This document shows positions 1 through 64,000 of a stretch of DNA of 64,000 bases, in pieces; position 1 is the stretch's first letter; each line of letters begins with the position of its first letter. Both the position numbers and the translations under genes were made by a program. The stretch lies in the IMG/VR virus record IMGVR_UViG_3300009370_000020, positions 1 through 64,000 of that record, one strand, 5' to 3'. Source of the DNA: a virus. A model generated the notes under the pieces. That model saw only the letters and a program-made list of their open reading frames with translations, searched no databases and had not been told where the DNA came from.

Positions 1-7
1 ATAAATA
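1..7 (+). promoter_or_regulatory. candidate late promoter element ATAAATA
   Basis: ATAAATA at the window edge, 23 nt before the ATG at 31. It matches the core of the T4 late promoter (TATAAATA). The same element precedes several virion-type genes here. The base before it is outside the window. Confidence 0.45.
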
Positions 8-30
8 TATAAAATAATGGATGTAATCTT

Positions 31-1632
31 ATGGCAGTAAATAGTGATATTGTTGCAAACGATTTATTTAAAACAATAAAAGGTTTTAACTTAAATGTTC
101 AACTGTTTAATGAAGACGGAAAACGTGTAATTGATCCTGCTGAAGCAAGAAAATTTTATGCTACAGATAAAAAGTTTATGGTTACATATGAATCCGATGA
201 GGATCCACAAAGCATAAAAGTTTACTTTGGTAAAAATTTTACACTTGACGAAGATAGTGATTTCAATTATAATAAATTTATTAAACAAGTTAGAAATTTA
301 GCTCAACGAAAAAATGCAATAGGATTTACGGTTAAAAATTATGGTAAAGAAATTCAGCCTAAGGATTTTGCATACCAAGCAATTAATAGGAACGCAGATA
401 TGGGAAACATAGCAGAAGGTTTATCACCCGCATACGGGTCGAGTAAATCAAGTTATCAAACATTAGATAACGCAAAATTAGTTATACGGCATAACAAACC
501 AATTGACGAGAATTCAAGAGGATCTCGTGCAAGAAACATTACTGCATTATTTGTAGAAAACGGTGCAGGCGAAAGATTTAAGTATCCTTACAATCATTTA
601 GCGGCCGCTAGAGCAATGACAAGACATGTTGCAGAAGGCGGAACTCCGTATGATAATATAGGTTCATATATTACTAAACTCTCAGAAGAAAGTTTGGGAC
701 TTACAAAATTTATGCGATATTCTAAATCAAATGGTTTAATGAACGAAGATACAGAACCTGTTATTAATGGTATTAAAACCAGATTAAACCAAGTAAGAGA
801 GTCATTAAAGCGTATGTCTACCCATAGAGGCTATGCAAATGTAGTAGAAACATTAGGCGAAACTAAAAAAGAATTGGACGAAGAATTAGTAAATGAACTC
901 AAAGACAAATTTACTGTTATTCGTTTTGATGAAGATATGGAGTCAGTTCTTCCCTATGTCGCTAGAATTGTTTCAGAAATGAATAATGCAAGTAGAATTT
1001 CCGAAACATTTAGTGAATTTAAAGAGGCAGTTAATACGGCAGGAGAAATTCAAGTACAAATGGTAGAAGCAGATCATCCAGAAAATCCTGCTAATTTGGT
1101 GTTTGATAATGTTACAAAAAAGAATCAACATATAATTAGTTATATGTCAGAACATGTTTTAGATGAGAATATTCAAACCCTAATGAAACAAATAGCAATT
1201 GATTATCCAAGATATGACGTGCCAATGAAAAATGAATCATTGGCATTAGTGAAATCTATTATGGAAACCGGACAAACTCCGCAGACTGCACCTCAAGAAC
1301 CTCCAATAGACGAAGCATTCATCGATGAAATTGATGAATCTCTTAGTAAGTACACAACTACTGATATCTTTTTTGAAAAAGGCAATTCAGATTGGAATAA
1401 ATGGTTAAATGACCCAAAGACTTATGGCAAAAAAGGTTATTTAACAAAAACCGATATGCAAAAGAAAAAAGCATCTATTAAGAAAAAAGCATTAGCATCA
1501 CAGGGTGTTTCTGATAATTCCTCTGTTGAAGGAGGCCCAATGCCAGATAACTATGTTCCGACTCTTTATAAAAAAGAAGGCGTCGGTGAAGCAGACGAAG
1601 CAGTATTAAAACTAGCAGGGGTATACAAATGA
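31..1632 (+). CDS. conserved marine T4-like phage protein, probably virion-associated
   Basis: A 533-residue protein of a type I associate with T4-like marine myoviruses; no enzymatic motif is visible. The middle (about residues 160-215) carries the conserved-looking stretch ITALFVENGAGERFKYPYNH followed by a basic segment. The C-terminal 90 residues are lysine-rich. A late element lies 23 nt upstream and the stop overlaps the next start by 4 nt (ATGA), so the two genes are probably translationally coupled. A structural or assembly role is inferred from the late element and neighbours only. Confidence 0.7.
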   Translation: MAVNSDIVANDLFKTIKGFNLNVQLFNEDGKRVIDPAEARKFYATDKKFMVTYESDEDPQSIKVYFGKNFTLDEDSDFNYNKFIKQVRNLAQRKNAIGFTVKNYGKEIQPKDFAYQAINRNADMGNIAEGLSPAYGSSKSSYQTLDNAKLVIRHNKPIDENSRGSRARNITALFVENGAGERFKYPYNHLAAARAMTRHVAEGGTPYDNIGSYITKLSEESLGLTKFMRYSKSNGLMNEDTEPVINGIKTRLNQVRESLKRMSTHRGYANVVETLGETKKELDEELVNELKDKFTVIRFDEDMESVLPYVARIVSEMNNASRISETFSEFKEAVNTAGEIQVQMVEADHPENPANLVFDNVTKKNQHIISYMSEHVLDENIQTLMKQIAIDYPRYDVPMKNESLALVKSIMETGQTPQTAPQEPPIDEAFIDEIDESLSKYTTTDIFFEKGNSDWNKWLNDPKTYGKKGYLTKTDMQKKKASIKKKALASQGVSDNSSVEGGPMPDNYVPTLYKKEGVGEADEAVLKLAGVYK

Positions 1633-2144
1633 TTCCAGATATTAAGAATGAAAATGATTTAAGAAGATTAGCAGGAATTCCTATTAAAGAAGATCCTTTT
1701 GATATTCCGCCCGATGACGACGATGAAGCAGAAGATTGGGGTGTACCAAGTAAACCAAGCGGAAGTTTAGATAATATTATTGCTAAACATAGAGAACCAT
1801 TTGAATCTGTAATGCGAGGCGAATCTGCGTTATACGATCATCAAGAATTTTTTGATGAATTATACGAATACTATGTTAATTCAGGTGAAATGCCATACGG
1901 TATTGCTAAAGCAAGAGATGGCGACCCAGACCAATGGATTCAAGAAGAACTAGATCGTGAATATGGTGATGACTTTGCTACTGATGATGTACCCGATTCA
2001 ATGGATGGGGATTTTGATTCAGGCATGGCTTCGGCTGGTTTTGGTACAGACGAAGACTACGGCTACTATGGTGAAAGCAAAGAACCAAAGACATTCAAAG
2101 AACATTTAAATAAAGTTGTAGCAGAAACGAAGATAAAAAAATGA
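1629..2144 (+). CDS. acidic hypothetical protein
   Basis: A 171-residue, strongly acidic protein (runs of D and E around residues 25-38 and 115-150) with a short basic tail. It starts on an ATGA overlap with the preceding gene. No motif recognised. Probably the partner of the upstream gene. Confidence 0.65.
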   Translation: MIPDIKNENDLRRLAGIPIKEDPFDIPPDDDDEAEDWGVPSKPSGSLDNIIAKHREPFESVMRGESALYDHQEFFDELYEYYVNSGEMPYGIAKARDGDPDQWIQEELDREYGDDFATDDVPDSMDGDFDSGMASAGFGTDEDYGYYGESKEPKTFKEHLNKVVAETKIKK

Positions 2145-2147
2145 TAT

Positions 2148-2843
2148 ATGGTCTCTTATGATATATATGATTTTGAGATAACAACTCATTGTCAAGCAGG
2201 CTGTCCAGCCTGTCCTAGATTTGATATAACATACGACATAGACGGAAAAATTATACCAACGTATAATTTATCATTAAAACCAAAACATATGGAGTTTAAT
2301 GATTTTAAAGAAGTTGTATTAAAAAATGATAATATTTGGGAAAATAAACAGATAAATTTTTGCGGGGAATTTGGTGATCCAATGATTCATCCTAACGTAG
2401 AAAAATTTATTGATATAATTAATTCATCTAGTGCAAAAGAGCTTATTATTAATACTAATGGCGGAATACGAAAACCCGAATTTTATAAACACTTATGTAC
2501 AAATTACGAAAAATTATCATTTATTTTTGGAATAGATGGACTAACAAATAAGACTAATCAATTATATAGACGGCGTGTTAATACAAAAATAGCATTTGAA
2601 AACTTAACAGTGGTTGCTAGTTTTGGTAAAGCAACTTGGAAATATATAATTTTTGATCATAATTATTTTGAAATTGATGATGTAGAAAAATTTAGTAAAA
2701 AATTTAATATTCCTATTATTTTTATAATTAATACTAGAGAATATAATAGAATATCTAAAATTAATTTAGAAAAAATAAAAAAATATAATATAAAAGGAAA
2801 GAAATGGGAGTTCTTTCAACCTCCGATAAAGAATGGAAATTAA
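2148..2843 (+). CDS. radical SAM enzyme, N-terminal core of a split rSAM/SPASM protein
   Basis: Residues C15, C19 and C22 form the CX3CX2C motif that binds the radical SAM [4Fe-4S] cluster. The following GEFGDPMIHP and the INTNGG segment fit the strands and loops that follow this motif in radical SAM barrels. The 231-residue frame ends where a C-terminal cluster domain would normally begin. That domain is encoded in the -1 frame from 2804 and overlaps this frame by 40 nt. Substrate unknown. SPASM-type relatives usually modify peptides or proteins, which is family knowledge and not shown here. Confidence 0.8.
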   Translation: MVSYDIYDFEITTHCQAGCPACPRFDITYDIDGKIIPTYNLSLKPKHMEFNDFKEVVLKNDNIWENKQINFCGEFGDPMIHPNVEKFIDIINSSSAKELIINTNGGIRKPEFYKHLCTNYEKLSFIFGIDGLTNKTNQLYRRRVNTKIAFENLTVVASFGKATWKYIIFDHNYFEIDDVEKFSKKFNIPIIFIINTREYNRISKINLEKIKKYNIKGKKWEFFQPPIKNGN

Positions 2844-3157
2844 AATGCTTTAATTATCATGCTTGGCAAACCGGACAACATGGTGCTGAAAAAATTGTAG
2901 ATAATAAATGGCATGATCTAGATATTACCATAGATTTAAAAGTATTACCTTGTTGTGCCTATCACTCAAAATGTTCTGAAGGTCCAACAGGTGATCCATA
3001 TTTAGATAATTTACCATCGGATTGGAATGATTTAAAAAAGCACACGTTAGAAGAAATACTTAACCATGAAGTATTTACAGAATACCTAACAGATAAGAAT
3101 TGGCAAGATCCAAAAACATGCCCTCCTTTTTGTGCAAGTGTATGTGGATCTAAATAA
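2804..3157 (+). CDS. SPASM-like auxiliary Fe-S domain, C-terminal half of the split radical SAM protein
   Basis: A 117-residue cysteine-rich frame: KCFNYHAW, VLPCCAYHSKC, and CPPFCASVC at the end. This spacing resembles the auxiliary-cluster (SPASM/Twitch) domain that follows a radical SAM barrel. It has its own ATG with an AAGGA ribosome site 5 nt upstream, inside the end of the upstream gene and in the -1 frame. It may be a natural two-gene arrangement with coupled translation, or a one-base indel in the assembly that split one gene. Confidence 0.7.
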   Translation: MGVLSTSDKEWKLKCFNYHAWQTGQHGAEKIVDNKWHDLDITIDLKVLPCCAYHSKCSEGPTGDPYLDNLPSDWNDLKKHTLEEILNHEVFTEYLTDKNWQDPKTCPPFCASVCGSK

Positions 3158-3178
3158 AAATTAATTTTAAAAAAAGAC

Positions 3179-3207
3179 TTGACTTTGATAAATAGATTTG
3201 TTATAAT
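3179..3207 (+). promoter_or_regulatory. sigma70-type promoter of gene 32
   Basis: TTGACT (3179-3184), 17 nt, TATAAT (3202-3207). A late-type ATAAATA (3188-3194) sits inside the spacer. Transcription would start near 3214, leaving a leader of about 80 nt before gp32. Confidence 0.8.
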
Positions 3208-3211
3208 AAGT

Positions 3212-3281
3212 TCATGATGTATGTCATGGACACTAGGCTAATAAAAGCAATAGAAAATTTAGGCACATACATAGGCTAATA
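3212..3281 (+). promoter_or_regulatory. gene 32 leader with inverted repeat and 10-bp direct repeat
   Basis: The leader holds a small inverted repeat (CATGA/TCATG, about 3213-3226) and two exact copies of TAGGCTAATA at 3234-3243 and 3272-3281; the second is just before the AGGAG ribosome site. T4 gp32 represses its own translation by binding its leader. A similar role here is an inference. Confidence 0.4.
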
Positions 3282-3294
3282 TAGGAGAAATAAT

Positions 3295-4266
3295 ATGGCT
3301 ACACTAGCAGAAATACGAGCAAAGCTCTTGGAAAAAGAGCAACGTACAGGCGGAAGTTTTCAATCCGACAACGCAATTTACGCATTCTGGAATATCCCAG
3401 AAAATTCAACAGCAACTTTAAGATTTTTACCAGATTCAGATGAAACGAACACGTTCTTTTGGAAAGAGCGTCAAATGATTCGTTTGTCATTTCCTGGTAT
3501 CAAAGGACAGGACGAATCACGTAGTGTTACAGTCCAAGTTCCTTGTGTAGAAATGTGGGGCGATGCATGTCCAGTACATGCTGAAATTCGTCCTTGGTTT
3601 AAAGATCCAAGTCTCGAAGATGAAGGTCGTAAATATTGGAAAAAGCGATCTTATATTTTTCAAGGATTTGTTACTGACAATCCATGGGGTGATGATACTC
3701 CACCAGAAAATCCAATTCGCAGGTTTATTATAAATCCGTCTATTTACAAAATTATTTCGGCGGCATTAATGGATCCTGACTTTCCGGAAATTCCAACTGA
3801 TTTTGAAGCAGGAACTGACTTTAAACTTACAAAAACACAAAAAGGTCAGTATGCTGATTATTCGACTTCAAATTGGGCTCGTAGAGAACGTAGCCTAGAT
3901 CAGACTGAACGAGATGCAATCCAAACACATGGATTGTTTAATCTTAATGATTTTATGCCAAAACGACCAAACAATGATGAGATTAAAATTATCTTTGAAA
4001 TGTTTGAATCATCTGTAGCAGGAGAACTATATGATCCAGAACGTTTTGGTTCGTACTATACTCCCCAAGGTGTTCAGCTGACCAACTTTAACAAATCAGC
4101 ATCTAGCGGCCCGTCGAAGGTTTCTAAAACACCTGAACCAGTTGTTGCAGAAACAACAACAACTCCTACCAAAGAGAAAGTTGAAACTGAAACTGAAACT
4201 GAAGGCGGAGAAAAACCTTCAGCGGATCAAATTCTTAAAATGATTCGTGAGCGAAAAGCTCAATAA
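3295..4266 (+). CDS. 32: single-stranded DNA-binding protein gp32
   Basis: A 323-residue T4 gp32-family protein that coats single-stranded DNA in replication and recombination. The basic N-terminal segment (about residues 1-20) fits the region used for cooperative binding. The core contains ENSTATLRFLPD, aromatic-rich strands and a CX7CX2H set (VPCVEMWGDACPVH) consistent with the zinc site of gp32. The C-terminus is acidic and S/T/E-rich, as expected for the protein-interaction tail. AGGAG precedes the ATG. It has its own promoter and terminator and lies directly before uvsX. Confidence 0.95.
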   Translation: MATLAEIRAKLLEKEQRTGGSFQSDNAIYAFWNIPENSTATLRFLPDSDETNTFFWKERQMIRLSFPGIKGQDESRSVTVQVPCVEMWGDACPVHAEIRPWFKDPSLEDEGRKYWKKRSYIFQGFVTDNPWGDDTPPENPIRRFIINPSIYKIISAALMDPDFPEIPTDFEAGTDFKLTKTQKGQYADYSTSNWARRERSLDQTERDAIQTHGLFNLNDFMPKRPNNDEIKIIFEMFESSVAGELYDPERFGSYYTPQGVQLTNFNKSASSGPSKVSKTPEPVVAETTTTPTKEKVETETETEGGEKPSADQILKMIRERKAQ

Positions 4267-4274
4267 TTTTATTC

Positions 4275-4300
4275 AAAGGGGAACATCCAGTTCCCCTTTT
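4275..4300 (+). terminator. rho-independent terminator after gene 32
   Basis: Perfect 10-bp stem AAAGGGGAAC/GTTCCCCTTT (4275-4284 with 4290-4299), 5-nt loop, ending in a short T run. It separates gp32 expression from uvsX. Confidence 0.85.
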
Positions 4301-4322
4301 ACTTTCACTTTAGAGGAAACAG

Positions 4323-5402
4323 ATGAAACCATTTGATATATCAAAATTTAGAAAAAGTATTACAAAAGCAGTTCCAGGAATGTCGAGCGGATTCCACGAC
4401 CCCGTAGATTGGATTAGTACTGGAAATTTAGCACTTAATTTTTTAATTTCAGGAGATTTTAATAGAGGAATACCTCTAGGGAGGGTTACCTGTCTTGCTG
4501 GTGAAAGCGGAAGCGGAAAAAGTTTCATTGCCAGTGGAAACTTAGTGCGTCATGCCCAACAGCAAGGCATCCTCCCTATTGTATTAGATTCAGAAAATGC
4601 TTTAGACTCAGATTGGTTGCAAGCATTAGATGTAGATATTTCAGAAGATAAGTTGTTACGGTTTGGTGTATCAATGATAGATGAAGTTGCAAAATTTATC
4701 AGTGAGTTCATGAAAGGCTACCGCGAACAATATGCAGATGTACCATACGAAGAACGCCAAAAAGTTCTCTTTGTAATAGATTCGCTAGGTATGCTACTTA
4801 CCCCAACTGATAAAGATCAATTTGAAAAAGGAGATATGAAAGGCGACATGGGTCGTAAGCCTAAGGCACTAACGGCCCTTGTTCGCAATAGTGTTAATTT
4901 ACTTGCTGGAAATCCAGTAGGATTAATTGCTACTAATCATACATATGCATCACAAGATATGTTTGATCCAGATGATAAGATTAGTGGTGGGCAAGGATTT
5001 ATATATGCTTCATCTATCGTTGTTGCGATGCGAAAACTAAAACTTAAAGAAGATGAAGAAGGCAATAAAATTACAGACATACGAGGTATTAGAGCGGCTT
5101 GCAAAGTAATGAAAACACGTTTTGCTAAACCATTTGAAAGTGTACAAATTAAAATACCGTATGATACTGGCATGGATCCGTATAGCGGATGTTTAGACTT
5201 ATTCGAAAAAGCAGGTGTAATAGTTAAAGAAGGTAATAAACTAAAGTATACAACTGCCAAGGGTGAAGAAATAAAAGAATTCCGAAAGGGTTGGAATCAT
5301 GAAAACTTACAAAAAGTTATAGATGATTTCAAAGAAAACGATGCTCCTCTGGTAAATAACGATGATGTGGTACCAGAGGAGGTAATCGATGAAGATGAGT
5401 GA
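4323..5402 (+). CDS. uvsX: RecA-like recombinase UvsX
   Basis: A 359-residue strand-exchange ATPase. Walker A is GESGSGKS (residues 60-67), Walker B is LFVIDSLG near residue 150, and an ATNHTY segment and a GGQG loop follow as in UvsX/RecA proteins. The C-terminus is acidic. RBS AGAGGAAA precedes the ATG. It acts with gp32, UvsY and UvsW, which lie nearby in that order. Confidence 0.95.
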   Translation: MKPFDISKFRKSITKAVPGMSSGFHDPVDWISTGNLALNFLISGDFNRGIPLGRVTCLAGESGSGKSFIASGNLVRHAQQQGILPIVLDSENALDSDWLQALDVDISEDKLLRFGVSMIDEVAKFISEFMKGYREQYADVPYEERQKVLFVIDSLGMLLTPTDKDQFEKGDMKGDMGRKPKALTALVRNSVNLLAGNPVGLIATNHTYASQDMFDPDDKISGGQGFIYASSIVVAMRKLKLKEDEEGNKITDIRGIRAACKVMKTRFAKPFESVQIKIPYDTGMDPYSGCLDLFEKAGVIVKEGNKLKYTTAKGEEIKEFRKGWNHENLQKVIDDFKENDAPLVNNDDVVPEEVIDEDE

Positions 5403-5655
5403 ACAGGAAGTTCATTTAATACATGACTTATGGGATGTTGTAAAATCATATTCTTCAAGTAAAGACCATGAAATTGTGTGTGAAGAACTCTTAGAAAAAT
5501 TTGATAATAACGGATTTGTTGTTGAAGATAATGTAAGAGAGTTAAAAGGATATGATGGAATAATGGACGATGTATTAGATAATATGTATTATGAAGAAGA
5601 AGAGGATGAAGAAGAGTATTTAGATGGAGACGAACCCGAATCATACGATTACTAA
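5389..5655 (+). CDS. small acidic hypothetical protein
   Basis: An 88-residue protein whose C-terminus is almost entirely D, E and Y. It overlaps the end of uvsX by 14 nt and has a strong AGAGGAGG site 6 nt before ATG 5389. A second in-frame ATG at 5395 is possible. No motif recognised; co-expression with uvsX and uvsY is clear. Confidence 0.7.
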   Translation: MKMSEQEVHLIHDLWDVVKSYSSSKDHEIVCEELLEKFDNNGFVVEDNVRELKGYDGIMDDVLDNMYYEEEEDEEEYLDGDEPESYDY

Positions 5656-5657
5656 AT

Positions 5658-6116
5658 ATGAGTACATGGTATAGAAAAGTACAAGAAGACTTGGGTGAAC
5701 TTGTTAATTGTATATCGGCATATGAAGCCATACTTGATGAAGCAAGAGTAGAGTGTGGTATGAAAGGTAATTTAGAAAAGTTATCTAGAGAAATGCCAGG
5801 CATTGTTGAGCATAGATTTAATCAATTACAAGAAATAGAAGCAATATTGGAATTCCTTAATATAGAGCTTCGTAAAAAACGATCCTACGTTTTTAGAAAA
5901 TTTACAGAACATTACAACAAAGCACTAAGTTCAAGAGATGCTGAAAAGTATGTCGATGGAGAAGATGAAATCGCTGACTTTCAGCATTTAGTTAACGAGT
6001 TTGCATTAATGCGAAATAGGTTTCATGGCCTTATAAAAGCCTTAGATGCAAAACAATTTCAAATTAATAATATTGTTAAACTGCGAGTAGCAGGTCTGGA
6101 GGATATTGGATTATAA
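5658..6116 (+). CDS. uvsY: recombination mediator UvsY
   Basis: A 152-residue, helical, basic protein. The C-terminal part (GLIKALDAKQFQINNIVKLR) resembles the end of T4 UvsY (ALDAIKSRGFAIKHIQDMR, recalled), and the length is close to the 137 residues of T4 UvsY. UvsY loads UvsX onto gp32-coated DNA. The gene lies downstream of uvsX and overlaps the next gene by 1 nt (TAATG). Confidence 0.8.
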   Translation: MSTWYRKVQEDLGELVNCISAYEAILDEARVECGMKGNLEKLSREMPGIVEHRFNQLQEIEAILEFLNIELRKKRSYVFRKFTEHYNKALSSRDAEKYVDGEDEIADFQHLVNEFALMRNRFHGLIKALDAKQFQINNIVKLRVAGLEDIGL

Positions 6117-6286
6117 TGGGTAGTACAGAATCATGGTGGTATAAAACAAGACTACCTGAACTAGAAGAAGAAGAAAGAAAACGAAAAGAGCTAGAAAATT
6201 CAAAAAATCTTATCGAAATGGTCAAAGAAATGAAAAAAAGTAGAAAAAAAGAAGAAAAAAGGCCAGAAAATGAAGAAAAAGGTTGA
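6116..6286 (+). CDS. small highly charged protein
   Basis: A 56-residue frame beginning MGSTESWWYKTRLPELEEEE, then almost only E, K and R, so a single charged helix is likely. It starts on a TAATG overlap with uvsY, and its end overlaps the -35 of the next promoter. Confidence 0.6.
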   Translation: MGSTESWWYKTRLPELEEEERKRKELENSKNLIEMVKEMKKSRKKEEKRPENEEKG

Positions 6287-6311
6287 CCTTTTGGACAGCA
6301 GATCATATAAT
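6283..6311 (+). promoter_or_regulatory. sigma70-type promoter for the AAA ATPase
   Basis: TTGACC (6283-6288), 17 nt, TATAAT (6306-6311). Transcription would start near 6318. This favours the downstream start at 6363, which has its own AAGGAAA site, over the upstream in-frame ATGs. Confidence 0.75.
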
Positions 6312-6362
6312 ACTAGTATGATGAATAAGAAAACAAACATTAACCCAATGCAAGGAAACGCC

Positions 6363-7394
6363 ATGCTAGTAAATGCAAAAGTTCATTCAGGAAACTACGG
6401 TGGAAAAGAAGTAGTAAATGAAATTTTTCCTTTGGTTAAAGGTTTTGCAGTAGGCAAAAACGGAGGTTTTATTACTGTTGATGGAGCCCAGGTTGATGGT
6501 TACCCAGATAGAGAAATCCGCATTAAGCTCGTTAGCAAAAATGATTACGAAGTAGTTCAGTCAGAACCGGCTTTTAGTGATTCCGAAGAAAAAGTAGAAG
6601 TTCCAGTAGCAGTCAAAAAGGAACTCAGCGACGAAGAGAGGCTGGAAGAAATCCGAGAGCGTTTTGAAATTTTGGATGAAATGACACAGGGATCAATAGA
6701 TGGCGTAGTACGTGGGATGGTTGTTACAGGACCTCCAGGAGTAGGTAAAAGTTACGGTGTTGAAAAAGTTATTGAAAAGAATAGTATGTTCGATAAACTT
6801 GCTGATAAGCCAATTAAGTTTGGAACTGAAAAAGGTGCGGCAAGTGCAATTGGCTTGTACCAGTTACTTTACAGGTATGCAGATCCAGGAAGCGTGTTGG
6901 TACTTGATGATTGTGACAGCATTCTTTGGGATGAAGTTAGTTTGAATTTGCTGAAGGCGGCACTTGATTCAAGTAACAAGCGAATGATTAGTTGGAACAC
7001 AGAGAGTTCTGCATTACGTAGAGAAGGTGTTCCAGAGAAATTTGAATTTTGTGGGTCAGTAATTTTTATTACTAACCTTAAATTTGATAGTGCTAAAGGC
7101 AAAATTAAAGATCACTTAGATGCAATCCTTTCAAGATGTCATTACTTAGACTTGACACTTGATACGATGCGAGATAAAATGCTCCGTGTAAAGCAAATTG
7201 TTAAAGATGGAATGCTTAAGAAGTATAACTTTAGCAAAGACGAAGAAGTTGGACTTATTAATTACATGGAAGAGAATAAAGAAAAGTTACGTGAGGTGAG
7301 CTTGAGAATGGTAACTAAGATTGCAGATCTTAAAAAGATGTCACCGACACGTTGGCAGAGACTAGCAGAAAATACTTGCATAAAACGTAAGTAA
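6363..7394 (+). CDS. AAA-family ATPase of T4-like marine phages
   Basis: A 343-residue ATPase with Walker A GPPGVGKS (residues 123-130), Walker B VLVLDDCDS near residue 180, and sensor-type SVIFITN and LSRC segments. An open frame extends 31 codons upstream (6270), but the promoter at 6283-6311 would start the mRNA near 6318, and an AAGGAAA site lies 5 nt before ATG 6363, so I choose this start. The cellular job is unknown. It lies between uvsY and uvsW and ends in a terminator. Confidence 0.85.
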   Translation: MLVNAKVHSGNYGGKEVVNEIFPLVKGFAVGKNGGFITVDGAQVDGYPDREIRIKLVSKNDYEVVQSEPAFSDSEEKVEVPVAVKKELSDEERLEEIRERFEILDEMTQGSIDGVVRGMVVTGPPGVGKSYGVEKVIEKNSMFDKLADKPIKFGTEKGAASAIGLYQLLYRYADPGSVLVLDDCDSILWDEVSLNLLKAALDSSNKRMISWNTESSALRREGVPEKFEFCGSVIFITNLKFDSAKGKIKDHLDAILSRCHYLDLTLDTMRDKMLRVKQIVKDGMLKKYNFSKDEEVGLINYMEENKEKLREVSLRMVTKIADLKKMSPTRWQRLAENTCIKRK

Positions 7395-7410
7395 TTATTA
7401 ACCCTTAAAC

Positions 7411-7439
7411 AAAAAGGAGTTCTTTGAACTCCTTTTTTT
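7411..7439 (+). terminator. rho-independent terminator directly before uvsW
   Basis: Perfect 9-bp stem AAGGAGTTC/GAACTCCTT (7414-7422 with 7426-7434), 3-nt loop, followed by a T run. UvsW begins 9 nt after it, so uvsW mRNA must come from readthrough or a start inside this region. Confidence 0.85.
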
Positions 7440-7447
7440 ATGACCTG

Positions 7448-8899
7448 ATGCCAGAATGTATAATTGAAATAAAAGATGAAGTTAATGTTAAAATCCATGA
7501 CCTTGATCTGGTTACACGACGGCAATTAGAAAAAAAGTTTAAGTATTTTTTACCACATGCATACCATGTACCTGCATATAAATTAGGTAGATGGGATGGT
7601 TGTGTTTCTTTCTTTAGTATGGGCGGTGTTACTTATCTTAATTTATTAGATGATATTATCCCTATACTTAATGAAAAATATGATATTAAACTTAAAGACA
7701 AACGAAAAAATCAAACATTTAATTTTAATGAAGTTACTAGTACAATACATAATAAATTAGCATGGCCTAAAGGACATACACATGAAGGACAAAATATTGT
7801 ACTTAGAGATTATCAAGTTGATGTTATAAATCAGTTTTTAGCAGAACCACAATGCCTGCAGGAGATTGCTACAGGAGCAGGTAAAACGTTAATTACGGCT
7901 ACTTTAAGTTATTCTGTAGAGCAATATGGACGAAGTATAGTCATTGTACCTAATAAAGATCTTGTTACACAAACGGAAGATGACTATAAGAATTTAGGGC
8001 TCGATTGCGGGGTATATTTTGGGGATAGAAAGGATATTGGTAAGAGCCACACTATATGCACCTGGCAGAGCCTTAATTCTATGGACAAGCGATTTAAAGA
8101 TGGAGAGATTGATATAGGTCTTAAAACATTTGTCAAAGGCGTAGTATGCCTTATAGTAGACGAAGTACACATGGCTAAGGCAGATGTACTCCGTAAATTA
8201 TTAACAGGGCCTTTTGCTACAATACCTATACGTTGGGGGCTTACTGGTACTATACCAAAAGAAGATTGGCAATATGCTAGTTTAAAAGTGTCATTAGGCG
8301 ATGTAATAAACAGATTAAGTGCATCAGATTTACAAGAGCAAGAAGTCTTAGCAAACTGCGAAATAAATATAATACAAGTACAGGATATAGTTGCATATCC
8401 AAATTATCAATCCGAACTTACCTACTTAACAACCAACGAAGATAGGATGGACTATCTTTCAGGTTTATTTAAAAATATAGTAAAAGATGGAAATACCTTA
8501 ATTTTAGTAGACCGTATTAAAGCAGGACAAATGCTACAAGAAAGGTTAGGAGATGAGAGCGTATTTATATCTGGATCGGTTAAATCCTCAGACAGACGAG
8601 AACAATATAGCGAAGTTCAAGACTCTGACAACAAAATCATTATTGCTACTTATGGGGTTGCATCTATTGGTATCAATATTCCTCGGATATTCAATTTGGT
8701 CCTCGTCGAACCAGGCAAAAGTTTTGTCAGGGTCATTCAATCAATCGGGCGTGGAATTAGAAAAGCCCAAGATAAAGACTTTGTAAGGGTGTGGGATATT
8801 ACATCTTCAGCAAAGTTTAGTAAGCGACATCTAACCAAACGTAAAAAGTTTTACACGGATGCTAAGTATCCTTTTACAATAGAAAAAGTTACAATATGA
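7448..8899 (+). CDS. uvsW: UvsW DNA/RNA helicase
   Basis: A 483-residue superfamily 2 helicase. Motif I is ATGAGKT (residues 141-147), motif II is DEVH (238-241), motif III is LTGT, and motif VI is QSIGRGIRK near the C-terminus. The first 100 residues fit the N-terminal double-strand-binding region of UvsW. UvsW unwinds R-loops and branched DNA in T4. An in-frame TTG at 7424 lies inside the terminator, so ATG 7448 is preferred; no clear ribosome site is present. It overlaps the next gene by 4 nt. Confidence 0.92.
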   Translation: MPECIIEIKDEVNVKIHDLDLVTRRQLEKKFKYFLPHAYHVPAYKLGRWDGCVSFFSMGGVTYLNLLDDIIPILNEKYDIKLKDKRKNQTFNFNEVTSTIHNKLAWPKGHTHEGQNIVLRDYQVDVINQFLAEPQCLQEIATGAGKTLITATLSYSVEQYGRSIVIVPNKDLVTQTEDDYKNLGLDCGVYFGDRKDIGKSHTICTWQSLNSMDKRFKDGEIDIGLKTFVKGVVCLIVDEVHMAKADVLRKLLTGPFATIPIRWGLTGTIPKEDWQYASLKVSLGDVINRLSASDLQEQEVLANCEINIIQVQDIVAYPNYQSELTYLTTNEDRMDYLSGLFKNIVKDGNTLILVDRIKAGQMLQERLGDESVFISGSVKSSDRREQYSEVQDSDNKIIIATYGVASIGINIPRIFNLVLVEPGKSFVRVIQSIGRGIRKAQDKDFVRVWDITSSAKFSKRHLTKRKKFYTDAKYPFTIEKVTI

Positions 8900-9399
8900 A
8901 AATATTAACATTAGATAACCTACCATATGAATTAGATACAGTACCTGAAGAAATAGATGATATACGATATAGTGTTTTGGATTATTCAACTCCTGAGGAT
9001 GTGGATTATATTTTTATGCCTTTGGTTTTTTTAGAATCGTTTAATGCACCTGCGGCGGCTATTCGAATTGGCCCACACCAACTTAATATTCCGTTAGATT
9101 GGAGTTTAATTATTAGTGAACCTGATGTAGGTGATGCAGAAATAATGCCTTTGATGACATTAAATGATCGAGATTTTAAAGCATTTTGTTTAAATCCGCT
9201 GTCAGATGTTATGCCAGAATTTTTACCAATTACTATTGAAAATGTTTTTTCTGAAACTAAATGGTTTTTTCCTAAATTAAAACCAGGACATATTTTAACA
9301 ATTCCGATAGAAAATAAACCAAAACCACGATGTGCATATTTTGTAAAAGAAATTAATAAAGTGCCTGATGTATTACGTATAGAGCAAATATGGATTTAA
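8896..9399 (+). CDS. conserved hypothetical phage protein
   Basis: A 167-residue acidic protein starting on an ATGA overlap with uvsW and ending next to the following gene. The LKPGHILTIPIENKPKPRC segment suggests a beta-rich C-terminal fold. I recognise no function. Likely part of the uvsW transcription unit. Confidence 0.7.
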   Translation: MKILTLDNLPYELDTVPEEIDDIRYSVLDYSTPEDVDYIFMPLVFLESFNAPAAAIRIGPHQLNIPLDWSLIISEPDVGDAEIMPLMTLNDRDFKAFCLNPLSDVMPEFLPITIENVFSETKWFFPKLKPGHILTIPIENKPKPRCAYFVKEINKVPDVLRIEQIWI

Positions 9400-9852
9400 A
9401 TGTCTAGTGTACCGCTAAAAGATGTTTGTTTGGCTATTGACAAACGGAATAAAAAATTTTATAATAATTTAGATCCAGAACAACAAAAGAAGTTTAGTAC
9501 GTGGCTTTATATGCGATATGCTTCTAGTGTTGATAGTCCTATATTTCGCGATCATTATTTACAAATGGTTAACGATCTTGTTAATGTTAATTTTAGTGAT
9601 TTAAAAAATCATGTAGAATTACAATGGTTGCTCATGTCATTATGTGGTATAGGTAAAAAACAATTTCATCCTTGGATTAAGCCGGGTAAACGTAAAGAAA
9701 AACCTAAGGTAAAAACATGGCTTGCAAAAGCATTTCCAGAATTAAAAGATAGTGAACTAGATACATTAATAGAATTAAATACAATTGATGAACTCAAAGA
9801 CTATGCTAACCAGCAAGGACTCACAGACAAAGAAATTAACCGAATCTTTTAA
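9400..9852 (+). CDS. conserved T4-like phage protein, possibly clamp-loader related
   Basis: A 150-residue basic protein with a helical N-terminus (LAIDKRNKKFYNNL), a WLLMSLCGIGKKQFHPWIK core and a small helical C-terminal domain. It belongs to a type I recall from marine T4-like phages within replication blocks. A link to the clamp-loader small subunit gp62 is only a weak recollection. Confidence 0.65.
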   Translation: MSSVPLKDVCLAIDKRNKKFYNNLDPEQQKKFSTWLYMRYASSVDSPIFRDHYLQMVNDLVNVNFSDLKNHVELQWLLMSLCGIGKKQFHPWIKPGKRKEKPKVKTWLAKAFPELKDSELDTLIELNTIDELKDYANQQGLTDKEINRIF

Positions 9853-10534
9853 ATGTAAGTATTGCCATAAATCATTTAAACGTGAACGAACTCTTGCCGT
9901 TCATATGTGTCAACAAAAACATAGATGGAATGCAAAAGACGAATTGCCTAGTAGAATGGCCTTTGAAGCATTTTGTGTATTTCATAAAACTTGTATGCCT
10001 GGTAATGTATATGGAAGTACACCACCATTAGAAAAATTTATTAATTCACCTGAATACAACGGATTTTATACATTTGGCAAATATCTTTCAGAACTCAAGT
10101 TGCCATTGGATCAGCAACAAGAATTTATGAAATTTGTTATGCAACAAGGTGTTAAAATAAAAGATTGGACAAAAAGTTTTGTATTAGAAGAATTTATTAA
10201 ATTGTATTCATTAAAAGAAGATCCTAAGAGGGCAGTCGAATCTGTCATATTATTAGCAGAGGAATGGGGCAATGAAAATAACGGACATTGGACAGAATTT
10301 TTTGACAAAGTATCCGCGAGTATGGCAACTCACTTTATTATCACCGGACGTATTAGTCCTTGGATTATTTATGGTACTGATGCTGGTCAGCGGATGGTGG
10401 ATAGATTAAATGAACGGGAATTAGAATTAGTAGTTAACCATATTAACGTTAATACATGGAAGCATAAATTAAAGAAATATCCTGCATCTTTAAATGAATT
10501 AGAAATTATAGATGAAACTTGTATCACAAGATAA
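9788..10534 (+). CDS. C2H2-type zinc-finger protein of T4-like phages
   Basis: A protein of about 245 residues with CKYCHKSFKRERTLAVHMC near the N-terminus followed by QQKHRW, which is a C2H2-like zinc ribbon. The rest is helical with no further motif. The start is uncertain: ATG at 9788 or 9803, both inside the preceding gene. Probably nucleic-acid binding. It overlaps the next gene by 23 nt. Confidence 0.7.
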   Translation: MNSKTMLTSKDSQTKKLTESFKCKYCHKSFKRERTLAVHMCQQKHRWNAKDELPSRMAFEAFCVFHKTCMPGNVYGSTPPLEKFINSPEYNGFYTFGKYLSELKLPLDQQQEFMKFVMQQGVKIKDWTKSFVLEEFIKLYSLKEDPKRAVESVILLAEEWGNENNGHWTEFFDKVSASMATHFIITGRISPWIIYGTDAGQRMVDRLNERELELVVNHINVNTWKHKLKKYPASLNELEIIDETCITR

Positions 10535-11174
10535 CGTATTATTATTTCCTATAAATGTATATAAATTTAATATAGAAAATTTTGATCAACAAAAATTTGC
10601 AAAATTTGCTATTAGAGTACAAGATTTATGTCCATCTGAACTACGAACCGGTACTGGTTGGCAAAGCCCCCAGGATATACATAATATAAACAAATATTTT
10701 AAAGAAAAAGAAGATATTGATTGTATAACAGAAATATTAGAAATGTTATCTGATGGTATTGATAAAATAGCAGAAGATTATGAATTTAACAAATTAAATC
10801 TTAATTTAGAGGCTAGAATATTATCTTTATGGTTTAATATAAATCATTCAGGAGCATTTAATAGAAGTCATAATCACGGACCAACAGGGTATTCGGGAGC
10901 GTTTTATATACAAAAAAATGAAAATCAAGGTGATATTATTTTTGACGATATTAGACGGGAATCAAAATTATGGATGGTACCGAACGCTTTTTTTAAAAAT
11001 GATAAATGGGTAAGAGAAAAAATATTTGGATCTAGAGAAATTAATACAAGAACAGGAGATGTATTGATGTTTCCTTCGTGGGCAGATCATTTGGTAGACG
11101 TAAATCAAACACCAAATCTTAGGATATCCGTTTCTTTTAATTTTAATTGGTGTGAAAAAAATGACAGATATTGA
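10512..11174 (+). CDS. putative Fe(II)/2-oxoglutarate-dependent oxygenase
   Basis: A 220-residue protein with the HxH...SGAFY arrangement (SHNHGPTGYSGAFYI) and the distal GDVLMFPSWADHLVDVNQ...RISVSFNF, giving the metal histidines and the 2OG-binding arginine of the jelly-roll dioxygenases (TIGR02466-like). It is one of about nine such proteins in the window and sits among replication genes. Substrate unknown. It starts inside the previous gene. Confidence 0.8.
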   Translation: MKLVSQDNVLLFPINVYKFNIENFDQQKFAKFAIRVQDLCPSELRTGTGWQSPQDIHNINKYFKEKEDIDCITEILEMLSDGIDKIAEDYEFNKLNLNLEARILSLWFNINHSGAFNRSHNHGPTGYSGAFYIQKNENQGDIIFDDIRRESKLWMVPNAFFKNDKWVREKIFGSREINTRTGDVLMFPSWADHLVDVNQTPNLRISVSFNFNWCEKNDRY

Positions 11175-11736
11175 TATTGACTTAAAAAATAGAGATGATG
11201 TGTTAACTAAATTAAAACACATACCAGCAAGTATTATAACAGATTCAGTAAAAAAGCATAATACAGGTGTATATTTTCATGATATGCCGTATGATCCTAG
11301 CACTAATTTAAGTACAATAAATTATAAAGAAGCAGAAGATTTAGGTTATTTTAAAATAGATTTGCTTAATGTAAACATATATGAATATGTAAGTAACGAA
11401 GCACATTTAAATAGATTATTAGAAAGAGAACCAGACTGGGATTTATTACTTCATAAAGAAATAGTCGAACAATTATTTCATATTCATGATCATTATGATA
11501 TTGTTGCTCAAATGCAACCTAAATCTATAGATCAACTTGCTATGGTGCTTGCGATTATACGACCAGCAAAGAGACAATTGTTGGGAGAATCGTGGCAAAC
11601 AATACAAGAGCAAGTATGGTCCAAACCAAAAGATAATTCATATTATTTTAAAAAATCCCATGCTGTGAGTTATGCTTATGCGATTATAGTTCAACTTAAT
11701 TCGCTTTGCGAATTAACTGAATCTGGCGTCGTTTAA
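11161..11736 (+). CDS. DnaE-like fragment (polymerase III alpha palm/fingers remnant)
   Basis: A 191-residue protein. In order it shows EDLGYFKIDLLNVNIYEYV, LLEREPDWDLL, MQPKSIDQLAMVLAIIRPAK, then FKKSHAVSYAYAI. These echo bacterial DnaE segments (ELGLVKFDFLG, a fingers region with LKP..FEDLIALVALYRPG, and FNKSHAAAYAL), with the intervening parts shortened. A second DnaE-like fragment covering an earlier part of the chain is at 55148. The catalytic aspartates of the polymerase are not evident, so this is probably not an active polymerase. ATG 11161 is preferred. Confidence 0.7.
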   Translation: MTDIDIDLKNRDDVLTKLKHIPASIITDSVKKHNTGVYFHDMPYDPSTNLSTINYKEAEDLGYFKIDLLNVNIYEYVSNEAHLNRLLEREPDWDLLLHKEIVEQLFHIHDHYDIVAQMQPKSIDQLAMVLAIIRPAKRQLLGESWQTIQEQVWSKPKDNSYYFKKSHAVSYAYAIIVQLNSLCELTESGVV

Positions 11737-12076
11737 CTCGTTTTTGTATTACATTTTGTAATGAAATGGTAGGCCCGTATAATATTTCAAAATCTTTAAT
11801 AGTAAATGTAGTTAAAATAGGTTTAAACGGTGCCCATCGTTGACCTAATATAATGTTAATGGGAATTGTTCTATTTGATTCCCACCACCATTCTTCGCCT
11901 AGGTCTAAGAATAATTTCTTTTCGTCTTTTTCTTTTAATTTATTATATACGTATACAGAGGCTATATTATTGCTAACATTTTGTACTATTCCAATGTACT
12001 CGTTCGTTCCATATCTACATAAACTGAGAAATGGGAACTTATCTAAAAACTCTTTAATTTCTGTTTCTAATTCCAT
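11696..12076 (-). CDS. conserved hypothetical marine T4-like phage protein
   Basis: One of very few minus-strand genes. From the ATG at 12076 it gives 126 residues starting MELETEIKEFLDKFPFLSL, with EEWWWESNRTIPINI in the middle and a basic KRVKRRQIQLIRK tail. I recall close versions in other marine T4-like phages. It is convergent with, and overlaps, the end of the DnaE-like gene by 41 nt. No ribosome site is obvious. The frame continues upstream to 12133, but the late promoter there argues for 12076. Confidence 0.75.
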   Translation of the reverse strand: MELETEIKEFLDKFPFLSLCRYGTNEYIGIVQNVSNNIASVYVYNKLKEKDEKKLFLDLGEEWWWESNRTIPINIILGQRWAPFKPILTTFTIKDFEILYGPTISLQNVIQKRVKRRQIQLIRKAN

Positions 12077-12088
12077 AATTAATTTGCG

Positions 12089-12095
12089 ATAAATA
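12089..12095 (+). promoter_or_regulatory. candidate late promoter element CGATAAATA
   Basis: ATAAATA 20 nt before the ATG of the structural-type gene at 12115, in the gap between divergently arranged genes. Confidence 0.6.
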
Positions 12096-12114
12096 TATTT
12101 AAGTGAGATAACGC

Positions 12115-12906
12115 ATGGCAGAAACGCTAACACTATTTAAGTATGATGCTGACATCCATTTTATGTTGGCCGACGATATTAACAAAACGGTGAATCCTCC
12201 TATGAATAATAAAATTATTAAAATCTATAAAGGCGTCGACAGCGTCTTAAATTTCTATGTCAAAGACAAAGATCGAAAACCTGTTAGTTTAGCATCTGGT
12301 ACACTTACAGCATATTTAGTAAATCACACAACGGGCAATTTACTATTTTCTAGACTAGTGGAAGAAATAGATAATACTACAGGTCAAGCAAAACTAACAA
12401 TTAGAAATAAAGATTTAATAGGTAACGAATCAGGGTTTTATGATTTATCATTAACATTTGAAAATGTTGATGGTGAAACATTAACATTATTTGCAGATAG
12501 AGCAAACAATGTCAAAGTAGCAGTTGAAGTTAAAGATGGTCCGATTCCGGCATTTTCAGAATCGGCAATAATAACATTTACAACTCCTGGAGGAACAGGA
12601 TCTAAAGAATACAGTTCAGCAATAGAAGTTGCATCTATTTCTCCTGATACTAAAGGTCTTCATACATTTGTTGCATACCTAACAAATTATATTGGTAATC
12701 TTCATGTTGAAGGATCAATTGAACAAACAGCCACAGGGTGGTTTCCTATTACAATAGGTTCTGGTACCGAACATAAACCATATGATGAGGCTACTACAAA
12801 ACTTGAACCTATTAACTTTACAGCAAATTTAAATTGGGTTCGATTTGCACACGATCCCGATTCAACTAATACAGGAACGGTTGACAAAATTCTTTATAGA
12901 AGTTAA
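12115..12906 (+). CDS. virion structural protein, probable tail or baseplate component
   Basis: A 263-residue beta-rich protein without enzymatic motifs. The N-terminal part (YKGVDSVLNFYVKDKDRKPV through the FYDLSLTF strand) resembles baseplate upper-protein-type N-terminal immunoglobulin-like modules. The C-terminal half is a separate beta domain. It has a late element 20 nt upstream and a GTGAGA site before ATG 12115. Structural assignment is inferred from fold pattern and promoter. Confidence 0.6.
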   Translation: MAETLTLFKYDADIHFMLADDINKTVNPPMNNKIIKIYKGVDSVLNFYVKDKDRKPVSLASGTLTAYLVNHTTGNLLFSRLVEEIDNTTGQAKLTIRNKDLIGNESGFYDLSLTFENVDGETLTLFADRANNVKVAVEVKDGPIPAFSESAIITFTTPGGTGSKEYSSAIEVASISPDTKGLHTFVAYLTNYIGNLHVEGSIEQTATGWFPITIGSGTEHKPYDEATTKLEPINFTANLNWVRFAHDPDSTNTGTVDKILYRS

Positions 12907-12915
12907 ACTATATGT

Positions 12916-13908
12916 ATGAGTATAGTTCTGGATGTAGTTAGATCAAACTTACCTATAGATACAAAACAAACCCCATCTGGTTGGTTAACAATAAATTGTC
13001 CATGTTGTATACATTTTGGACAAGCAAGACCTGATAGACGACACAGAGGAGGGGTCATGTTTACTCCTGACGGAGGCATCGTTTATCATTGTTTTAATTG
13101 TAATTACAAGACTGGTTGGAAACATCCAGATAGATTTTCTGATAAATTTAAAAAATTATTAAAATATTTAGGCATACCTAGATCTGATATACAACGTCTT
13201 ACATTGGAAACAATGCGAGAAGCAGATTTGGTTCAACCAGTAAAAGAAGAAACACCCGAATACAAAATAAATTGGCCAGAAACAAATTTACCTACTGGTT
13301 CTAAACCACTAGATCAATGGGAATTTAATCCATTGTTTAATAAAGCATTAGAATATATTAGCGAAAGAGGGTTAATAGACTTAGCAGATTGGCATTATAG
13401 TAATACAGTAATAGGCCAAATGCAAAATAGAATTATATTACCATATAAGTACAAAAGTAAAGTAGTCGGTTTTACTGCAAGATGGGTAGGCGAAAAACAA
13501 TATAAATATCCTAAGTACTATCAACAACAGCCTAAAGATTTTGTATTTAATTTAGATGCCCAAAAAAATAATAGAAAATATGTATTAGTTACAGAAGGAC
13601 CGTTTGATGCAATTGCAATTGATGGTGTAGCGATAGGTGGTAGTAATATAAATTATCAACAAGCACAAATAATAAATCAATTAGGTAAAGAAGTTATTTT
13701 TGTTCCAGACCAAGACAAAGCAGGTATAGATGTAGTAAGGCAAGCAGTATATTATAATTGGCCTGTGAGCTTTCCTCCATGGTATGAAGCAAAAGATTGT
13801 GCTGATGCAGTAAACAAATTTGGAAGACCATTTACTCTTAAAAGTATATTAGATTTTGTAGAGACAAATAAAACAAAAATAAAAGTAAAAAGTCAATTAT
13901 GGAAATAG
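12916..13908 (+). CDS. 61: DNA primase gp61
   Basis: A 330-residue T4-type primase. The zinc-binding domain at the N-terminus shows CPCC and HCFNC spaced by about 32 residues, and the TOPRIM domain shows VLVTEGPFDAIAI and FVPDQDKAG. It makes RNA primers on the lagging strand together with gp41. In T4 the two genes are neighbours; here two unrelated genes sit between them in the same tight operon. Confidence 0.92.
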   Translation: MSIVLDVVRSNLPIDTKQTPSGWLTINCPCCIHFGQARPDRRHRGGVMFTPDGGIVYHCFNCNYKTGWKHPDRFSDKFKKLLKYLGIPRSDIQRLTLETMREADLVQPVKEETPEYKINWPETNLPTGSKPLDQWEFNPLFNKALEYISERGLIDLADWHYSNTVIGQMQNRIILPYKYKSKVVGFTARWVGEKQYKYPKYYQQQPKDFVFNLDAQKNNRKYVLVTEGPFDAIAIDGVAIGGSNINYQQAQIINQLGKEVIFVPDQDKAGIDVVRQAVYYNWPVSFPPWYEAKDCADAVNKFGRPFTLKSILDFVETNKTKIKVKSQLWK

Positions 13909-14834
13909 GTATTTTTGGTTGTTCGCATTCATTTGGCACAGGCAAAACATTAGCAGATACCTTATATGAATTAAATGAAAACAAAACTGATAACCTTAAT
14001 AAAGGATATGGTGCTATATTAGCAGAATTATACCCTCAACATAATTTTACATTATTTCCAGTATTAGGAGGCGGTAATAAAGATATATTAGAAAATTTAA
14101 CATATGCAATAGAGAATAATCCTTGTGATATGTATATTGTACAAACTACACAATGGCATAGATTTACCTTTGGTGTATTACAATATGTAAAAAAATTATT
14201 TAATGTTAATAAAAATATACAAGTATATACATATGATACTAAAACATATCACGGGCAACGAACAGATATAGATAAAAAATATCTACCAAATTATTGTGCA
14301 TCTTTTCTTCCATGTCAACCAATTCATATTGATACACCTGGGACAGGACATAGTCAATTTATTTGGGGCAAAGATTGGTGTGCCGAAGGTGCTGATGAAA
14401 TGAAGGAAGTATATGGCCAAGCAATTACGACAATTATAATGGATCATTTTGCTTCTGTTTATTTTTTAGATGAAAATTATATGATGTTTAATATATTAAA
14501 TATGTTATCTCTACAACATAACATATGGTATTTTTATTGGAATCCTCCTTTTGGAACAATTAAAGATTTACAATATGTAGATCCTGAAACTAGGAAAGAT
14601 GTTTTATCATTAGAAATAGATATATTAAACGAAAAATGGAAAACAAAAACACGTGATAAAGAAATACAGTCGCAAGATATTGAAACATTTTTAAATAAAA
14701 AAATTGGTGCAAAAAAAGTAGTTACAGATTATGTAACTGATCGCGGTACACATTTAAATAATGAGGCACATAAAATGGTAGTAGAATATCTATTATCAAA
14801 TAAAGATTTTAAAAAGGAACTCGAATGGAAGTAG
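13899..14834 (+). CDS. SGNH-hydrolase-like protein 1
   Basis: A 311-residue protein with GCSHSFGTG at the N-terminus (block I-like serine), GGGNKDI (block III-like) and DRGTHLNNEAH near the C-terminus (block V DxxH-like). This is the order expected in SGNH/GDSL esterases or acyl/acetyl hydrolases. It overlaps gp61 by 10 nt and its neighbour by 10 nt, so it is translated with the primase-helicase operon. Substrate unknown; surface polysaccharide deacetylation is one possibility. Confidence 0.6.
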   Translation: MEIGIFGCSHSFGTGKTLADTLYELNENKTDNLNKGYGAILAELYPQHNFTLFPVLGGGNKDILENLTYAIENNPCDMYIVQTTQWHRFTFGVLQYVKKLFNVNKNIQVYTYDTKTYHGQRTDIDKKYLPNYCASFLPCQPIHIDTPGTGHSQFIWGKDWCAEGADEMKEVYGQAITTIIMDHFASVYFLDENYMMFNILNMLSLQHNIWYFYWNPPFGTIKDLQYVDPETRKDVLSLEIDILNEKWKTKTRDKEIQSQDIETFLNKKIGAKKVVTDYVTDRGTHLNNEAHKMVVEYLLSNKDFKKELEWK

Positions 14835-15904
14835 GAATATTTGGAGATTATCATTCTTTTTGTACAGGTTACGAAGCAATGAAATTAATGTGGGATGTAA
14901 CCATGCATTCAGAAAATACTAAAGTAGTAAATGATACTATTATAAAAGATGACGACGAAGACGATAAAGGTTGGGAAAGATTATTAGCAGAAAAATTTGA
15001 ATTAATAAATTTTGAAGTTACACCTTGTTCTAGTAATAAAGATATTTTAGATAAACTAGTTTTATCATTGCAAAGTAATAAACCAAAAGATTTATATATC
15101 GTCCAAACTACAACTTGGTATATGACACGATTTGGTATTGTTGATCATGAGACTTTTAAATATAAAACTAGACATAATATTACATATAATTTACCTGATG
15201 CTCGTAGTTTTCTTGGAAAACGATATCAGACAGCAACGGTCCCATGGTATCCTGATTATGTTTTTAATAAAATACCATTTACTCCCGGTGGACCAGAAGG
15301 AGATATATCAACACCTAGATGGATTCATCAAACAGATGCTGATTTTTCTATAGATCAATCTGGTTTATTTGAATCATGTTTTAGTAGTTGTATTGATCAT
15401 ATCGAAATTCCAGCATTAATAGAAGGACTAGACGATGCTCATAGAATGAGAGCAATTTATGGTGAGTTAGGCAAAGTACTTTTGCATGATCATTTAGGTT
15501 CACAAGCAAGGCAAGAAGAAGCATTTGCAGAAATGATTTTATTAAATCTATTAAGTCAACTATATAATGTTTGGTATTTTCATTGGTTTCCGCCATTAGG
15601 TAGAGTTGAAGATTTTAATTATATGGAAGATCCCCATCCAACAGGTAATCCTATTGCAGATTTTAGACGGCAAAATAGAAAAGATACTATAGGATTAAAT
15701 TATGCAAAATTAGAAACAAAAAATACTGATAAAAGAATTCATCCATTTAGTGCAATGGATTGGATGATAATGACATATAGAGATAAAATACATAATGAAT
15801 TGAATTGGCAAACAGAAGAAGTGCATCATTTAATTTTTAATGAATATATTTCTTCAAATGATACATTAATGGACATATTAAAAAAAGGAAAGGTAAATGG
15901 CTGA
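14825..15904 (+). CDS. SGNH-hydrolase-like protein 2, degenerate paralogue
   Basis: A 359-residue paralogue of the preceding gene: it shares VGIFG..HSF at the start, SSNKDIL, YIVQTTTWY and an IHNELNW-EVHHLIFNEYI tail. The block I serine context is altered (GDYHSFCTG) and the GGG before NKD is lost, so it may be inactive or have changed function. The overlaps with both neighbours are 8-10 nt. The pair looks like a duplication. Confidence 0.6.
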   Translation: MEVGIFGDYHSFCTGYEAMKLMWDVTMHSENTKVVNDTIIKDDDEDDKGWERLLAEKFELINFEVTPCSSNKDILDKLVLSLQSNKPKDLYIVQTTTWYMTRFGIVDHETFKYKTRHNITYNLPDARSFLGKRYQTATVPWYPDYVFNKIPFTPGGPEGDISTPRWIHQTDADFSIDQSGLFESCFSSCIDHIEIPALIEGLDDAHRMRAIYGELGKVLLHDHLGSQARQEEAFAEMILLNLLSQLYNVWYFHWFPPLGRVEDFNYMEDPHPTGNPIADFRRQNRKDTIGLNYAKLETKNTDKRIHPFSAMDWMIMTYRDKIHNELNWQTEEVHHLIFNEYISSNDTLMDILKKGKVNG

Positions 15905-17288
15905 AGAAGTAAAAGAATATACAGAAGATATGCAAAAACTTTATGTAGAGTTTTTATTATCAGATTCTGAATTGTATGCTAGATGCCAAGCAATTTTAGA
16001 TGCAGAATACTTTGATAGAAAATTTAGAAAAAGTGTAAAATTTATACAAGAACATGTGTCGGGGTATTCTGCATTACCTACACCAGAACAAATTAAAGCA
16101 GAAGCAGGAATAGAATTTACATTAGTTAAAGATGTCGACGAACGACATCAAGATTGGTTTTTAGATGATTTTGAACAATTTTGTAAACATAAAGCATTAG
16201 CAAATGCAATTCTTGGTTCAACGGATTTATTGGAAGAAAATCAATTTGGAGCAGTAGAAAAAATAATTAAAGATGCTGTCCAAGTTAGTTTAGCAAAAAA
16301 TTTAGGTACAGATTATTATGTTGATCCTGGCGATAGATTGCGTAATTTAAAAACATTAAATGGCGGAACAAGTACTGGTTGGGAATCAATGGATGCTAAA
16401 TTATTTGGCGGATTTAATAAGGGCGAACTTAATATATTTGCAGGAGGTAGTGGCGCAGGTAAAAGTATATTCTTACAAAATCTTGCAGTTAATTGGTCGT
16501 TAATGAAATTAAATGTTGTGTATGTTAGTTTGGAACTAAGTGAAAATTTGACTGCTATGCGAATGGATGCAATGAACACTGGTTATTCTACAAAGGAATT
16601 ATATAAAAATTTAGATGATGTAGATTTACGTGTTAAAATGCAAAAGAAAAAAGCAGGAGCAATTCAAATAGTACAATTAGTAAGTGGATGTACAGTGAAC
16701 GATATACGAGCATATTTAAAAGAATATACAGTACAAACTGGTATACGACCTGATGCTATAGTAATAGATTATTTAGATTTAATGATGCCTGCACAAAAGA
16801 AAGTACCTCCGAGTGATTTGTTTATTAAAGATAAGTTTGTTAGTGAGGAACTTAGAAATTTAGCAGTAGAATTAGATTTATTATTTGCAACCGCATCTCA
16901 ATTAAACAGAGGAGCAGTAGATGAAATAGAATTTGATCATTCGCATATTGCAGGTGGACTTAGTAAGATACAAACAGCAGATAATGTTATTGGTATATTC
17001 AGTTCTCGAGCAATGCGAGAGCGTGGACGAATACAAATACAATTTATGAAAACTAGATCTAGTAGTGGTGTAGGACAAAAAATAGATTTAGAATTTGATG
17101 GTAGTACATTACGAATATCAGATTTACCTGAAGGAGAAGAAGTAAGCCCAACAGAAGATATATATGCTACACTTAAAAAGAAATCAACTCTTTCAAAAGT
17201 TAAATCTGGATTAACAGAAAATCAGGTAGTCGAAGATACTGTAGATCATAGTGATAGACTAAGAAATATGTTAAAAGGCATGGAATGA
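15897..17288 (+). CDS. 41: replicative DNA helicase gp41
   Basis: A 463-residue DnaB-family helicase. Walker A is GGSGAGKS (residues 183-190), Walker B is IVIDYLDLM, and the ATASQLNRG segment with the arginine-finger region follows. It unwinds the fork and works with gp61. It starts inside the preceding SGNH-like gene and ends on a 4-nt overlap with the next. Confidence 0.95.
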   Translation: MAEEVKEYTEDMQKLYVEFLLSDSELYARCQAILDAEYFDRKFRKSVKFIQEHVSGYSALPTPEQIKAEAGIEFTLVKDVDERHQDWFLDDFEQFCKHKALANAILGSTDLLEENQFGAVEKIIKDAVQVSLAKNLGTDYYVDPGDRLRNLKTLNGGTSTGWESMDAKLFGGFNKGELNIFAGGSGAGKSIFLQNLAVNWSLMKLNVVYVSLELSENLTAMRMDAMNTGYSTKELYKNLDDVDLRVKMQKKKAGAIQIVQLVSGCTVNDIRAYLKEYTVQTGIRPDAIVIDYLDLMMPAQKKVPPSDLFIKDKFVSEELRNLAVELDLLFATASQLNRGAVDEIEFDHSHIAGGLSKIQTADNVIGIFSSRAMRERGRIQIQFMKTRSSSGVGQKIDLEFDGSTLRISDLPEGEEVSPTEDIYATLKKKSTLSKVKSGLTENQVVEDTVDHSDRLRNMLKGME

Positions 17289-18307
17289 AACAAGAAGAAC
17301 AATTAAAACATGCTAATTATTTTACAACAAATGTAGAATGTGATCAATTGAATACTGCAAATTCTGAAGCAAATCGAATATTACTTAAAATATTTGGTGG
17401 TATAGGTGATGTATTAATGTGTTTGCCTATATTACGTAAATTATCTGAATTGCACATAGTAGATATAGCACTACGAAATGCCGATAATTCAGATATTGGC
17501 GAATGGACAGAAGAAATAATACAACATAATCCTTATATTAATAATGTCTATACATGGAATTATTGGACAACACATTTAAAGGAGTTGCGAGTATACAAAA
17601 AGGTTGTTGTTTATAATCCTTTTCCGTATGATCAAGAAATGTTTTATGCAACACCAATGCATAGAATAGATTTAGCCGCCGAGTTAATGGGAGTCTCTGA
17701 TTGCAATTATCATGATATAAATATCCATTTAACAAATGATGAAAATGTATGGGCGTATAATAAATTAGAACTTATTAAAAATCCTGTAATTATTCAACCA
17801 ACAGTATTACGAGATCCTTGGCCAAATAACCAAGGTAAGCAAATTCCAATAGAAATTTATCCTAGACTTTTTAAAGATTTTCCTGAACTAACATTTATAG
17901 GTATCGGTACAACAAAAGGTAATAATGGTGATGGAATGGATTTAGGAGAATGGGATAATTATGTATCTTTTATGGACAAAACAACAATTAGACAGGCAAT
18001 TTCATTATTAAAATGGTCAAAATTTCATATTATTCCTGATAGTTTTTTAGGACATGCAAGTGCAGGATATAACAAAAAGGGTATAGTTATATTTGGTTGT
18101 ACTTCTCCACAAGTATTTGGATACAAAAATAACTATAATCTTTGGTATGCACCTCCATGTGCTCCATGTAGGATACAATCAGAACCATCAGAATGGCATA
18201 AAGAATGTTGTATTAAAGATGGAGTACCAGTAGAGTATGATAATTTAAAACGAAATATTAAGAAATTAATAGCTGAAGAGCTTTCAGGAGTGCTTGACCC
18301 TGAGTAG
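17285..18307 (+). CDS. GT9-like (heptosyltransferase-type) glycosyltransferase
   Basis: A 340-residue protein with the GGIGDVLMCLPILRKL N-terminus typical of ADP-heptose/GT9 transferases, a PDSFLGHASAGYNKKGIVIFGCTSP segment matching the nucleotide-sugar half, and a C-terminal Cys-rich loop (CAPCR...ECCIKDG). A paralogue lies at 56358. Target could be host surface glycan, a virion protein or another acceptor. It overlaps gp41 by 4 nt. Confidence 0.75.
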   Translation: MKQEEQLKHANYFTTNVECDQLNTANSEANRILLKIFGGIGDVLMCLPILRKLSELHIVDIALRNADNSDIGEWTEEIIQHNPYINNVYTWNYWTTHLKELRVYKKVVVYNPFPYDQEMFYATPMHRIDLAAELMGVSDCNYHDINIHLTNDENVWAYNKLELIKNPVIIQPTVLRDPWPNNQGKQIPIEIYPRLFKDFPELTFIGIGTTKGNNGDGMDLGEWDNYVSFMDKTTIRQAISLLKWSKFHIIPDSFLGHASAGYNKKGIVIFGCTSPQVFGYKNNYNLWYAPPCAPCRIQSEPSEWHKECCIKDGVPVEYDNLKRNIKKLIAEELSGVLDPE

Positions 18308-18539
18308 GATGTACATCTCTACCACTTGCCATTAAATTAATAGCGGCAGTAGCATTGTCTTTTAGTTGAGGACCCATTTGGGGATCAGGATGTAATGCTG
18401 ACGGATCTAAGCCTTGTATAGCACCAATTACACCAGACGGATCAGCAGGTTCTTCGGCTTGTGCCATTGCTTCTTGATCAGGTGGTGCTTGCCACCCTGC
18501 TTGGTATGGACTTAGTTCATTTAAATCGAGAGCTTTCAT
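18258..18539 (-). CDS. small Ala/Pro/Gln-rich late protein on the minus strand
   Basis: A 93-residue frame filling the only gap between 18307 and 18584. The sequence is rich in P, Q, A and D, with a helical C-terminus (QGQALLKALQLLIS). Its 3' end overlaps the convergent GT9-like gene by 50 nt. A CTAAATA late element lies just upstream on its own strand, formed by the palindrome at 18543-18560, placing the expected start of transcription almost at its ATG. Probably a small virion-related protein. Confidence 0.65.
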   Translation of the reverse strand: MKALDLNELSPYQAGWQAPPDQEAMAQAEEPADPSGVIGAIQGLDPSALHPDPQMGPQLKDNATAAINLMASGRDVHPTQGQALLKALQLLIS

Positions 18540-18542
18540 AAC

Positions 18543-18560
18543 AATATTTAGCTAAATATT
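18543..18560. promoter_or_regulatory. perfect palindrome forming divergent late promoters
   Basis: AATATTTAGCTAAATATT is an exact 18-bp palindrome that contains CTAAATA on both strands. One copy faces the minus-strand gene (ATG at 18539), the other faces the plus-strand gene at 18584. Confidence 0.6.
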
Positions 18561-18583
18561 ATATAGTTTTAAGAGGATTGTAA

Positions 18584-18841
18584 ATGACATCCACAAAGAG
18601 TTTATTTGAAGAGATTAGTTCTATTGCAACTAAACGTGATAATTCATTATTAGTTGAATCTAGAGCAGAACATATTATTGCAAGTGTTATTAATTTAATA
18701 CATTTGATACAAGAATCATATTCGCAAGATCAAGCGGCCGATTTAAATAAAAGATTAATTAATGCAATACGAACCGAAGATGTACGCAAATTTACTAGAG
18801 GTATGCGTAAAGTAAAAGAGCAGGATGAAAATGAAAATTAA
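18584..18841 (+). CDS. small hypothetical late protein
   Basis: An 85-residue helical, charged protein downstream of the palindromic late promoter, with an AGAGGA site before the ATG. It has HIIASVINLIHLIQ as a hydrophobic helix. No known motif. It overlaps the next gene. Confidence 0.7.
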   Translation: MTSTKSLFEEISSIATKRDNSLLVESRAEHIIASVINLIHLIQESYSQDQAADLNKRLINAIRTEDVRKFTRGMRKVKEQDENEN

Positions 18842-19025
18842 AGATATTTTAAATGATATAAGTCCGCGAATAAAGGCAAAAAAAGATATTAATAAACGAT
18901 TTAAACGGCGTAAAGGAAAAGCATTTCATTCTAAGCCAGATTTTAATCATAAATTTAAAGTTTCTAATATTACAAAGCGAATAAAAGGCGCATTGTGCGA
19001 TGACATTAACAACGATACAGAATGA
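18825..19025 (+). CDS. small basic hypothetical protein
   Basis: A 66-residue, strongly basic protein (KRFKRRKGK, KRIKG) that may bind nucleic acid. Start is 18825 or the in-frame ATG at 18831, which has an AGGA 5 nt upstream. It overlaps its neighbours on both sides. Confidence 0.6.
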   Translation: MKMKIKDILNDISPRIKAKKDINKRFKRRKGKAFHSKPDFNHKFKVSNITKRIKGALCDDINNDTE

Positions 19026-19587
19026 ATTAGATCTTCTAGCAGAAGAAAAACAAAGTGGCTTTCAAATTATTAATACTTTAACTGAAAGTCGATTATTTAG
19101 GCAACCCCAAGTATTAAACAATTTAGGCAAGCAAGGTCTTAAAGATTTAACTTTTTTATATCTACTATTATTATACATATTTTATAACGAACCAGAAACA
19201 CACAAAAAGGCAGTACATTACGCAAAACGAACAAAATCATATCGAGACTTTGACACATTTTATATAGGTGGTACAGATCTGTATTTGCTTATCAACGCTA
19301 ATTTAGGCTCGATCAATAAACCTCTATTGCTTATGTTTCTTGATCGCCTGGTCAATACAAATGTAGAAAGAGAATTTGTTCAACGATTTTTATTAAATGC
19401 ACAAAATACTTTACGGGTAAACAATAGTGTTTTGAGATCTGCTAGAAGATACGTTCAAGATTGGCATGTAATGGGGCAACAACGTAAATATCAAACATTA
19501 ACACAAATATTATCATTTGTACGAACAAAAGCAAGATACATAGAAGTATATGATGATATAACCGAAATTCAACGAAAATACTCATAA
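19000..19587 (+). CDS. conserved hypothetical protein, probable virion assembly
   Basis: A 195-residue helical protein with LTFLYLLLLYIFYNEPETHKK and ARRYVQDWHVMGQQRKY. It overlaps the previous gene by 26 nt and lies in a run of small late genes. No motif identified. Confidence 0.65.
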   Translation: MTLTTIQNELDLLAEEKQSGFQIINTLTESRLFRQPQVLNNLGKQGLKDLTFLYLLLLYIFYNEPETHKKAVHYAKRTKSYRDFDTFYIGGTDLYLLINANLGSINKPLLLMFLDRLVNTNVEREFVQRFLLNAQNTLRVNNSVLRSARRYVQDWHVMGQQRKYQTLTQILSFVRTKARYIEVYDDITEIQRKYS

Positions 19588-19591
19588 TCTG

Positions 19592-19598
19592 ATAAATA
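19592..19598 (+). promoter_or_regulatory. candidate late promoter element GATAAATA
   Basis: ATAAATA 34 nt before the ATG at 19632, directly after the end of the preceding gene. Confidence 0.6.
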
Positions 19599-19631
19599 AA
19601 ATAAAGAGTAAAGTTATTAAGGAGATTAATT

Positions 19632-19967
19632 ATGGCTTTAGACGACAACGCAAGAAGTGTACCTACGAATGCTACATATGGCGCACCTATGTTTGTGTAC
19701 AAATTAGCATCAACCGGAATTCATACATCACATACAGATTCTGATTCAAACTTTCAGAAGATCCTTTCCTACATTGGACAGCGGACTACAGTATTAGCAT
19801 GGGAAACCCCAGCAAGTGATGTCGCATATGTTTTATGTGAAGGTGGTATTGATTTATCAACCTGGCCATTAGGTGCAGGCGCAACAACAACCGCTGGAAC
19901 CATTGATGATGGTGACACTGGTGCAAGTGCAGATTGTGTAATTACCAAATATTTAACATTTGAGTAA
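19632..19967 (+). CDS. small structural-type protein
   Basis: A 111-residue Thr/Ala/Gly-rich protein with no charged runs, the composition of a capsid or tail decoration protein. It has its own late element, a strong AAGGAG site (19619-19624) and a terminator immediately after it, so it is an isolated, probably highly expressed unit. Confidence 0.65.
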   Translation: MALDDNARSVPTNATYGAPMFVYKLASTGIHTSHTDSDSNFQKILSYIGQRTTVLAWETPASDVAYVLCEGGIDLSTWPLGAGATTTAGTIDDGDTGASADCVITKYLTFE

Positions 19968-19981
19968 TAGCATATAGAATT

Positions 19982-20010
19982 AAGGCGTCTATTTTTAGGC
20001 GCCTTTTTTT
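19982..20010 (+). terminator. rho-independent terminator
   Basis: 9-bp stem AAGGCGTCT/AGGCGCCTT (19982-19990 with 19997-20005, one G-T pair), followed by a T run to 20010. Confidence 0.85.
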
Positions 20011-20017
20011 ATGACCG

Positions 20018-20024
20018 CTAAATA
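20018..20024 (+). promoter_or_regulatory. candidate late promoter element CTAAATA
   Basis: CTAAATA right after the terminator and 15 nt before ATG 20039. Confidence 0.5.
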
Positions 20025-20038
20025 CGAATAAAGGTTAC

Positions 20039-20557
20039 ATGGCAACATTTCATGACGCCGGAGAGTTTATCGGCGCAAATATTGAATTCTTTTCAATATT
20101 CAGTTTAATAGATTTTTCAGATTCAGATATGGGTGCTAATGCATCGCCCTATAAAGGCGATGGCACTAAATTAGATTTAACAAATGTAGAATCTAAATCA
20201 TATCATCAAGCTCAAAATTTAAATATTTTAATTCAGTCTATTGGTTTTAGATGCCAACCAGTAATGATATCCGTTAATTCACAATCAGTTACTGTTTCAT
20301 CTTTTAATAATGCTCATAGTGTAAATTTAGGCTCTGCGTATACTGGTACAAAAGAACTTTGGACCGTAAAATTTGCTTCAGAAAACCCAGGTGCATGGAA
20401 TATTACATTATTACAAACTGAATTATTCGGTATGCCTATAGAAGGATCGTCCAATTTAACCGACTCAACAAGCAATATTGTCGGAAATATAATAAATACT
20501 AATGTTGATGATAATGTCAATAGAAACACAATCATCGAAATGGCTGAAATACTTTAG
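20039..20557 (+). CDS. structural-type hypothetical protein
   Basis: A 172-residue beta-rich protein, Ser/Asn/Thr-rich, with no catalytic motif. AAAGG lies before ATG 20039 and a late element upstream. Likely a virion component. Confidence 0.6.
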   Translation: MATFHDAGEFIGANIEFFSIFSLIDFSDSDMGANASPYKGDGTKLDLTNVESKSYHQAQNLNILIQSIGFRCQPVMISVNSQSVTVSSFNNAHSVNLGSAYTGTKELWTVKFASENPGAWNITLLQTELFGMPIEGSSNLTDSTSNIVGNIINTNVDDNVNRNTIIEMAEIL

Positions 20558-20636
20558 GCGAATACTGGCTCCAAATCGATATTACTATATCGTGTAATTA
20601 GTGTAAAAGCACTAGTAAAAGTGATTTGGAAAATAA

Positions 20637-20951
20637 ATGTCTGATATAGAAAAAGCGAGTTTAGAAGCTCATGTAGAACTTTGTGGTGAGAGATACACTC
20701 GCTTAGAAGATAAATTAGATGAAGTTGTTAGACGTATAGAACGTAGTTATGTACGATTTGATAAGATGGAGCAATCTATAAATGTTATCAAAGAATTTGC
20801 AACAAATCATCATACAGATAGATTTCAAGCTATTGAAACAAGGCAAAGTGCCTTGGAATCTCGTATATCAAATTTAATGAAATTAATTTTATCCGGTGCA
20901 GTTGTAATTATAGGTACATTAGTTACAGGCATCTTTACACTTCTTCCCTAA
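20637..20951 (+). CDS. coiled-coil protein with C-terminal membrane segment (holin-like?)
   Basis: A 104-residue protein: residues 1-75 form an amphipathic coiled coil, and a single membrane span (ILSGAVVIIGTLVTGIFTLL) ends the protein. Such an arrangement occurs in hemolysin XhlA-type and some holin-associated proteins. A role in lysis or membrane attachment is possible but unproven. The 79 nt before it hold nothing recognised. Confidence 0.6.
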   Translation: MSDIEKASLEAHVELCGERYTRLEDKLDEVVRRIERSYVRFDKMEQSINVIKEFATNHHTDRFQAIETRQSALESRISNLMKLILSGAVVIIGTLVTGIFTLLP

Positions 20952-20956
20952 TAACA

Positions 20957-20963
20957 ATAAATA
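20957..20963 (+). promoter_or_regulatory. candidate late promoter element AATAAATA
   Basis: ATAAATA 19 nt before ATG 20983. Confidence 0.5.
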
Positions 20964-20982
20964 CAATAACAGGAATTAATAA

Positions 20983-21264
20983 ATGCATATTATCGAAGTA
21001 GCAGAGCCTCTTATTGAAACAAAAATTGTTTGGGCGAAAAAAGGCAAAAACAATATTACACGAAAATATAGATGTTCTTTTGGTAAACGAAAGGGCAGAG
21101 TTGTTGCAACTCCAATGCAATGTTCCGCTCCAATTGATATGAAAAAACGATTCCAACTTAAAAAAACAAAAGCAAGATTAGGTTCGAAAATGGCACGAAA
21201 AGCAAAGAAAACTAAACGATTTAATCCTGCAAGTAAACGGGTAAGGGCGTTAAATAAACAATGA
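20983..21264 (+). CDS. basic late protein of T4-like marine phages
   Basis: A 93-residue, very basic protein (KKRFQLKKTKARLGSKMARK and KRFNPASKRVRALNKQ). I recall similar small proteins in cyanophage genomes. The composition fits binding to packaged DNA or the prohead core. It overlaps the next gene by 4 nt. Confidence 0.65.
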   Translation: MHIIEVAEPLIETKIVWAKKGKNNITRKYRCSFGKRKGRVVATPMQCSAPIDMKKRFQLKKTKARLGSKMARKAKKTKRFNPASKRVRALNKQ

Positions 21265-21719
21265 AAGCATTATTAGCATTAAATGAAAGCACTACAGCAG
21301 AAATAATTGCTGATTTATTACAGATACCACCTGAACAAGCACAAGCAATGGCAGGACAAATGAGGCTTAGTGAAATATTAAGTCTTGTTCAAGAACTTAA
21401 AGCAAATAATATGTGGGAAGCAAGCGAAATTGTTAAACCTTATCTTGCAGAACTTACAGGTCCTTCAGGTACAGGAACAGCCGCAGTTAATCAATCAAAA
21501 TCTACTGTAAAACCTACTAGGCCAACAGTAAAAGGTCAAACTGCTGATGCTGAAGAAGAACAACAAACAGGCGAACCTGCAGGAGGAATTAATATATCTA
21601 TGACAGATCCAAATGGTAATGAAGTTTATTCAGGAGATGTTAAAAAGTCAGGTGCAATGCGGGCTGTTAGGCAGTTACCCAAATCTGCAAAGGGCTCAGC
21701 AATAAGGAACATAGCATGA
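21261..21719 (+). CDS. hypothetical late protein
   Basis: A 152-residue protein with a helical N-terminal third (ending ASEIVKPYLAEL), a low-complexity T/P/A/E linker and a short basic C-terminus. No motif recognised. Overlaps of 4 nt at both ends. Confidence 0.6.
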   Translation: MKALLALNESTTAEIIADLLQIPPEQAQAMAGQMRLSEILSLVQELKANNMWEASEIVKPYLAELTGPSGTGTAAVNQSKSTVKPTRPTVKGQTADAEEEQQTGEPAGGINISMTDPNGNEVYSGDVKKSGAMRAVRQLPKSAKGSAIRNIA

Positions 21720-21913
21720 AAGTGGTAGAGGTGGCAGGGCCATGTCCTGTAATGATTTCAAATAAAGAAGCATCTGTTTATGACAAAATATGTGGTAAAC
21801 AAGGTTGCACAAAGGAAGACTTGTCAGAACGAGAAAAGATGGTAGCAAAAAATCTTATTACTAAAGGGGTTGTTGATAGGATTAATGGTCGTCTTTATCC
21901 AAGTTTTCGATAA
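21716..21913 (+). CDS. small hypothetical late protein
   Basis: A 65-residue protein with three cysteines (GPCPV, KICGKQGC) and a winged-helix-like tail (LITKGVVDRINGRLYP). It starts on an ATGA overlap. Function unknown. Confidence 0.6.
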   Translation: MKVVEVAGPCPVMISNKEASVYDKICGKQGCTKEDLSEREKMVAKNLITKGVVDRINGRLYPSFR

Positions 21914-21916
21914 ATA
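21910..21916 (+). promoter_or_regulatory. candidate late promoter element GATAAATA
   Basis: ATAAATA spanning the previous stop codon, 28 nt before ATG 21945. Confidence 0.55.
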
Positions 21917-21944
21917 ATATAAATTGAGTAACGGGGATTTAATT

Positions 21945-23000
21945 ATGAATATTTCAGACTTTGACCATGGTAAAACCAAATTAGATAAAATTAATAATTA
22001 TCTACAAGAAACATTTGGATTTTCTATTAAAAAAGAGGATGTAACACACGAAGCAATAAGAAATATATTGCAAAAAGTTAGAGACAAACAATCGGAGATT
22101 GTTAATGAATCTAATGTTAAAGATTTCCATCAGCATCCTGATTATGCAAAAACTATTATGGTTGCAGAAGCATTGGCAATTATGTTAAAAGAAGTTTCCC
22201 CGACACAACGAAAGATCAAAGCAAAAGTTAAGGAATCCAAAATGGCCAAAGAAACACAAGAAAAAAAAGTACAAGAACACGACGCCAAAGAACCTCATCG
22301 CCACCTGACAAAGGGTGATGTAGAAGCGAGAAAGAATGAACATGATCGGTGGCTGAAGAAAAAACAAAAGAATCGGAAGCCGAAAGAGCCACATTTGAAT
22401 AAACCGCTAAAAGATTCAGTAAATCCACGTTCAGTAACACTAGCAAATCTTCGTACATTAATGGAACAAGATTTAGATCAAGCAGAATTAGTTCTTGCCG
22501 CTAAAGATATGGTAGACAGATTGCAAAAAATGGCCGAAGATTTAGCATCTATGCAAGTAGAAGATTTAATGCCACTTACAGATGCTATGCGTGAATCATT
22601 TGGTACAGAGCAAGCAAATGCATTTAGTGCATCAGCAGATGCAACACTAGCCGCGGCGTTAGAAACAATCAAAGCAACTCGCGAACAAATGGATCAAGCA
22701 GTTCTAGTTCTTACAGGTGAAGGAGCTCCTATGAATGACATGATGGGAGGCGAAATGCCACCTGCAGGCGATATGGGCGAACCAATGCCAGGTGATGAAA
22801 TGGCTGTACCAACTGAAGACGAATTTGCCGGTGAAGAAGCCGCCGCAGGTGTAGAAGGTGAACCATTAGGACGTATTCCTAAAGAATCGGTGCAACAGGC
22901 TAAAAAATTATTACTTCAACATGCAAAAAATGGCAAGTTAACAAAAGTATCTATTAAAGAAGCCGCCCAAATTTTAGCTCAAAAAAAAAATTCAAAATAA
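21945..23000 (+). CDS. virion protein of T4-like marine phages, with probable -1 frameshift extension
   Basis: A 351-residue protein: a helical N-terminal part, a highly charged K/E/H middle (about residues 95-150), then the conserved-looking AELVLAAKDMVDRLQKM-QVEDL helices I recall from cyanophage structural proteins, and an acidic G/P/M/E linker. It has a late element and a GGGG site before ATG 21945. The zero frame stops at 22998-23000 just after an A10 tract (22981-22990). The -1 frame stays open to 23413. Confidence 0.75.
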   Translation: MNISDFDHGKTKLDKINNYLQETFGFSIKKEDVTHEAIRNILQKVRDKQSEIVNESNVKDFHQHPDYAKTIMVAEALAIMLKEVSPTQRKIKAKVKESKMAKETQEKKVQEHDAKEPHRHLTKGDVEARKNEHDRWLKKKQKNRKPKEPHLNKPLKDSVNPRSVTLANLRTLMEQDLDQAELVLAAKDMVDRLQKMAEDLASMQVEDLMPLTDAMRESFGTEQANAFSASADATLAAALETIKATREQMDQAVLVLTGEGAPMNDMMGGEMPPAGDMGEPMPGDEMAVPTEDEFAGEEAAAGVEGEPLGRIPKESVQQAKKLLLQHAKNGKLTKVSIKEAAQILAQKKNSK

Positions 23001-23413
23001 CTGAAGCCGACAAATATGGTAATGACGAATTAGTTGCCGATCTAAAAGGTCTATATAATAAATATGGACCATCGGTCACAAATTTTTTAAGCCAAGTCAG
23101 AGACTCGGCCATACAACAGGCTAGCCAAGGATATGATGCATATCAAAAGCATGTAGGTCAACCTTTTGCTAAAGGTGCATATAAAACAGGTCGTGCATTA
23201 AATAAAGGTGCAGATGAATTTTCTAAAAAATTAGGTAATACTGATTGGAACATAACACAAATGGGTCCTGACAATAAATATGGTAATGAAGACTTTTTTG
23301 CTGACCTTCAAAAGTTTGGATCTGCCGCTAGTAGTGGTACAGATGAATTTGTAGCAGATTTAAATAGACCTAACCCTAAAGCCATAGCAGGAAGTGGAAT
23401 GAAGGTAAAATAG
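22982..23413 (+). CDS. -1 frameshift extension of the preceding virion protein
   Basis: From the slippery heptamer A AAA AAA (22982-22988, in phase with the zero frame) the -1 frame is open for about 140 codons and has no start codon near its beginning. It encodes a plausible domain with three related units (KYGNDELVADL, KYGNEDFFADL, TDEFVADL). Its stop overlaps the GTG start of the next gene (TAGTG), as expected if it is normally translated. Alternatives are transcript slippage or a one-base error in the A10 run. Confidence 0.65.
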   Translation, partial: KKKFKITEADKYGNDELVADLKGLYNKYGPSVTNFLSQVRDSAIQQASQGYDAYQKHVGQPFAKGAYKTGRALNKGADEFSKKLGNTDWNITQMGPDNKYGNEDFFADLQKFGSAASSGTDEFVADLNRPNPKAIAGSGMKVK

Positions 23414-23751
23414 TGCGAGCTAACGAAATAATTCAGGAAAATAGATTTGACCCCGAATCTATGAAACACGAAGTACTTACATTATTAACCTCGGCGGCAG
23501 CCGAAGGTATTACACAGATATCTCCAATTAATTTATTGCAAGATCTTAAAGCAATGGGGTATTCTATGACAATGAGTGGTTTATACGAATTATTAAATGG
23601 AGAACAACTTATTAAAAATATCAGTAATGATGTAATTGAACTTGCAATTACTGATGCAGATGCATTTACTAATCCTGAAAAAAGCGAAGCAGATGTAAAT
23701 AAAATACATAAAACAGCAGTTAAACAAGCAAATAAGGAAATAGGAATATAG
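23413..23751 (+). CDS. conserved hypothetical late protein
   Basis: A 112-residue helical protein starting with GTG on a TAGTG overlap with the frameshift product's stop. The middle reads as a winged-helix-like segment (ISPINLLQDLKAMGYSMTMSG). Function unknown. Confidence 0.65.
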   Translation: MRANEIIQENRFDPESMKHEVLTLLTSAAAEGITQISPINLLQDLKAMGYSMTMSGLYELLNGEQLIKNISNDVIELAITDADAFTNPEKSEADVNKIHKTAVKQANKEIGI

Positions 23752-23752
23752 A

Positions 23753-24100
23753 ATGGCTTATTTTATTAGTGCAAAACAAGCAAGAGATAAAGCAAGAAAA
23801 GATTCTGTTATTAATACAGAAACAGCAAGCATCGAAGCGGCAATTTTAACAGCAGTAGAATCTAATTTACTTACAGCAACTATTGATGACGGTACTACAA
23901 TGACAGAATCTAATAGCGGTGATGCGGCACAAGTTCTTGCTGAAAGTTATCATTCTGTTTGGCAAGGTGGTACTACTGATGCAACAAAAACAGATCAAAT
24001 GGCACAAGTAATTAAGTATTTTGTTGATTTAGGATACAGTATCCATCGACAAATAAATACTGCCTCAAATACCACATTCAAGTGGGTAGTTAGTTGGTAA
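23753..24100 (+). CDS. conserved late protein, probable virion component
   Basis: A 115-residue protein with a helical N-terminal half and a YFVDLGYSIHRQINTAS-type C-terminal segment seen in small T4-like structural proteins. It follows the preceding stop by 1 nt. Confidence 0.6.
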   Translation: MAYFISAKQARDKARKDSVINTETASIEAAILTAVESNLLTATIDDGTTMTESNSGDAAQVLAESYHSVWQGGTTDATKTDQMAQVIKYFVDLGYSIHRQINTASNTTFKWVVSW

Positions 24101-24101
24101 T

Positions 24102-24683
24102 ATGAATATTGTAACATATAACGAATTATTTATAAAACTCCCTTTAGCATTTAATATTGCAGAATTACGAAAAGCAACTCATACAGTTAGGAATCTTGCT
24201 AAAGCATTAATTGGTAAAGACTTTAACGAAACATATACGTTAGCATTAAATCATAAAAAGAATGGCGATCCTTGGGAAGGCCAAAAAGTTCGAGGATATT
24301 ACTGGACACGCCCTGATGATACTTATGAAGAAGTAGAACGATGTGAGCCAATTAAAGAAGATGCATATACAGAATTTAATGAACATTTTAAACATACATA
24401 TTTTGCCGAAGTATATAACACATTAACAGAAAAATATAAAACAGGTAGAATGCGATTAATGTTGCTTCCACCTAGGTCAACAATTAGTTGGCACAGAGAT
24501 CCTGAAAAACGTATACACATTCCTATTACATCAAATGCGGGATGTAGGCACATTATAGAAGATGAAGTAATACATATTCCTGCTGATGGACAAGCATGGA
24601 TACATGATGATACTAAGTATCATACAGTCACCAATGGTGGTGAGACACCTAGAATATCTTTAGTAACAACTCTTTTAAACTAA
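24102..24683 (+). CDS. aspartyl/asparaginyl beta-hydroxylase-like oxygenase
   Basis: A 193-residue protein with RLMLLPPRSTISWHRDPEK (metal HxD), NAGCRHIIE and KYHTVTNGGETPRISLVTTL (distal His and 2OG-binding Arg), matching the AspH family (PF05118). Family members hydroxylate Asp/Asn in proteins using Fe(II) and 2-oxoglutarate. It heads a set with the next oxygenase. Substrate unknown. Confidence 0.8.
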   Translation: MNIVTYNELFIKLPLAFNIAELRKATHTVRNLAKALIGKDFNETYTLALNHKKNGDPWEGQKVRGYYWTRPDDTYEEVERCEPIKEDAYTEFNEHFKHTYFAEVYNTLTEKYKTGRMRLMLLPPRSTISWHRDPEKRIHIPITSNAGCRHIIEDEVIHIPADGQAWIHDDTKYHTVTNGGETPRISLVTTLLN

Positions 24684-24686
24684 TAT

Positions 24687-25403
24687 ATGATAAGAAAAAT
24701 ATTTGGTGAAAGTATAGGTGTATATACCTTACCTAATGCAGAATCATATAATGATGATTTCATTAAGTTTGCATATTACTCTAAAAATTTAGTTGAGAAT
24801 ACAGATATTTTTAAACTAATGAAAGAGTCGGATGCTCCTCAAGATATGAAAGATCATATAGAACCTTTTATACATAGATCACATTACATACCAGGTTATC
24901 CTTTAAAATTTTTAGATGATGTGATGTGGGCATTAAATGAGTATACACGAGAATTAGGACCAGAATTTAATCAACATAATTTTCCTTATTTGGTACCATA
25001 TGTATCTCGAGCATGGACTAACATAACTATGCAAGGCGATTATATAGGATCACACGATCATGCACGATTTGATGCTAAGTTTAGTGTATCGTATTATCCT
25101 AAATTTTTACCAGAGCAAGGAGATTTACATATGGAAAACACTGGTTTAAAAGCAACTAAGAGAACATACCCTTGTAATGAAGTTCCTGTTAGAGAAAGAA
25201 TTGAAGGTAAACAAGGACAAATAATAATATTTCCAGGGTACCTAAAGCATCACACAGAAATTAATAAATCGCCAGAAGATAGAATATCTACTTCATGTGA
25301 TATTAAATACATAGGAATTAATAGTGATCTTCCGCCGCCTAAAGTAGTAGAAGATATAACTTCTGCATTTCAAAAAGAACTAACAAAAAATTTTAAATTA
25401 TGA
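24687..25403 (+). CDS. Fe(II)/2OG-type oxygenase, paralogue of the 36119 gene
   Basis: A 238-residue protein with SHDHARFDAKFSVSYYP (HxH...SYY) and IIFPGYLKHHTEINKSPEDR (distal His and Arg). The GDYIGSHDH and PPPKVVEDITSAFQKEL segments are shared with the protein at 36119. It overlaps the next gene by 4 nt. Confidence 0.8.
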   Translation: MIRKIFGESIGVYTLPNAESYNDDFIKFAYYSKNLVENTDIFKLMKESDAPQDMKDHIEPFIHRSHYIPGYPLKFLDDVMWALNEYTRELGPEFNQHNFPYLVPYVSRAWTNITMQGDYIGSHDHARFDAKFSVSYYPKFLPEQGDLHMENTGLKATKRTYPCNEVPVRERIEGKQGQIIIFPGYLKHHTEINKSPEDRISTSCDIKYIGINSDLPPPKVVEDITSAFQKELTKNFKL

Positions 25404-25828
25404 AAGAAAAATGGACAATTAAAAGAGCCTTATGGTTTTCATTAGGCATGATTAGTTTAGGTATGGCATATATAGGTGTAGTTACACCTGGTATACCTTT
25501 TAGTATATTTTTAGTAATAGCCGCATATAGTTTTGCTAAATCTAGCAAAAAATGGCACGACTGGATTTACAATCACAAATACTTTGGACCTTTTTTAACT
25601 AATTGGACAGAATATAGAGTGTTTCCGATGTATGCTAAATGGTCTATGCTTATTGTTATGGCAAGTACATTAATAATAACATATTATGCAATAGATAATA
25701 TAAAAGCAGTATTATGGTCAGGAGGTTTTATGGCTTTAGTTGCAATATGGGCATGGCGTTATCCAAGCAGTAAAGACGAACATACTAGAAGAATAGAAGC
25801 AGGCGAAAAAGTCGGCTGGATTCGTTGA
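25400..25828 (+). CDS. DUF454 (YbaN-like) inner-membrane protein
   Basis: A 142-residue protein with about four hydrophobic spans. The first half contains the family pattern GVVTPGIPFSIFLVIAAYSF followed by a SSKKWHDWIYNHKYFGPFL loop, as in DUF454/YbaN proteins of bacteria. Function of the family is unknown. It is an unusual cargo for a phage and was probably captured from a host. Its last codons overlap the next promoter. Confidence 0.75.
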   Translation: MKEKWTIKRALWFSLGMISLGMAYIGVVTPGIPFSIFLVIAAYSFAKSSKKWHDWIYNHKYFGPFLTNWTEYRVFPMYAKWSMLIVMASTLIITYYAIDNIKAVLWSGGFMALVAIWAWRYPSSKDEHTRRIEAGEKVGWIR

Positions 25829-25853
25829 CAAAAACTTATTAATATGTTATACT
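25825..25853 (+). promoter_or_regulatory. sigma70-type promoter, leaderless start for the nuclease
   Basis: TTGACA (25825-25830), 17 nt, TATACT (25848-25853) preceded by TGT. The ATG at 25860 is exactly where transcription should begin, so the mRNA would be leaderless. Confidence 0.8.
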
Positions 25854-25859
25854 TTATAT

Positions 25860-26522
25860 ATGAATCTTATAGAGAAGTACGACTATCCGTCTCTAAAACG
25901 GATCAATAATTCAGGCAAAAGGTTATATAATACCCCATCTGGTAATCTCCCCTCTGTTACAACAATCTTAGATAAAACCAAAGATAAAACATTTCTTATA
26001 GAATGGAAAAAACGAGTTGGTGAAGAAGAAGCAAATCGTATAACAAAAGAAGCCTCGGGGTTAGGTACTATATTTCATAAACATTTAGAAAATTATATAT
26101 TAGGTGAAGAACGACCTAATGGTAATAATTTTGTTTATAAATTAGCCAAAGACATGAGTGAAGTTGTTATAGAAAAAGGATTGGTTAATATAAATGAAAT
26201 ATGGGGCTCAGAAATAAGTCTTTATTATCCCGATTTATATGCAGGTACTACAGATTTAGTTGGAGTACATGATGGTACACCAGCAATAATGGACTATAAA
26301 AGTACAACTAAACCTAAAAAAGAAGAATGGATCGAAGATTATTATTTGCAATGTTGTGCATATGCATTGGCCCATAATGAATTATATGGAACTAAGATTA
26401 ATAAAATCGTTATAATAATGTGTTCACGAGAAAAGCAATATCAAGAATTTATTTGCGAAGGGAAAAAATTTGAAGATAAATGTGAAAAATGGACAGAACG
26501 ATTGGAAGAATATTATAAATAA
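25860..26522 (+). CDS. PD-(D/E)XK exonuclease (RecB/Mgme1-like)
   Basis: A 220-residue nuclease. GTIFHKHLE (motif with conserved His), the YAGTTDLVGV...AIMDYKST core (D...DxK) and YYLQCCAYALAHNELYG (QxxxY motif) are the marks of the RecB-type nuclease fold, close to mitochondrial Mgme1 and phage exonucleases. It probably degrades or trims DNA ends. Expressed from its own host-type promoter, upstream of the ribonucleotide reductase. Confidence 0.85.
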   Translation: MNLIEKYDYPSLKRINNSGKRLYNTPSGNLPSVTTILDKTKDKTFLIEWKKRVGEEEANRITKEASGLGTIFHKHLENYILGEERPNGNNFVYKLAKDMSEVVIEKGLVNINEIWGSEISLYYPDLYAGTTDLVGVHDGTPAIMDYKSTTKPKKEEWIEDYYLQCCAYALAHNELYGTKINKIVIIMCSREKQYQEFICEGKKFEDKCEKWTERLEEYYK

Positions 26523-26562
26523 AAAACTAACCAATAAGAGGAAACTCGAGGAGAACAAAATA

Positions 26563-28902
26563 ATGAAGAAACCAACCTTTTTTCCGAATGTCAGGTCATT
26601 TCATCCTGGTATGGGACAAGCCGTTGCCGAACGAACAGTATTAAGAAAAAAACCAAACGGAGAATGGGAAACATGGCATGATGTTGCTAATAGAGTAGCA
26701 ATGGGTAATAGTTTGTTATGCCCTAAAGAAGAAGATAAAGATAGAGAATTTAGATTATTAAAAAAACATATAGCAAAAGCAAGTCTGTTAATGAGTGGCA
26801 GACACTTACAACATGGTGATGAAAAACAGCCAGAACGAAATATGGAAGTGTTTACAAATTGTGCTACATCAAGCACAAGTTTTATACTTTTTTATTTACT
26901 GTTAAACGGATCAGGGGTTGGACGATGTTATGATGATGACATGATGTTGGTTGATTGGAATAATGCACCCCAATTACGATGTGTATTAGACGAAAGTCAT
27001 CCAGATTTTGATTATTCAGCACATACATCATTGCGAGATGGAAAACACAAATACGGTCAAGGAGAAAATACTCTTTGGTATGAAATTCCAGATAGTAGAG
27101 AAGGATGGGCCCAGGCATTAGAAATTTGGGAAAATGCCGCTTTTGAAAAAATTCATAAAGATAAAATGCTTGTATTAGATTTTAGTAAAGTACGAGCAAA
27201 AGGAACACCCATTGGGGGGATGCAGAATAGACCAGCAAGTGGTCCTGTATCTTTATTAAATGCCTTTGAAAAATGTGCAACTATTAAAGATGCTGGCATG
27301 GAGCCATGGCGACAGTCGATGTATGTAGATCATTACATGGCTGAATGTGTACTTGTAGGAGGCGCTCGACGGGCCGCTAGGATGAGTACTAAAACATGGA
27401 AGGATAAAACTGTATTGAATTTTATTACAGTTAAAAGACCTATTGAATATATTGGATTAAACATGGAAGATATAGTTCAATATAATAAAGATTCTGCGTA
27501 TCCTCCAATGGGCTTTTTATGGTCAAGTAATAATTCTGTTACTACAGATAAAGATTTTTGGAATAGGCTTAATGTAAAACGTGGTGATGCCAAATATAAT
27601 GATGACTTAACAAAACATGCTAGAGCTGTGTTTAAACTGCTTACAGAAGCCGCTTATGCTGATGGTACAGGCGAACCAGGCATACTTAACTCTGATATGT
27701 TAGTACAAAACGACGAAGGATGGGATGACTTAAATCGTGGTGATTATGTCGGTAGTCCTAAGTACCAACTTAGAGAAGATACACAAATATTAATGAGTCG
27801 TCTTGCGAAACGTGCAAAGAAAAAGAAGTTTCATACAATTACAAATCCGTGTGGAGAAATTGCATTAAATGTATTAGGCGGATTTTGTGTTATTGCAGAC
27901 GTAGTACCTTATCATGCAGACACATTAGATGAAGCAGAGGAGGCTTTCCGTGTTGCTACGAGGGCTTTATTGCGTGTAAACGGCATGAATAGCATATATG
28001 GTAAAGAAGTAGAACGTACAAATAGGATAGGAGTAGGATTAACAGGTGTGCAAGAGTTTGCCTGGAAATTTTTTAAATTAGGATTTAGAGATTTAATAAA
28101 TGAAGAAAAATCTAAAGATTTTTGGATGGCAATGGCACGTTTTAATAGAGCTGTCAAAGACGAAGCAAAAAAATATTCTGCTTATTTAGGACAAACAATT
28201 CCTCATACAATGACTACCATTAAACCTGCCGGAACTACAAGTAAATTATTTGGTCTTACTGAAGGTTGGCATTTACCAGCATTAGCATGGTATATGCGAT
28301 GGGTACAGTTTAGAAATGACGATCCATTGGTAGAGCAATATAAGAAAAATGGTTATCCTACAAAAGAATTAGTACAGTATAGTGGAACTACTATTGTAGG
28401 GTTTCCGACAGAACCAGTTATTGCTGGATTAGGTTTGGAAGAAAATCTTGTTACAGCAGGTGAAGCAACACCGCAAGAACAATATCAATGGTTAAAGTTA
28501 GGGGAAAAATATTGGATTCAAGGTGTCAATGAAGATGGGACTTTAGCAGAAGATGTTGGCAATCAAATTAGTTATACTCTTAAGTATGTACCTGAAATTG
28601 TAGATTATAAGCATTTTAAAGATATGATTAAACAGCACCAATCTACTGTAAGAGCATGTTCTGTAATGCCACAAGCAGATATTTCTGCATATGAATATCA
28701 ACCAGAAGAAGCAGTTTCTAAATTTAAATATGAAGAAATTAGCAGAGCAATTGCAGTTGCAATGACAGAAGATATAGGTAGAGAACATGTTGATTGTGGT
28801 GTAGCACCAGGTGGATGTCCTATTGATTTTGATGAAGAACAAAAAGAATGGGCATTAGAAGAAGAAGATCCTAAGACAACATTATTAAAAGAAGTTGCAT
28901 GA
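26563..28902 (+). CDS. nrdJ: class II (adenosylcobalamin-dependent) ribonucleoside triphosphate reductase
   Basis: A 779-residue monomeric class II reductase. NCATSS gives active-site C100, NPCGE gives the radical-site C430 with N428 and E432, and C442 follows in GGFC; the C-terminal pair C745/C752 (CGVAPGGC) would pass electrons. KPAGTTSKLFG is the conserved late motif. It makes dNTPs from NTPs using vitamin B12. ATG 26563 has a CGAGGAG site; the frame is open upstream to 26470. A glutaredoxin gene overlaps its end by 4 nt. Confidence 0.9.
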   Translation: MKKPTFFPNVRSFHPGMGQAVAERTVLRKKPNGEWETWHDVANRVAMGNSLLCPKEEDKDREFRLLKKHIAKASLLMSGRHLQHGDEKQPERNMEVFTNCATSSTSFILFYLLLNGSGVGRCYDDDMMLVDWNNAPQLRCVLDESHPDFDYSAHTSLRDGKHKYGQGENTLWYEIPDSREGWAQALEIWENAAFEKIHKDKMLVLDFSKVRAKGTPIGGMQNRPASGPVSLLNAFEKCATIKDAGMEPWRQSMYVDHYMAECVLVGGARRAARMSTKTWKDKTVLNFITVKRPIEYIGLNMEDIVQYNKDSAYPPMGFLWSSNNSVTTDKDFWNRLNVKRGDAKYNDDLTKHARAVFKLLTEAAYADGTGEPGILNSDMLVQNDEGWDDLNRGDYVGSPKYQLREDTQILMSRLAKRAKKKKFHTITNPCGEIALNVLGGFCVIADVVPYHADTLDEAEEAFRVATRALLRVNGMNSIYGKEVERTNRIGVGLTGVQEFAWKFFKLGFRDLINEEKSKDFWMAMARFNRAVKDEAKKYSAYLGQTIPHTMTTIKPAGTTSKLFGLTEGWHLPALAWYMRWVQFRNDDPLVEQYKKNGYPTKELVQYSGTTIVGFPTEPVIAGLGLEENLVTAGEATPQEQYQWLKLGEKYWIQGVNEDGTLAEDVGNQISYTLKYVPEIVDYKHFKDMIKQHQSTVRACSVMPQADISAYEYQPEEAVSKFKYEEISRAIAVAMTEDIGREHVDCGVAPGGCPIDFDEEQKEWALEEEDPKTTLLKEVA

Positions 28903-29174
28903 ATGTAACAATTTACACTATTGATAATTGTAAATTATGTGACCATGCAAAAATAATAATGGAAGAACGAGGAGTCGAATATGATGAAATTCGTATTGGC
29001 ATAGATATACCAAAAAAAGAATTTAAAGAAAAACACAATGCAGATAAGGCTCCGCTTGTTTATTATGGTAATTGGCGGGTAGGCGGAGCCAATGAATTAT
29101 GGAAAGCAATTTATAGAACAAATTTAATTCCTGTAAAAATATCCGCTGTCGATCAACTCCTAAAAAACAAATAA
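28899..29174 (+). CDS. glutaredoxin 1
   Basis: A 91-residue glutaredoxin with CKLC at residues 11-14 and the KAPLVYYGNWRVGGANEL cis-Pro and glutathione-site region. The 4-nt overlap with nrdJ makes it the likely electron donor for the reductase. Confidence 0.85.
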   Translation: MNVTIYTIDNCKLCDHAKIIMEERGVEYDEIRIGIDIPKKEFKEKHNADKAPLVYYGNWRVGGANELWKAIYRTNLIPVKISAVDQLLKNK

Positions 29175-29176
29175 AT

Positions 29177-29470
29177 ATGTTAGTAGAAACAAATAAAAAA
29201 GGAGATGTTGTTACATTAAAATTAACAACATCCGAAGAGTTAATATGCTCTTACGTAGAAGATGATGCTGATTCATATACTGTAGATAGACCATTTATGG
29301 TAGGAATAACACAACAAGGCATAGCATTAATGCCTTGGTTACAAGCCGTAGATATGAAATCAGGTAAGGCAGTAAAAATTAGTAAAAAACATATCGTTGC
29401 AATTGCTGAACCTGTAGAAAGTATAGCAAAAGAATACAGTTCACAAATGAGCGGTATAACATTAGTATAA
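29177..29470 (+). CDS. Sm/LSm-like phage protein
   Basis: A 97-residue protein whose first 70 residues (GDVVTLKLTTSEELICSYV, then VDRPFMVG, ending in ISKKHIVAIAEP) follow the five-strand pattern of Sm-like folds. I recall similar proteins in T4-like cyanophages. RNA binding is possible but not shown. Confidence 0.6.
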   Translation: MLVETNKKGDVVTLKLTTSEELICSYVEDDADSYTVDRPFMVGITQQGIALMPWLQAVDMKSGKAVKISKKHIVAIAEPVESIAKEYSSQMSGITLV

Positions 29471-29481
29471 AGGAAATATGA

Positions 29482-30060
29482 ATGCCCGCGGCAATGACAG
29501 AATTAACAAAACCTTCAAGCAAGGTTTGTGTAGCAAACGGTTTGGAAATGATGGATTACAGTCGAATAAATTTCATTCCAAATCCTACAGTAAAATGTAA
29601 TGATAAACCTATATCGTTGCACCAAACGGCTCCTGATACATCTTATACAGATGCAATAAAAACACGGGATTCACTTCAGCCCTCACATAGAGTTAATACC
29701 CCAAAAACATGTTTTATAGACGGTAATAGTGCCGCCAATGAATCCGATATGGAAATGTGGCATAATTTACGTCAAAAATATGGTAGTGGCGGGTCTACTC
29801 CTCCTAGTAATGCATGTGCCGGAGCAGGTCCAGGTAATACTTCAAATGGAGTTCCACCAGATTATCAATGGTATTTGCCTTCAGTTGAAGCAAGTCCTGG
29901 CGATGCAGATTGGGACAAATGTAATAAAACTGGATTAGATTTAACTAAAACACCGCCTAGTAATCCTAATCCGAAACAAAGTTATTACGGCATTTATGAT
30001 AAAGCAATTAAGAAAAAATTGGAAAAAATGATTTCTCCTAATGTTAAGATAGGTGGATAA
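29482..30060 (+). CDS. structural-type hypothetical protein
   Basis: A 192-residue Pro/Asn/Ser-rich protein with little predicted regular structure (GAGPGNTSNGVPPDYQWYLP) and a lysine-rich end. An AAAGGAAA site precedes the ATG. It overlaps the following large structural gene by 1 nt. Confidence 0.6.
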   Translation: MPAAMTELTKPSSKVCVANGLEMMDYSRINFIPNPTVKCNDKPISLHQTAPDTSYTDAIKTRDSLQPSHRVNTPKTCFIDGNSAANESDMEMWHNLRQKYGSGGSTPPSNACAGAGPGNTSNGVPPDYQWYLPSVEASPGDADWDKCNKTGLDLTKTPPSNPNPKQSYYGIYDKAIKKKLEKMISPNVKIGG

Positions 30061-32480
30061 TGGCATACAGCGAATTTAGAGACAATTTACAAACATTTAA
30101 TAATTATATTTCAGCTGAAAAGCACTCGGTAGGTCTTGAAGGTACATATGGAGATTCTACAGTAGTACGGGCAGAAATAGGCGGAAATATGAAAACTATG
30201 ATTTGTAATTTACTTGCAGGCAATGGTTTAAAACCTATGCCTCAAATACAAATTTGTTTAGATATGAACCTAAATGAATTATTAGGTCTTGCAAGTGCAA
30301 ATGCGGCATTAATGGGTGCATTAGGGGCATGCCGATCGGCTCTTCAAGCATTTAATACCCATACAGGTTTATCTGCTACATTAATGAGACTTAATGCAGT
30401 TATTGGTGAAGCCGCGGCAATAGCAAGTATGATTAACTTTTGTGCCACACCGATAAATCCCAAACCTATTCCAAATTTATTGGAAACAGTTATGGGAGCA
30501 TTTTTAGGTAAAGGCGAAGCAATTCTTAATAAATTAGGTAGAGTAATACCAGATAGAGCAAGTGTCTGTTTTGATTTTTCTACAGGAAAGCTCAATACAG
30601 ATGCTTATATAAATGGTGGATTGTTACAAGAAATTCGTGATGCATTAGAAGCAGGTATAGATATTAGTGGTATGGTTGATGATTGGATTGCACAATTAAT
30701 GTCTATTGCTGATGATTTTAAAAGAATTATACAATTTGAAAATGACATAGCAAATGCGGCAATGGAGCAAAATGGATTGGGCGGAGGCACAGGAGATAGC
30801 CTTGCACCTGTAACATTACCTGATAGTAATCCCGAAGTACAAATATTTCAATCAGGATATAGTACTGTACAATTTGCCGCAGATGGGACAGAAGTAGCAC
30901 CAATAATAGTTACAAAAATAAACAATGCAACAGCAACAACATCGACAAAAGTTACATTAGATGTTGTTGTTAAATTTACAGAAAAAATGGATCCAGCATC
31001 ACTTACTTGTAGGTTACCTGATTCTACGGCACCTAGTTCGGGATATTACGGAACTATAAGAATACTTGGCGGACCAGATATCAATGGTAGTAATGAACGA
31101 ATTTGGAACTCAACAGGAGTACAAGCAATTAATCCTAAGCCAGAAGGTGACGGAGATACAATATTTGGTGGGACAGTTGTTTTAGATACTTCAACCTATC
31201 AAAGTTCAACATTTACATTTGCAGTTGGTTCGACTAACCATGATACTTCTCCACTTAAACCTACCTCAATTTCTGGCAAAGAAATGCTTTCTATACAAGC
31301 AATTCAATTTACATGTAAAGAGGCAGTAGCAGGAGAAGGTGCAACAAATTATGTAGGAACATCATTACCTGATCAAACTCCAGAACAACAACAAAAAGCA
31401 ATAGCAAATTATCAAGATATGCCTACTGCAATTAATAACGCTCAAAATATATTAACAATATGGAATCAATTGGCAGGATATCCTGTTCAACGAACAGATG
31501 GTACAATTTTAACTAATATATTTGATGCATTTTTAGACGAAGATTCAATTGCATTAGCATCTGCAGGAGAATCTTATATTGCACCTGTTTATACCCAAGT
31601 TGCAGAAAAAGATTATTGTGGTAATGTAATTGGTTACAAATATGAATTTACCCAAGGATCATTAGAAACACCAGATGCAATTGCCGCAGGTACAGTCACA
31701 ACATTGGCATCTGAGCGACCTAGAATTCTTGAAATTACACCTAGTTCGGGCGATACAACCGTTGTAATTGACGGAATAGTTCAAGTACGATTTAATCAAG
31801 ATATGGATTTTAGTACGTTTACATTAGGTGATACTCAAACTACATGGTCGGCTACTAAAGTATATTCAATAGGTGATTTGGTAGAATATAATGGAGCAGA
31901 ATATTCTTCAGCAGTAGCCAATAACACAAACCAAGTACCACCAACTAGTTCGTCATATTGGACAGCAACAGGTAATGTTGCAGTATTAACAGCAGGTAGT
32001 GGTTCAGTAAAATTTAAAAATTCTACAACAAATACATTTGAAACAGGCGGAACTATTACATATAGTAATAAGTTATTAACATACACACCAGTAGAAAACA
32101 TGATTGCAAGCAATGTATATCAATTAACTATAGTTGGTCAAAATACATCAGCAATGTATCCTACAATAGGTTCATCTGATGATCATGTTTCTCCTGTAGA
32201 AAATACTTCAGGTATTGCAATGGCAAGTACATTTCAATCTACATTTACAATTAATTCAGCAGGAAATTCAACTGCTTCATTAACAGTATCTTCGGCGGCA
32301 GGCACAATTAAAACACCTAGTTATACAGTTGCTGAACTAAATGCATTAGCGGCATTTTATAGTGCTAATGATCAAGGTTCACAAGCATGGTGTTCAAATG
32401 AAACAGGTGGTGCTTGCATGGTTGTATATAACGGTGCTAATTGGATAAGAATTGATAATAGTAATGTAATAAGTGCATAA
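30060..32480 (+). CDS. large virion structural protein with Ig-like and carbohydrate-binding-like modules
   Basis: An 806-residue protein. Residues 1-240 are helical and Ala/Leu-rich, a head or tail anchor of the marine T4-like type. After a Gly-rich linker come two Ig-like modules with related openings (VKFTEKMDPASLTC and VQVRFNQDMDFSTFTL), and inside the second a segment KVYSIGDLVEYNGAEYSSA ending SSYW, typical of CBM5/12-type sugar-binding modules. It could bind the host surface. It ends 10 nt before the tmRNA promoter. Confidence 0.75.
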   Translation: MAYSEFRDNLQTFNNYISAEKHSVGLEGTYGDSTVVRAEIGGNMKTMICNLLAGNGLKPMPQIQICLDMNLNELLGLASANAALMGALGACRSALQAFNTHTGLSATLMRLNAVIGEAAAIASMINFCATPINPKPIPNLLETVMGAFLGKGEAILNKLGRVIPDRASVCFDFSTGKLNTDAYINGGLLQEIRDALEAGIDISGMVDDWIAQLMSIADDFKRIIQFENDIANAAMEQNGLGGGTGDSLAPVTLPDSNPEVQIFQSGYSTVQFAADGTEVAPIIVTKINNATATTSTKVTLDVVVKFTEKMDPASLTCRLPDSTAPSSGYYGTIRILGGPDINGSNERIWNSTGVQAINPKPEGDGDTIFGGTVVLDTSTYQSSTFTFAVGSTNHDTSPLKPTSISGKEMLSIQAIQFTCKEAVAGEGATNYVGTSLPDQTPEQQQKAIANYQDMPTAINNAQNILTIWNQLAGYPVQRTDGTILTNIFDAFLDEDSIALASAGESYIAPVYTQVAEKDYCGNVIGYKYEFTQGSLETPDAIAAGTVTTLASERPRILEITPSSGDTTVVIDGIVQVRFNQDMDFSTFTLGDTQTTWSATKVYSIGDLVEYNGAEYSSAVANNTNQVPPTSSSYWTATGNVAVLTAGSGSVKFKNSTTNTFETGGTITYSNKLLTYTPVENMIASNVYQLTIVGQNTSAMYPTIGSSDDHVSPVENTSGIAMASTFQSTFTINSAGNSTASLTVSSAAGTIKTPSYTVAELNALAAFYSANDQGSQAWCSNETGGACMVVYNGANWIRIDNSNVISA

Positions 32481-32489
32481 AATAGACGG

Positions 32490-32523
32490 TTGACACACAA
32501 TTTTAATTATGTTATAATAAATA
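32490..32523 (+). promoter_or_regulatory. composite promoter of the tmRNA gene
   Basis: TTGACA (32490-32495), 17 nt, TATAAT (32513-32518) preceded by TGT. A late-type ATAAATA (32517-32523) overlaps the -10 box, so early and late transcription could share the site. Confidence 0.8.
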
Positions 32524-32526
32524 TTA

Positions 32527-32934
32527 ATGTTGTTAAAGACTCTTTGTTGAAAACGACTGGACGGCGGTGCGATTCCGCCCACCTCCACCAAATAAAAATT
32601 AGAAGCATTTAATGGAATAAATGAAACTCGTACTTCCGGGGAGAATCGGTATGGACGGGGAATTTGCTACAATCGTTATTATTAGTCTTATAATAGGTAT
32701 TGTTTTGTTTGGAATAAATTTTTTAGAAAATAACAGTATTTGGCTCTTTTAGTTTTTAGTTGATGGGGGTGAAATAGATATCGACACCGTGGGATGCAAC
32801 GACGAGACAACAAAAAACATAATCGCAAATAATAACGATTATTCACCTGCACAGGTTATGCTTGCCGCATAATCAGTAGCCGAGTTAGAGGATTGTCCTC
32901 CGGGGGGTCACTTGGGAACAGAAGAATTCCCCCA
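32527..32934 (+). ncRNA. ssrA: circularly permuted (two-piece) tmRNA
   Basis: The 3' part comes first: T arm GGCGG-TGCGATT-CCGCC (32563-32579), acceptor strand CACCTCC (32580-32586), A, then encoded CCA (32588-32590). After an intervening segment of about 174 nt comes GGGGGTG (32765-32771), which pairs with CACCTCC over 7 bp with one G-U, then ATCGACA as in tmRNA D-loop regions, and the tag frame. TTTGTTG (32543-32549) can pair with CAACAAA (32808-32814), a candidate P2. Hairpins at 32888-32900 and about 32902-32933 close the coding piece; piece ends are approximate. The T loop has G where T is usual. Confidence 0.85.
32825..32872 (+). other. tmRNA tag reading frame
   Basis: The resume codon is GCA at 32825 and the frame ends with TAA at 32870-32872. 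It encodes ANNNDYSPAQVMLAA. The final LAA is the signal that ClpX recognises on tagged proteins; the phage encodes ClpX at 38498. Confidence 0.8.
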
Positions 32935-32964
32935 TTACACACAGACACACACAAGGAGAAAATT

Positions 32965-33195
32965 ATGTCTAGTAATCCATTTGAACTTAGATTCAAATTA
33001 CTTGAAATGGCCCAAGGCTATCTTCAAGAACAAACAGCAAGGCAAGAGCAATTTGTTACGGATGCTTGGAATCTAGCAATAGAGAACGGTACCGCAACTA
33101 TGGAGTTTTGGAAAGAACTTCAGCCAAAGTCATATAGCATTGATGATATTAAGACTAAGGCCACTGAGCTCTACGAATTTGTTGAAAACAAATAA
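32965..33195 (+). CDS. conserved small T4-like marine phage protein
   Basis: A 76-residue helical protein beginning MSSNPFELRFKLLEMAQGYL. The ATG at 32965 has a strong AAGGAG site; an open frame upstream to 32893 lies in the tmRNA and is not coding. Similar proteins occur in many marine T4-like phages. Function unknown. Confidence 0.8.
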   Translation: MSSNPFELRFKLLEMAQGYLQEQTARQEQFVTDAWNLAIENGTATMEFWKELQPKSYSIDDIKTKATELYEFVENK

Positions 33196-33204
33196 TTTAA
33201 ATTA

Positions 33205-33226
33205 GGGGGACTAAGTCCCCCTTATT
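33205..33226 (+). terminator. terminator-like hairpin
   Basis: GGGGGAC/GTCCCCC (33205-33211 with 33215-33221) with a 3-nt loop, followed by TTATTAT. The T run is imperfect, so termination may be partial. Confidence 0.65.
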
Positions 33227-33342
33227 ATAGTAATAGTTAACCACCAAAAAACACTGAAAAGTGGTCAAAACAACCAAATATACTAAAAAACCAGGTAAAT
33301 ATACTAGTGATTATAGATAATCACTAACAGGAGTAAAAAACT

Positions 33343-33570
33343 ATGGACATTATTAAAAATGTATCTGCTTGGATTAGAGGACTTACAGAAATTGGTCTTT
33401 CGGTCATAGCATTAGGCGTTGTATTCCAAATCATTTTTGGTACAAACGTAGTATTCCTTCCTATCGACATCCTAGGTAATGTAATCAGTTTCGTGAAAGC
33501 ATTAGGTGGAGAAGGACTTGTTGGCTTAATCGCGTTATGGATCCTTTGGGGAATCTACAACAAGAAGTAA
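33343..33570 (+). CDS. small membrane protein of marine T4-like phages
   Basis: A 75-residue protein with two hydrophobic segments (residues 13-33 and 55-72) and an ACAGGAG site. I recall near-identical small proteins in other marine phages. Possible roles are holin or membrane association of the cell-wall hydrolase that follows. Confidence 0.7.
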   Translation: MDIIKNVSAWIRGLTEIGLSVIALGVVFQIIFGTNVVFLPIDILGNVISFVKALGGEGLVGLIALWILWGIYNKK

Positions 33571-33632
33571 CGAGGAATTCTAAACTAGTCCCTGTCTTAT
33601 TTCACGAATGATCCTAGGCAGGGATTCCTTTT
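33571..33632 (+). terminator. long imperfect hairpin between membrane protein and hydrolase
   Basis: AGGAAT (33573-33578) pairs with ATTCCT, and inside it TCCCTG (33589-33594) pairs with CAGGGA (33619-33624), followed by a short T run. It could be a weak terminator or an mRNA-stability element. Confidence 0.4.
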
Positions 33633-33702
33633 ACGAATTTGAGGTTTACACCAATGACAAAAAAAATAATTTAATATTTAAAATTTAGTGAGGAATAATA
33701 GT

Positions 33703-34311
33703 ATGAAAAAAATTATACTAACCGCCTTGTCATATCTTTTTTTAGGTGGAATGGCGTTAGGAATCCAGGGCGAGATATCAAAAGCCACAAAGCAAATTGA
33801 ACAACATACAGAACCAAAATTTAGAAATACGTTTATGGTGTTCTCAAAAGAACAAGTAGAATGTCTTGCTATGAACATTTATCATGAAGCAAGGAATGAA
33901 AGTTTATCAGGAAAGATTGCGGTAATATTGGTTACAATGAATAGAGTTGCAGATAAAAGATTTCCTGCTTCTATTTGTAAAGTAGTTCATGAAGGAAAAC
34001 ATTATTACAATGAGAAAAAGAAAAAATATTATCCTTTTAGAGACCGCTGTCAATTTAGTTGGTATTGCGATGGAAAATTAGATGAACCAAAAAATAAAAA
34101 AGCCTGGGCATATTCATTGGCCTTATCAGAATATTTTCTTAAACGCTCGATGATGATTATTGATTTTACCGAAGGAGCAACTCATTATCATGCAGGTTGG
34201 ATGGAGAAGTTTCCTCGATGGTCAAAACGTAAAAATTTTGTTAAAACGGTAACAATAGATACACATTTATTCTATAGATGGGAGAATCCTAAACTACTCG
34301 CATCACGATAA
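33703..34311 (+). CDS. SleB-type cell-wall hydrolase (endolysin candidate)
   Basis: A 202-residue protein. The N-terminus is a signal peptide or membrane anchor (MKKIILTALSYLFLGGMALG). The catalytic domain matches Hydrolase_2/SleB (PF07486): CLAMNIYHEARNES with the catalytic Glu, ILVTMNRV, FPASICKVV, and QFSWYCDG. It cleaves peptidoglycan, probably for lysis. ATG 33703 with GAGGA 8 nt upstream is preferred over the GTG at 33688. Confidence 0.85.
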   Translation: MKKIILTALSYLFLGGMALGIQGEISKATKQIEQHTEPKFRNTFMVFSKEQVECLAMNIYHEARNESLSGKIAVILVTMNRVADKRFPASICKVVHEGKHYYNEKKKKYYPFRDRCQFSWYCDGKLDEPKNKKAWAYSLALSEYFLKRSMMIIDFTEGATHYHAGWMEKFPRWSKRKNFVKTVTIDTHLFYRWENPKLLASR

Positions 34312-34314
34312 ATA
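34308..34314 (+). promoter_or_regulatory. candidate late promoter element CGATAAATA
   Basis: ATAAATA ends 5 nt before ATG 34320, so a transcript from it would be leaderless or nearly so. Confidence 0.5.
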
Positions 34315-34319
34315 TTTGT

Positions 34320-34997
34320 ATGTTTATATATGAAGTAACAAAACCGTATGCACATAAAAAATTACTGGCTTCATTAAAAAGTATGGAGCCAGAAATAGTA
34401 GGGCAACGATTAGACAAATATAAATTAACTAGTATTGTCCAAGATGCGTTAGAACCATATAGAGTTGAGGTTGAATTTACAAACACATCTAACGTACCTA
34501 AGGATGAAATAAATATGAATGCTGGTTATTCCCAAAGTGTTGATAAATGGAATGATCCAGATCATTATGCAACAAATTTAGATTTGTTGTTTAATAATAG
34601 ACAGAGAACTTATAGTTTCTCTAAAGAAGGTTTTGATGAATTGGTTGTTAGAATTAATGATGCAATAGGACACGAAAGAATTCATCAAAGACAGGCAAGA
34701 AAAAGAAAATTACGCCATCCAGGCTCTGAATATACAGGACCTGAAAAAGGCAAGGCAGAAAGAGATTATTTAGGAAAACCCGACGAAGTAGAAGCTTTTT
34801 CGTACAATATAGCAAGTGAATTGTTACGTCGGCATGATAAAGAAACTATCATAAATGCATTTAGAACGGGTGATTTAAGTATTCTAAAAGATAGCATAAA
34901 TTTCGTTGCGTATCTTTCTAGTTTTGAAGATACAGATAATAAAACTATGCGAAATTTAATTAATAAAATTTTAAAGTATATAGAAAATTTAGATTAA
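34320..34997 (+). CDS. HExxH-containing protein, putative zinc metallopeptidase
   Basis: A 225-residue protein with H118-E119-R-I-H122 in the helix AIGHERIHQRQARKRK and a further Glu-rich helix (KPDEVEAFSYNIASELLRR) that could supply the third ligand, a gluzincin-like arrangement. No family name recognised. It stands between two hydrolytic genes with a late element. It could process virion or host proteins; inactive HExxH by chance is possible. Confidence 0.6.
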   Translation: MFIYEVTKPYAHKKLLASLKSMEPEIVGQRLDKYKLTSIVQDALEPYRVEVEFTNTSNVPKDEINMNAGYSQSVDKWNDPDHYATNLDLLFNNRQRTYSFSKEGFDELVVRINDAIGHERIHQRQARKRKLRHPGSEYTGPEKGKAERDYLGKPDEVEAFSYNIASELLRRHDKETIINAFRTGDLSILKDSINFVAYLSSFEDTDNKTMRNLINKILKYIENLD

Positions 34998-35010
34998 AAG
35001 AGGATTATGC

Positions 35011-35370
35011 ATGTACGAATACAAAGCACGACTTGTAAGAGTTATAGATGGGGGTACTATTGATGCCGATATTGATATGGGATTTCAAGTCCATATTGGC
35101 CAACGTATCAAACTATTTGGTGTTAATGCTCCCGATCCTAAATCACATGATAGTGTAGAACGAGAAAAGGGATTAGCATCAAAGAATAGATTAATAGAAA
35201 TTTTACCTAAGGAAATTGTAGTACGAACAATGTTAAATAAACGAGGTAAAGTTGGAAGAATATTAGGAACTATTTTTGTTAAAGAAGAACATGGCGAACT
35301 TACAAACATAAATGACTTAATTATAAAAGAAGGATTTGCTACCCCTTATCCAACAAATGAAGATAAATAA
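35011..35370 (+). CDS. SNase-like (thermonuclease) protein
   Basis: A 119-residue OB-fold nuclease. VIDGGTIDADID, RIKLFGVNAPD and GKVGRILGTIFV match the staphylococcal nuclease core, with R32 and R83 in the positions of the catalytic arginines. The usual DGDT is DGGT here, which may weaken calcium binding. It likely degrades host nucleic acid or acts in the virion. AGAGGA precedes the ATG. Confidence 0.8.
   Translation: MYEYKARLVRVIDGGTIDADIDMGFQVHIGQRIKLFGVNAPDPKSHDSVEREKGLASKNRLIEILPKEIVVRTMLNKRGKVGRILGTIFVKEEHGELTNINDLIIKEGFATPYPTNEDK
35363..35369 (+). promoter_or_regulatory. candidate late promoter element GATAAATA
   Basis: ATAAATA over the stop codon of the nuclease gene, 23 nt before the structural-type gene at 35393. 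Confidence 0.45.
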
Positions 35371-35392
35371 TTAAAACACTTAGGAGTTATAA

Positions 35393-36115
35393 ATGTCACA
35401 AGAACGATTTACAATAACAAGCCCAGCATACGGATCAGATGGATCTTCTACCCAAGGTAAAACAAATGGGTCCGGAGAAAACCATGCAGGTGCAACTTTT
35501 TTAAATGATCCGCTAACAGTTAATAGTACTACAAATATTTCTAATTCAAATGCTGATGGTGCCGCTACTCCTAAATTATATGAATATGCTATTACTACTG
35601 GATCTATGACTGCCTCCAGCACAAATGGAACAGTTGCAAGTGCAGATAGTTCTGCATATACTTCAGCTAATATTAGCACAGATGCTAAAGCAGAAGCAAT
35701 AGAACGAAGTAATATGCGTTTTCATAATATGCTTGCTAGACTAGGAGAAACAGAAGAAATTGTACGTTTTGAAATCGATAGTGAAACATTACCTGCAGGC
35801 ACAGGTGTTCCTACAGCATCAAGTACATTTACAGTAACATATGCAAAACAACCAACACACCCAGATTCAACATATACTGCCGGAGCATTAGCAGTAAAAA
35901 GATTAGCCGCCGAAGGAATATCGTTCAATGGCGTTTCAACTTCCCAACTTAGACATGTTTATTATCCTAAAAAAATAACAGCAGGTACTGAAAATAAACT
36001 TTATTACCAACGAAAAGAAATTACATGTCCTGTTTTAGATACGGATGTAGCCACATTATATGGAAAAATGGGCTGTACCGAGACTATTCAAAATGCGACA
36101 CATAGTCATCCATAA
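35393..36115 (+). CDS. structural-type hypothetical protein
   Basis: A 240-residue Ser/Thr/Ala-rich protein without catalytic motifs. The second half is beta-rich and ends in NATHSHP. A TAGGAG site precedes the ATG. Likely a virion protein. Confidence 0.6.
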   Translation: MSQERFTITSPAYGSDGSSTQGKTNGSGENHAGATFLNDPLTVNSTTNISNSNADGAATPKLYEYAITTGSMTASSTNGTVASADSSAYTSANISTDAKAEAIERSNMRFHNMLARLGETEEIVRFEIDSETLPAGTGVPTASSTFTVTYAKQPTHPDSTYTAGALAVKRLAAEGISFNGVSTSQLRHVYYPKKITAGTENKLYYQRKEITCPVLDTDVATLYGKMGCTETIQNATHSHP

Positions 36116-36118
36116 TAT

Positions 36119-36904
36119 ATGGCCAAACCCGATAAGCAAATTATAAAAAGACAAATATATGAACCCTTTGGGTTTAGAATAGGTGTATATGACCTTGACT
36201 GCCATCACTCAATAAACCAATGGTTGGTGGAACGGGCATATACTCTTGATAAATTTTCACAAGAACACGCTGATACTTTTTGGGAAATACCTGGTGCCGA
36301 AATGGGTGTCCGTACAAAATATAATGATAATAAAGAATCGTTTATTGGTGCCCATACATGGATTATGAATAGGTGTCATAATTTTCCTGGATTTCCTCAG
36401 GAACTTTTAGGTAAAATTATGACATGTGCATATGATTATGCAAAGTATGTAGGTGCATCTTTAAAAGCACCAGAAAATTGTATGTTATACATAGAACGAT
36501 GCTGGTCGACAATAACAAAACCAGGTGATGTAATTAGAGGACACAATCATTCTCGTCATATGTTTGCCTCAGCATATTATCCATCTCATAGTCCTGACCA
36601 AGGAGATCTTTGGTTTGACAGGGGCGATCCATATGGACATTTTTTATTATACGAACCTAACAAAGGGCCTGCTGAAAGATCTCATATAAAAGTAAAGCCG
36701 GGGCAGTTCGTAATATTTCCTTCTGTTGCATTACACGGAACAGATGTAAACAAATCTTCAAAAGACAGAATTTCATATTCTTTTGATATAGACCCAGTTG
36801 GATTAGATTATAAATTACCACCTACTAAAATAGTAGAAGATGCATGGCATGATTTTAATACAACTATAACAAAAATTGGACTAACGGAGGCATTATCGGA
36901 ATGA
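36119..36904 (+). CDS. Fe(II)/2OG-type oxygenase, paralogue of the 24687 gene
   Basis: A 261-residue protein with GHNHSRHMFASAYYPS (HxH...SAYY) and FVIFPSVALHGTDVNKSSKDRISYSFDI (distal His and Arg). It shares the N-terminal GFRIGVYDL and the C-terminal LPPTKIVEDAWHDFN with the protein at 24687, so the two are paralogues 11 kb apart. It overlaps the next gene by 4 nt. Confidence 0.8.
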   Translation: MAKPDKQIIKRQIYEPFGFRIGVYDLDCHHSINQWLVERAYTLDKFSQEHADTFWEIPGAEMGVRTKYNDNKESFIGAHTWIMNRCHNFPGFPQELLGKIMTCAYDYAKYVGASLKAPENCMLYIERCWSTITKPGDVIRGHNHSRHMFASAYYPSHSPDQGDLWFDRGDPYGHFLLYEPNKGPAERSHIKVKPGQFVIFPSVALHGTDVNKSSKDRISYSFDIDPVGLDYKLPPTKIVEDAWHDFNTTITKIGLTEALSE

Positions 36905-38514
36905 TATTTGGTTTATTTGTGCTATTTACGGCATTATTAATATCAGGAGTAGCCGCCTGGTATTCTATTGTTGGACTAATGGCTATTTTTAGTGGAGCCG
37001 CTTTGGCAATTGCTATTATGGGCGGAGTATTAGAAGTAGGTAAATTAGTTACAGCAAGTTGGCTTTATAATTATTGGAAGGTAGTACCTAGATTTCTTAA
37101 AATATATCTTACAGGTGCAGTAGTAGGTTTAATGTTTATTACATCTATGGGTATCTTTGGGTTTTTATCTAAAGCACACTTAGAACAAACTGCAATGTCT
37201 GAAGAGCAAGTTGCCCAAATAACAGTTTATGAAGGCAAGTTAGTTAGAGCAAATGCAAAAATAACACGCTGGACAGATGAAATAGATCGGTTAAACAAAG
37301 GCGAAAACGTTAGAGTAGATAATATAGTTGCTAGTGAAGAAGAGCAACTACAACGATTATACAGTCGTATTGATACAGAAAAAGAAGCATTAAGATTAAC
37401 TGCCAAAGGCGCAATTGATATACAACAAGAAAAATTAAAAGATTCAGATCAAAGAACAAAAGATGATATAGCACTTATTAGTAAACGTGAAGGTGACAAT
37501 CAAGAAGAAATAGATAAAATACGACAACGTGAAAGAGGCATTGCATGGATTGCTCGTAGAGATATTGGTAAAATACAAGATCAACTAAAATTAGATTTAT
37601 TAGAAATAGATAAAAGATATGCACCTGATGTAGATGCAGTTAATAAACGTATTGCTACACTTAAAGAACAATCTAATTTAAAAACAGAAGATATAGATAA
37701 ACGTGTAAACGAATTAGAAGGATTTATTGAAGCAGAACAAGTAATAGTCGATAGCGTTAGGGATGATAAATTGGTTTTAGAAAAAACATACAGAGCATTA
37801 GAAGTAGAAGTTGGTCCGGTAAAATATATTGCAGAATTTATATATGGTGATAATGCATCGGGTATGTTAGATAGTGCAGTTAGAGGAGTTATTTTATTAT
37901 TAATATTTGTTTTTGATCCTCTTGCAGTATTATTAGTTATTGCAGGAAATATGACTATACGGCAATATATTGATTTAAAACCTTTAAATATGCGAAAGGA
38001 AGACGATAATGATGTTAGAATTGAACAGGAAGATATACCAGAAAGACCAATTCCTGAAACAGAACCAGAGCCTGAGCCGGAACCGCCTGAACCTGAGCGA
38101 GAAGTTAGAGTTGATGAAGATGTTGTTGAACATAAAGAGGAAGAAGAGGTTGGCGTTTCAGAAGCAAGTGAGGAAGTTCAGCGGGACGATATTAGACCTG
38201 CAATAGGAAAAGCAACACGATCACCTGAACCAGGAATTGCTGGAATTATTCATCCAGAAAAAGATGAAGAAACAGAACAGAATATAAATGAAATAAAAGA
38301 AATATTAGAGAAAGCAGATCCTGAAGTAAGAGAAAAAGTAGCAAAAGAATTAGAAAAAGAAGACGACGAAGTAGTACCAGTATTAGTTGATAAAACAAAT
38401 AAAACAGTTTTAGAACCATTAGTTAGTAAAGGAAGGTCATTATTAAAATCTTTAGCATCCGGCAAGAGCAAGAAAGTGAGTTGGATTAATACACCACATG
38501 AACCCGAACACTAA
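36901..38514 (+). CDS. membrane-anchored coiled-coil protein
   Basis: A 537-residue protein: about three membrane spans in the first 95 residues, a long coiled coil (about 100-300), another hydrophobic segment ([20 protein letters not shown], about 325-345), then an acidic tail with a Pro-Glu repeat and KE-rich helices. I recall such proteins in marine T4-like phages. It overlaps clpX by 17 nt. Function unknown. Confidence 0.7.
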
Positions 38515-39730
38515 AAACTTTATCTGTAGTTTTTGTAATAAAACTCGAGAAGAAGTTAAAAAATTAATTCAAGGTCCTGACAACGGCGCTTTTATATGCG
38601 ACGAATGTATTAAACTTTCCTTTGATATTATTAGTGAAGAAGAAAGTGAAATTAATGAACATTATGTTTACACCCCACAAGCAATTTACGACCATTTAAA
38701 TGAATTTGTCATTGGTCAACACGAAGCAAAAAAAGTCTTATCAGTAGCAGTATATAATCATTATAAACGAATTAATCATATAGCATCAGACATAGAATTG
38801 GATAAATCTAATGTACTGTTATTAGGTCCGTCTGGCTGTGGTAAAACATTAATGGCAAGTACAGTAGCAAAAATATTAGATGTGCCATTTGCAATAGCCG
38901 ATGCAACTACAGTAACAGAAGCAGGATATGTAGGCGATGATGTAGAAAATTTAATAACTAAACTATTGCATAATGCAGAATATGATATTGATAGGGCAGA
39001 AAAAGGTATTGTATATGTTGATGAAATAGATAAAAAAGGACGAAAATCTGAATCTGCAAGTATTACGAGAGATGTAAGCGGCGAAGGAGTCCAACAAGCA
39101 TTGTTAAAAATGATAGAAGGCACCGAAGTTCGTGTACCCCCAGCAGGTGGAAGAAAGCATCCTCAATCTGAAATAGTAGAAGTTGATACTAAAAACATAT
39201 TGTTTATATTAGGAGGAGCATTTATAGATTTAGAAAAGCATATTAAAAAACGATTAAACAAAACAAAATCGATAGGATTTGGAGCAATAATAGATGAACA
39301 ACAAGATGACACAAATTATTTTAATCGAGTAGAACCAGACGATTTAGTTGAGTATGGCATGATACCTGAATTAGTAGGTAGAGTACCTGTACGTGTAGGT
39401 TTAAAAGAACTTACAAAAAAACAGTTAATACAAGTATTACAAGAACCTAAAAATAGCATTATTAAACAATTTAAACGAATATTTGAAATGGATAATGTTA
39501 AATTAGAATTTACAGATAAAGCATGTGAAGAAATAGTTAAAATTTGTAATGATACAAAAGTCGGCGCAAGAGGATTGCGATCAGTTATAGAAAATGCATT
39601 ATTAGATGTGCAATTTAACTTACCAACATACGAAAAGAAAGGCATAGAAAAGGTAGTTATAAATGAAGACACGATCACGAAACAACAGGAACCATTCCTC
39701 GTTTACGGGAAAAAACAACAGACGAAGTAA
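38498..39730 (+). CDS. clpX: ATP-dependent Clp protease ATP-binding subunit ClpX
   Basis: A full-length 410-residue ClpX. The zinc-binding domain has C10/C13 and C34/C37. Walker A is GPSGCGKT (110-117), the GYVG pore loop is at 143-146, Walker B DE at 175-176, [11 protein letters not shown] follows, and sensor 2 ARGLR is at 357-361. The IGF loop (259-261) that docks on ClpP is present, so it should be able to use host ClpP; no clpP is in the window. ClpX unfolds ssrA-tagged proteins. IF-3 starts within its last 68 nt. Confidence 0.95.
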
Positions 39731-40211
39731 TTATATAAGCCACCCTATGTTACGGCTTATAGATGAAAAGGGCGAACAATTGGGAGTTATGGAGACTAGA
39801 AAAGCCATATCAATTGCTCGTGAACGGGAATTAGAGGTTGTAGTTGTATCTGAAAAAGCAGATCCACCGGTTGCAAAAATTGTGGATTTAAATAAATACG
39901 TATATAAAGAACAACAAAGGAAGAAAGCTCTAGCAAAAAATGCTCGTGCAACTCGGACTGAGTTAAAAGAAATGCAATTTAGACCAAAAATTGATAACCA
40001 TGATTTTGAAGTTAAAGCAAACAAAATTAAAAAGTTTTTAGATAAAGGTGATCAAGTAAAAATTGTAGTTCGATTTAAAGGTCGCGAACGGTATATATAC
40101 AAAGAGCACGGATTAGAACTTTTTGAACGATTATCGAAAAGTTTGAAAACAGATTTCCTTTCAGAGCCTAAATTTGTCGGTTCAAGTATCGTAGCAATTT
40201 TAAAATGTTAA
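39663..40211 (+). CDS. infC: translation initiation factor IF-3
   Basis: A 182-residue protein with both IF-3 domains: [20 protein letters not shown] and [19 protein letters not shown] in the N-domain, a lysine-rich linker, and [25 protein letters not shown] plus [11 protein letters not shown] in the C-domain. IF-3 controls start-codon choice and keeps the 30S subunit free. The N-terminus aligns upstream of the internal Met at 39747, so I keep the start at 39663 inside clpX. Confidence 0.92.
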
Positions 40212-40417
40212 CAATTGAAGTAAGAAATAATAATGCAGAAAAAGCAATTAAATTATTAAAGAAAAAAATTAATGCCGAAGGCACGTTAAAAGAATGTAGG
40301 GACCGACAATCCTATGAAAAACCGTCAAAGAAAAGGCGCAGACTTAAAGCTCAAGCAATTCGTCGTATAGAACGAAACTTGGAAAAATTATATGAAGGTA
40401 GAATAAAAAATTATTGA
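40205..40417 (+). CDS. rpsU: ribosomal protein bS21
   Basis: A 70-residue bS21 of normal length: IEVRNNNAEKAIKLLKKKI, then YEKPSKKRRRLKAQAIRRIERN. bS21 sits near the anti-Shine-Dalgarno end of 16S rRNA and affects initiation. bS21 genes have been reported in pelagiphages and other marine phages. It overlaps IF-3 by 7 nt. Confidence 0.93.
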   Translation: MLTIEVRNNNAEKAIKLLKKKINAEGTLKECRDRQSYEKPSKKRRRLKAQAIRRIERNLEKLYEGRIKNY

Positions 40418-40453
40418 CTTTATCATTATACCATGTTATAATAGTGATAAATA
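40414..40453 (+). promoter_or_regulatory. composite promoter of hsp20
   Basis: TTGACT (40414-40419), 17 nt, TATAAT (40437-40442) preceded by TGT, with a late-type ATAAATA at 40447-40453 just downstream. Confidence 0.8.
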
Positions 40454-40523
40454 ATATGAGGAGAAGATTAATGCCATAATGGGTTAATCTAACTCTGTCT
40501 TGCTTATAAAAAAGGAGAAAATT

Positions 40524-40985
40524 ATGACACATAGACACCTCACAACCGAAAATCTTAGCGATTTCATTACTTCACTAACACCGTTTACGGTTGGAATGGA
40601 CCGTATGTTTAGAGACTTAGAGCAGTTTTCTAACACATATACAGGTTCGTCTACAGGGTATCCACCCTACAACATCGAGCAACTTGATGACGGTAAATGG
40701 GTAATTTCAATGGCCATTGCTGGCTTTGGTGAAGATGATATAGAAGTTTCACAAAAAGAACGCAATCTTACAGTTAAAGGTAAAATTGAAAGTAAAGAAA
40801 ATGATGACAAAGATCATTTTGCTCATCGTGGTATTGCTAACCGTTCTTTTGAGCGAACTTTTCGTTTAGGTCCACATGTGCTAGTTAAGGATGCAACCCT
40901 TAAAAATGGCATGTTGACTATTGATTTAGAACAGGAAATTCCTGAGGAAGAAAAGCCTAAGGTAATTCCTATCACGGTTAATTAA
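40524..40985 (+). CDS. small heat-shock protein Hsp20 (IbpA-like)
   Basis: A 153-residue alpha-crystallin-domain protein: YPPYNIEQLDDGKWVISMAIAGF, DDIEVSQKERNLTVKGK, HRGIANRSFERTFRLGP, and KNGMLTIDLEQEIPEEEKPK followed by an IPI tail motif, close to bacterial IbpA. It holds unfolded proteins. ATG 40524 has an AAGGAG site; the upstream Met at 40500 is not needed. It has its own promoter and terminator. Confidence 0.92.
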   Translation: MTHRHLTTENLSDFITSLTPFTVGMDRMFRDLEQFSNTYTGSSTGYPPYNIEQLDDGKWVISMAIAGFGEDDIEVSQKERNLTVKGKIESKENDDKDHFAHRGIANRSFERTFRLGPHVLVKDATLKNGMLTIDLEQEIPEEEKPKVIPITVN

Positions 40986-40995
40986 GCAACTTTAT

Positions 40996-41021
40996 ATGCG
41001 GTGTCAAAACTGGCACCGCAT
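40996..41021 (+). terminator. terminator-like hairpin after hsp20
   Basis: ATGCGGTG (40996-41003) pairs with CACCGCAT (41014-41021), 10-nt loop, followed by TCATATT. The T run is weak. Confidence 0.6.
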
Positions 41022-41030
41022 TCATATTAA

Positions 41031-41037
41031 CTAAATA
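41031..41037 (+). promoter_or_regulatory. candidate late promoter element CTAAATA
   Basis: CTAAATA directly after the hsp20 hairpin and 18 nt before the ATG of clpS. Confidence 0.5.
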
Positions 41038-41054
41038 TAAAAAAAGGTTTGCTC

Positions 41055-41363
41055 ATGCCTGATGTTGAAACTATAGTTGAAAAAGATACAAAAACAGTTC
41101 AAAATTTAAAAGAACCCGAAAAATATCAAGTCATTTTTATTAATGATAATTTTACACCAATGGAATTTGTTGTAGAAGCATTAATGGCTATTTTTCATCA
41201 TTCAAAAGAAGCCGCAGAAAAGATAATGATAGATATTCATGAAAAAGGTAAAGGAACTGCTGGTGTGTTTTTTTATGAAATAGCCGAACAAAAAGCATTA
41301 GAAACTACTCATTTGGCAAGATCTAAAGGCCATCCTCTAAACGTCGAAATTGAAACAGTATGA
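41055..41363 (+). CDS. clpS: ClpS-like N-end-rule adaptor
   Basis: A 102-residue protein with YQVIFINDNFTPMEFVVEAL, HHSKEAAEKIMIDIHEKGKG and EIAEQKALETTHLARSKGHPL, the full ClpS fold and its N-degron pocket (NDNFTPMEF). ClpS delivers N-end-rule substrates to ClpAP and blocks others; its AAA partner ClpA would be from the host. ATG 41055 with AAAAAGG is preferred over the TTG at 41049. Confidence 0.92.
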   Translation: MPDVETIVEKDTKTVQNLKEPEKYQVIFINDNFTPMEFVVEALMAIFHHSKEAAEKIMIDIHEKGKGTAGVFFYEIAEQKALETTHLARSKGHPLNVEIETV

Positions 41364-41925
41364 TATTATAGTTGTCGGAAATGGTGTTAGTAGAAAAAAT
41401 ATAGATCTTTGGCAACTAAAAAAAGATTATATAGTATACGGATGTAATGCAATATATAGAGAATTTCAACCTGACATTCTTTTTTGTGTTGATGATAGAA
41501 TGTGCAATGAAATTCATGTAAGTGGTTATTCAAAAGCACATACAGTAATTTCACCGAATAAATATAGTTGTCCTTCGGCGACACATATCGAAACAAATAA
41601 TAAATGGAAAAAATGGAATTGTGGAGCATTAGCATGTTATTATGCCGCAACGCAATTACCAAATATAATATATCTTATAGGATTTGACATTGGCGGAGAA
41701 GAAGAATACAGAAATATCTACGAAGGATCTCTCCATTATTGTAGTAGAGGCTCAGAACGCCACTTCTCAGTGGAATCTGCTACCACAAGACAACTTCTCT
41801 GGACCTTTCATTCCTTTCCCAATATCCAATTTAGACGAATTGGTGGAATGGCAATACATGAATTCGGAAGATGTAGAAATTATAGAAAAATAGAAAAACT
41901 ACCTTATGAAAATAAAAACAACTAA
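41350..41925 (+). CDS. MptE/DUF115-like Rossmann protein
   Basis: A 191-residue protein. YDIIVVGNGVSRKNIDLWQL, DILFCVDDRMCNEI and IIYLIGFDIGGEEEYRN are the pattern of DUF115/MptE-like domains, which occur in pterin kinases and in glycan-linked proteins. The likely start is TTG at 41350, overlapping clpS by 14 nt; no ATG fits the domain start. Role unknown; glycosylation is possible. Confidence 0.6.
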   Translation: MKQYDIIVVGNGVSRKNIDLWQLKKDYIVYGCNAIYREFQPDILFCVDDRMCNEIHVSGYSKAHTVISPNKYSCPSATHIETNNKWKKWNCGALACYYAATQLPNIIYLIGFDIGGEEEYRNIYEGSLHYCSRGSERHFSVESATTRQLLWTFHSFPNIQFRRIGGMAIHEFGRCRNYRKIEKLPYENKNN

Positions 41926-43036
41926 TTATACTCGACATGTTATTGGTGACAATATAGCATTATCTTTTGAAGATTTTTATGAAGATTTAAAAGAATTAAG
42001 ATCCATGTGTCCAGATCATACTCAAGAATCTGATTATTGGAAATATAATAACGATTATTTAGATAATTCAGAAGAATCTAAAAAAGTTCTTAAAGAAATA
42101 GAAAAACGATTAACTTTAAAACCTGAAACAAGAGATAGATTATATCCTCGATTGTTACCTGTCGGTCCAGCTGGAACTGTGTCGGATATTTTTCCAGATT
42201 ATAATACATTAGACACACTTAAACCTATCATTAAAGAAGTGTATGATAAAGATGTTACTAGTGTTGAAAGCCAATGTATTAGTTCTACATATTGGGATTA
42301 TGAAATGCATGTTGATGCATATAATTCACATCATGATAATGTTTTGACGGCATGTTGGGATGAACTTTTTGAAAAAGGCGAGAAACATCTTTTAGATAGT
42401 ATGCTTGTCCCTCCCGAGGAAATAGATAAATGTCATTCTTGGAATAAAGAACGTGAACAATGTAAGCAAAGACTTTATGATAGTGCTACCGAGTTAGACA
42501 TTATTTCTGCAGAACGACCTATATATCCGGGGGCTTTAAAAAAATCATATTTTTTTTATAATTATTTGCCAACATCTAAAAGATTAAAATTACAAAATCA
42601 TCCTAATAGGCCCCAATGGTTACCCGAAAATAGTTTTGTATGTTTTATATTTTTAGATTTTAATACCGATCCTCAATGGAAGGAAATCCCTGAAATTCAA
42701 TTTTGGAAACATAAACCTATGAAGGTTTCTGATCATGAAAGATATAAAATAACCCAAGACGAATTAAAAAAAGAAGAAATAATATCACAATTATTTTATT
42801 ACGAATCGTGGCATTATGGTCAACTAACAGAAACAGATAAATTTAAAACAAATAAACAACTAAGTGATTCGGTATGGGACGAACAGCATACATTAACAGA
42901 ATATGATTTAATTCAATCTATACCTGGCAAAATAAATAAATGTATTTTATTTCCGGGAGAATATTTTCATAAATTTAATTTTCCAAAAGGATACATGGAT
43001 TTACCTATGAGAACTCAAGTAATGATATTAAAATGA
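41906..43036 (+). CDS. large Fe(II)/2OG-type oxygenase-like protein
   Basis: A 376-residue protein with YEMHVDAYNSHHDN (HxD), NSFVCFIFLDFNTDP and KCILFPGEYFHKFNFP...MRTQVMI (distal His and Arg), the order of the DUF6445-like jelly-roll oxygenases that often accompany flavin halogenases in bacteria. It contains a charged insertion in the middle. Substrate unknown. 4-nt overlap with the next oxygenase gene. Confidence 0.65.
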   Translation: MKIKTTNYTRHVIGDNIALSFEDFYEDLKELRSMCPDHTQESDYWKYNNDYLDNSEESKKVLKEIEKRLTLKPETRDRLYPRLLPVGPAGTVSDIFPDYNTLDTLKPIIKEVYDKDVTSVESQCISSTYWDYEMHVDAYNSHHDNVLTACWDELFEKGEKHLLDSMLVPPEEIDKCHSWNKEREQCKQRLYDSATELDIISAERPIYPGALKKSYFFYNYLPTSKRLKLQNHPNRPQWLPENSFVCFIFLDFNTDPQWKEIPEIQFWKHKPMKVSDHERYKITQDELKKEEIISQLFYYESWHYGQLTETDKFKTNKQLSDSVWDEQHTLTEYDLIQSIPGKINKCILFPGEYFHKFNFPKGYMDLPMRTQVMILK

Positions 43037-43788
43037 AAATACAACCTCGTAATATATTCCATACACATATTTCCGCTTTTAACATATCTGATGAACCGGT
43101 GTTTAAATATTTCTTAGAATTAAACAACCGAATGCCGGATAAAATAACTGAAGAAGAAAATATAACAAATCAAATAGGTAATACATCATCATATAATGCA
43201 TATCAACGTAATATAAAGATGAATGATCTTACAACTTGGAATGCATACGAAGATGACGAATGGATTAAAGTTCGAGGTGAAGTTACTAAATTTTTAGAAA
43301 ACCTCGCAAAATTATATGTAGATATGCATCATAATATGGGTACGGCTAATTGGATTAAAAGTAGAGAATTTGAAGTTACAAATTTATGGACTGTACGATA
43401 TAAAGAAGGAGATTATCAAGCATGGCATACTCATCCCCAATGTGCGTTATCGGCAGTTTTATTTTTAGAAGTACCCGATAGTATTAAACCAGAGACATTT
43501 CCTGATGGTATGTTACATTTATTAAGTAACGGAATTTATGATGAGCATACTTTAGAAATAAATCATTCATATTATGTACAACCTGAACCAGGATTAGTAA
43601 TATTGTTTCCAGCATCTATTGGGCATATAGCATATCCATTTAAAGGGCCCGGCCAACGAACTATAATAGCATTTAATTATAATGATAAAATGGGCATGGC
43701 ATCACTTGATAAAAGATCAGGAAAATACCTTCTTTCCGGCCCTAATGGCAAGATTTACGAATTAACAGAGTATATTGAAGATAAATAA
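43033..43788 (+). CDS. Fe(II)/2OG-type oxygenase (TIGR02466-like)
   Basis: A 251-residue protein with AWHTHPQCALSAVLFLEVP (HxH...SAVLF) and GLVILFPASIGHIAYPFKGPGQRTIIAFNYN (distal His and Arg). It starts on an ATGA overlap with the preceding oxygenase. Its last codons hold an ATAAATA that could drive the structured region after it. Confidence 0.8.
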   Translation: MKIQPRNIFHTHISAFNISDEPVFKYFLELNNRMPDKITEEENITNQIGNTSSYNAYQRNIKMNDLTTWNAYEDDEWIKVRGEVTKFLENLAKLYVDMHHNMGTANWIKSREFEVTNLWTVRYKEGDYQAWHTHPQCALSAVLFLEVPDSIKPETFPDGMLHLLSNGIYDEHTLEINHSYYVQPEPGLVILFPASIGHIAYPFKGPGQRTIIAFNYNDKMGMASLDKRSGKYLLSGPNGKIYELTEYIEDK

Positions 43789-43903
43789 TTTTAGGCGGAC
43801 AAATATCGTCATGTAAACAGGAAGAACTGATCTAATCAATTACGTGCTGTTTATAGTAGTAAACTTGATCAAGATGTGTTTCAAATGACCATAAAGTCCG
43901 CCT
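43781..43903 (+). ncRNA. candidate structured non-coding RNA with late promoter
   Basis: ATAAATA at 43781-43787 would start transcription near 43793. There AGGCGGAC (43793-43800) pairs perfectly with GTCCGCCT (43896-43903), enclosing about 95 nt. Nested pairs are possible: GTCAT (43808-43812) with ATGAC (43885-43889), and TAAACAG (43814-43820) with CTGTTTA (43847-43853). No matching RNA family is recognised and no CDS fits. Confidence 0.5.
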
Positions 43904-44139
43904 ACCGATAGAAACAGGATGTGACAAAGTTCGGTTCGCTCTTATTAACCTCTGCCTGTAATATGCAAGCATGTTGAAAATTAATCGTAGCCGGTTCAGG
44001 AAATGCGAAATCAACAAACCTTAGCCTATTCGCGATATGGCTAAAAACAAAAAGATTTTGCTTTCGTTCTTAAATTGAGTATATGGCAATAATACCGCTG
44101 ATTACATGTTTTATTTTTTAATATACTAAGAGATACGGT
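43904..44139 (+). other. second half of the gene-free stretch, with hairpins
   Basis: No credible CDS on either strand. Visible elements are ACAGG/CCTGT (43914-43918 with 43955-43959), a small ATGC-AA-GCAT hairpin near 43964, and TTAGCC/GGCTAA around a TCGCG loop (about 44020-44043). It may be part of the same transcript as the structured RNA, or the leader of the gene at 44140. Confidence 0.4.
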
Positions 44140-44385
44140 ATGCAAAAATTAAGGAAAGGCAAAGCCTATAAGGTAGACAAAGAAGAATATGTCGCTGTAT
44201 CTTTGAACATACGTGATAGAGATCATTTCTATTCTATTGTTCATTACCTAAACAGGACGTTAGGTAGAACTGGTTGGAAAGCTCAAAAAAATACTCTTAA
44301 AAAATTTAAGCAAGGGCGAGTTAATGTTAAACGCCTTTTTTGGCTTTCTGACCCTTCTGTTTCTATAATATTAAAACTTCTATGA
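44140..44385 (+). CDS. small basic hypothetical protein
   Basis: An 81-residue basic protein with alternating strands and helices (YVAVSLNIRDRDHFYSIVHY, LKKFKQGRVNVKRLFWLSD). No motif recognised. 4-nt overlap with the next gene. Confidence 0.65.
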   Translation: MQKLRKGKAYKVDKEEYVAVSLNIRDRDHFYSIVHYLNRTLGRTGWKAQKNTLKKFKQGRVNVKRLFWLSDPSVSIILKLL

Positions 44386-44666
44386 ATGATATATTATATG
44401 AGCTTCGAAAAGTAATACAAACCTTTAACGATAATATCGAAGACGATCCCGATATTAATCCTAATTTTATTAAAGAAGGACATATAGAAGTAGTTACACA
44501 TGACAATATTCTTTTTGAATTAGATGTAAAACAATTAGAAAACGGGTCAATAGAAAAATCAATTTCAGTTTCTAAATTAGGTGATAACGGAGAAGTAGTT
44601 GAAGTCTACGAAGGTGACCAAGACGAATTATCCGAACTTATTCCTAATTCTAAATTATTAAATTAA
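44382..44666 (+). CDS. small acidic hypothetical protein
   Basis: A 94-residue acidic protein with a beta-rich centre (IEVVTHDNILFELDVKQLENG). It lies 1 nt before the first halogenase gene, so it is probably co-translated with it. Function unknown. Confidence 0.65.
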   Translation: MNDILYELRKVIQTFNDNIEDDPDINPNFIKEGHIEVVTHDNILFELDVKQLENGSIEKSISVSKLGDNGEVVEVYEGDQDELSELIPNSKLLN

Positions 44667-44667
44667 T

Positions 44668-46245
44668 ATGAAAGATATAAAAGTAAAAGATATTGTTATT
44701 ATAGGTGGCGGAACCTCTGGGTGGATGGCCGCACTATTCTTACTAAAAAGAAAAGAATATAATATAACAGTAATAGAATCAAAAAAGATATCCACCATAG
44801 GAGTAGGTGAAAGTACTCAACCATCGGTTTCTGCTTTTTTCGAATTCGCAGGATATAATCAAACAGACTGGATGCCAAAATGTAAGGCAACTTATAAATC
44901 GGGAGTAATGTTTGACGGATGGAATCCTGATAATCAATTTTTAGTCGATAGTGAATCGGCAGTATTTAGTATACTAGATACAACAGAATATGATTCGTAT
45001 GGTACACATGATGCCGCAATAGCAACAGGCATGACTGCAAAAGATTGGTCTAATTGGTTTCCTTCATATCGATTAGCAATAAACAATAAATCACCTAAAA
45101 TGGGTAAGGAGCGATTTAATTATCTTAATGGTCATTCTACTCCTCCGCCTAATGCAGTACAATGGGACAATATTGCAGTAATAGATTTTTTAAAACAAGA
45201 ATGTATAAAACTTGGTGTAACACATGTCGTTGATAGTGTCGTAGATGCAAATTTAGATCAAGAAGGATATGTAAAAGAGTTAATTTTAGAAGATAGAATG
45301 GAAAATCTTTCAGGTGATATTTTTGTAGATTGTTCGGGATTTAATTCTGTTTTATTTGATCTTATATATCAATGCCAATGGCATTCGGTACAGGAGATTT
45401 TACCTACAAATAATGCTATAGCGATAAGAAAAAAATATACCAATCCCCAAAAAGAATGTCATCCTTATACCAAATCTACTGCAATGACTTCGGGCTGGAT
45501 GTGGACAATACCTACCTATGATGATTTAGCCTATGGATATGTTTACAGTGACAAATATATAGATAAAGATGATGCAGAAAAAGAAATACGAACAAAAATA
45601 AATGATTGGGATTCGCCAGCATTACATATACCATTTAAAGCAGGAACACGAGAAACAATATCCATTAAAAATGTATATGCTGTTGGGCTTTCTGCAGGAT
45701 TTTTAGAACCATTAGAAGCAACAAATTTAGCATTTACAGTAATTGCAATAGGTAATTTAGCCAAGTTATTATATGAAACACAAAATATGTATAATGAGGC
45801 TATGGGATCGCATATAAGTCGAATGTTTAGTATACAAGTAGATGAAATGGTAGATTTTATATATATGCATTATAGAATGGCGCCAAAAAATGATACACAA
45901 TTTTGGAAAGAAATAAAAGAAAGACCAATACCAGATAAAATAATGCCTATGTATAATGCAATAAAAGATGGGCCTTTATCCCAAACTATGTTTTATGATA
46001 TGCAAATGAAAGACATGCCAGGTTTTAGATATGTTGAAGCAAATTCTCCTATATTTGCTTCTGGTCATTGGTGGCAATTATTAAAAGGATTTGGTCATTA
46101 CGAAAATATTAAAAGATCATATAGTGATGATTTTATACAGTATAGTAAAATGGTATTAGATGTTCATAAACATAGAATGGACAATGTAATAAAAACTTTT
46201 CCTAACCATTATGATTTTCTAACAGAATGGTACGAATCAATTTGA
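44668..46245 (+). CDS. flavin-dependent tryptophan-halogenase-family protein 1
   Basis: A 525-residue protein with FAD motif GGGTSGWMAA near the N-terminus, GVGESTQPS, DWMPKCKATYK placing K77 where halogenases have the catalytic Lys, GWMWTIP matching the WxWxIP signature, and GFLEPLEAT at the position of the catalytic Glu region. All hallmarks of the PrnA/RebH/VirX1 type are present, so it is likely to make HOCl or HOBr and halogenate an unknown substrate. It needs reduced FAD from a reductase, none of which is obvious here. Confidence 0.9.
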   Translation: MKDIKVKDIVIIGGGTSGWMAALFLLKRKEYNITVIESKKISTIGVGESTQPSVSAFFEFAGYNQTDWMPKCKATYKSGVMFDGWNPDNQFLVDSESAVFSILDTTEYDSYGTHDAAIATGMTAKDWSNWFPSYRLAINNKSPKMGKERFNYLNGHSTPPPNAVQWDNIAVIDFLKQECIKLGVTHVVDSVVDANLDQEGYVKELILEDRMENLSGDIFVDCSGFNSVLFDLIYQCQWHSVQEILPTNNAIAIRKKYTNPQKECHPYTKSTAMTSGWMWTIPTYDDLAYGYVYSDKYIDKDDAEKEIRTKINDWDSPALHIPFKAGTRETISIKNVYAVGLSAGFLEPLEATNLAFTVIAIGNLAKLLYETQNMYNEAMGSHISRMFSIQVDEMVDFIYMHYRMAPKNDTQFWKEIKERPIPDKIMPMYNAIKDGPLSQTMFYDMQMKDMPGFRYVEANSPIFASGHWWQLLKGFGHYENIKRSYSDDFIQYSKMVLDVHKHRMDNVIKTFPNHYDFLTEWYESI

Positions 46246-46270
46246 CTTTATAAATTTTTTATGTTATAAT
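46242..46270 (+). promoter_or_regulatory. sigma70-type promoter, leaderless start for the exonuclease
   Basis: TTGACT (46242-46247), 17 nt, TATAAT (46265-46270) preceded by TGT. ATG 46277 coincides with the expected transcription start. Confidence 0.8.
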
Positions 46271-46276
46271 AAACAC

Positions 46277-46816
46277 ATGAAAAACCATGTGATGATAGAT
46301 GTTGAATGCCTTAGTACTCGACCCGATGCAGTATTATTAACATTTGGTGCTATACGGTTCAGGCCCACAGACAATGATGTAGATAAGGATCCATTTAATA
46401 TGGAACATTTTTACAGACGTGTTGATCCTGAATCTTGTACAAAAATAGGTTTGCGAACAGACGAACCCACTTTAGAATGGTGGGCAAAACAAGACGATGA
46501 AGTTAAAGAAGAAGCATTTGCTCCGGAAGATAGATGTGACATAGCAGATGTATTAAAAGACTTTTACATGTTTTGTAAAGGGTGCGATCAGTTTTGGGCT
46601 CATGGTTCTATATTCGATATAATGATTATAGAAACTATAAATAAAATACTACAGAGAGGCAATCCGTGGAAATTTTGGCAAATACGGGACACCCGAACAT
46701 TGTACAGCCTTGTAGATATGCAACTTCCTAAAACTGCAAAACATCATTGTTTATATGACTGTTATAATCAAATATTGGGTGTACAAGCCTCCTTTGCACA
46801 ACTTAATTTAACATAA
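46277..46816 (+). CDS. DEDD 3'-5' exonuclease (Rv2179c/DexA-like)
   Basis: A 179-residue exonuclease with MIDVECLSTRPDAVLLTFGAI (first DxE), FWAHGSIFDIMII (second Asp) and HHCLYDCYNQ (late His-Asp), the layout of DEDD nucleases of the Rv2179c-like family, which is near T4 DexA. It likely degrades single-stranded DNA or RNA. Host-type promoter at its start. Confidence 0.85.
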   Translation: MKNHVMIDVECLSTRPDAVLLTFGAIRFRPTDNDVDKDPFNMEHFYRRVDPESCTKIGLRTDEPTLEWWAKQDDEVKEEAFAPEDRCDIADVLKDFYMFCKGCDQFWAHGSIFDIMIIETINKILQRGNPWKFWQIRDTRTLYSLVDMQLPKTAKHHCLYDCYNQILGVQASFAQLNLT

Positions 46817-46835
46817 TAAAATAAAGGAGAAAACT

Positions 46836-47072
46836 ATGGTAAATTGTAATCAAATACCGGTCGAGGAATGTATCACAGAATGTCCAGAAACATATTGTAC
46901 TGTTAGAGATTTAAGAGTTGCAGTTCGTAATACATCAACAGTAGATTTAGTAGAACAGGCATTAGACGAACATTGGATGACCGCCTACGATCAAGGAGTA
47001 GTAGATACGCTAAATGATATTAAAGACGGTGTAAAAGATTTTACAGTATTATCTTATAAAGGAAGTGTTTAA
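46836..47072 (+). CDS. small Cys-containing protein, tandem paralogue A
   Basis: A 78-residue protein: C-rich N-terminus (CNQIPVEECITECPETYC), then VRDLRVAVRN and LVEQALDEHWMTAYDQGVVDTL. The next gene shares this layout. Four spaced cysteines suggest metal binding. AAGGAG precedes the ATG. Confidence 0.7.
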   Translation: MVNCNQIPVEECITECPETYCTVRDLRVAVRNTSTVDLVEQALDEHWMTAYDQGVVDTLNDIKDGVKDFTVLSYKGSV

Positions 47073-47315
47073 ATGGAACCACAAGAAAAAAGTAAAGTTG
47101 AAGATAGAACGTGTTTTGAAGTAAATATTCAAGAATGTCTCGAACATTGTCCGCATGAGGTTACTCATTGCGACGTTCGATTATTACGAGAATTTGTTTT
47201 AAATAAACCTGAAATAGCAGAATTAGTAGAAAATGCATTAAATGAACATTGGCGAGAAGCATATGTGCAAGGGTTGCGTGATACATCGTCAAAACTTACT
47301 AATACAATTATATAA
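47073..47315 (+). CDS. small Cys-containing protein, tandem paralogue B
   Basis: An 80-residue paralogue of the previous gene (CFEVNIQECLEHCPHEVTHC, LLREFVLN, LVENALNEHWREAYVQGLRDT), starting 1 nt after it. It is a local duplication with conserved cysteine spacing. Function unknown. Confidence 0.7.
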   Translation: MEPQEKSKVEDRTCFEVNIQECLEHCPHEVTHCDVRLLREFVLNKPEIAELVENALNEHWREAYVQGLRDTSSKLTNTII

Positions 47316-47329
47316 AATAGGAGCAAATT

Positions 47330-47527
47330 ATGCATTATATAAAAAACAAATATATAACCTTTTCTGAAAATTATCTTTCAAGCCAAATAAAAAATACTAA
47401 AAGAAAAATACTTAAAATATTAGACCATGTATTAGAAAAAACGAAAGAAAAACGAGAAAATAATACCATATGTAATAATTGTTTAAATAATATTAGGTAT
47501 GAATGTAATAAAGCAGTAAATACCTAA
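47330..47527 (+). CDS. small basic hypothetical protein
   Basis: A 65-residue Lys/Asn-rich helical protein with CNNCLNNIRYEC near the C-terminus, possibly metal binding. An AGGAG site precedes the ATG. Confidence 0.6.
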   Translation: MHYIKNKYITFSENYLSSQIKNTKRKILKILDHVLEKTKEKRENNTICNNCLNNIRYECNKAVNT

Positions 47528-47593
47528 AAAAAGAAATATATGTTTGACACAATTATTAGGAGTACAAACATCATTTACCAATTAGGCCTATGA

Positions 47594-47674
47594 ATGTGGA
47601 AACTGTATCTAATTTTATTTGCAATTATTGCTGGTGCTATTACAGGTAAAATACTTGCAATAATATACATATAA
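47594..47674 (+). CDS. 26-residue membrane microprotein
   Basis: A short frame starting MWKLYLILFAIIAGAITGKI, essentially one membrane helix. Its stop directly abuts the ATG of the next gene at 47675, which suggests coupled translation. An AGG lies a few bases upstream. A TTGACA at 47544 has no good -10 box. Confidence 0.45.
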   Translation: MWKLYLILFAIIAGAITGKILAIIYI

Positions 47675-48031
47675 ATGAGTGGAAAAAATATAGTATGGAA
47701 AGGTAATTTTGAAATAGATTTAGTCAAACAAGATAGTTTGACAGCAATGCGTCATCACGCAAATGAACAAATAAAAAAATTACAAGAACATGCAGATTTA
47801 TTAGTAGAACAAGTAAAAGAAATTGTAGACAGAGTGGAATTAGCAGAGAAAATAGCAACAGCAGAATATGGCTTTAAGCCAGTACATTTAAAAGAATATT
47901 ATTTGTACGAAAAAAATAAAAAATTAACTTTAACATTAATAGCACCAGAAGAATGGAAACCCAAATCTCCATACGGAAAGTGTATTGCTAAAGTAAGACA
48001 ATTAGGAGATTCAACATGGGAAAAATTATAA
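47675..48031 (+). CDS. DUF2452-like protein
   Basis: A 118-residue protein with a helical first half and YYLYEKNKKLTLTLIAPEEW then LGDSTWE, which match what I remember of DUF2452 (bacterial and eukaryotic C1orf50-like). The family's function is unknown. It overlaps the next gene by 16 nt. Confidence 0.7.
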   Translation: MSGKNIVWKGNFEIDLVKQDSLTAMRHHANEQIKKLQEHADLLVEQVKEIVDRVELAEKIATAEYGFKPVHLKEYYLYEKNKKLTLTLIAPEEWKPKSPYGKCIAKVRQLGDSTWEKL

Positions 48032-48420
48032 TTGCAATATTATTATTTTTTGCTATAAGTTTACCAATAACCTGCATGACTTTAATAACTGACAGTTATG
48101 GAAAAGTGCATGCCGAAGAAAGCAAAACAATATTTGAACCTAAATATCCTTCAGGTGTAATATATGGATTTATTAATGGATGTTATATGACATTTGAAGA
48201 TGCACAATACAAATCAGATCAACTTTGGCCAGATGATTTAAAAAACATTTGTGGTTGTATAATGGATGGACTTAGAGAAGCAGTACCAGCAAAAGAATTT
48301 TTAAAAAATTGGGGCGGTGAATTAACAGAAGAACAACGATCAATGTCAAATATGTTCGGTATGTTATGTACAGAACAAATTATAAAACAAAAATTACAGG
48401 AAAGCAAGGATCCAGCATGA
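48016..48420 (+). CDS. secreted or periplasmic hypothetical protein
   Basis: A 134-residue protein with an N-terminal signal peptide (IIIAILLFFAISLPITCMT) and a mature part holding several Cys (NGCYMTF, NICGCIMDG, GMLCTEQ), consistent with disulfides in the periplasm. No family recognised. ATGA overlap with the next gene. Confidence 0.65.
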   Translation: MGKIIIAILLFFAISLPITCMTLITDSYGKVHAEESKTIFEPKYPSGVIYGFINGCYMTFEDAQYKSDQLWPDDLKNICGCIMDGLREAVPAKEFLKNWGGELTEEQRSMSNMFGMLCTEQIIKQKLQESKDPA

Positions 48421-48953
48421 GCGACACAATAACTTTAGAAAATAGGCAACCAAGAACATACAAATATAATAGCACGAAAGAATACGTTGATAAATTTCCA
48501 TGTGCATATAGACAATGGAGAGCAGACAGTCATTGTAATATTATTCATGGTTATAGTTTTAGTATGCGATTCTTTTTTGGTACAGATCATTTAGATGTTA
48601 GAAACTGGGTTGCAGATTATGGTGGTTTAGGCGAACTTAAACAATTTCTTGATGAACAGTTTGACCATACTCTATTAGTTGCCGAAGATGAACCAGAGAT
48701 GGAACTTTACAAACAACTAGAAAAAGCAGGATTAGCAAAACTTACTATATTACCAAAACTTGGATGCGAAGGTCTTGCTGATCAGCTATACAAATATGTA
48801 AATGGAGTATTTATTCCAGATATGTGGGGCCCCGGAGAAGCAGAGCGTCTTTGGTGTTTCAGAGTAGAAGTAAGAGAAACTCAAACTAATATGGCTTACA
48901 GAGAAGGTCATAGAGAATGGAATGAAGATTTATTTGATGTAGACGGACAATGA
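48417..48953 (+). CDS. QueD-like 6-pyruvoyl-tetrahydropterin synthase family protein
   Basis: A 178-residue protein. FPCAYRQWRADSHCNIIHGY holds the catalytic Cys (HCNIIHG) and zinc histidines of QueD/PTPS, although the last His of the usual HGH is Tyr. LDEQFDHTLLV supplies the downstream Asp-His. QueD makes 6-carboxy-tetrahydropterin for 7-deazaguanine (queuosine or modified DNA). No QueC, QueE or FolE is in the window. ATG 48417 is preferred over 48366. Confidence 0.8.
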   Translation: MSDTITLENRQPRTYKYNSTKEYVDKFPCAYRQWRADSHCNIIHGYSFSMRFFFGTDHLDVRNWVADYGGLGELKQFLDEQFDHTLLVAEDEPEMELYKQLEKAGLAKLTILPKLGCEGLADQLYKYVNGVFIPDMWGPGEAERLWCFRVEVRETQTNMAYREGHREWNEDLFDVDGQ

Positions 48954-49639
48954 TAGAACAACCATCTATACCAAAAATTATCGATAGTAATGTTTTTGAT
49001 GTTGATATAAACAAAGAACGTGACATTAAAATAATTGATATAGATATAGAAGATAGATTTCCTCTCAAAGTAGCAGAAATTCCTGATGTATATGAAGATT
49101 ATATTTCTGTAAGACAATTTGCATTAGAACTTCCTTGTATGTTTGCCAGAAATGTAGATAAACATACAAATTATCCTGGTCATAGAGCTCATTATATTTG
49201 CGACCAAACTCCATTATGGACATTAATAAATGATGTTTTATTAAAACATTTTTCTGAAGAATGGGGAGGTCCACATACTAAACCAATATATTTTCCTTTT
49301 ACAACAGGCATATTAAACACAAAACATATTCAAAAACGTACAACAGCAACACAACCATTAGTATCTTTATTGCCTCACAGAGATAAACAACCACCATCTC
49401 CAGGTATGTTTGCAGGAGTTATATATTTAAATTTATTAGAAGAATGTGCAGGAGGAACAGGATTTTATACAAGTTCAATAGACGGACAACGTATATATGA
49501 ATCAAAAATGGTACCAAATACTATGATATTATATCAACAAAGAATTCCCCATTCGGCAGAAGTTAAACATAAAGATTATTTAGAAAAGTTTAGAATTACA
49601 CAAACCTTTTTTATAGGCGATAAATATTATTGGTTTTAA
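48950..49639 (+). CDS. DUF6445-like oxygenase
   Basis: A 229-residue protein with LLPHRDKQPPSPGMFAGVIY (HxD), GGTGFYTSS and RIPHSAEVKH...RITQTFF (distal His and Arg). This is the DUF6445 pattern, a 2OG-oxygenase-like family often found beside tryptophan halogenases in bacteria. ATGA overlap with the QueD-like gene. Confidence 0.75.
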   Translation: MIEQPSIPKIIDSNVFDVDINKERDIKIIDIDIEDRFPLKVAEIPDVYEDYISVRQFALELPCMFARNVDKHTNYPGHRAHYICDQTPLWTLINDVLLKHFSEEWGGPHTKPIYFPFTTGILNTKHIQKRTTATQPLVSLLPHRDKQPPSPGMFAGVIYLNLLEECAGGTGFYTSSIDGQRIYESKMVPNTMILYQQRIPHSAEVKHKDYLEKFRITQTFFIGDKYYWF

Positions 49640-49655
49640 TTTAACAAGGAATTAT

Positions 49656-50039
49656 ATGGCATACAGCGAAAATGTATTGGAGCATTATAATGAACCTAAA
49701 AATGTTGGCAGTCTGGATGGGAGCGATAACAATGTCGGTACTGGCTTGGTGGGTGCTCCTGAGTGTGGCGATGTTATGAAACTGCAAATTAAAGTAGGCG
49801 ACAATAATGAGATTATTGATGCTAAATTCAAAACATTCGGATGTGGTTCGGCAATTGCTTCTTCGAGTTTAGCCACAGAATGGATTAAAGGTAAATCCAT
49901 AGAAGAAGCAGATAGTATTAAAAATGTAGACATTGTTGAAGAGTTATCTTTACCTCCTGTAAAGATTCATTGTTCGGTACTAGCCGAAGACGCAATTAAA
50001 TCAGCAATACAAGATTATAAAAACAAACAAAAAAGGTAA
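49656..50039 (+). CDS. iscU: IscU-type Fe-S cluster scaffold
   Basis: A 127-residue scaffold protein. The three cluster cysteines are in place: GAPECGDV, FKTFGCGSAIASSS and KIHCSVLAEDAI, together with the Asp after the first Cys. IscU assembles [2Fe-2S]/[4Fe-4S] clusters using sulfur from IscS, which must be the host's. An AAGGA site precedes the ATG. Two A-type carrier genes follow within 1 kb. Confidence 0.93.
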   Translation: MAYSENVLEHYNEPKNVGSLDGSDNNVGTGLVGAPECGDVMKLQIKVGDNNEIIDAKFKTFGCGSAIASSSLATEWIKGKSIEEADSIKNVDIVEELSLPPVKIHCSVLAEDAIKSAIQDYKNKQKR

Positions 50040-50040
50040 T

Positions 50041-50361
50041 ATGGGATTTTTTAAAAATATGGTAGACTGGCTCACCGGTTCACCGGTTCCTCCTGCAAGT
50101 ACAATAGAAGAAGGAATGGTAGGAAGACCTACACCGAATTATGAGCCCGGAGAAATACCACCAAAGGAAGAAAAGACACCTGCACCAAAGGCTAAAGCAA
50201 AAAAAGCAGGTCCAAAACATACAAAGACTTCGTTAATGAAAAAGACGAAAGGTCAATTAGAAGCGTTAGGTAGAAAAGAATTCAACATTGAGTTGGATAA
50301 ACGCAAAACAAAAGCAACTCTAGTAAAGGAACTTTTGGGGACCATCAAGAAAGCGGGGTGA
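50041..50361 (+). CDS. HeH/LEM-like domain protein
   Basis: A 106-residue protein: hydrophobic start, a Pro/Lys/Ala-rich linker, then KKTKGQLEALGRKEFNIELDKRKTKATLVKELL, a helix-extended-loop-helix module similar to SAP/HeH domains that bind nucleic acids. I recall this module in cyanophage proteins. It lies between iscU and the A-type carriers. Confidence 0.65.
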   Translation: MGFFKNMVDWLTGSPVPPASTIEEGMVGRPTPNYEPGEIPPKEEKTPAPKAKAKKAGPKHTKTSLMKKTKGQLEALGRKEFNIELDKRKTKATLVKELLGTIKKAG

Positions 50362-50367
50362 GAATTT

Positions 50368-50718
50368 ATGCCTCAAAAATTTTGGCACGCCGGCAGAAAA
50401 GGAAAACATCTAGGATGGGATGATATTTCTGCCATGAATATTGAAGAATTACTAACACATCTTAAAGAATGGTACGGAGTAACGGATATAAAACCCATGA
50501 GAGATATTACACATGTTAATAGACCTCCGTGGAGTTTACCCGGTGATCCTTATATTCGTAATGCGTTAGAATGTTGGACTGATGGTTCTGATGAATATGG
50601 AAAACTCCAACGAAGAGATGAAGGAACATATTATCATCTTTCGACTATGATAAAACGAAAAGATGTTATCCAATTATTAACTGAAACCGCCGATGGAGAT
50701 TCTCCCCCAACATGGTAA
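50368..50718 (+). CDS. hypothetical protein
   Basis: A 116-residue Trp-rich protein (FWHAGRKGKHLGWDD, LKEWYGV) with a helical C-terminus. It overlaps the first A-type carrier by 7 nt. No family recognised. Confidence 0.6.
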   Translation: MPQKFWHAGRKGKHLGWDDISAMNIEELLTHLKEWYGVTDIKPMRDITHVNRPPWSLPGDPYIRNALECWTDGSDEYGKLQRRDEGTYYHLSTMIKRKDVIQLLTETADGDSPPTW

Positions 50719-51080
50719 CATTTACAAAACGAGCTGTAAAAGTAATATCAAATATAATGAATGAGCAAAAAGTTGGCGACGACACAAGAGTACGAGTAGG
50801 CGTCAAAGGCGGAGGGTGTTCTGGTTTTACCTATACAGTAGATTTTGATAGTAGAAAAGGCAAATTTGATTTAGAATTTGAGTCATTCGGACTTAACATT
50901 TTAGTAGATAAAAAAAGCCACATATATATTAAAGATACAGAAGTAGACTGGTCAAATGATTTAAATGATCGTGGTCTGAAATTTAATAATCCCTCAGCAA
51001 AAGGTTCCTGTGGTTGCAGGACATCATTTATGTATGAACATAAGGAAAAAGAAGATGGATACAAACCAAGTTGGATGTGA
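50712..51080 (+). CDS. A-type Fe-S carrier 1 (IscA/SufA/ErpA family)
   Basis: A 122-residue protein with VKGGGCSGFTYTVDF and GSCGCRTSF, giving the three cysteines (C...CxC) of A-type carriers. It transfers clusters from IscU to target enzymes. It overlaps the second carrier by 26 nt. Confidence 0.92.
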   Translation: MVTFTKRAVKVISNIMNEQKVGDDTRVRVGVKGGGCSGFTYTVDFDSRKGKFDLEFESFGLNILVDKKSHIYIKDTEVDWSNDLNDRGLKFNNPSAKGSCGCRTSFMYEHKEKEDGYKPSWM

Positions 51081-51459
51081 GCTTAAAATAACAGAAAAGG
51101 CCGCTGTAGAATTTAAACAAATGTGTATCGATGAAGATAAACATTGGGCAGATTCATATTTAAGAGTAGGAGCAAATTCAGGCGGATGTTCTGGTTGGAA
51201 GTATAGTTTAGATTATGAAGATACAGTAGATCCTACTGACTTGATTTTTGAACAATATGGTGTTAAACTAGTAGTAGACGAATACATTCTTAATGATATT
51301 ATTGGGGATGTTGAAGTCGATTATAAAGTTGGCAATCTAGTAGAACAAGGATTTATATTTAAACGATTAAAATATGAACATGTTTGTGGTTGTGGAGAAA
51401 GTTTTACACCAGTAAAAGATATACCAGCAGACGGACAAATGCCAGGCCTAGGATGGTAA
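51055..51459 (+). CDS. A-type Fe-S carrier 2, divergent paralogue
   Basis: A 134-residue A-type carrier with ANSGGCSGWKYSLDY and VCGCGESF, keeping the three cysteines, plus a C-terminal tail (VKDIPADGQMPGLGW). The ATG at 51055 with AAGGA upstream is preferred; the frame is open from GTG 51010. Two distinct A-type carriers suggest different targets. Confidence 0.9.
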   Translation: MDTNQVGCELKITEKAAVEFKQMCIDEDKHWADSYLRVGANSGGCSGWKYSLDYEDTVDPTDLIFEQYGVKLVVDEYILNDIIGDVEVDYKVGNLVEQGFIFKRLKYEHVCGCGESFTPVKDIPADGQMPGLGW

Positions 51460-51478
51460 TATAATTTAAAACTAATTA

Positions 51479-53134
51479 ATGCAAATCAATAAAATTATAA
51501 TATTAGGCGGAGGATCATCCGGTTGGATGACTGCCGCTGGTCTTATTAGTAGATTCCCAAATAAAGATATTACGTTAATTGAATCTGCAAATATAAACAC
51601 CATAGGTGTTGGCGAAAGCACTTTAGCAGAAATAAATGATTTTTTAAAAATGTTAGACATAAAAGACACCGACTGGATGCCTTTTTGTAAAGCAACATAT
51701 AAATTATCAATAGATTTTACAAATTGGGATGGTAAAGGAACTCGCTTTCATTATCCCTTTGGTTTTTATCCTAGATATGTAGAAGAACAATCCCCTCTTA
51801 AAAGAAAAGATCAATGGTTTCAACGAAAATTACTATGTAATACTCCTCCTACAGAATATGCTGAGTTTCTTTGGGATACAATTGAATTAATAGATCATAA
51901 TAAATTTACTTTAAATGAAGATAAGTTTTTTTATAATTTTCAAACAACATCTCTTGCAGGAATGCGTAGTGGAGTTGCAACAGATAGGGCGTATCATTTT
52001 GACGCCTCTAAATTTGGAGAGTGGTTGAGGTTACATTATTGTGAACCGCGAGGAGTTAAACATGTTTTAGGTACCTACACAAATGCAGTACAAAAAGAAA
52101 ATGGTTATATAGATTATTTAAAATTAGAAGGAAGTGAAGAAAAATATTCTGCAGATCTTTTTGTTGATTGTACAGGTTTTAATAGTGTTCTTCAAGAAAA
52201 AGTTTTAAATGTTCCTTTTAATTCATTTAGTGATATATTAATTAATGATAAAGCATTAGCAACATCTATTTCATATACAGATAAAAATGTAGAAATGGAA
52301 ACTAATACTAATGCAACCACAATGAATGCTGGTTGGTGTTGGAATATTCCTTTATATGATAGAATTGGTACAGGATATGTTTATTGTTCTGATTTTATTT
52401 CCAAGGACGAAGCAGAAAAAGAATTTAGAGAATATTTGTTAAAGCATAGAAAACCTATTGCAGGAAAAGAACCAATACGAGATATTTTACATATAGATAT
52501 GAAAACTGGTATTAGGCAAGAACCTTGGTGTAAAAATGTTATAGCAGTAGGATTAAGTTGTGGATTTATTGAACCATTAGAAAGTACAGGATTATTACTT
52601 ACCCATAAAAATATAACAAATATTTGTAATGCTCTAGAAATGGGCGATAATGGTGAAAATGTAACAGGATATTTAAAACAAAGTTTTAATTCGTGGATAC
52701 ATGCAGATATGGCATTTGCATCTTTTATAATGTTTCATTATGCCTTTTGTAAAAGAAATGACACAGATTATTGGGAATATGTTACTAATGAAATACAATA
52801 TGATGGAAATATTTTTCCAGCATGTGAAGCATTAAATTATTATAAAGATAAAGTATTAGGTCCGCATATGTTTTTAGAAAATCCATATCAAAGTTTTCAA
52901 CCTCAGGAAGCCCTTAGTGTTATTATGGCAGGAATGGATTTTAATCCATTATATTTACGAGATATAAAAGAACAACATGTTAGACAAAATGCTGATTTTA
53001 ATAAGACAAAAGAATGGTTACGTAGTTTAGATACATGGTTAGCAGAAAAAAGAGCAAAAAATTTAAAGTATGTAAAAACCTTACCTACTCATTATGAATG
53101 GTTAAAACAAAATATATTCAATGGAGAAGAATGA
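51479..53134 (+). CDS. flavin-dependent tryptophan-halogenase-family protein 2
   Basis: A 551-residue protein with GGGSSGWMTA, GVGESTLAE, FCKATYK with K75 as the likely catalytic Lys, GWCWNIP matching WxWxIP, and CGFIEPLESTG, the exact catalytic Glu context. It is the most canonical of the three copies. It lies directly after the Fe-S genes and overlaps the MazG-like gene by 4 nt. Confidence 0.9.
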   Translation: MQINKIIILGGGSSGWMTAAGLISRFPNKDITLIESANINTIGVGESTLAEINDFLKMLDIKDTDWMPFCKATYKLSIDFTNWDGKGTRFHYPFGFYPRYVEEQSPLKRKDQWFQRKLLCNTPPTEYAEFLWDTIELIDHNKFTLNEDKFFYNFQTTSLAGMRSGVATDRAYHFDASKFGEWLRLHYCEPRGVKHVLGTYTNAVQKENGYIDYLKLEGSEEKYSADLFVDCTGFNSVLQEKVLNVPFNSFSDILINDKALATSISYTDKNVEMETNTNATTMNAGWCWNIPLYDRIGTGYVYCSDFISKDEAEKEFREYLLKHRKPIAGKEPIRDILHIDMKTGIRQEPWCKNVIAVGLSCGFIEPLESTGLLLTHKNITNICNALEMGDNGENVTGYLKQSFNSWIHADMAFASFIMFHYAFCKRNDTDYWEYVTNEIQYDGNIFPACEALNYYKDKVLGPHMFLENPYQSFQPQEALSVIMAGMDFNPLYLRDIKEQHVRQNADFNKTKEWLRSLDTWLAEKRAKNLKYVKTLPTHYEWLKQNIFNGEE

Positions 53135-53547
53135 AATTAGATGAATATCGAAAATTTGTAGATTCTATTACAAGTGACGAATCAAAAGTGTATACTTCTT
53201 TTTTGCATAGACTAGCAGAATTAGAAGCATCCGATGCACATATACAAGGTAATATTAATATACCAAGACTATTAACAGCCGCATTTGGTTTAGTATCAGA
53301 GGGCGGTGAGTTCACTGAGGTAGTGAAAAAAGTTTTGTTCCAAGGAAAAACTTTAGATGAGGGAATCCGCACAAGACTAATAAAAGAATTAGGTGATGTA
53401 GCATGGTATTGGGCCAATGCTTGTACAGCATTAAATGTTGATCCTAATGAAGTATTAGAAATTAATGCGAATAAACTTAAAGCAAGGTTTCCTGAAGGAC
53501 ATTTTACCGCTGAACGTAGCGAAAATAGATTAGACGGAGATGTATGA
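53131..53547 (+). CDS. MazG-like nucleotide pyrophosphohydrolase
   Basis: A 138-residue protein with GLVSEGGEFTEVVKKV (EGxEFxE metal helix) and RLIKELGDVAWYWANAC (ELGD), the core of MazG/DUF550-type all-alpha NTP pyrophosphohydrolases. These clear non-canonical NTPs or alter (p)ppGpp-type signals. ATG 53131 with GGAG is preferred over 53098. Confidence 0.85.
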   Translation: MKLDEYRKFVDSITSDESKVYTSFLHRLAELEASDAHIQGNINIPRLLTAAFGLVSEGGEFTEVVKKVLFQGKTLDEGIRTRLIKELGDVAWYWANACTALNVDPNEVLEINANKLKARFPEGHFTAERSENRLDGDV

Positions 53548-54260
53548 GTGAAAAAAATACAATTAAAATTTACATTGGAGGATACGGCGGAGAATTTGTA
53601 TTAGGTAAAATTACCGAAGAACAACATGAATATTGGAAAGCATTAGGTGACGAAGAATTAGAAAAATATTGTTGGGATGCATTTGATTATGTAGAAGAAA
53701 ATCGTATTCCTGAAGATATGGATTTTTTAAATGGAGAAGGTTGGTATGAATGTGATAATGTTGAACATTGTTATGGATGCGATTTAGAAAGCTCATATAT
53801 AGATATAGAAGTACCAGGGCAAGAAGAGACAATTAATTATGATAATGCATATGCTATTAGAGATAAATATGAAGACGCAGAAGAAAATGCTTTTGAAGAT
53901 ATAGGTAAAGACTATTGGCTCGAAGACGAAATGATTCGTGAAGAACGAGAAGTCTATACCAGTGAAGGTAACAATTACTGTTACGATCCCGGTCATTATT
54001 TTACTGCATATAGCAGTGAAAAAGGTGGCTTTATTGATTGCGAATTTGAACTGCCCGATGGACACAAATTTGATGAAAGACGATTGGTGTTCAATACAAT
54101 TGATCTAGATGGGAACGATTTTTTGAATAGCATTAGTTATATTATGCCTGATGATGATCCTAAAGATCCAACTGAATTAGACAATATGGGTGGTGACACC
54201 ACCGGAAAAGGATGGGAATGTAGCATGTTTGAAATAACCCGTCCCGTGGAGGACGAATAA
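53544..54260 (+). CDS. large acidic hypothetical protein
   Basis: A 238-residue, Glu/Asp/Tyr-rich protein with IKIYIGGYGGEFVLGKITEE at the start and a CDNVEHCYGCDLES motif. It looks like an acidic inhibitor or DNA-mimic type protein, but that is a guess from composition. 4-nt overlap with the MazG-like gene. Confidence 0.65.
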   Translation: MSEKNTIKIYIGGYGGEFVLGKITEEQHEYWKALGDEELEKYCWDAFDYVEENRIPEDMDFLNGEGWYECDNVEHCYGCDLESSYIDIEVPGQEETINYDNAYAIRDKYEDAEENAFEDIGKDYWLEDEMIREEREVYTSEGNNYCYDPGHYFTAYSSEKGGFIDCEFELPDGHKFDERRLVFNTIDLDGNDFLNSISYIMPDDDPKDPTELDNMGGDTTGKGWECSMFEITRPVEDE

Positions 54261-54284
54261 ATGATATATAGATAGGAAATTATC

Positions 54285-54374
54285 ATGGCCAAAGAAATTA
54301 AAGAAAAAATTTAAATTCTAAAGGAAAAAAATAGTCAAATAAAAGAAAAAGCATTAATGCAAATTAAGTTATAA
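54285..54374 (+). pseudogene. tiny charged ORF interrupted by an in-frame stop
   Basis: An AGGAAA site and ATG at 54285 give MAKEIKEKI, then TAA at 54312-54314. The same frame continues ILKEKNSQIKEKALMQIKL to a stop at 54372. It may be a broken small coiled-coil gene or chance. Confidence 0.25.
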
Positions 54375-54389
54375 GGTATAAACAAAACT

Positions 54390-54626
54390 ATGAGAATATC
54401 ATTATGGGGTTTAATAATGATAACAATATGGATTTTTGTTATTAGTAGTTGTACAACCTTCACAAATTCAAATGGAGATGGTTGTTATGGATATTGGGAA
54501 AAGAATCGATGGGGACTACAAAGAGGTACTAGAGCAGGGTGGAATACTGACTATAAACATCCTTATCGACAATGTGTAGATGAAGATAATATAATATTAA
54601 ATAAGGAAAAAAGGCCCTATGGATAA
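54390..54626 (+). CDS. small lipoprotein
   Basis: A 78-residue protein with a hydrophobic signal and lipobox-like VISSC near residue 21, followed by a short Gly/Tyr/Trp-rich mature part. Probably a lipid-anchored envelope protein; superinfection exclusion or lysis are possible roles. Confidence 0.65.
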   Translation: MRISLWGLIMITIWIFVISSCTTFTNSNGDGCYGYWEKNRWGLQRGTRAGWNTDYKHPYRQCVDEDNIILNKEKRPYG

Positions 54627-54640
54627 AAAATAGAGGTAAT

Positions 54641-54928
54641 ATGGGTATTAACAAAACCATTAATAGACATTGGAGAGATTGGGCAGGTTTAGTTTATTTG
54701 TTTCTTTGCCTGATTGATTTTTTTATTGCTCCTTTAATGTGGAATTTAGCAATGGCCGAACATTGTGCAAATCACGATTGTGCGGCCGAAGGTGTAACTA
54801 GGTGGGAACCTCTAACACTAGGTGCAGGTGCCATATTTCACATATCGTTTGGGGCGATTTTAGCAGTTACTTCAATGAATAAACATAAAGAATTGCAAGA
54901 GCACCATAATAAAGTTAAAAATGTTTAA
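54641..54928 (+). CDS. small membrane protein with two spans
   Basis: A 95-residue protein: WAGLVYLFLCLIDFFIAPLM and LGAGAIFHISFGAILAVTSM are membrane spans, with HCANHDCAAEG between them. It resembles a small T4-like phage membrane protein or holin. 8-nt overlap with the next gene. Confidence 0.65.
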   Translation: MGINKTINRHWRDWAGLVYLFLCLIDFFIAPLMWNLAMAEHCANHDCAAEGVTRWEPLTLGAGAIFHISFGAILAVTSMNKHKELQEHHNKVKNV

Positions 54929-55148
54929 TCCTTTTGTAGACTTTTCAAATCTAACAGTAGAGCAACTTGCTGAAAAGAAAACCGAACTAACAAAAAAACT
55001 TATGGGTATTAATAACTTAAGAGTTAGAGATCAAGTAACCGGTATTCTTAATCAAATCGAATTATTAATCAAAGAAAAATCTGAAGAAAGTTTACGTAAA
55101 GAATTAGAATCTTCTGAAGATTATAACGATTCATTATCAATAGGCTAA
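54921..55148 (+). CDS. small helical hypothetical protein
   Basis: A 75-residue, all-helical, charged protein typical of a conserved small marine T4-like phage gene. 1-nt overlap with the next gene. Confidence 0.65.
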   Translation: MFNPFVDFSNLTVEQLAEKKTELTKKLMGINNLRVRDQVTGILNQIELLIKEKSEESLRKELESSEDYNDSLSIG

Positions 55149-55672
55149 TGTGGTACGACAATTATATAGATAATAACGGCGAGATTATACTCGATGATAA
55201 AGCAGTTTTTGACTTATTATATCAAGGGTCTGATTTAACAAATGTTAAGTGTAAACGCTCGGAAGATTTAGAGATATATAATAGTATAATAGATAATTAT
55301 GATTTGGATATGCCTAAACTGCAATTCACAAGCAGTACCGAAGATAAAAAAGCATATATACAAAAGTGTTTAGACAATTGGTTCATACCGGACAAATATA
55401 AAAATATAAATCCTTATAATTACATACGTGAATTAACAAAAACACAAAAAGAAATAGATAGAGTAGAATTAGAAATACAAATGTTTGAAGAACGCAATAT
55501 GAAAAATGTATTACGTTTTATGATATTTTTTGTAGACTTTATGCGAGAAAATAACATAGTTTGGGGTGTAGGCAGAGGTAGTTCTGTTGCTAGTTATTGT
55601 TTATATCTGTTAGGTGTGCATAAAGTAAATAGTTTACACCATGACTTAAACATAAAGGAGTTTTTAAAATGA
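55148..55672 (+). CDS. DnaE-like fragment (N-terminal/palm start of polymerase III alpha)
   Basis: A 174-residue protein ending in VWGVGRGSSVASYCLYLLGV...VNSLHHDLNIKEFL, which follows the bacterial DnaE pattern VGPGRGSAAGSLVAYLLGI...PLxYxLLFERFL closely. The preceding RFMIFFVDFMRENNI matches the DnaE helix before it. It precedes in the DnaE chain the part found at 11161. The catalytic aspartates are not included. It overlaps both neighbours. Confidence 0.75.
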   Translation: MWYDNYIDNNGEIILDDKAVFDLLYQGSDLTNVKCKRSEDLEIYNSIIDNYDLDMPKLQFTSSTEDKKAYIQKCLDNWFIPDKYKNINPYNYIRELTKTQKEIDRVELEIQMFEERNMKNVLRFMIFFVDFMRENNIVWGVGRGSSVASYCLYLLGVHKVNSLHHDLNIKEFLK

Positions 55673-56061
55673 CAAAAACAGCAAGGGGAAAAGAAATTAA
55701 TATGGCCGCATTAATTGCAGCCAATGATACTTCTGTTGCCGTTAGTAACATACCTATGAATGCTAGAGGAGATATTCTTGGTCCTGGTGGCGAAATAGAA
55801 GTACCTGCCCAAGAAGTGCAAAAAGAATTTTATAAAGAAAAACTAACTGCACCTAAAGAAGAAGTTAAAACACTAGATGATTTAGAAGAAAAAATCACTG
55901 GTACAAAAACAAAAAAACAAACTGTAATAGAAGAAAAAGAATGGGAAATAATTGCTGAACGTAAATTTACACGTGACGGCAAAGAGTTTGTAGAGTACGA
56001 ATACTCAGATGGTTCAATAGAAGAAAAGGAGTTACATGCAAGTAAAACCACTAAAAAGTAG
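55669..56061 (+). CDS. conserved hypothetical marine T4-like phage protein
   Basis: A 130-residue protein with an N-terminal AVSNIPMNARGDILGPGGEI segment I recall from cyanophages, a charged helix, and a beta hairpin EWEIIAERKFTRDGKEFVEY. AAGGAG precedes the ATG. It overlaps the GroES-like gene by 26 nt. Confidence 0.7.
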   Translation: MTKTARGKEINMAALIAANDTSVAVSNIPMNARGDILGPGGEIEVPAQEVQKEFYKEKLTAPKEEVKTLDDLEEKITGTKTKKQTVIEEKEWEIIAERKFTRDGKEFVEYEYSDGSIEEKELHASKTTKK

Positions 56062-56374
56062 AGTATTAGCAAGTTCTTGTGAAATTGGAGCAAGAACAAC
56101 TGACAGCGGAATTCAGTTATTAGATGATGACGGTAAAGAAGAAGGTATTAGACCTAGATGGTTTATAGTACGAGCAATTGGTCCAGAGCAAAAAGATGTT
56201 GTTCCAGGACAGTATATTTTAGTTTCTCATGGAAGATGGACATGGGCCGCTACAGTTCATGATAAAGAAACAGATACATTTGTTCAAGATATTCGCATGA
56301 TAGATGAAAACGATATATTGGCTGTTTCGGATGAAAGACCTAAAGAATTAGACCAATATGAAGTTACTCATTGA
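56036..56374 (+). CDS. GroES-like co-chaperonin (gp31 analogue)
   Basis: A 112-residue protein starting VKPLKSRVLAS, then DSGIQLLDDDGKEEGIRPRW and VVPGQYILVSHGRWTWA, the Cpn10 fold with a mobile loop at about residues 20-35. Like T4 gp31 it could replace host GroES on GroEL for folding phage proteins. Confidence 0.8.
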   Translation: MQVKPLKSRVLASSCEIGARTTDSGIQLLDDDGKEEGIRPRWFIVRAIGPEQKDVVPGQYILVSHGRWTWAATVHDKETDTFVQDIRMIDENDILAVSDERPKELDQYEVTH

Positions 56375-57212
56375 GCATAACGGCGGATTAGGTGATGCAA
56401 TAATAGATACTGCATTTATTAAAAAGTTAAAAGAAAAACATCCCAAATATGAAATAGATTTATTTACGTATTTTGATAATGCTGAAATATTTTATAGTGC
56501 AAGTTATTTAAAAACTATAATTCCTGCACCAAAAAATTATAACCATATAAATATTAGTGATCAACTTAAAAATGCATATGATAAACATATATGTATCACT
56601 GGTCTTTTAAGTTGGGCATTCTTCACAAAACAAAAAGGATTATTTCAACAACGGAGCGAATTATATAATGTTGAGGCTTCACCTAATGATATGGAAATAT
56701 TATTAGATAATGATAAATTACCAGATGATATTTTTAAAGATTTTACAACATCAGTAGTTTTTTCTGCACCTAAAAATGAACAATTAATGTCAGGAAAAAC
56801 AATTAATAAAAAAGTTTGGGAACAAATTTTTGATACATATAAAGATATTGTATTTTTACAAATAGGATCTAAAGATTATGATTTAGAATTTGAAGAACGA
56901 GATAATGTAATTAATTTAATGGATCAGATATCTATTAGACAAGCATTATCATCTATTCCTATGGCAACATTTGTAATAGGATGTGATAATTTTTTAAATC
57001 ATGCATCTAGAGTTTTTAAGAAAAAAGGATTATTTCTTTGGGGAGCAAATGATCCTAAACAATATGGCTGGGAACAAAATATAAACTTATATAACAAAAG
57101 ACATTGTTCACCTTGTTTAACAAGTCACAAAGATCATACATGTTGTTTTTCCGAAGGTATAGACAACATTCCTTTTGATGAAATTAAAATAGCAATAGAA
57201 GAATTAAGATGA
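56358..57212 (+). CDS. GT9-like glycosyltransferase 2
   Basis: A 284-residue protein with IEHNGGLGDAIIDTAFIKKL at the start and FVIGCDNFLNHASRVFKKKGLFLWG near the end, the heptosyltransferase pattern, plus a Cys-rich C-terminal loop (CSPCLTSHKDHTCC) shared with the paralogue at 17285. It overlaps halogenase 3 by 4 nt. Confidence 0.75.
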   Translation: MKLLIEHNGGLGDAIIDTAFIKKLKEKHPKYEIDLFTYFDNAEIFYSASYLKTIIPAPKNYNHINISDQLKNAYDKHICITGLLSWAFFTKQKGLFQQRSELYNVEASPNDMEILLDNDKLPDDIFKDFTTSVVFSAPKNEQLMSGKTINKKVWEQIFDTYKDIVFLQIGSKDYDLEFEERDNVINLMDQISIRQALSSIPMATFVIGCDNFLNHASRVFKKKGLFLWGANDPKQYGWEQNINLYNKRHCSPCLTSHKDHTCCFSEGIDNIPFDEIKIAIEELR

Positions 57213-58843
57213 TAAAAGATATAGTAATTGTAGGCGGAGGGTTTTCCGGATATATGACAGCATTATTGGTTAGATATGCGTTTGGTACAAATTTATGGCC
57301 AGAGTTAACTGTTACAGTTATAGAATCTTCTAGTATAGGTACAATTGGTGTCGGTGAATCGACTGCTCAAAATGTTCCAATACTTCTAAACAGAGTAGGA
57401 ATAGATCCTTATAAATTTATGAAAGAATCAAACGGAACATTTAAAATGAGTGCAAGGTTTGACAATTGGAATTATGAAGGAGAATCATACCATCATATGC
57501 TTCATGCACTATCTGTTATGTTAGATTTAAAAATAGAACATACACGAACAAATAATTTTGATTTTTATAATCCTTATTTAGATTTGGGTCTTGATATTTT
57601 GTACTATCTTGCTAATAAAGATTGTAACGAATATGGATTTGATAATTTAGTTTTAGAAAATAAAGTACCTTTTATAACACAAGAAAATGGGAGACCCCAA
57701 ATCCAAAAAATAAAAGAAGGCAATCTTCGTTTAGAAAGCATGTTAGGCCAAGACCTTTCTGCTACAATGGGTATGCATATGGATGCTAATTTATCTGTAG
57801 ATTTTTTAAAGAAAATATGTAACCAACGACAGATAACAGTAATAGATGGTAAAGTAGTAAATTGGAAGCAAAATAGAAAAACAGGAAATTTAACAGAATT
57901 AAAATTAGATACTGGAAGAAAAATAAAAGGTGATTTCTTTTTTGATTGTACTGGATTTAGACGATTAATTTTAGGCGATATATTCAACGAAGAATGGATA
58001 GATTATTCAAACTATATTCCACAAAATTCTGTATCACTAATTGATGGTGGTGTAAAATATAAAGAAGGAGAAGATCCTAATGTTTTTACAATACTGGATG
58101 CACAAAAATACGGATGGATGTTTAAAATACCTTTACGAGATAGAATTGGAACAGGGTATGTTTATTCAGATAAATTTGTTGACAAAGAAACAATTCAAAA
58201 AGAACAATTAGAACATTGGAATAATAAAGGGTACAATCCTTCAATAGGTAAGCAATTATCGTGGACACCAGGTAGATACAAACGATCATGGGTTAAAAAT
58301 TGTATGGCAGTAGGATTATCGGAAGGATTTTTAGAACCATTAGATGGTAGTGCATTAATTTTATCCTTAGGATTTTTAACACAAGTATTTTTTCCGATGT
58401 TTAATAAAGCAATGGAATTTGAAGGGCGAGACGTAAACCATTATAATGATACAGTAAATAGTGCATTTGAACATACAAGAGATTATATTTGTTTTTGCCA
58501 TCTTCAAAAAAGGCAGGATTCAGACTATTGGAAATATTTTAAAAATGATGATAATATATCCGAATCCCTTAAAGAAAAAATATGGACATGGGCCCATCGG
58601 CCTCCTAGAGGTTACGAATATTTGTCAGATCCTTCAAAACCTTTTGGAATTGGTTCATGGGCAACAGTAGGTAAAAGATCAGGATTAGCAGGAGCTCATA
58701 ATGCTCAAAGAGAGTTACATAATTTTAAGTTAGATAAAATAGGTAAACTAGTTTATGATACGTGTACAGAAATAAAAAACGAAGTTGCAGAAAATGCAAT
58801 TACACATAAAGAATTATTAGATTATGTTTATAATCGACATTAA
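57209..58843 (+). CDS. flavin halogenase-family protein 3, divergent
   Basis: A 544-residue protein with GGGFSGYMTA, GVGESTAQN, NGTFKMSARFDNW with K79 in the catalytic-Lys position, and RIGTGYVYS. The signature is altered: WxWxIP is WMFKIP and EPLEST is EPLDGS, and GGGxxGW has Tyr. These changes could mean a different reaction (hydroxylation, other halide, or no halogenation). It overlaps the GT9-like gene by 4 nt. Confidence 0.85.
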   Translation: MIKDIVIVGGGFSGYMTALLVRYAFGTNLWPELTVTVIESSSIGTIGVGESTAQNVPILLNRVGIDPYKFMKESNGTFKMSARFDNWNYEGESYHHMLHALSVMLDLKIEHTRTNNFDFYNPYLDLGLDILYYLANKDCNEYGFDNLVLENKVPFITQENGRPQIQKIKEGNLRLESMLGQDLSATMGMHMDANLSVDFLKKICNQRQITVIDGKVVNWKQNRKTGNLTELKLDTGRKIKGDFFFDCTGFRRLILGDIFNEEWIDYSNYIPQNSVSLIDGGVKYKEGEDPNVFTILDAQKYGWMFKIPLRDRIGTGYVYSDKFVDKETIQKEQLEHWNNKGYNPSIGKQLSWTPGRYKRSWVKNCMAVGLSEGFLEPLDGSALILSLGFLTQVFFPMFNKAMEFEGRDVNHYNDTVNSAFEHTRDYICFCHLQKRQDSDYWKYFKNDDNISESLKEKIWTWAHRPPRGYEYLSDPSKPFGIGSWATVGKRSGLAGAHNAQRELHNFKLDKIGKLVYDTCTEIKNEVAENAITHKELLDYVYNRH

Positions 58844-58854
58844 GGAGATATTTT

Positions 58855-59676
58855 ATGATTAAAGAAGGCGACACACTTCCTATTATTACTTGGGACATGT
58901 ATAGAAGAGAAGTAGGAGTTAATGGTCCTATTGGACATGCCGCGGCATGGGATAAAGCACCACCGCGACTTTGGCAAAAGTGGAATTCTGAAAAAATGTT
59001 CAAAGATAGATGCGTAATAGTAGGCATTCCTGGAGCATGGACAGACAATTGTACACATCAAATGCAAATGTATGATGGGCAATTTGATATGATGTATACA
59101 AAAGATATAGAAAATATATATTTTATTGGCGTAAATGATAGTTTCTGTATGCAATCTTGGTTATGGGCCCATTTTGTTATTAAAGTAGATTGGATAGCAG
59201 ATGGTAATGGAGAATTTACAGAAAAAATTGGCATGTTAGTAGATAAATCAAATATGGGATACGGCAAAAGATCATGGCGTTATGCAATGGTAGTTGAAAA
59301 TAATACTGTCGAACAACTTTTTGTTGAAGACGGAAAAGAAGACAATGTTGCACACGATGTAGATCCTTATAAAGTAACTCATTGGGACAATGTTTACAAA
59401 TATTTAATATCTACCGGAAGACGACAAGACCCGCCTGACGAAACTCGTTGGTATTATGATGTACCAACGGCAGAACGGATCGAGCAAGAAGGAGACCCTG
59501 TACCTTTTGAAGAATTACTTAGAGCGGGAGCATTAGAAGATGCAAAGTGGACTAGAGAAAATGCAGATTATATTAATTTTGATCCAAATAAAGATTCTAT
59601 TGCTCATAAAGAACAAGAGGAATTAGAGCAAGCCAAAAGAGATCAAAATATGGAAGATGGCATGTTAGGATCCTAA
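58855..59676 (+). CDS. peroxiredoxin (Prx5/AhpE-like) with long C-terminal extension
   Basis: A 273-residue protein. Residues about 1-165 follow the Prx5 pattern: KEGDTLPIITWDM, VIVGIPGAWTDNC with peroxidatic C66, FIGVNDSFCMQSW, DGNGEFTEKIGM, and RYAMVVENNTV. The last 100 residues are an unusual extension with acidic and helical segments. It could remove peroxide generated by flavin halogenases. AAGGAG precedes the ATG; TAATG overlap with the next gene. Confidence 0.9.
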   Translation: MIKEGDTLPIITWDMYRREVGVNGPIGHAAAWDKAPPRLWQKWNSEKMFKDRCVIVGIPGAWTDNCTHQMQMYDGQFDMMYTKDIENIYFIGVNDSFCMQSWLWAHFVIKVDWIADGNGEFTEKIGMLVDKSNMGYGKRSWRYAMVVENNTVEQLFVEDGKEDNVAHDVDPYKVTHWDNVYKYLISTGRRQDPPDETRWYYDVPTAERIEQEGDPVPFEELLRAGALEDAKWTRENADYINFDPNKDSIAHKEQEELEQAKRDQNMEDGMLGS

Positions 59677-60227
59677 TGGAAACATTAAGATGTACTATTA
59701 AAGATATAGTAAGTAAATTAATTAATAAAGAAATAGGTGCTATTTTTCAAGGTAAATTAGAATTAGGACCTAGAGCATTAGGTAATAGATCTATTATTGC
59801 TGATCCTAGAATGGAAGATGGTAAAGATAGAGTTAATGAAGTTAAAAATAGAGAATGGTACAGACCATTTGCATGTAGTATATTAGAAGAATATGCACAC
59901 GAATGGTTTGAAATGGGTAGACTTAAATCCTCGCCTTTTATGAGTTATGCTGTTCCAGTAAAGGAAGACAAATGGGAAAAAATACCAGCAGTGATACATG
60001 TTGACGGTACTTGTAGATTGCAAACTGTTAATAGGGATCAAAATCCTTTATACTATGATTTAATTAATGAATTTTATAATCAGACTAGTATACCTTTAAT
60101 ACTCAATACTAGTTTTAATCTAGCCGGTCAACCAATTGTGTTTAACCCTGCAAAAGCAATTGAGGTTTTTTTAGATAGTAAATTAGATTTTGTTTGGTTT
60201 CCTGAAATAGAAAAGGCAGTAGTATGA
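59676..60227 (+). CDS. carbamoyltransferase C-terminal domain as a separate gene
   Basis: A 183-residue protein matching the C-terminal domain of NodU/CmcH/TobZ carbamoyltransferases: FQGKLELGPRALGNRSIIAD, NREWYRPFACSIL, and ILNTSFNLAGQPIVFNPAKA. In known enzymes this is the C-terminal (YrdC-like) half of one chain; here it is a separate upstream gene followed by the N-terminal half. Confidence 0.88.
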   Translation: METLRCTIKDIVSKLINKEIGAIFQGKLELGPRALGNRSIIADPRMEDGKDRVNEVKNREWYRPFACSILEEYAHEWFEMGRLKSSPFMSYAVPVKEDKWEKIPAVIHVDGTCRLQTVNRDQNPLYYDLINEFYNQTSIPLILNTSFNLAGQPIVFNPAKAIEVFLDSKLDFVWFPEIEKAVV

Positions 60228-61387
60228 GAATTTTAGGATTAGGTGTTGCACATGATTCACAGGCAGTAGTATTAAATAACGGCGAAATCGAATCTTATAT
60301 TAAAGAAGAATCGTTGTCTAATACGAAACGAGATGCTAACCCTATGAAAGCCGCATTACATTGTTTATCCTTAGGTAAACTAGATGCCGTTGCTTATTCA
60401 TCACCTACAGAAGATATTGCAGAATTATTTTCTACTAATTTCTGGAAAATATTTGCAGAAAAAATGGCAGAAACAGAAGCAATAGATTATGCAGGACAAC
60501 ATCATTTATGTCATGCTTCTCTTGCTTTTTATGATTCAGGGTTTGACGAAGCATATTCTGTTGTAGTCGATTCCCAAGGTTCAATAGATTATAGAGAAGA
60601 ACAAGATAGTTTTGTAGGTAGAGAAACAGAAACTATATTTGAAACATCGTATCCTGCTAATTTTAATCGCATAGCACATAACCCTTCTCATTGGTTTGGT
60701 ATAACTAGATTATATTCTATTATAACAAATTTAATAGGAGAAGACGAGTTAGAAAATGGTAAACTTATGGGGCTAAGTGCATATGGTACTATAGATGAAA
60801 GTTTACCTCCTTTTTTTAATATATGGGTTCCTTCACGATATAATGATAGTTTTGGTTGCACAATATCATTTAATGAATATAATAGAATGCCAACTAAAGA
60901 CGAAGGAAAATTAGGAGAAAATTTTAGATATGAAATTAAACCTGAAATAGATTTTACTTTAAACGAAATTATAAAAGATGTGCCTTTTTTAGAGAGAGGA
61001 CAAATGCGAGATATAAAAGACAAATATCATGACTATGCAAATTTAGCCAAAAAAATGCAAAAAGAAAGTGAAGATGCAGTTTTAAATTTTGTATTTGATC
61101 ATTGTGATTTTGATGCTTGCAAGAATATTTGTTTTAGTGGTGGTTATGCATTGAATTGTTTGGCAAATTTTAGATACACACAAGAACTTCCGCCAGATGT
61201 AAATATATTCATAGAACCTGTTGCCGATGATGCTGGAATTGCAATCGGTGCGGCAAAACATCTATGGCACACAAAAAGTAAAGATTTAACTAAACGACCC
61301 CTGACTAGCATATATAATGCAAGTCCTGTATTTAATTTAGATAATTTTGAAGAAAACATAAACAAAATAGTGAGAGAAAATGAGTGA
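60224..61387 (+). CDS. carbamoyltransferase N-terminal (Kae1-like) domain as a separate gene
   Basis: A 387-residue protein with ILGLGVAHDSQAVVLNNGEI, DYAGQHHLCHASLAFYDSGF (HHxxHA metal motif), a VVVDSQGS loop, and FSGGYALNCLAN...VADDAGIAIGAA near the end, the Kae1/Carbam_trans_N pattern. The pair probably forms one enzyme that carbamoylates a hydroxyl on a small molecule or glycan using carbamoyl phosphate and ATP. 4-nt overlap between the halves and 8-nt overlap with the glutaredoxin gene. Confidence 0.9.
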   Translation: MRILGLGVAHDSQAVVLNNGEIESYIKEESLSNTKRDANPMKAALHCLSLGKLDAVAYSSPTEDIAELFSTNFWKIFAEKMAETEAIDYAGQHHLCHASLAFYDSGFDEAYSVVVDSQGSIDYREEQDSFVGRETETIFETSYPANFNRIAHNPSHWFGITRLYSIITNLIGEDELENGKLMGLSAYGTIDESLPPFFNIWVPSRYNDSFGCTISFNEYNRMPTKDEGKLGENFRYEIKPEIDFTLNEIIKDVPFLERGQMRDIKDKYHDYANLAKKMQKESEDAVLNFVFDHCDFDACKNICFSGGYALNCLANFRYTQELPPDVNIFIEPVADDAGIAIGAAKHLWHTKSKDLTKRPLTSIYNASPVFNLDNFEENINKIVRENE

Positions 61388-61631
61388 AACAATATTATAC
61401 ACACATGTAAAAATACCAGATTGTTCATATTGTAATAAGGCAAAAGAATTGTTTGAGCAGAATAACATAGAATTTACTATGCAAACTGTAGGAGAAGATT
61501 TAACACCAAGGGACCTCTATAATAAAATCGGACCATATAAAATATTTCCACAGATTATATATGAAGGGAAATATTTAAAAGGCGGATATCCTGACTTAGT
61601 AGGATTATTAGGTGCGCCGGAAGTTAGTTAG
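61380..61631 (+). CDS. glutaredoxin 2
   Basis: An 83-residue glutaredoxin with CSYC at residues 16-19, a TVGEDLTPRDL helix and GPYKIFPQIIYEGKYLKGGYPDLV. It differs from the one after nrdJ, and its position after the carbamoyltransferase and peroxiredoxin suggests it serves redox of that group. Confidence 0.88.
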   Translation: MSETILYTHVKIPDCSYCNKAKELFEQNNIEFTMQTVGEDLTPRDLYNKIGPYKIFPQIIYEGKYLKGGYPDLVGLLGAPEVS

Positions 61632-61857
61632 TTTTATATGCTCTGATAATGCAGATGATGAACCTTGGCATCAAGCAAAGGCAAGTAAACTATTAGAAAA
61701 ATATCGAATTTGGTTTGATAATACAAAATTTAAATACGATAAAGATTATCGATATGTTCAAATGTATAGTCCACAAGAACATTTGATGAAATTTTATATA
61801 TATGCAGATATTACAAATCCAAAATTAAAAGTACTATTTAAACTTAAATGGCTATGA
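61612..61857 (+). CDS. small hypothetical protein
   Basis: An 81-residue protein with a GTG start at 61612 inside the glutaredoxin gene; a later start is possible. It has YDKDYRYVQMYSPQEHLMKFYIYADI. No motif recognised. ATGA overlap with the next small gene. Confidence 0.55.
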   Translation: MRRKLVSFICSDNADDEPWHQAKASKLLEKYRIWFDNTKFKYDKDYRYVQMYSPQEHLMKFYIYADITNPKLKVLFKLKWL

Positions 61858-62015
61858 TAGATTTTCCAATAACCGAAACCCAAATAAGAGTGTTAAGCGA
61901 TGAAAAATTAAGAGAAGTTTTAGAATTATGTCAAAAAGAACATACTCGTAGACAACAAGAATATTTTGAAATTGCAAAACAAAAAGTAAATGATACATCA
62001 AATATTTCCACATAA
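61854..62015 (+). CDS. 53-residue helical protein
   Basis: A short frame beginning MIDFPITETQIRVLSDEKL with a charged helix. The start overlaps the preceding stop (ATGA), and the frame runs into the next gene's start region. No motif recognised. Confidence 0.55.
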   Translation: MIDFPITETQIRVLSDEKLREVLELCQKEHTRRQQEYFEIAKQKVNDTSNIST

Positions 62016-62652
62016 GATTTATCACACTAATATTAATAAAGACAAATCTTTTCATAAACAAATATTAGACGAAGCCAAAAGAACAATGGATCCTGATGTC
62101 CCATTTGAACATGGGGCAAATGTAAATTATAAAGGATACACTTCTGTTCAAAAACGGTTTTGGACCAACTCACCTACATACGGAAAAGAATTTAAAAATC
62201 CTGTCTTTAAAGAAGTATTTGACTTTATTGACGAAAGTGCAGACAAGTTTATTAAGGATTTACAAATTGATACAACCTACCAACAAATAAAAAAAACAAG
62301 TGCATTCTTAAATTTTGGCAATAGTACAGGTTCAGGATTGCATGATCACGAAGGTGCATTATTTAGTTATACATATTATTTTCATTTAGAGGGTACTCTC
62401 CCTAGTTTATGGTTTTTAAGTCCTATATATAATGGACCAAAAGGACTATTTCCTTGGAATGCCCTTGAATACACTTGCGAATGGCGACATGAATATGAAT
62501 GTCAACCAATCGTAGGTGATCTTTTTTTATTTCCTGCATACCTATTACATGGTACAAATGAAATAAAAGATGTTTATAACCGTTGGTTATTTAACGGAGA
62601 CTATTTTGTTTTTTCCGATAATATACCCAACTTTCCTCCATTAACCGATTGA
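61990..62652 (+). CDS. Fe(II)/2OG-type oxygenase (TIGR02466-like)
   Basis: A 220-residue protein with SGLHDHEGALFSYTYYFH (HxH...SYTYY) and GDLFLFPAYLLHGTNEIKDVYNRWLFNGDYF (distal His and Arg). A clear metal and 2OG site. It lies in the last part of the tailoring region and ends next to a promoter. Confidence 0.8.
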   Translation: MIHQIFPHKIYHTNINKDKSFHKQILDEAKRTMDPDVPFEHGANVNYKGYTSVQKRFWTNSPTYGKEFKNPVFKEVFDFIDESADKFIKDLQIDTTYQQIKKTSAFLNFGNSTGSGLHDHEGALFSYTYYFHLEGTLPSLWFLSPIYNGPKGLFPWNALEYTCEWRHEYECQPIVGDLFLFPAYLLHGTNEIKDVYNRWLFNGDYFVFSDNIPNFPPLTD

Positions 62653-62703
62653 CTTCAATAATTATAGATGTTATACTAGTTATAGAAGTCAGTCCTATAA
62701 ATA
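62649..62703 (+). promoter_or_regulatory. paired sigma70-type and late promoters
   Basis: TTGACT (62649-62654), 17 nt, TATACT (62672-62677) preceded by TGT, then the exact T4 late consensus TATAAATA at 62696-62703. GACTTC (62651-62656) and GAAGTC (62685-62690) form an inverted repeat around the -10 box. Confidence 0.75.
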
Positions 62704-62710
62704 TTAAGTA

Positions 62711-62974
62711 ATGTATAGATTAAAATTAATTACTGAAGAAAGACCCCAAGGTGGGATTAGAATTAGAACAAGCGAATTTAATACTTTGCTTGAGGCCTCT
62801 AGCCGGCTTAAAAGCCTTTTATTTAAAGAGGCAAAGGCTGAGCTAGATTACGAGATCCTCGATTATGAGGTAGAGCACGCCGAGAAAATTATTTCTATGG
62901 GCGATATTGATAACCTTCTTAAAGAGAAAGAAAATGAAGGAATCGAAGAAAGACCTAGTAAAAAAGTTGCGTGA
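62711..62974 (+). CDS. small hypothetical late protein
   Basis: An 87-residue protein with a beta-helix N-terminal half (RLKLITEERPQGGIRIRTS) and a charged helix. It starts 7 nt after the late element, so late mRNA would have almost no leader. It overlaps the next gene by 41 nt. Confidence 0.7.
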   Translation: MYRLKLITEERPQGGIRIRTSEFNTLLEASSRLKSLLFKEAKAELDYEILDYEVEHAEKIISMGDIDNLLKEKENEGIEERPSKKVA

Positions 62975-63089
62975 GGCTTTTTATAAAGTTAAACATGCAC
63001 GAACAGTTGAAGACTATTATTATTGGCAGGATAGAGTAGAATATACTGCCCATGCATTAAAACGAATAGAATTTGCAAGAGCACATTAA
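62934..63089 (+). CDS. small basic helical protein
   Basis: A 51-residue protein (KHARTVEDYYYWQDRVEYTA) with ATG 62934 and an AAAGAGAAAG site. It overlaps the preceding gene. Such small proteins are common in marine T4-like phages. Confidence 0.6.
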   Translation: MKESKKDLVKKLREAFYKVKHARTVEDYYYWQDRVEYTAHALKRIEFARAH

Positions 63090-63090
63090 T

Positions 63091-63390
63091 ATGACAGATA
63101 AACCACATTTTAGAGACGAAGCACTAGAGCGTTCGCCCCAATACCGGCACATGATTAATCTAGAAAACCGGGAACGTAAAAAGCAAGAAAAAAAGAAACA
63201 TAAACAAGGGGGCAAAAAAATTGGCAAGAAACATCCTGATGGTACTTATACTGAAGTGTCTACCCCTGATTGCGATTGGCACGAGCGATGGCAGAATCCA
63301 GACTATGACGAAATAGTTGAACATGCTAGAAAATCCGAAATTAAGGCGACATACCAACAAAAGACCGAACCTAAAGTTAGATTTAAATAA
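63091..63390 (+). CDS. small basic hypothetical protein
   Basis: A 99-residue protein with a lysine-rich centre (RERKKQEKKKHKQGGKK) and a Trp/His-rich second half (CDWHERWQNPDYDEIVEHA). ATG 63091 is preferred over 63073. It is followed at 63398 by a tRNA. No motif recognised. Confidence 0.65.
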   Translation: MTDKPHFRDEALERSPQYRHMINLENRERKKQEKKKHKQGGKKIGKKHPDGTYTEVSTPDCDWHERWQNPDYDEIVEHARKSEIKATYQQKTEPKVRFK

Positions 63391-63397
63391 GTATAGT

Positions 63398-63473
63398 GCT
63401 GGCGTAGCTCAGTTGGTAGAGCAGAGGTTTTGTAAACCTCAGGTCACGGGTTCAATTCCTGTCGCCAGCTCCA
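63398..63473 (+). tRNA. tRNA-Thr (anticodon UGU)
   Basis: A complete cloverleaf: acceptor GCTGGCG/CGCCAGC, D arm with AGCTCAGTTGGTAGAGC, anticodon arm GAGGT-TTTGTAA-ACCTC with TGT, T arm ACGGG-TTCAATT-CCTGT, discriminator T and encoded CCA. It reads ACA, a common codon in this AT-rich phage. An encoded CCA fits bacterial or phage origin. Confidence 0.95.
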
Positions 63474-63491
63474 TATCCATATAGGAATATT

Positions 63492-64000
63492 ATGAGATTA
63501 AATTCAATTATATATGAAAATTTTTACCCAGATCCATTTCTAATTAGAAATAAATTATTAAAACAGGAATTTTATCCTGCAGATTATTTGCATGATACAA
63601 TTAGAACAGAAGAATTAGATAATGATGATGTTGTTGAGATATCTAAAATAGGAAATTTTTGTGGTGAACGAACAATACGAGCTAGTAAAATATTACCTGA
63701 AGCAGATGAATATACTCGAACTTTTGTGAACCAATATTGTAAGTTTAGTGATGAAACTAAATTAGAAGTAGATACATATTTTACATTACAAACTAAAGAT
63801 CATGATAATGTTAATAAAAGTATTCATCAAGATACAGATCCTATTATGGCCATTATTGTTTACTTAACACCTAACCCCGGACCTAATAGTGGTACTATAT
63901 TTTATTCACATAAAAAGACAGGATGGAATGGCATAAACAAAGATAGAGTACCAGATCTAGCATTTAACGATATATATCCTGCGAATAGGCAAGACCAAAA
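63492..64000 (+). CDS. DUF6445-like oxygenase, cut by the window end
   Basis: An open frame of at least 169 codons. TYFTLQ, then KSIHQDTDPIMAIIVYLTPN (HxD) and SGTIFYSHKKTGWNG match DUF6445; the distal His and Arg lie past the window end. ATG 63492 has an AGGA site. Confidence 0.75.
   Translation, partial: MRLNSIIYENFYPDPFLIRNKLLKQEFYPADYLHDTIRTEELDNDDVVEISKIGNFCGERTIRASKILPEADEYTRTFVNQYCKFSDETKLEVDTYFTLQTKDHDNVNKSIHQDTDPIMAIIVYLTPNPGPNSGTIFYSHKKTGWNGINKDRVPDLAFNDIYPANRQDQ

Follow-up and report, generated by a model that had tools for sequence, protein, structure and literature searches.

A phage radical SAM enzyme probably encoded as two subunits, with its SPASM-like auxiliary domain on a separate overlapping gene

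We identified two overlapping genes, A and B, in a 64,000-nucleotide stretch of viral DNA (the window; positions 1 to 64,000 of IMG/VR record IMGVR_UViG_3300009370_000020). We conclude that their products are very probably the subunits of a single radical SAM enzyme, in which the auxiliary Fe-S domain would be a separate, co-translated subunit. The argument is carried by the split itself, its conservation, the varied relative frames, the co-variation of A with B and their obligate neighbourhood, all read from the sequences. To our knowledge, the known SPASM and twitch enzymes hold the core and the auxiliary cluster on one chain. A single chain hampers asking what the auxiliary cluster does, whereas a natural separate subunit permits it to be omitted, titrated, loaded separately or swapped. 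A-B pairs are common in marine phage contigs.

The virus record comprises 66,097 bases with T4-like replication genes, and the window holds a UvsX-like recombinase (4323-5402), a DNA helicase (7424-8899) and a DnaB-like helicase (15897-17288). By eye, two further genes (39663-40211 and 40205-40417) resemble translation initiation factor IF-3 and ribosomal protein bS21. Relatives were collected as loci L001-L210, which are viral contigs from two single-protein and three profile scans, plus one locus of the window's own record. Profiles made from split cores and from stand-alone B proteins were searched against all ORFs of these loci.

Both genes lie on the plus strand. ORF A, the putative radical SAM core subunit, occupies 2148..2843 (231 aa) and has a CxxxCxxC motif at residues 15-22 as well as a CGEFGDPMIHP motif. 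ORF B (2804..3157, 117 aa) is the candidate stand-alone SPASM/twitch-like auxiliary Fe-S subunit. The preliminary description of this DNA placed a radical SAM core and a SPASM-like part in different frames with a 40-nt overlap, and an AAGGA ahead of the second ATG. Both observations are exact: the overlap covers 2804..2843 (plus strand) with B in the -1 frame relative to A, and the Shine-Dalgarno-like AAGGA sits at 2794..2798 (plus strand), spaced 5 nt from the B ATG at 2804. Upstream, a virion-structural-like gene (31-1632) lies just before the pair region, and an unknown 171-aa ORF (1629..2144, plus strand) has its stop 3 nt ahead of the A ATG; by position, this ORF is a member of a tightly packed gene run with A and B. 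Downstream of the pair is a gene for a gp32-like single-strand DNA binding protein (3295..4266, plus strand; PHROG 1192, E 4.3e-64). Inspection by eye of positions 3179-3294, 5' of the gp32-like gene, revealed a TTGACT-TATAAT promoter-like pair and a leader with repeated GGCTAATA. This promoter-like pair and leader are kept in the related locus L003, unlike a 21-aa ORF in the same interval.

Against Pfam Radical_SAM (PF04055), ORF A scores E 2.9e-6 and 28.0 bits, under the cut-off of 29.5, and against a profile of the family alignment it scores E 3.9e-69. Its CxxxCxxC reads HCQAGCPACPR, with 14 residues ahead of the first cluster Cys, and the motif is present in 87/87 core ORFs. A PF04055 profile search of the window's record gave no match, although the family profile recovered both A and B. 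PHROGs yielded no useful match for A (E 0.4) or B (E 0.048), and the NCBIfam matches to A, including tetraether synthase, QueE and BlsE, were all far under cut-off.

ORF B matches Pfam SPASM (PF13186) with E 2.8e-4 and 21.6 bits, barely over the cut-off of 21.5, and the family profile with E 1.4e-25; the B protein of L012 reaches 23.1 bits against the same Pfam model, and several other B proteins fall under its cut-off. Across 84 B ORFs, which are 86-149 aa long from stop to stop (median 121), five Cys columns are conserved (84/84, 84/84, 83/84, 83/83 and 83/83), in the order single Cys, then CC, then Cx3C. The classical SPASM domain carries a seven-Cys motif for two auxiliary clusters. The earlier label of B as a SPASM-like Cys-rich part is corrected to this extent, that five cysteines are conserved instead of the classical seven. 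Five would be enough for one auxiliary cluster, and 'twitch-like', after the truncated form of SPASM that holds a single auxiliary cluster, may be a better label for B.

The preliminary description had offered two alternatives, an enzyme naturally in two parts or a base missing from the assembly. Only the first survives comparison with relatives: dozens of related phages carry the same split, pointing to a genuine two-part design and not a sequencing error, and the split is repeated in 70 distinct pairs that use all three relative frames. Nor are the homologues always fused, as the missing-base alternative would have it; the close clade is always split, and fusion appears only in a more distant one. 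L001 shows 0 differences from the window across 1600 bases around the pair, and A and B of L002 are identical to those of the window. In L003 and L011, which come from another metagenome and are ~90% identical to the window, the frame break, the ATG and the AAGGA are all preserved, and L003 has the same 40-nt overlap. Comparison of the window with L003 outside the overlap gave a dN/dS of 0.19 over 106 codons of A and of 0.10 over 103 codons of B, indicating that both genes are held by purifying selection. The fusion of the more distant homologues is what one might expect of a sequencing or assembly indel, or of a recently broken gene. We regard such an origin as extremely improbable, given that independent contigs agree, the ~90% identical relative among them, that selection acts on both halves, that the split is clade-wide with varied frames, and that a split pair also occurs in the cultured phage Mosig.

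Among the 70 distinct adjacent A-B pairs in viral contigs, B lies in the +1 frame relative to A in 34, in the -1 frame in 34 and in frame 0 in 2; once near-copies are removed, 57 pairs remain, with 30 in -1, 25 in +1 and 2 in frame 0. With the starts as chosen, 65 of the 70 B ORFs begin no later than the A stop, most commonly with a 4-nt overlap (offset -4, 17 pairs), and 40/70 have an SD-like 4-mer 5' of the B start. Since all three frames are found, the conserved unit is a coupled gene pair and not a frameshift site.

Programmed -1 frameshifting in the overlap could still be imagined to yield a fused A-B protein in the window, besides or in place of separate subunits: B sits in the -1 frame there, the A-AAG tetranucleotide at 2828-2831 could slip, and positions 2819-2871 are identical between the window and L003. 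As a general mechanism it is ruled out by the distribution of B over +1, -1 and 0. B precedes A in four contigs (L162-L165), the A stop TAA in L071 is followed immediately by the ATG of B, B retains its own ATG and SD-like site, and a slip at the A-run 2777-2783 would hit a stop in the frame of B. We therefore consider frameshifting very unlikely and favour separate translation of two subunits.

Gene order varies widely around the pair. Counting all 210 loci, same-contig duplicates included, A B alone is found in 70, A A B B in 21 and A B A B A B in 7. Two cores are fused in one ORF in L067 and L068, each with its CxxxCxxC intact, together with a single B. B is ahead of A in L162-L165 and also in L055. 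In L200, L201 and L205-L207, an A B pair precedes a single ORF in which B is fused ahead of the core, a permuted fusion of which there are two distinct forms; these fusions (L200:5944-6870 and L205:5901-6950, for example) lie directly 3' of an ordinary split pair. The core of L166/L182 carries an N-terminal 2OG-oxygenase-like domain (PF13640, E 1e-4, under cut-off). A long N-terminal extension is present on the core-only ORFs L166:4323-5708 and L017:3649-4989.

These arrangements raise a bolder proposal, that in this phage lineage the auxiliary Fe-S module of radical SAM enzymes has turned into a free and exchangeable subunit, with cores and SPASM subunits stacked, interleaved, permuted and perhaps shared. 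The loci with two fused cores and one B suggest that one SPASM subunit could serve two cores. We think this proposal rather unlikely; if true, phages could mix cores and auxiliary subunits for new chemistry.

The two genes are tightly linked. No stand-alone B ORF lacks a core-only A inside 1 kb (0/167, duplicates included), and the core-only A ORFs without B (18/185) are all at ends of the fetched DNA. The identity matrices of A and B correlate with r 0.76 over 48 pairs, a value reached by 0 of 2000 permutations. B does have its own start, and the A-B complex is a prediction, so one might suppose that the two proteins work apart in different roles, with B acting as an independent Fe-S carrier that merely shares a transcript with A. 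This is very improbable in our view, because none of the 167 B ORFs occurs without an A, A and B co-vary, B and A are joined in the permuted B-A fusion in two distinct forms, and a joined chain from L194 yields a docking model (below).

In three simpler loci (L173, L194 and L162), an A1-like core is joined with a B2-like partner, which suggests a nested pairing in the AABB loci, A1 with B2 and A2 with B1. The A and B of the window lean clearly to neither AABB type (A 0.37 and 0.36; B 0.31 and 0.33).

In a phylogeny of 105 cores, one branch (SH-aLRT 88) separates 37 of the 38 split cores from all 63 fused or long-tailed cores. One short core, that of L055, falls on the split side, and the split pair of L099 (L099:7436-8370) is placed among the fused enzymes. 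A larger tree, with 136 rows, groups 71 of the 72 split or permuted rows together with support 48, and a set of 65 split rows that includes the window has support 96. Based on these supports, a single old origin is likely for the main split clade, as distinct from the divergent Mosig/L055 branch. The position of L099 implies that the split can also arise separately, and L099 may mark an independent second event of this kind.

As the joined pair for modelling we took L194, a relative that falls near the window in the tree and whose B is in frame 0, and read through its two TAA codons; a frame-0 pair was chosen so that the joined chain needs no base change. The alignment had 123 rows (L194 itself, 45 fused, 39 core-only and 38 B-only). 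The AlphaFold model has pLDDT 92.0 and pTM 0.90, and the only run of residues under 50 is where the two parts were artificially joined (239-242). It aligns with SuiB over its whole length (model 1-351; Z 21.4, rmsd 3.6 A, 280 residues), and with SkfB (Z 20.1), anSME (19.3) and BlsE (19.0). Together with the CxxxCxxC, this resemblance to radical SAM structures (Z up to 21.4) places the joined protein in the radical SAM superfamily, which is marked by a CxxxCxxC cluster motif within a partial TIM barrel. The full-length matches suggest that a separate B can occupy the place of a fused SPASM domain, a result that the fused rows of the alignment favour and that is support rather than proof. The permuted fusion of L200 was modelled with pLDDT 88 and pTM 0.85, and its structural alignment is mainly to the core (model about 91-308).

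We propose that A, with its SAM-binding [4Fe-4S] core, would start the radical chemistry through a 5'-deoxyadenosyl radical. Translation of B would begin at a start codon of its own, within A or where A ends, so that coupled translation makes both proteins together, and, as modelled, B would dock on A at the usual SPASM position and supply the auxiliary cluster. In known relatives, the auxiliary cluster binds substrate or passes electrons. The window encodes an IscU/NifU_N protein (49656-50039, E 1.1e-51) and, near it, two A-type Fe-S carriers (50712-51080 and 51010-51459), which fits a demand for Fe-S loading that these phage-encoded proteins may serve. Phages that carry radical SAM genes along with IscU or carriers are among those described earlier in PMC5332604.

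With regard to the substrate, our guess, held somewhat short of even confidence, is a small molecule or glycan precursor ahead of a peptide or protein. A peptide or protein maturase, which would be compatible with the two-subunit reading, is a less probable though real candidate. Among the best fold matches are SuiB, SkfB and anSME, whose substrates are peptides or proteins, but fold likeness by itself shows no substrate. No leader-binding (RRE/PqqD-like) domain is present, and the match to SuiB starts at SuiB residue 107; such a domain is not required by every peptide maturase. The only small ORF after B, of 21 aa (3214-3279), was rejected as a peptide substrate beside the pair because it is not conserved in L003. 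Moreover, the best sequence match among solved structures is BlsE, a small-molecule enzyme (E 2.7e-9 against the family profile).

The neighbours of related pairs also speak against a maturase. They include a DegT aminotransferase and a carbamoyltransferase near the Mosig pair, and a nucleotidyltransferase near the L075 pair (E 1.4e-14). An amidinotransferase-like gene, a name weakly supported by profiles, occurs in 7 of 26 sequences, which comprise the window plus 25 split loci. These neighbours appear to fit small-molecule or glycan chemistry at least as well as peptide or protein modification.

Other genes of the window, all non-adjacent to the pair, encode three tryptophan-halogenase-like proteins, a carbamoyltransferase, a GT9-like protein and 2OG oxygenases. 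The tryptophan-halogenase-like flavoproteins (PF04820) are at 44668-46245 (E 2e-93), 51479-53134 (E 5e-103) and 57209-58843 (E 4e-85). The carbamoyltransferase of the window is likewise two overlapping genes (59676-60227 and 60224-61387), the gene for the C-terminal domain (Carbam_trans_C, E 7e-62) coming before that for the N-terminal one (Carbam_trans_N, E 4.5e-23); that of Mosig is a single 501-aa ORF. Two glutaredoxins are encoded at 28899-29174 and 61380-61631.

A tblastn search of 50,697 phage records with the window A returned a single weak match, to Pelagibacter phage Mosig EXVC030M, and neither the window B nor the A1 of L079 had a match in these records. The core of L042 as query recovered five phage records, Campylobacter phages and Mosig among them. 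In Mosig, the gene Mosig_00084 encodes a 211-aa core and overlaps by 8 nt with Mosig_00085, which encodes a 112-aa protein with a similar Cys pattern (E 8e-6 against the B profile). The Mosig pair thus resembles that of the window in having a core-only ORF followed by a SPASM-like ORF, but belongs to a divergent branch and has gone unrecognised as a pair: its record lists Mosig_00084 as 'putative molybdenum cofactor biosynthesis enzyme' and Mosig_00085 as 'hypothetical protein', an example of annotation pipelines overlooking the second half. When 84,980 genomes of cellular species were scanned by pattern twice, the 31 and 76 matches included no core relative; as the patterns were restrictive, this is weak evidence of absence.

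In the open-access literature searched, we found no description of a stand-alone SPASM subunit. The nearest precedent, by name, is GeoRSP, in which a radical SAM protein is accompanied by a SPASM protein of its own (NCBIfam TIGR04303, GeoRSP_rSAM; TIGR04304, GeoRSP_SPASM); we found no related paper in the same literature. The GeoRSP_SPASM model has 293 positions and GeoRSP_rSAM 325, in contrast to the much shorter B ORFs here (86-149 aa). Neither model has a match in the window's record, and the window B and five other B proteins gave no GeoRSP match at E up to 10.

Another phage radical SAM family with a SPASM-like domain, N_Twi_rSAM (NCBIfam NF033640), differs in being one chain with the auxiliary domain N-terminal. 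One member adjoins a split pair (L012:4273-5772; 411 bits against a cut-off of 170); at that 170-bit threshold the window A is not among the matches, and the A1 of L079 scores 32 bits. For Campylobacter phages CP220 and CPt10, PMC2853527 describes many radical SAM genes with an amidinotransferase-like gene. In the fetched region of CP220, three ORFs of 326-346 aa match the core profile, and no stand-alone B was found.

Among enzymes of solved structure, SuiB, SkfB and anSMEcpe (PDB 5v1s, 6efn and 4k37) place the core and auxiliary domain as in the joined model. They are, however, single chains, whereas in the window pair the auxiliary domain has its own gene, the conserved Cys number five instead of seven, and a leader-binding domain is absent. 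The twitch-type and related enzymes BlsE, BtrN, MoaA and viperin similarly have a core and then a small C-terminal region, but are single chains and share no sequence family above cut-off with the pair. While a SPASM domain is by definition fused C-terminal to its core, B has an ORF to itself in the window, as it does in 70 distinct pairs. The split pair would thus work like a SPASM or twitch radical SAM enzyme, yet it appears to depart from two of the features that define one, the fusion and the seven cysteines.
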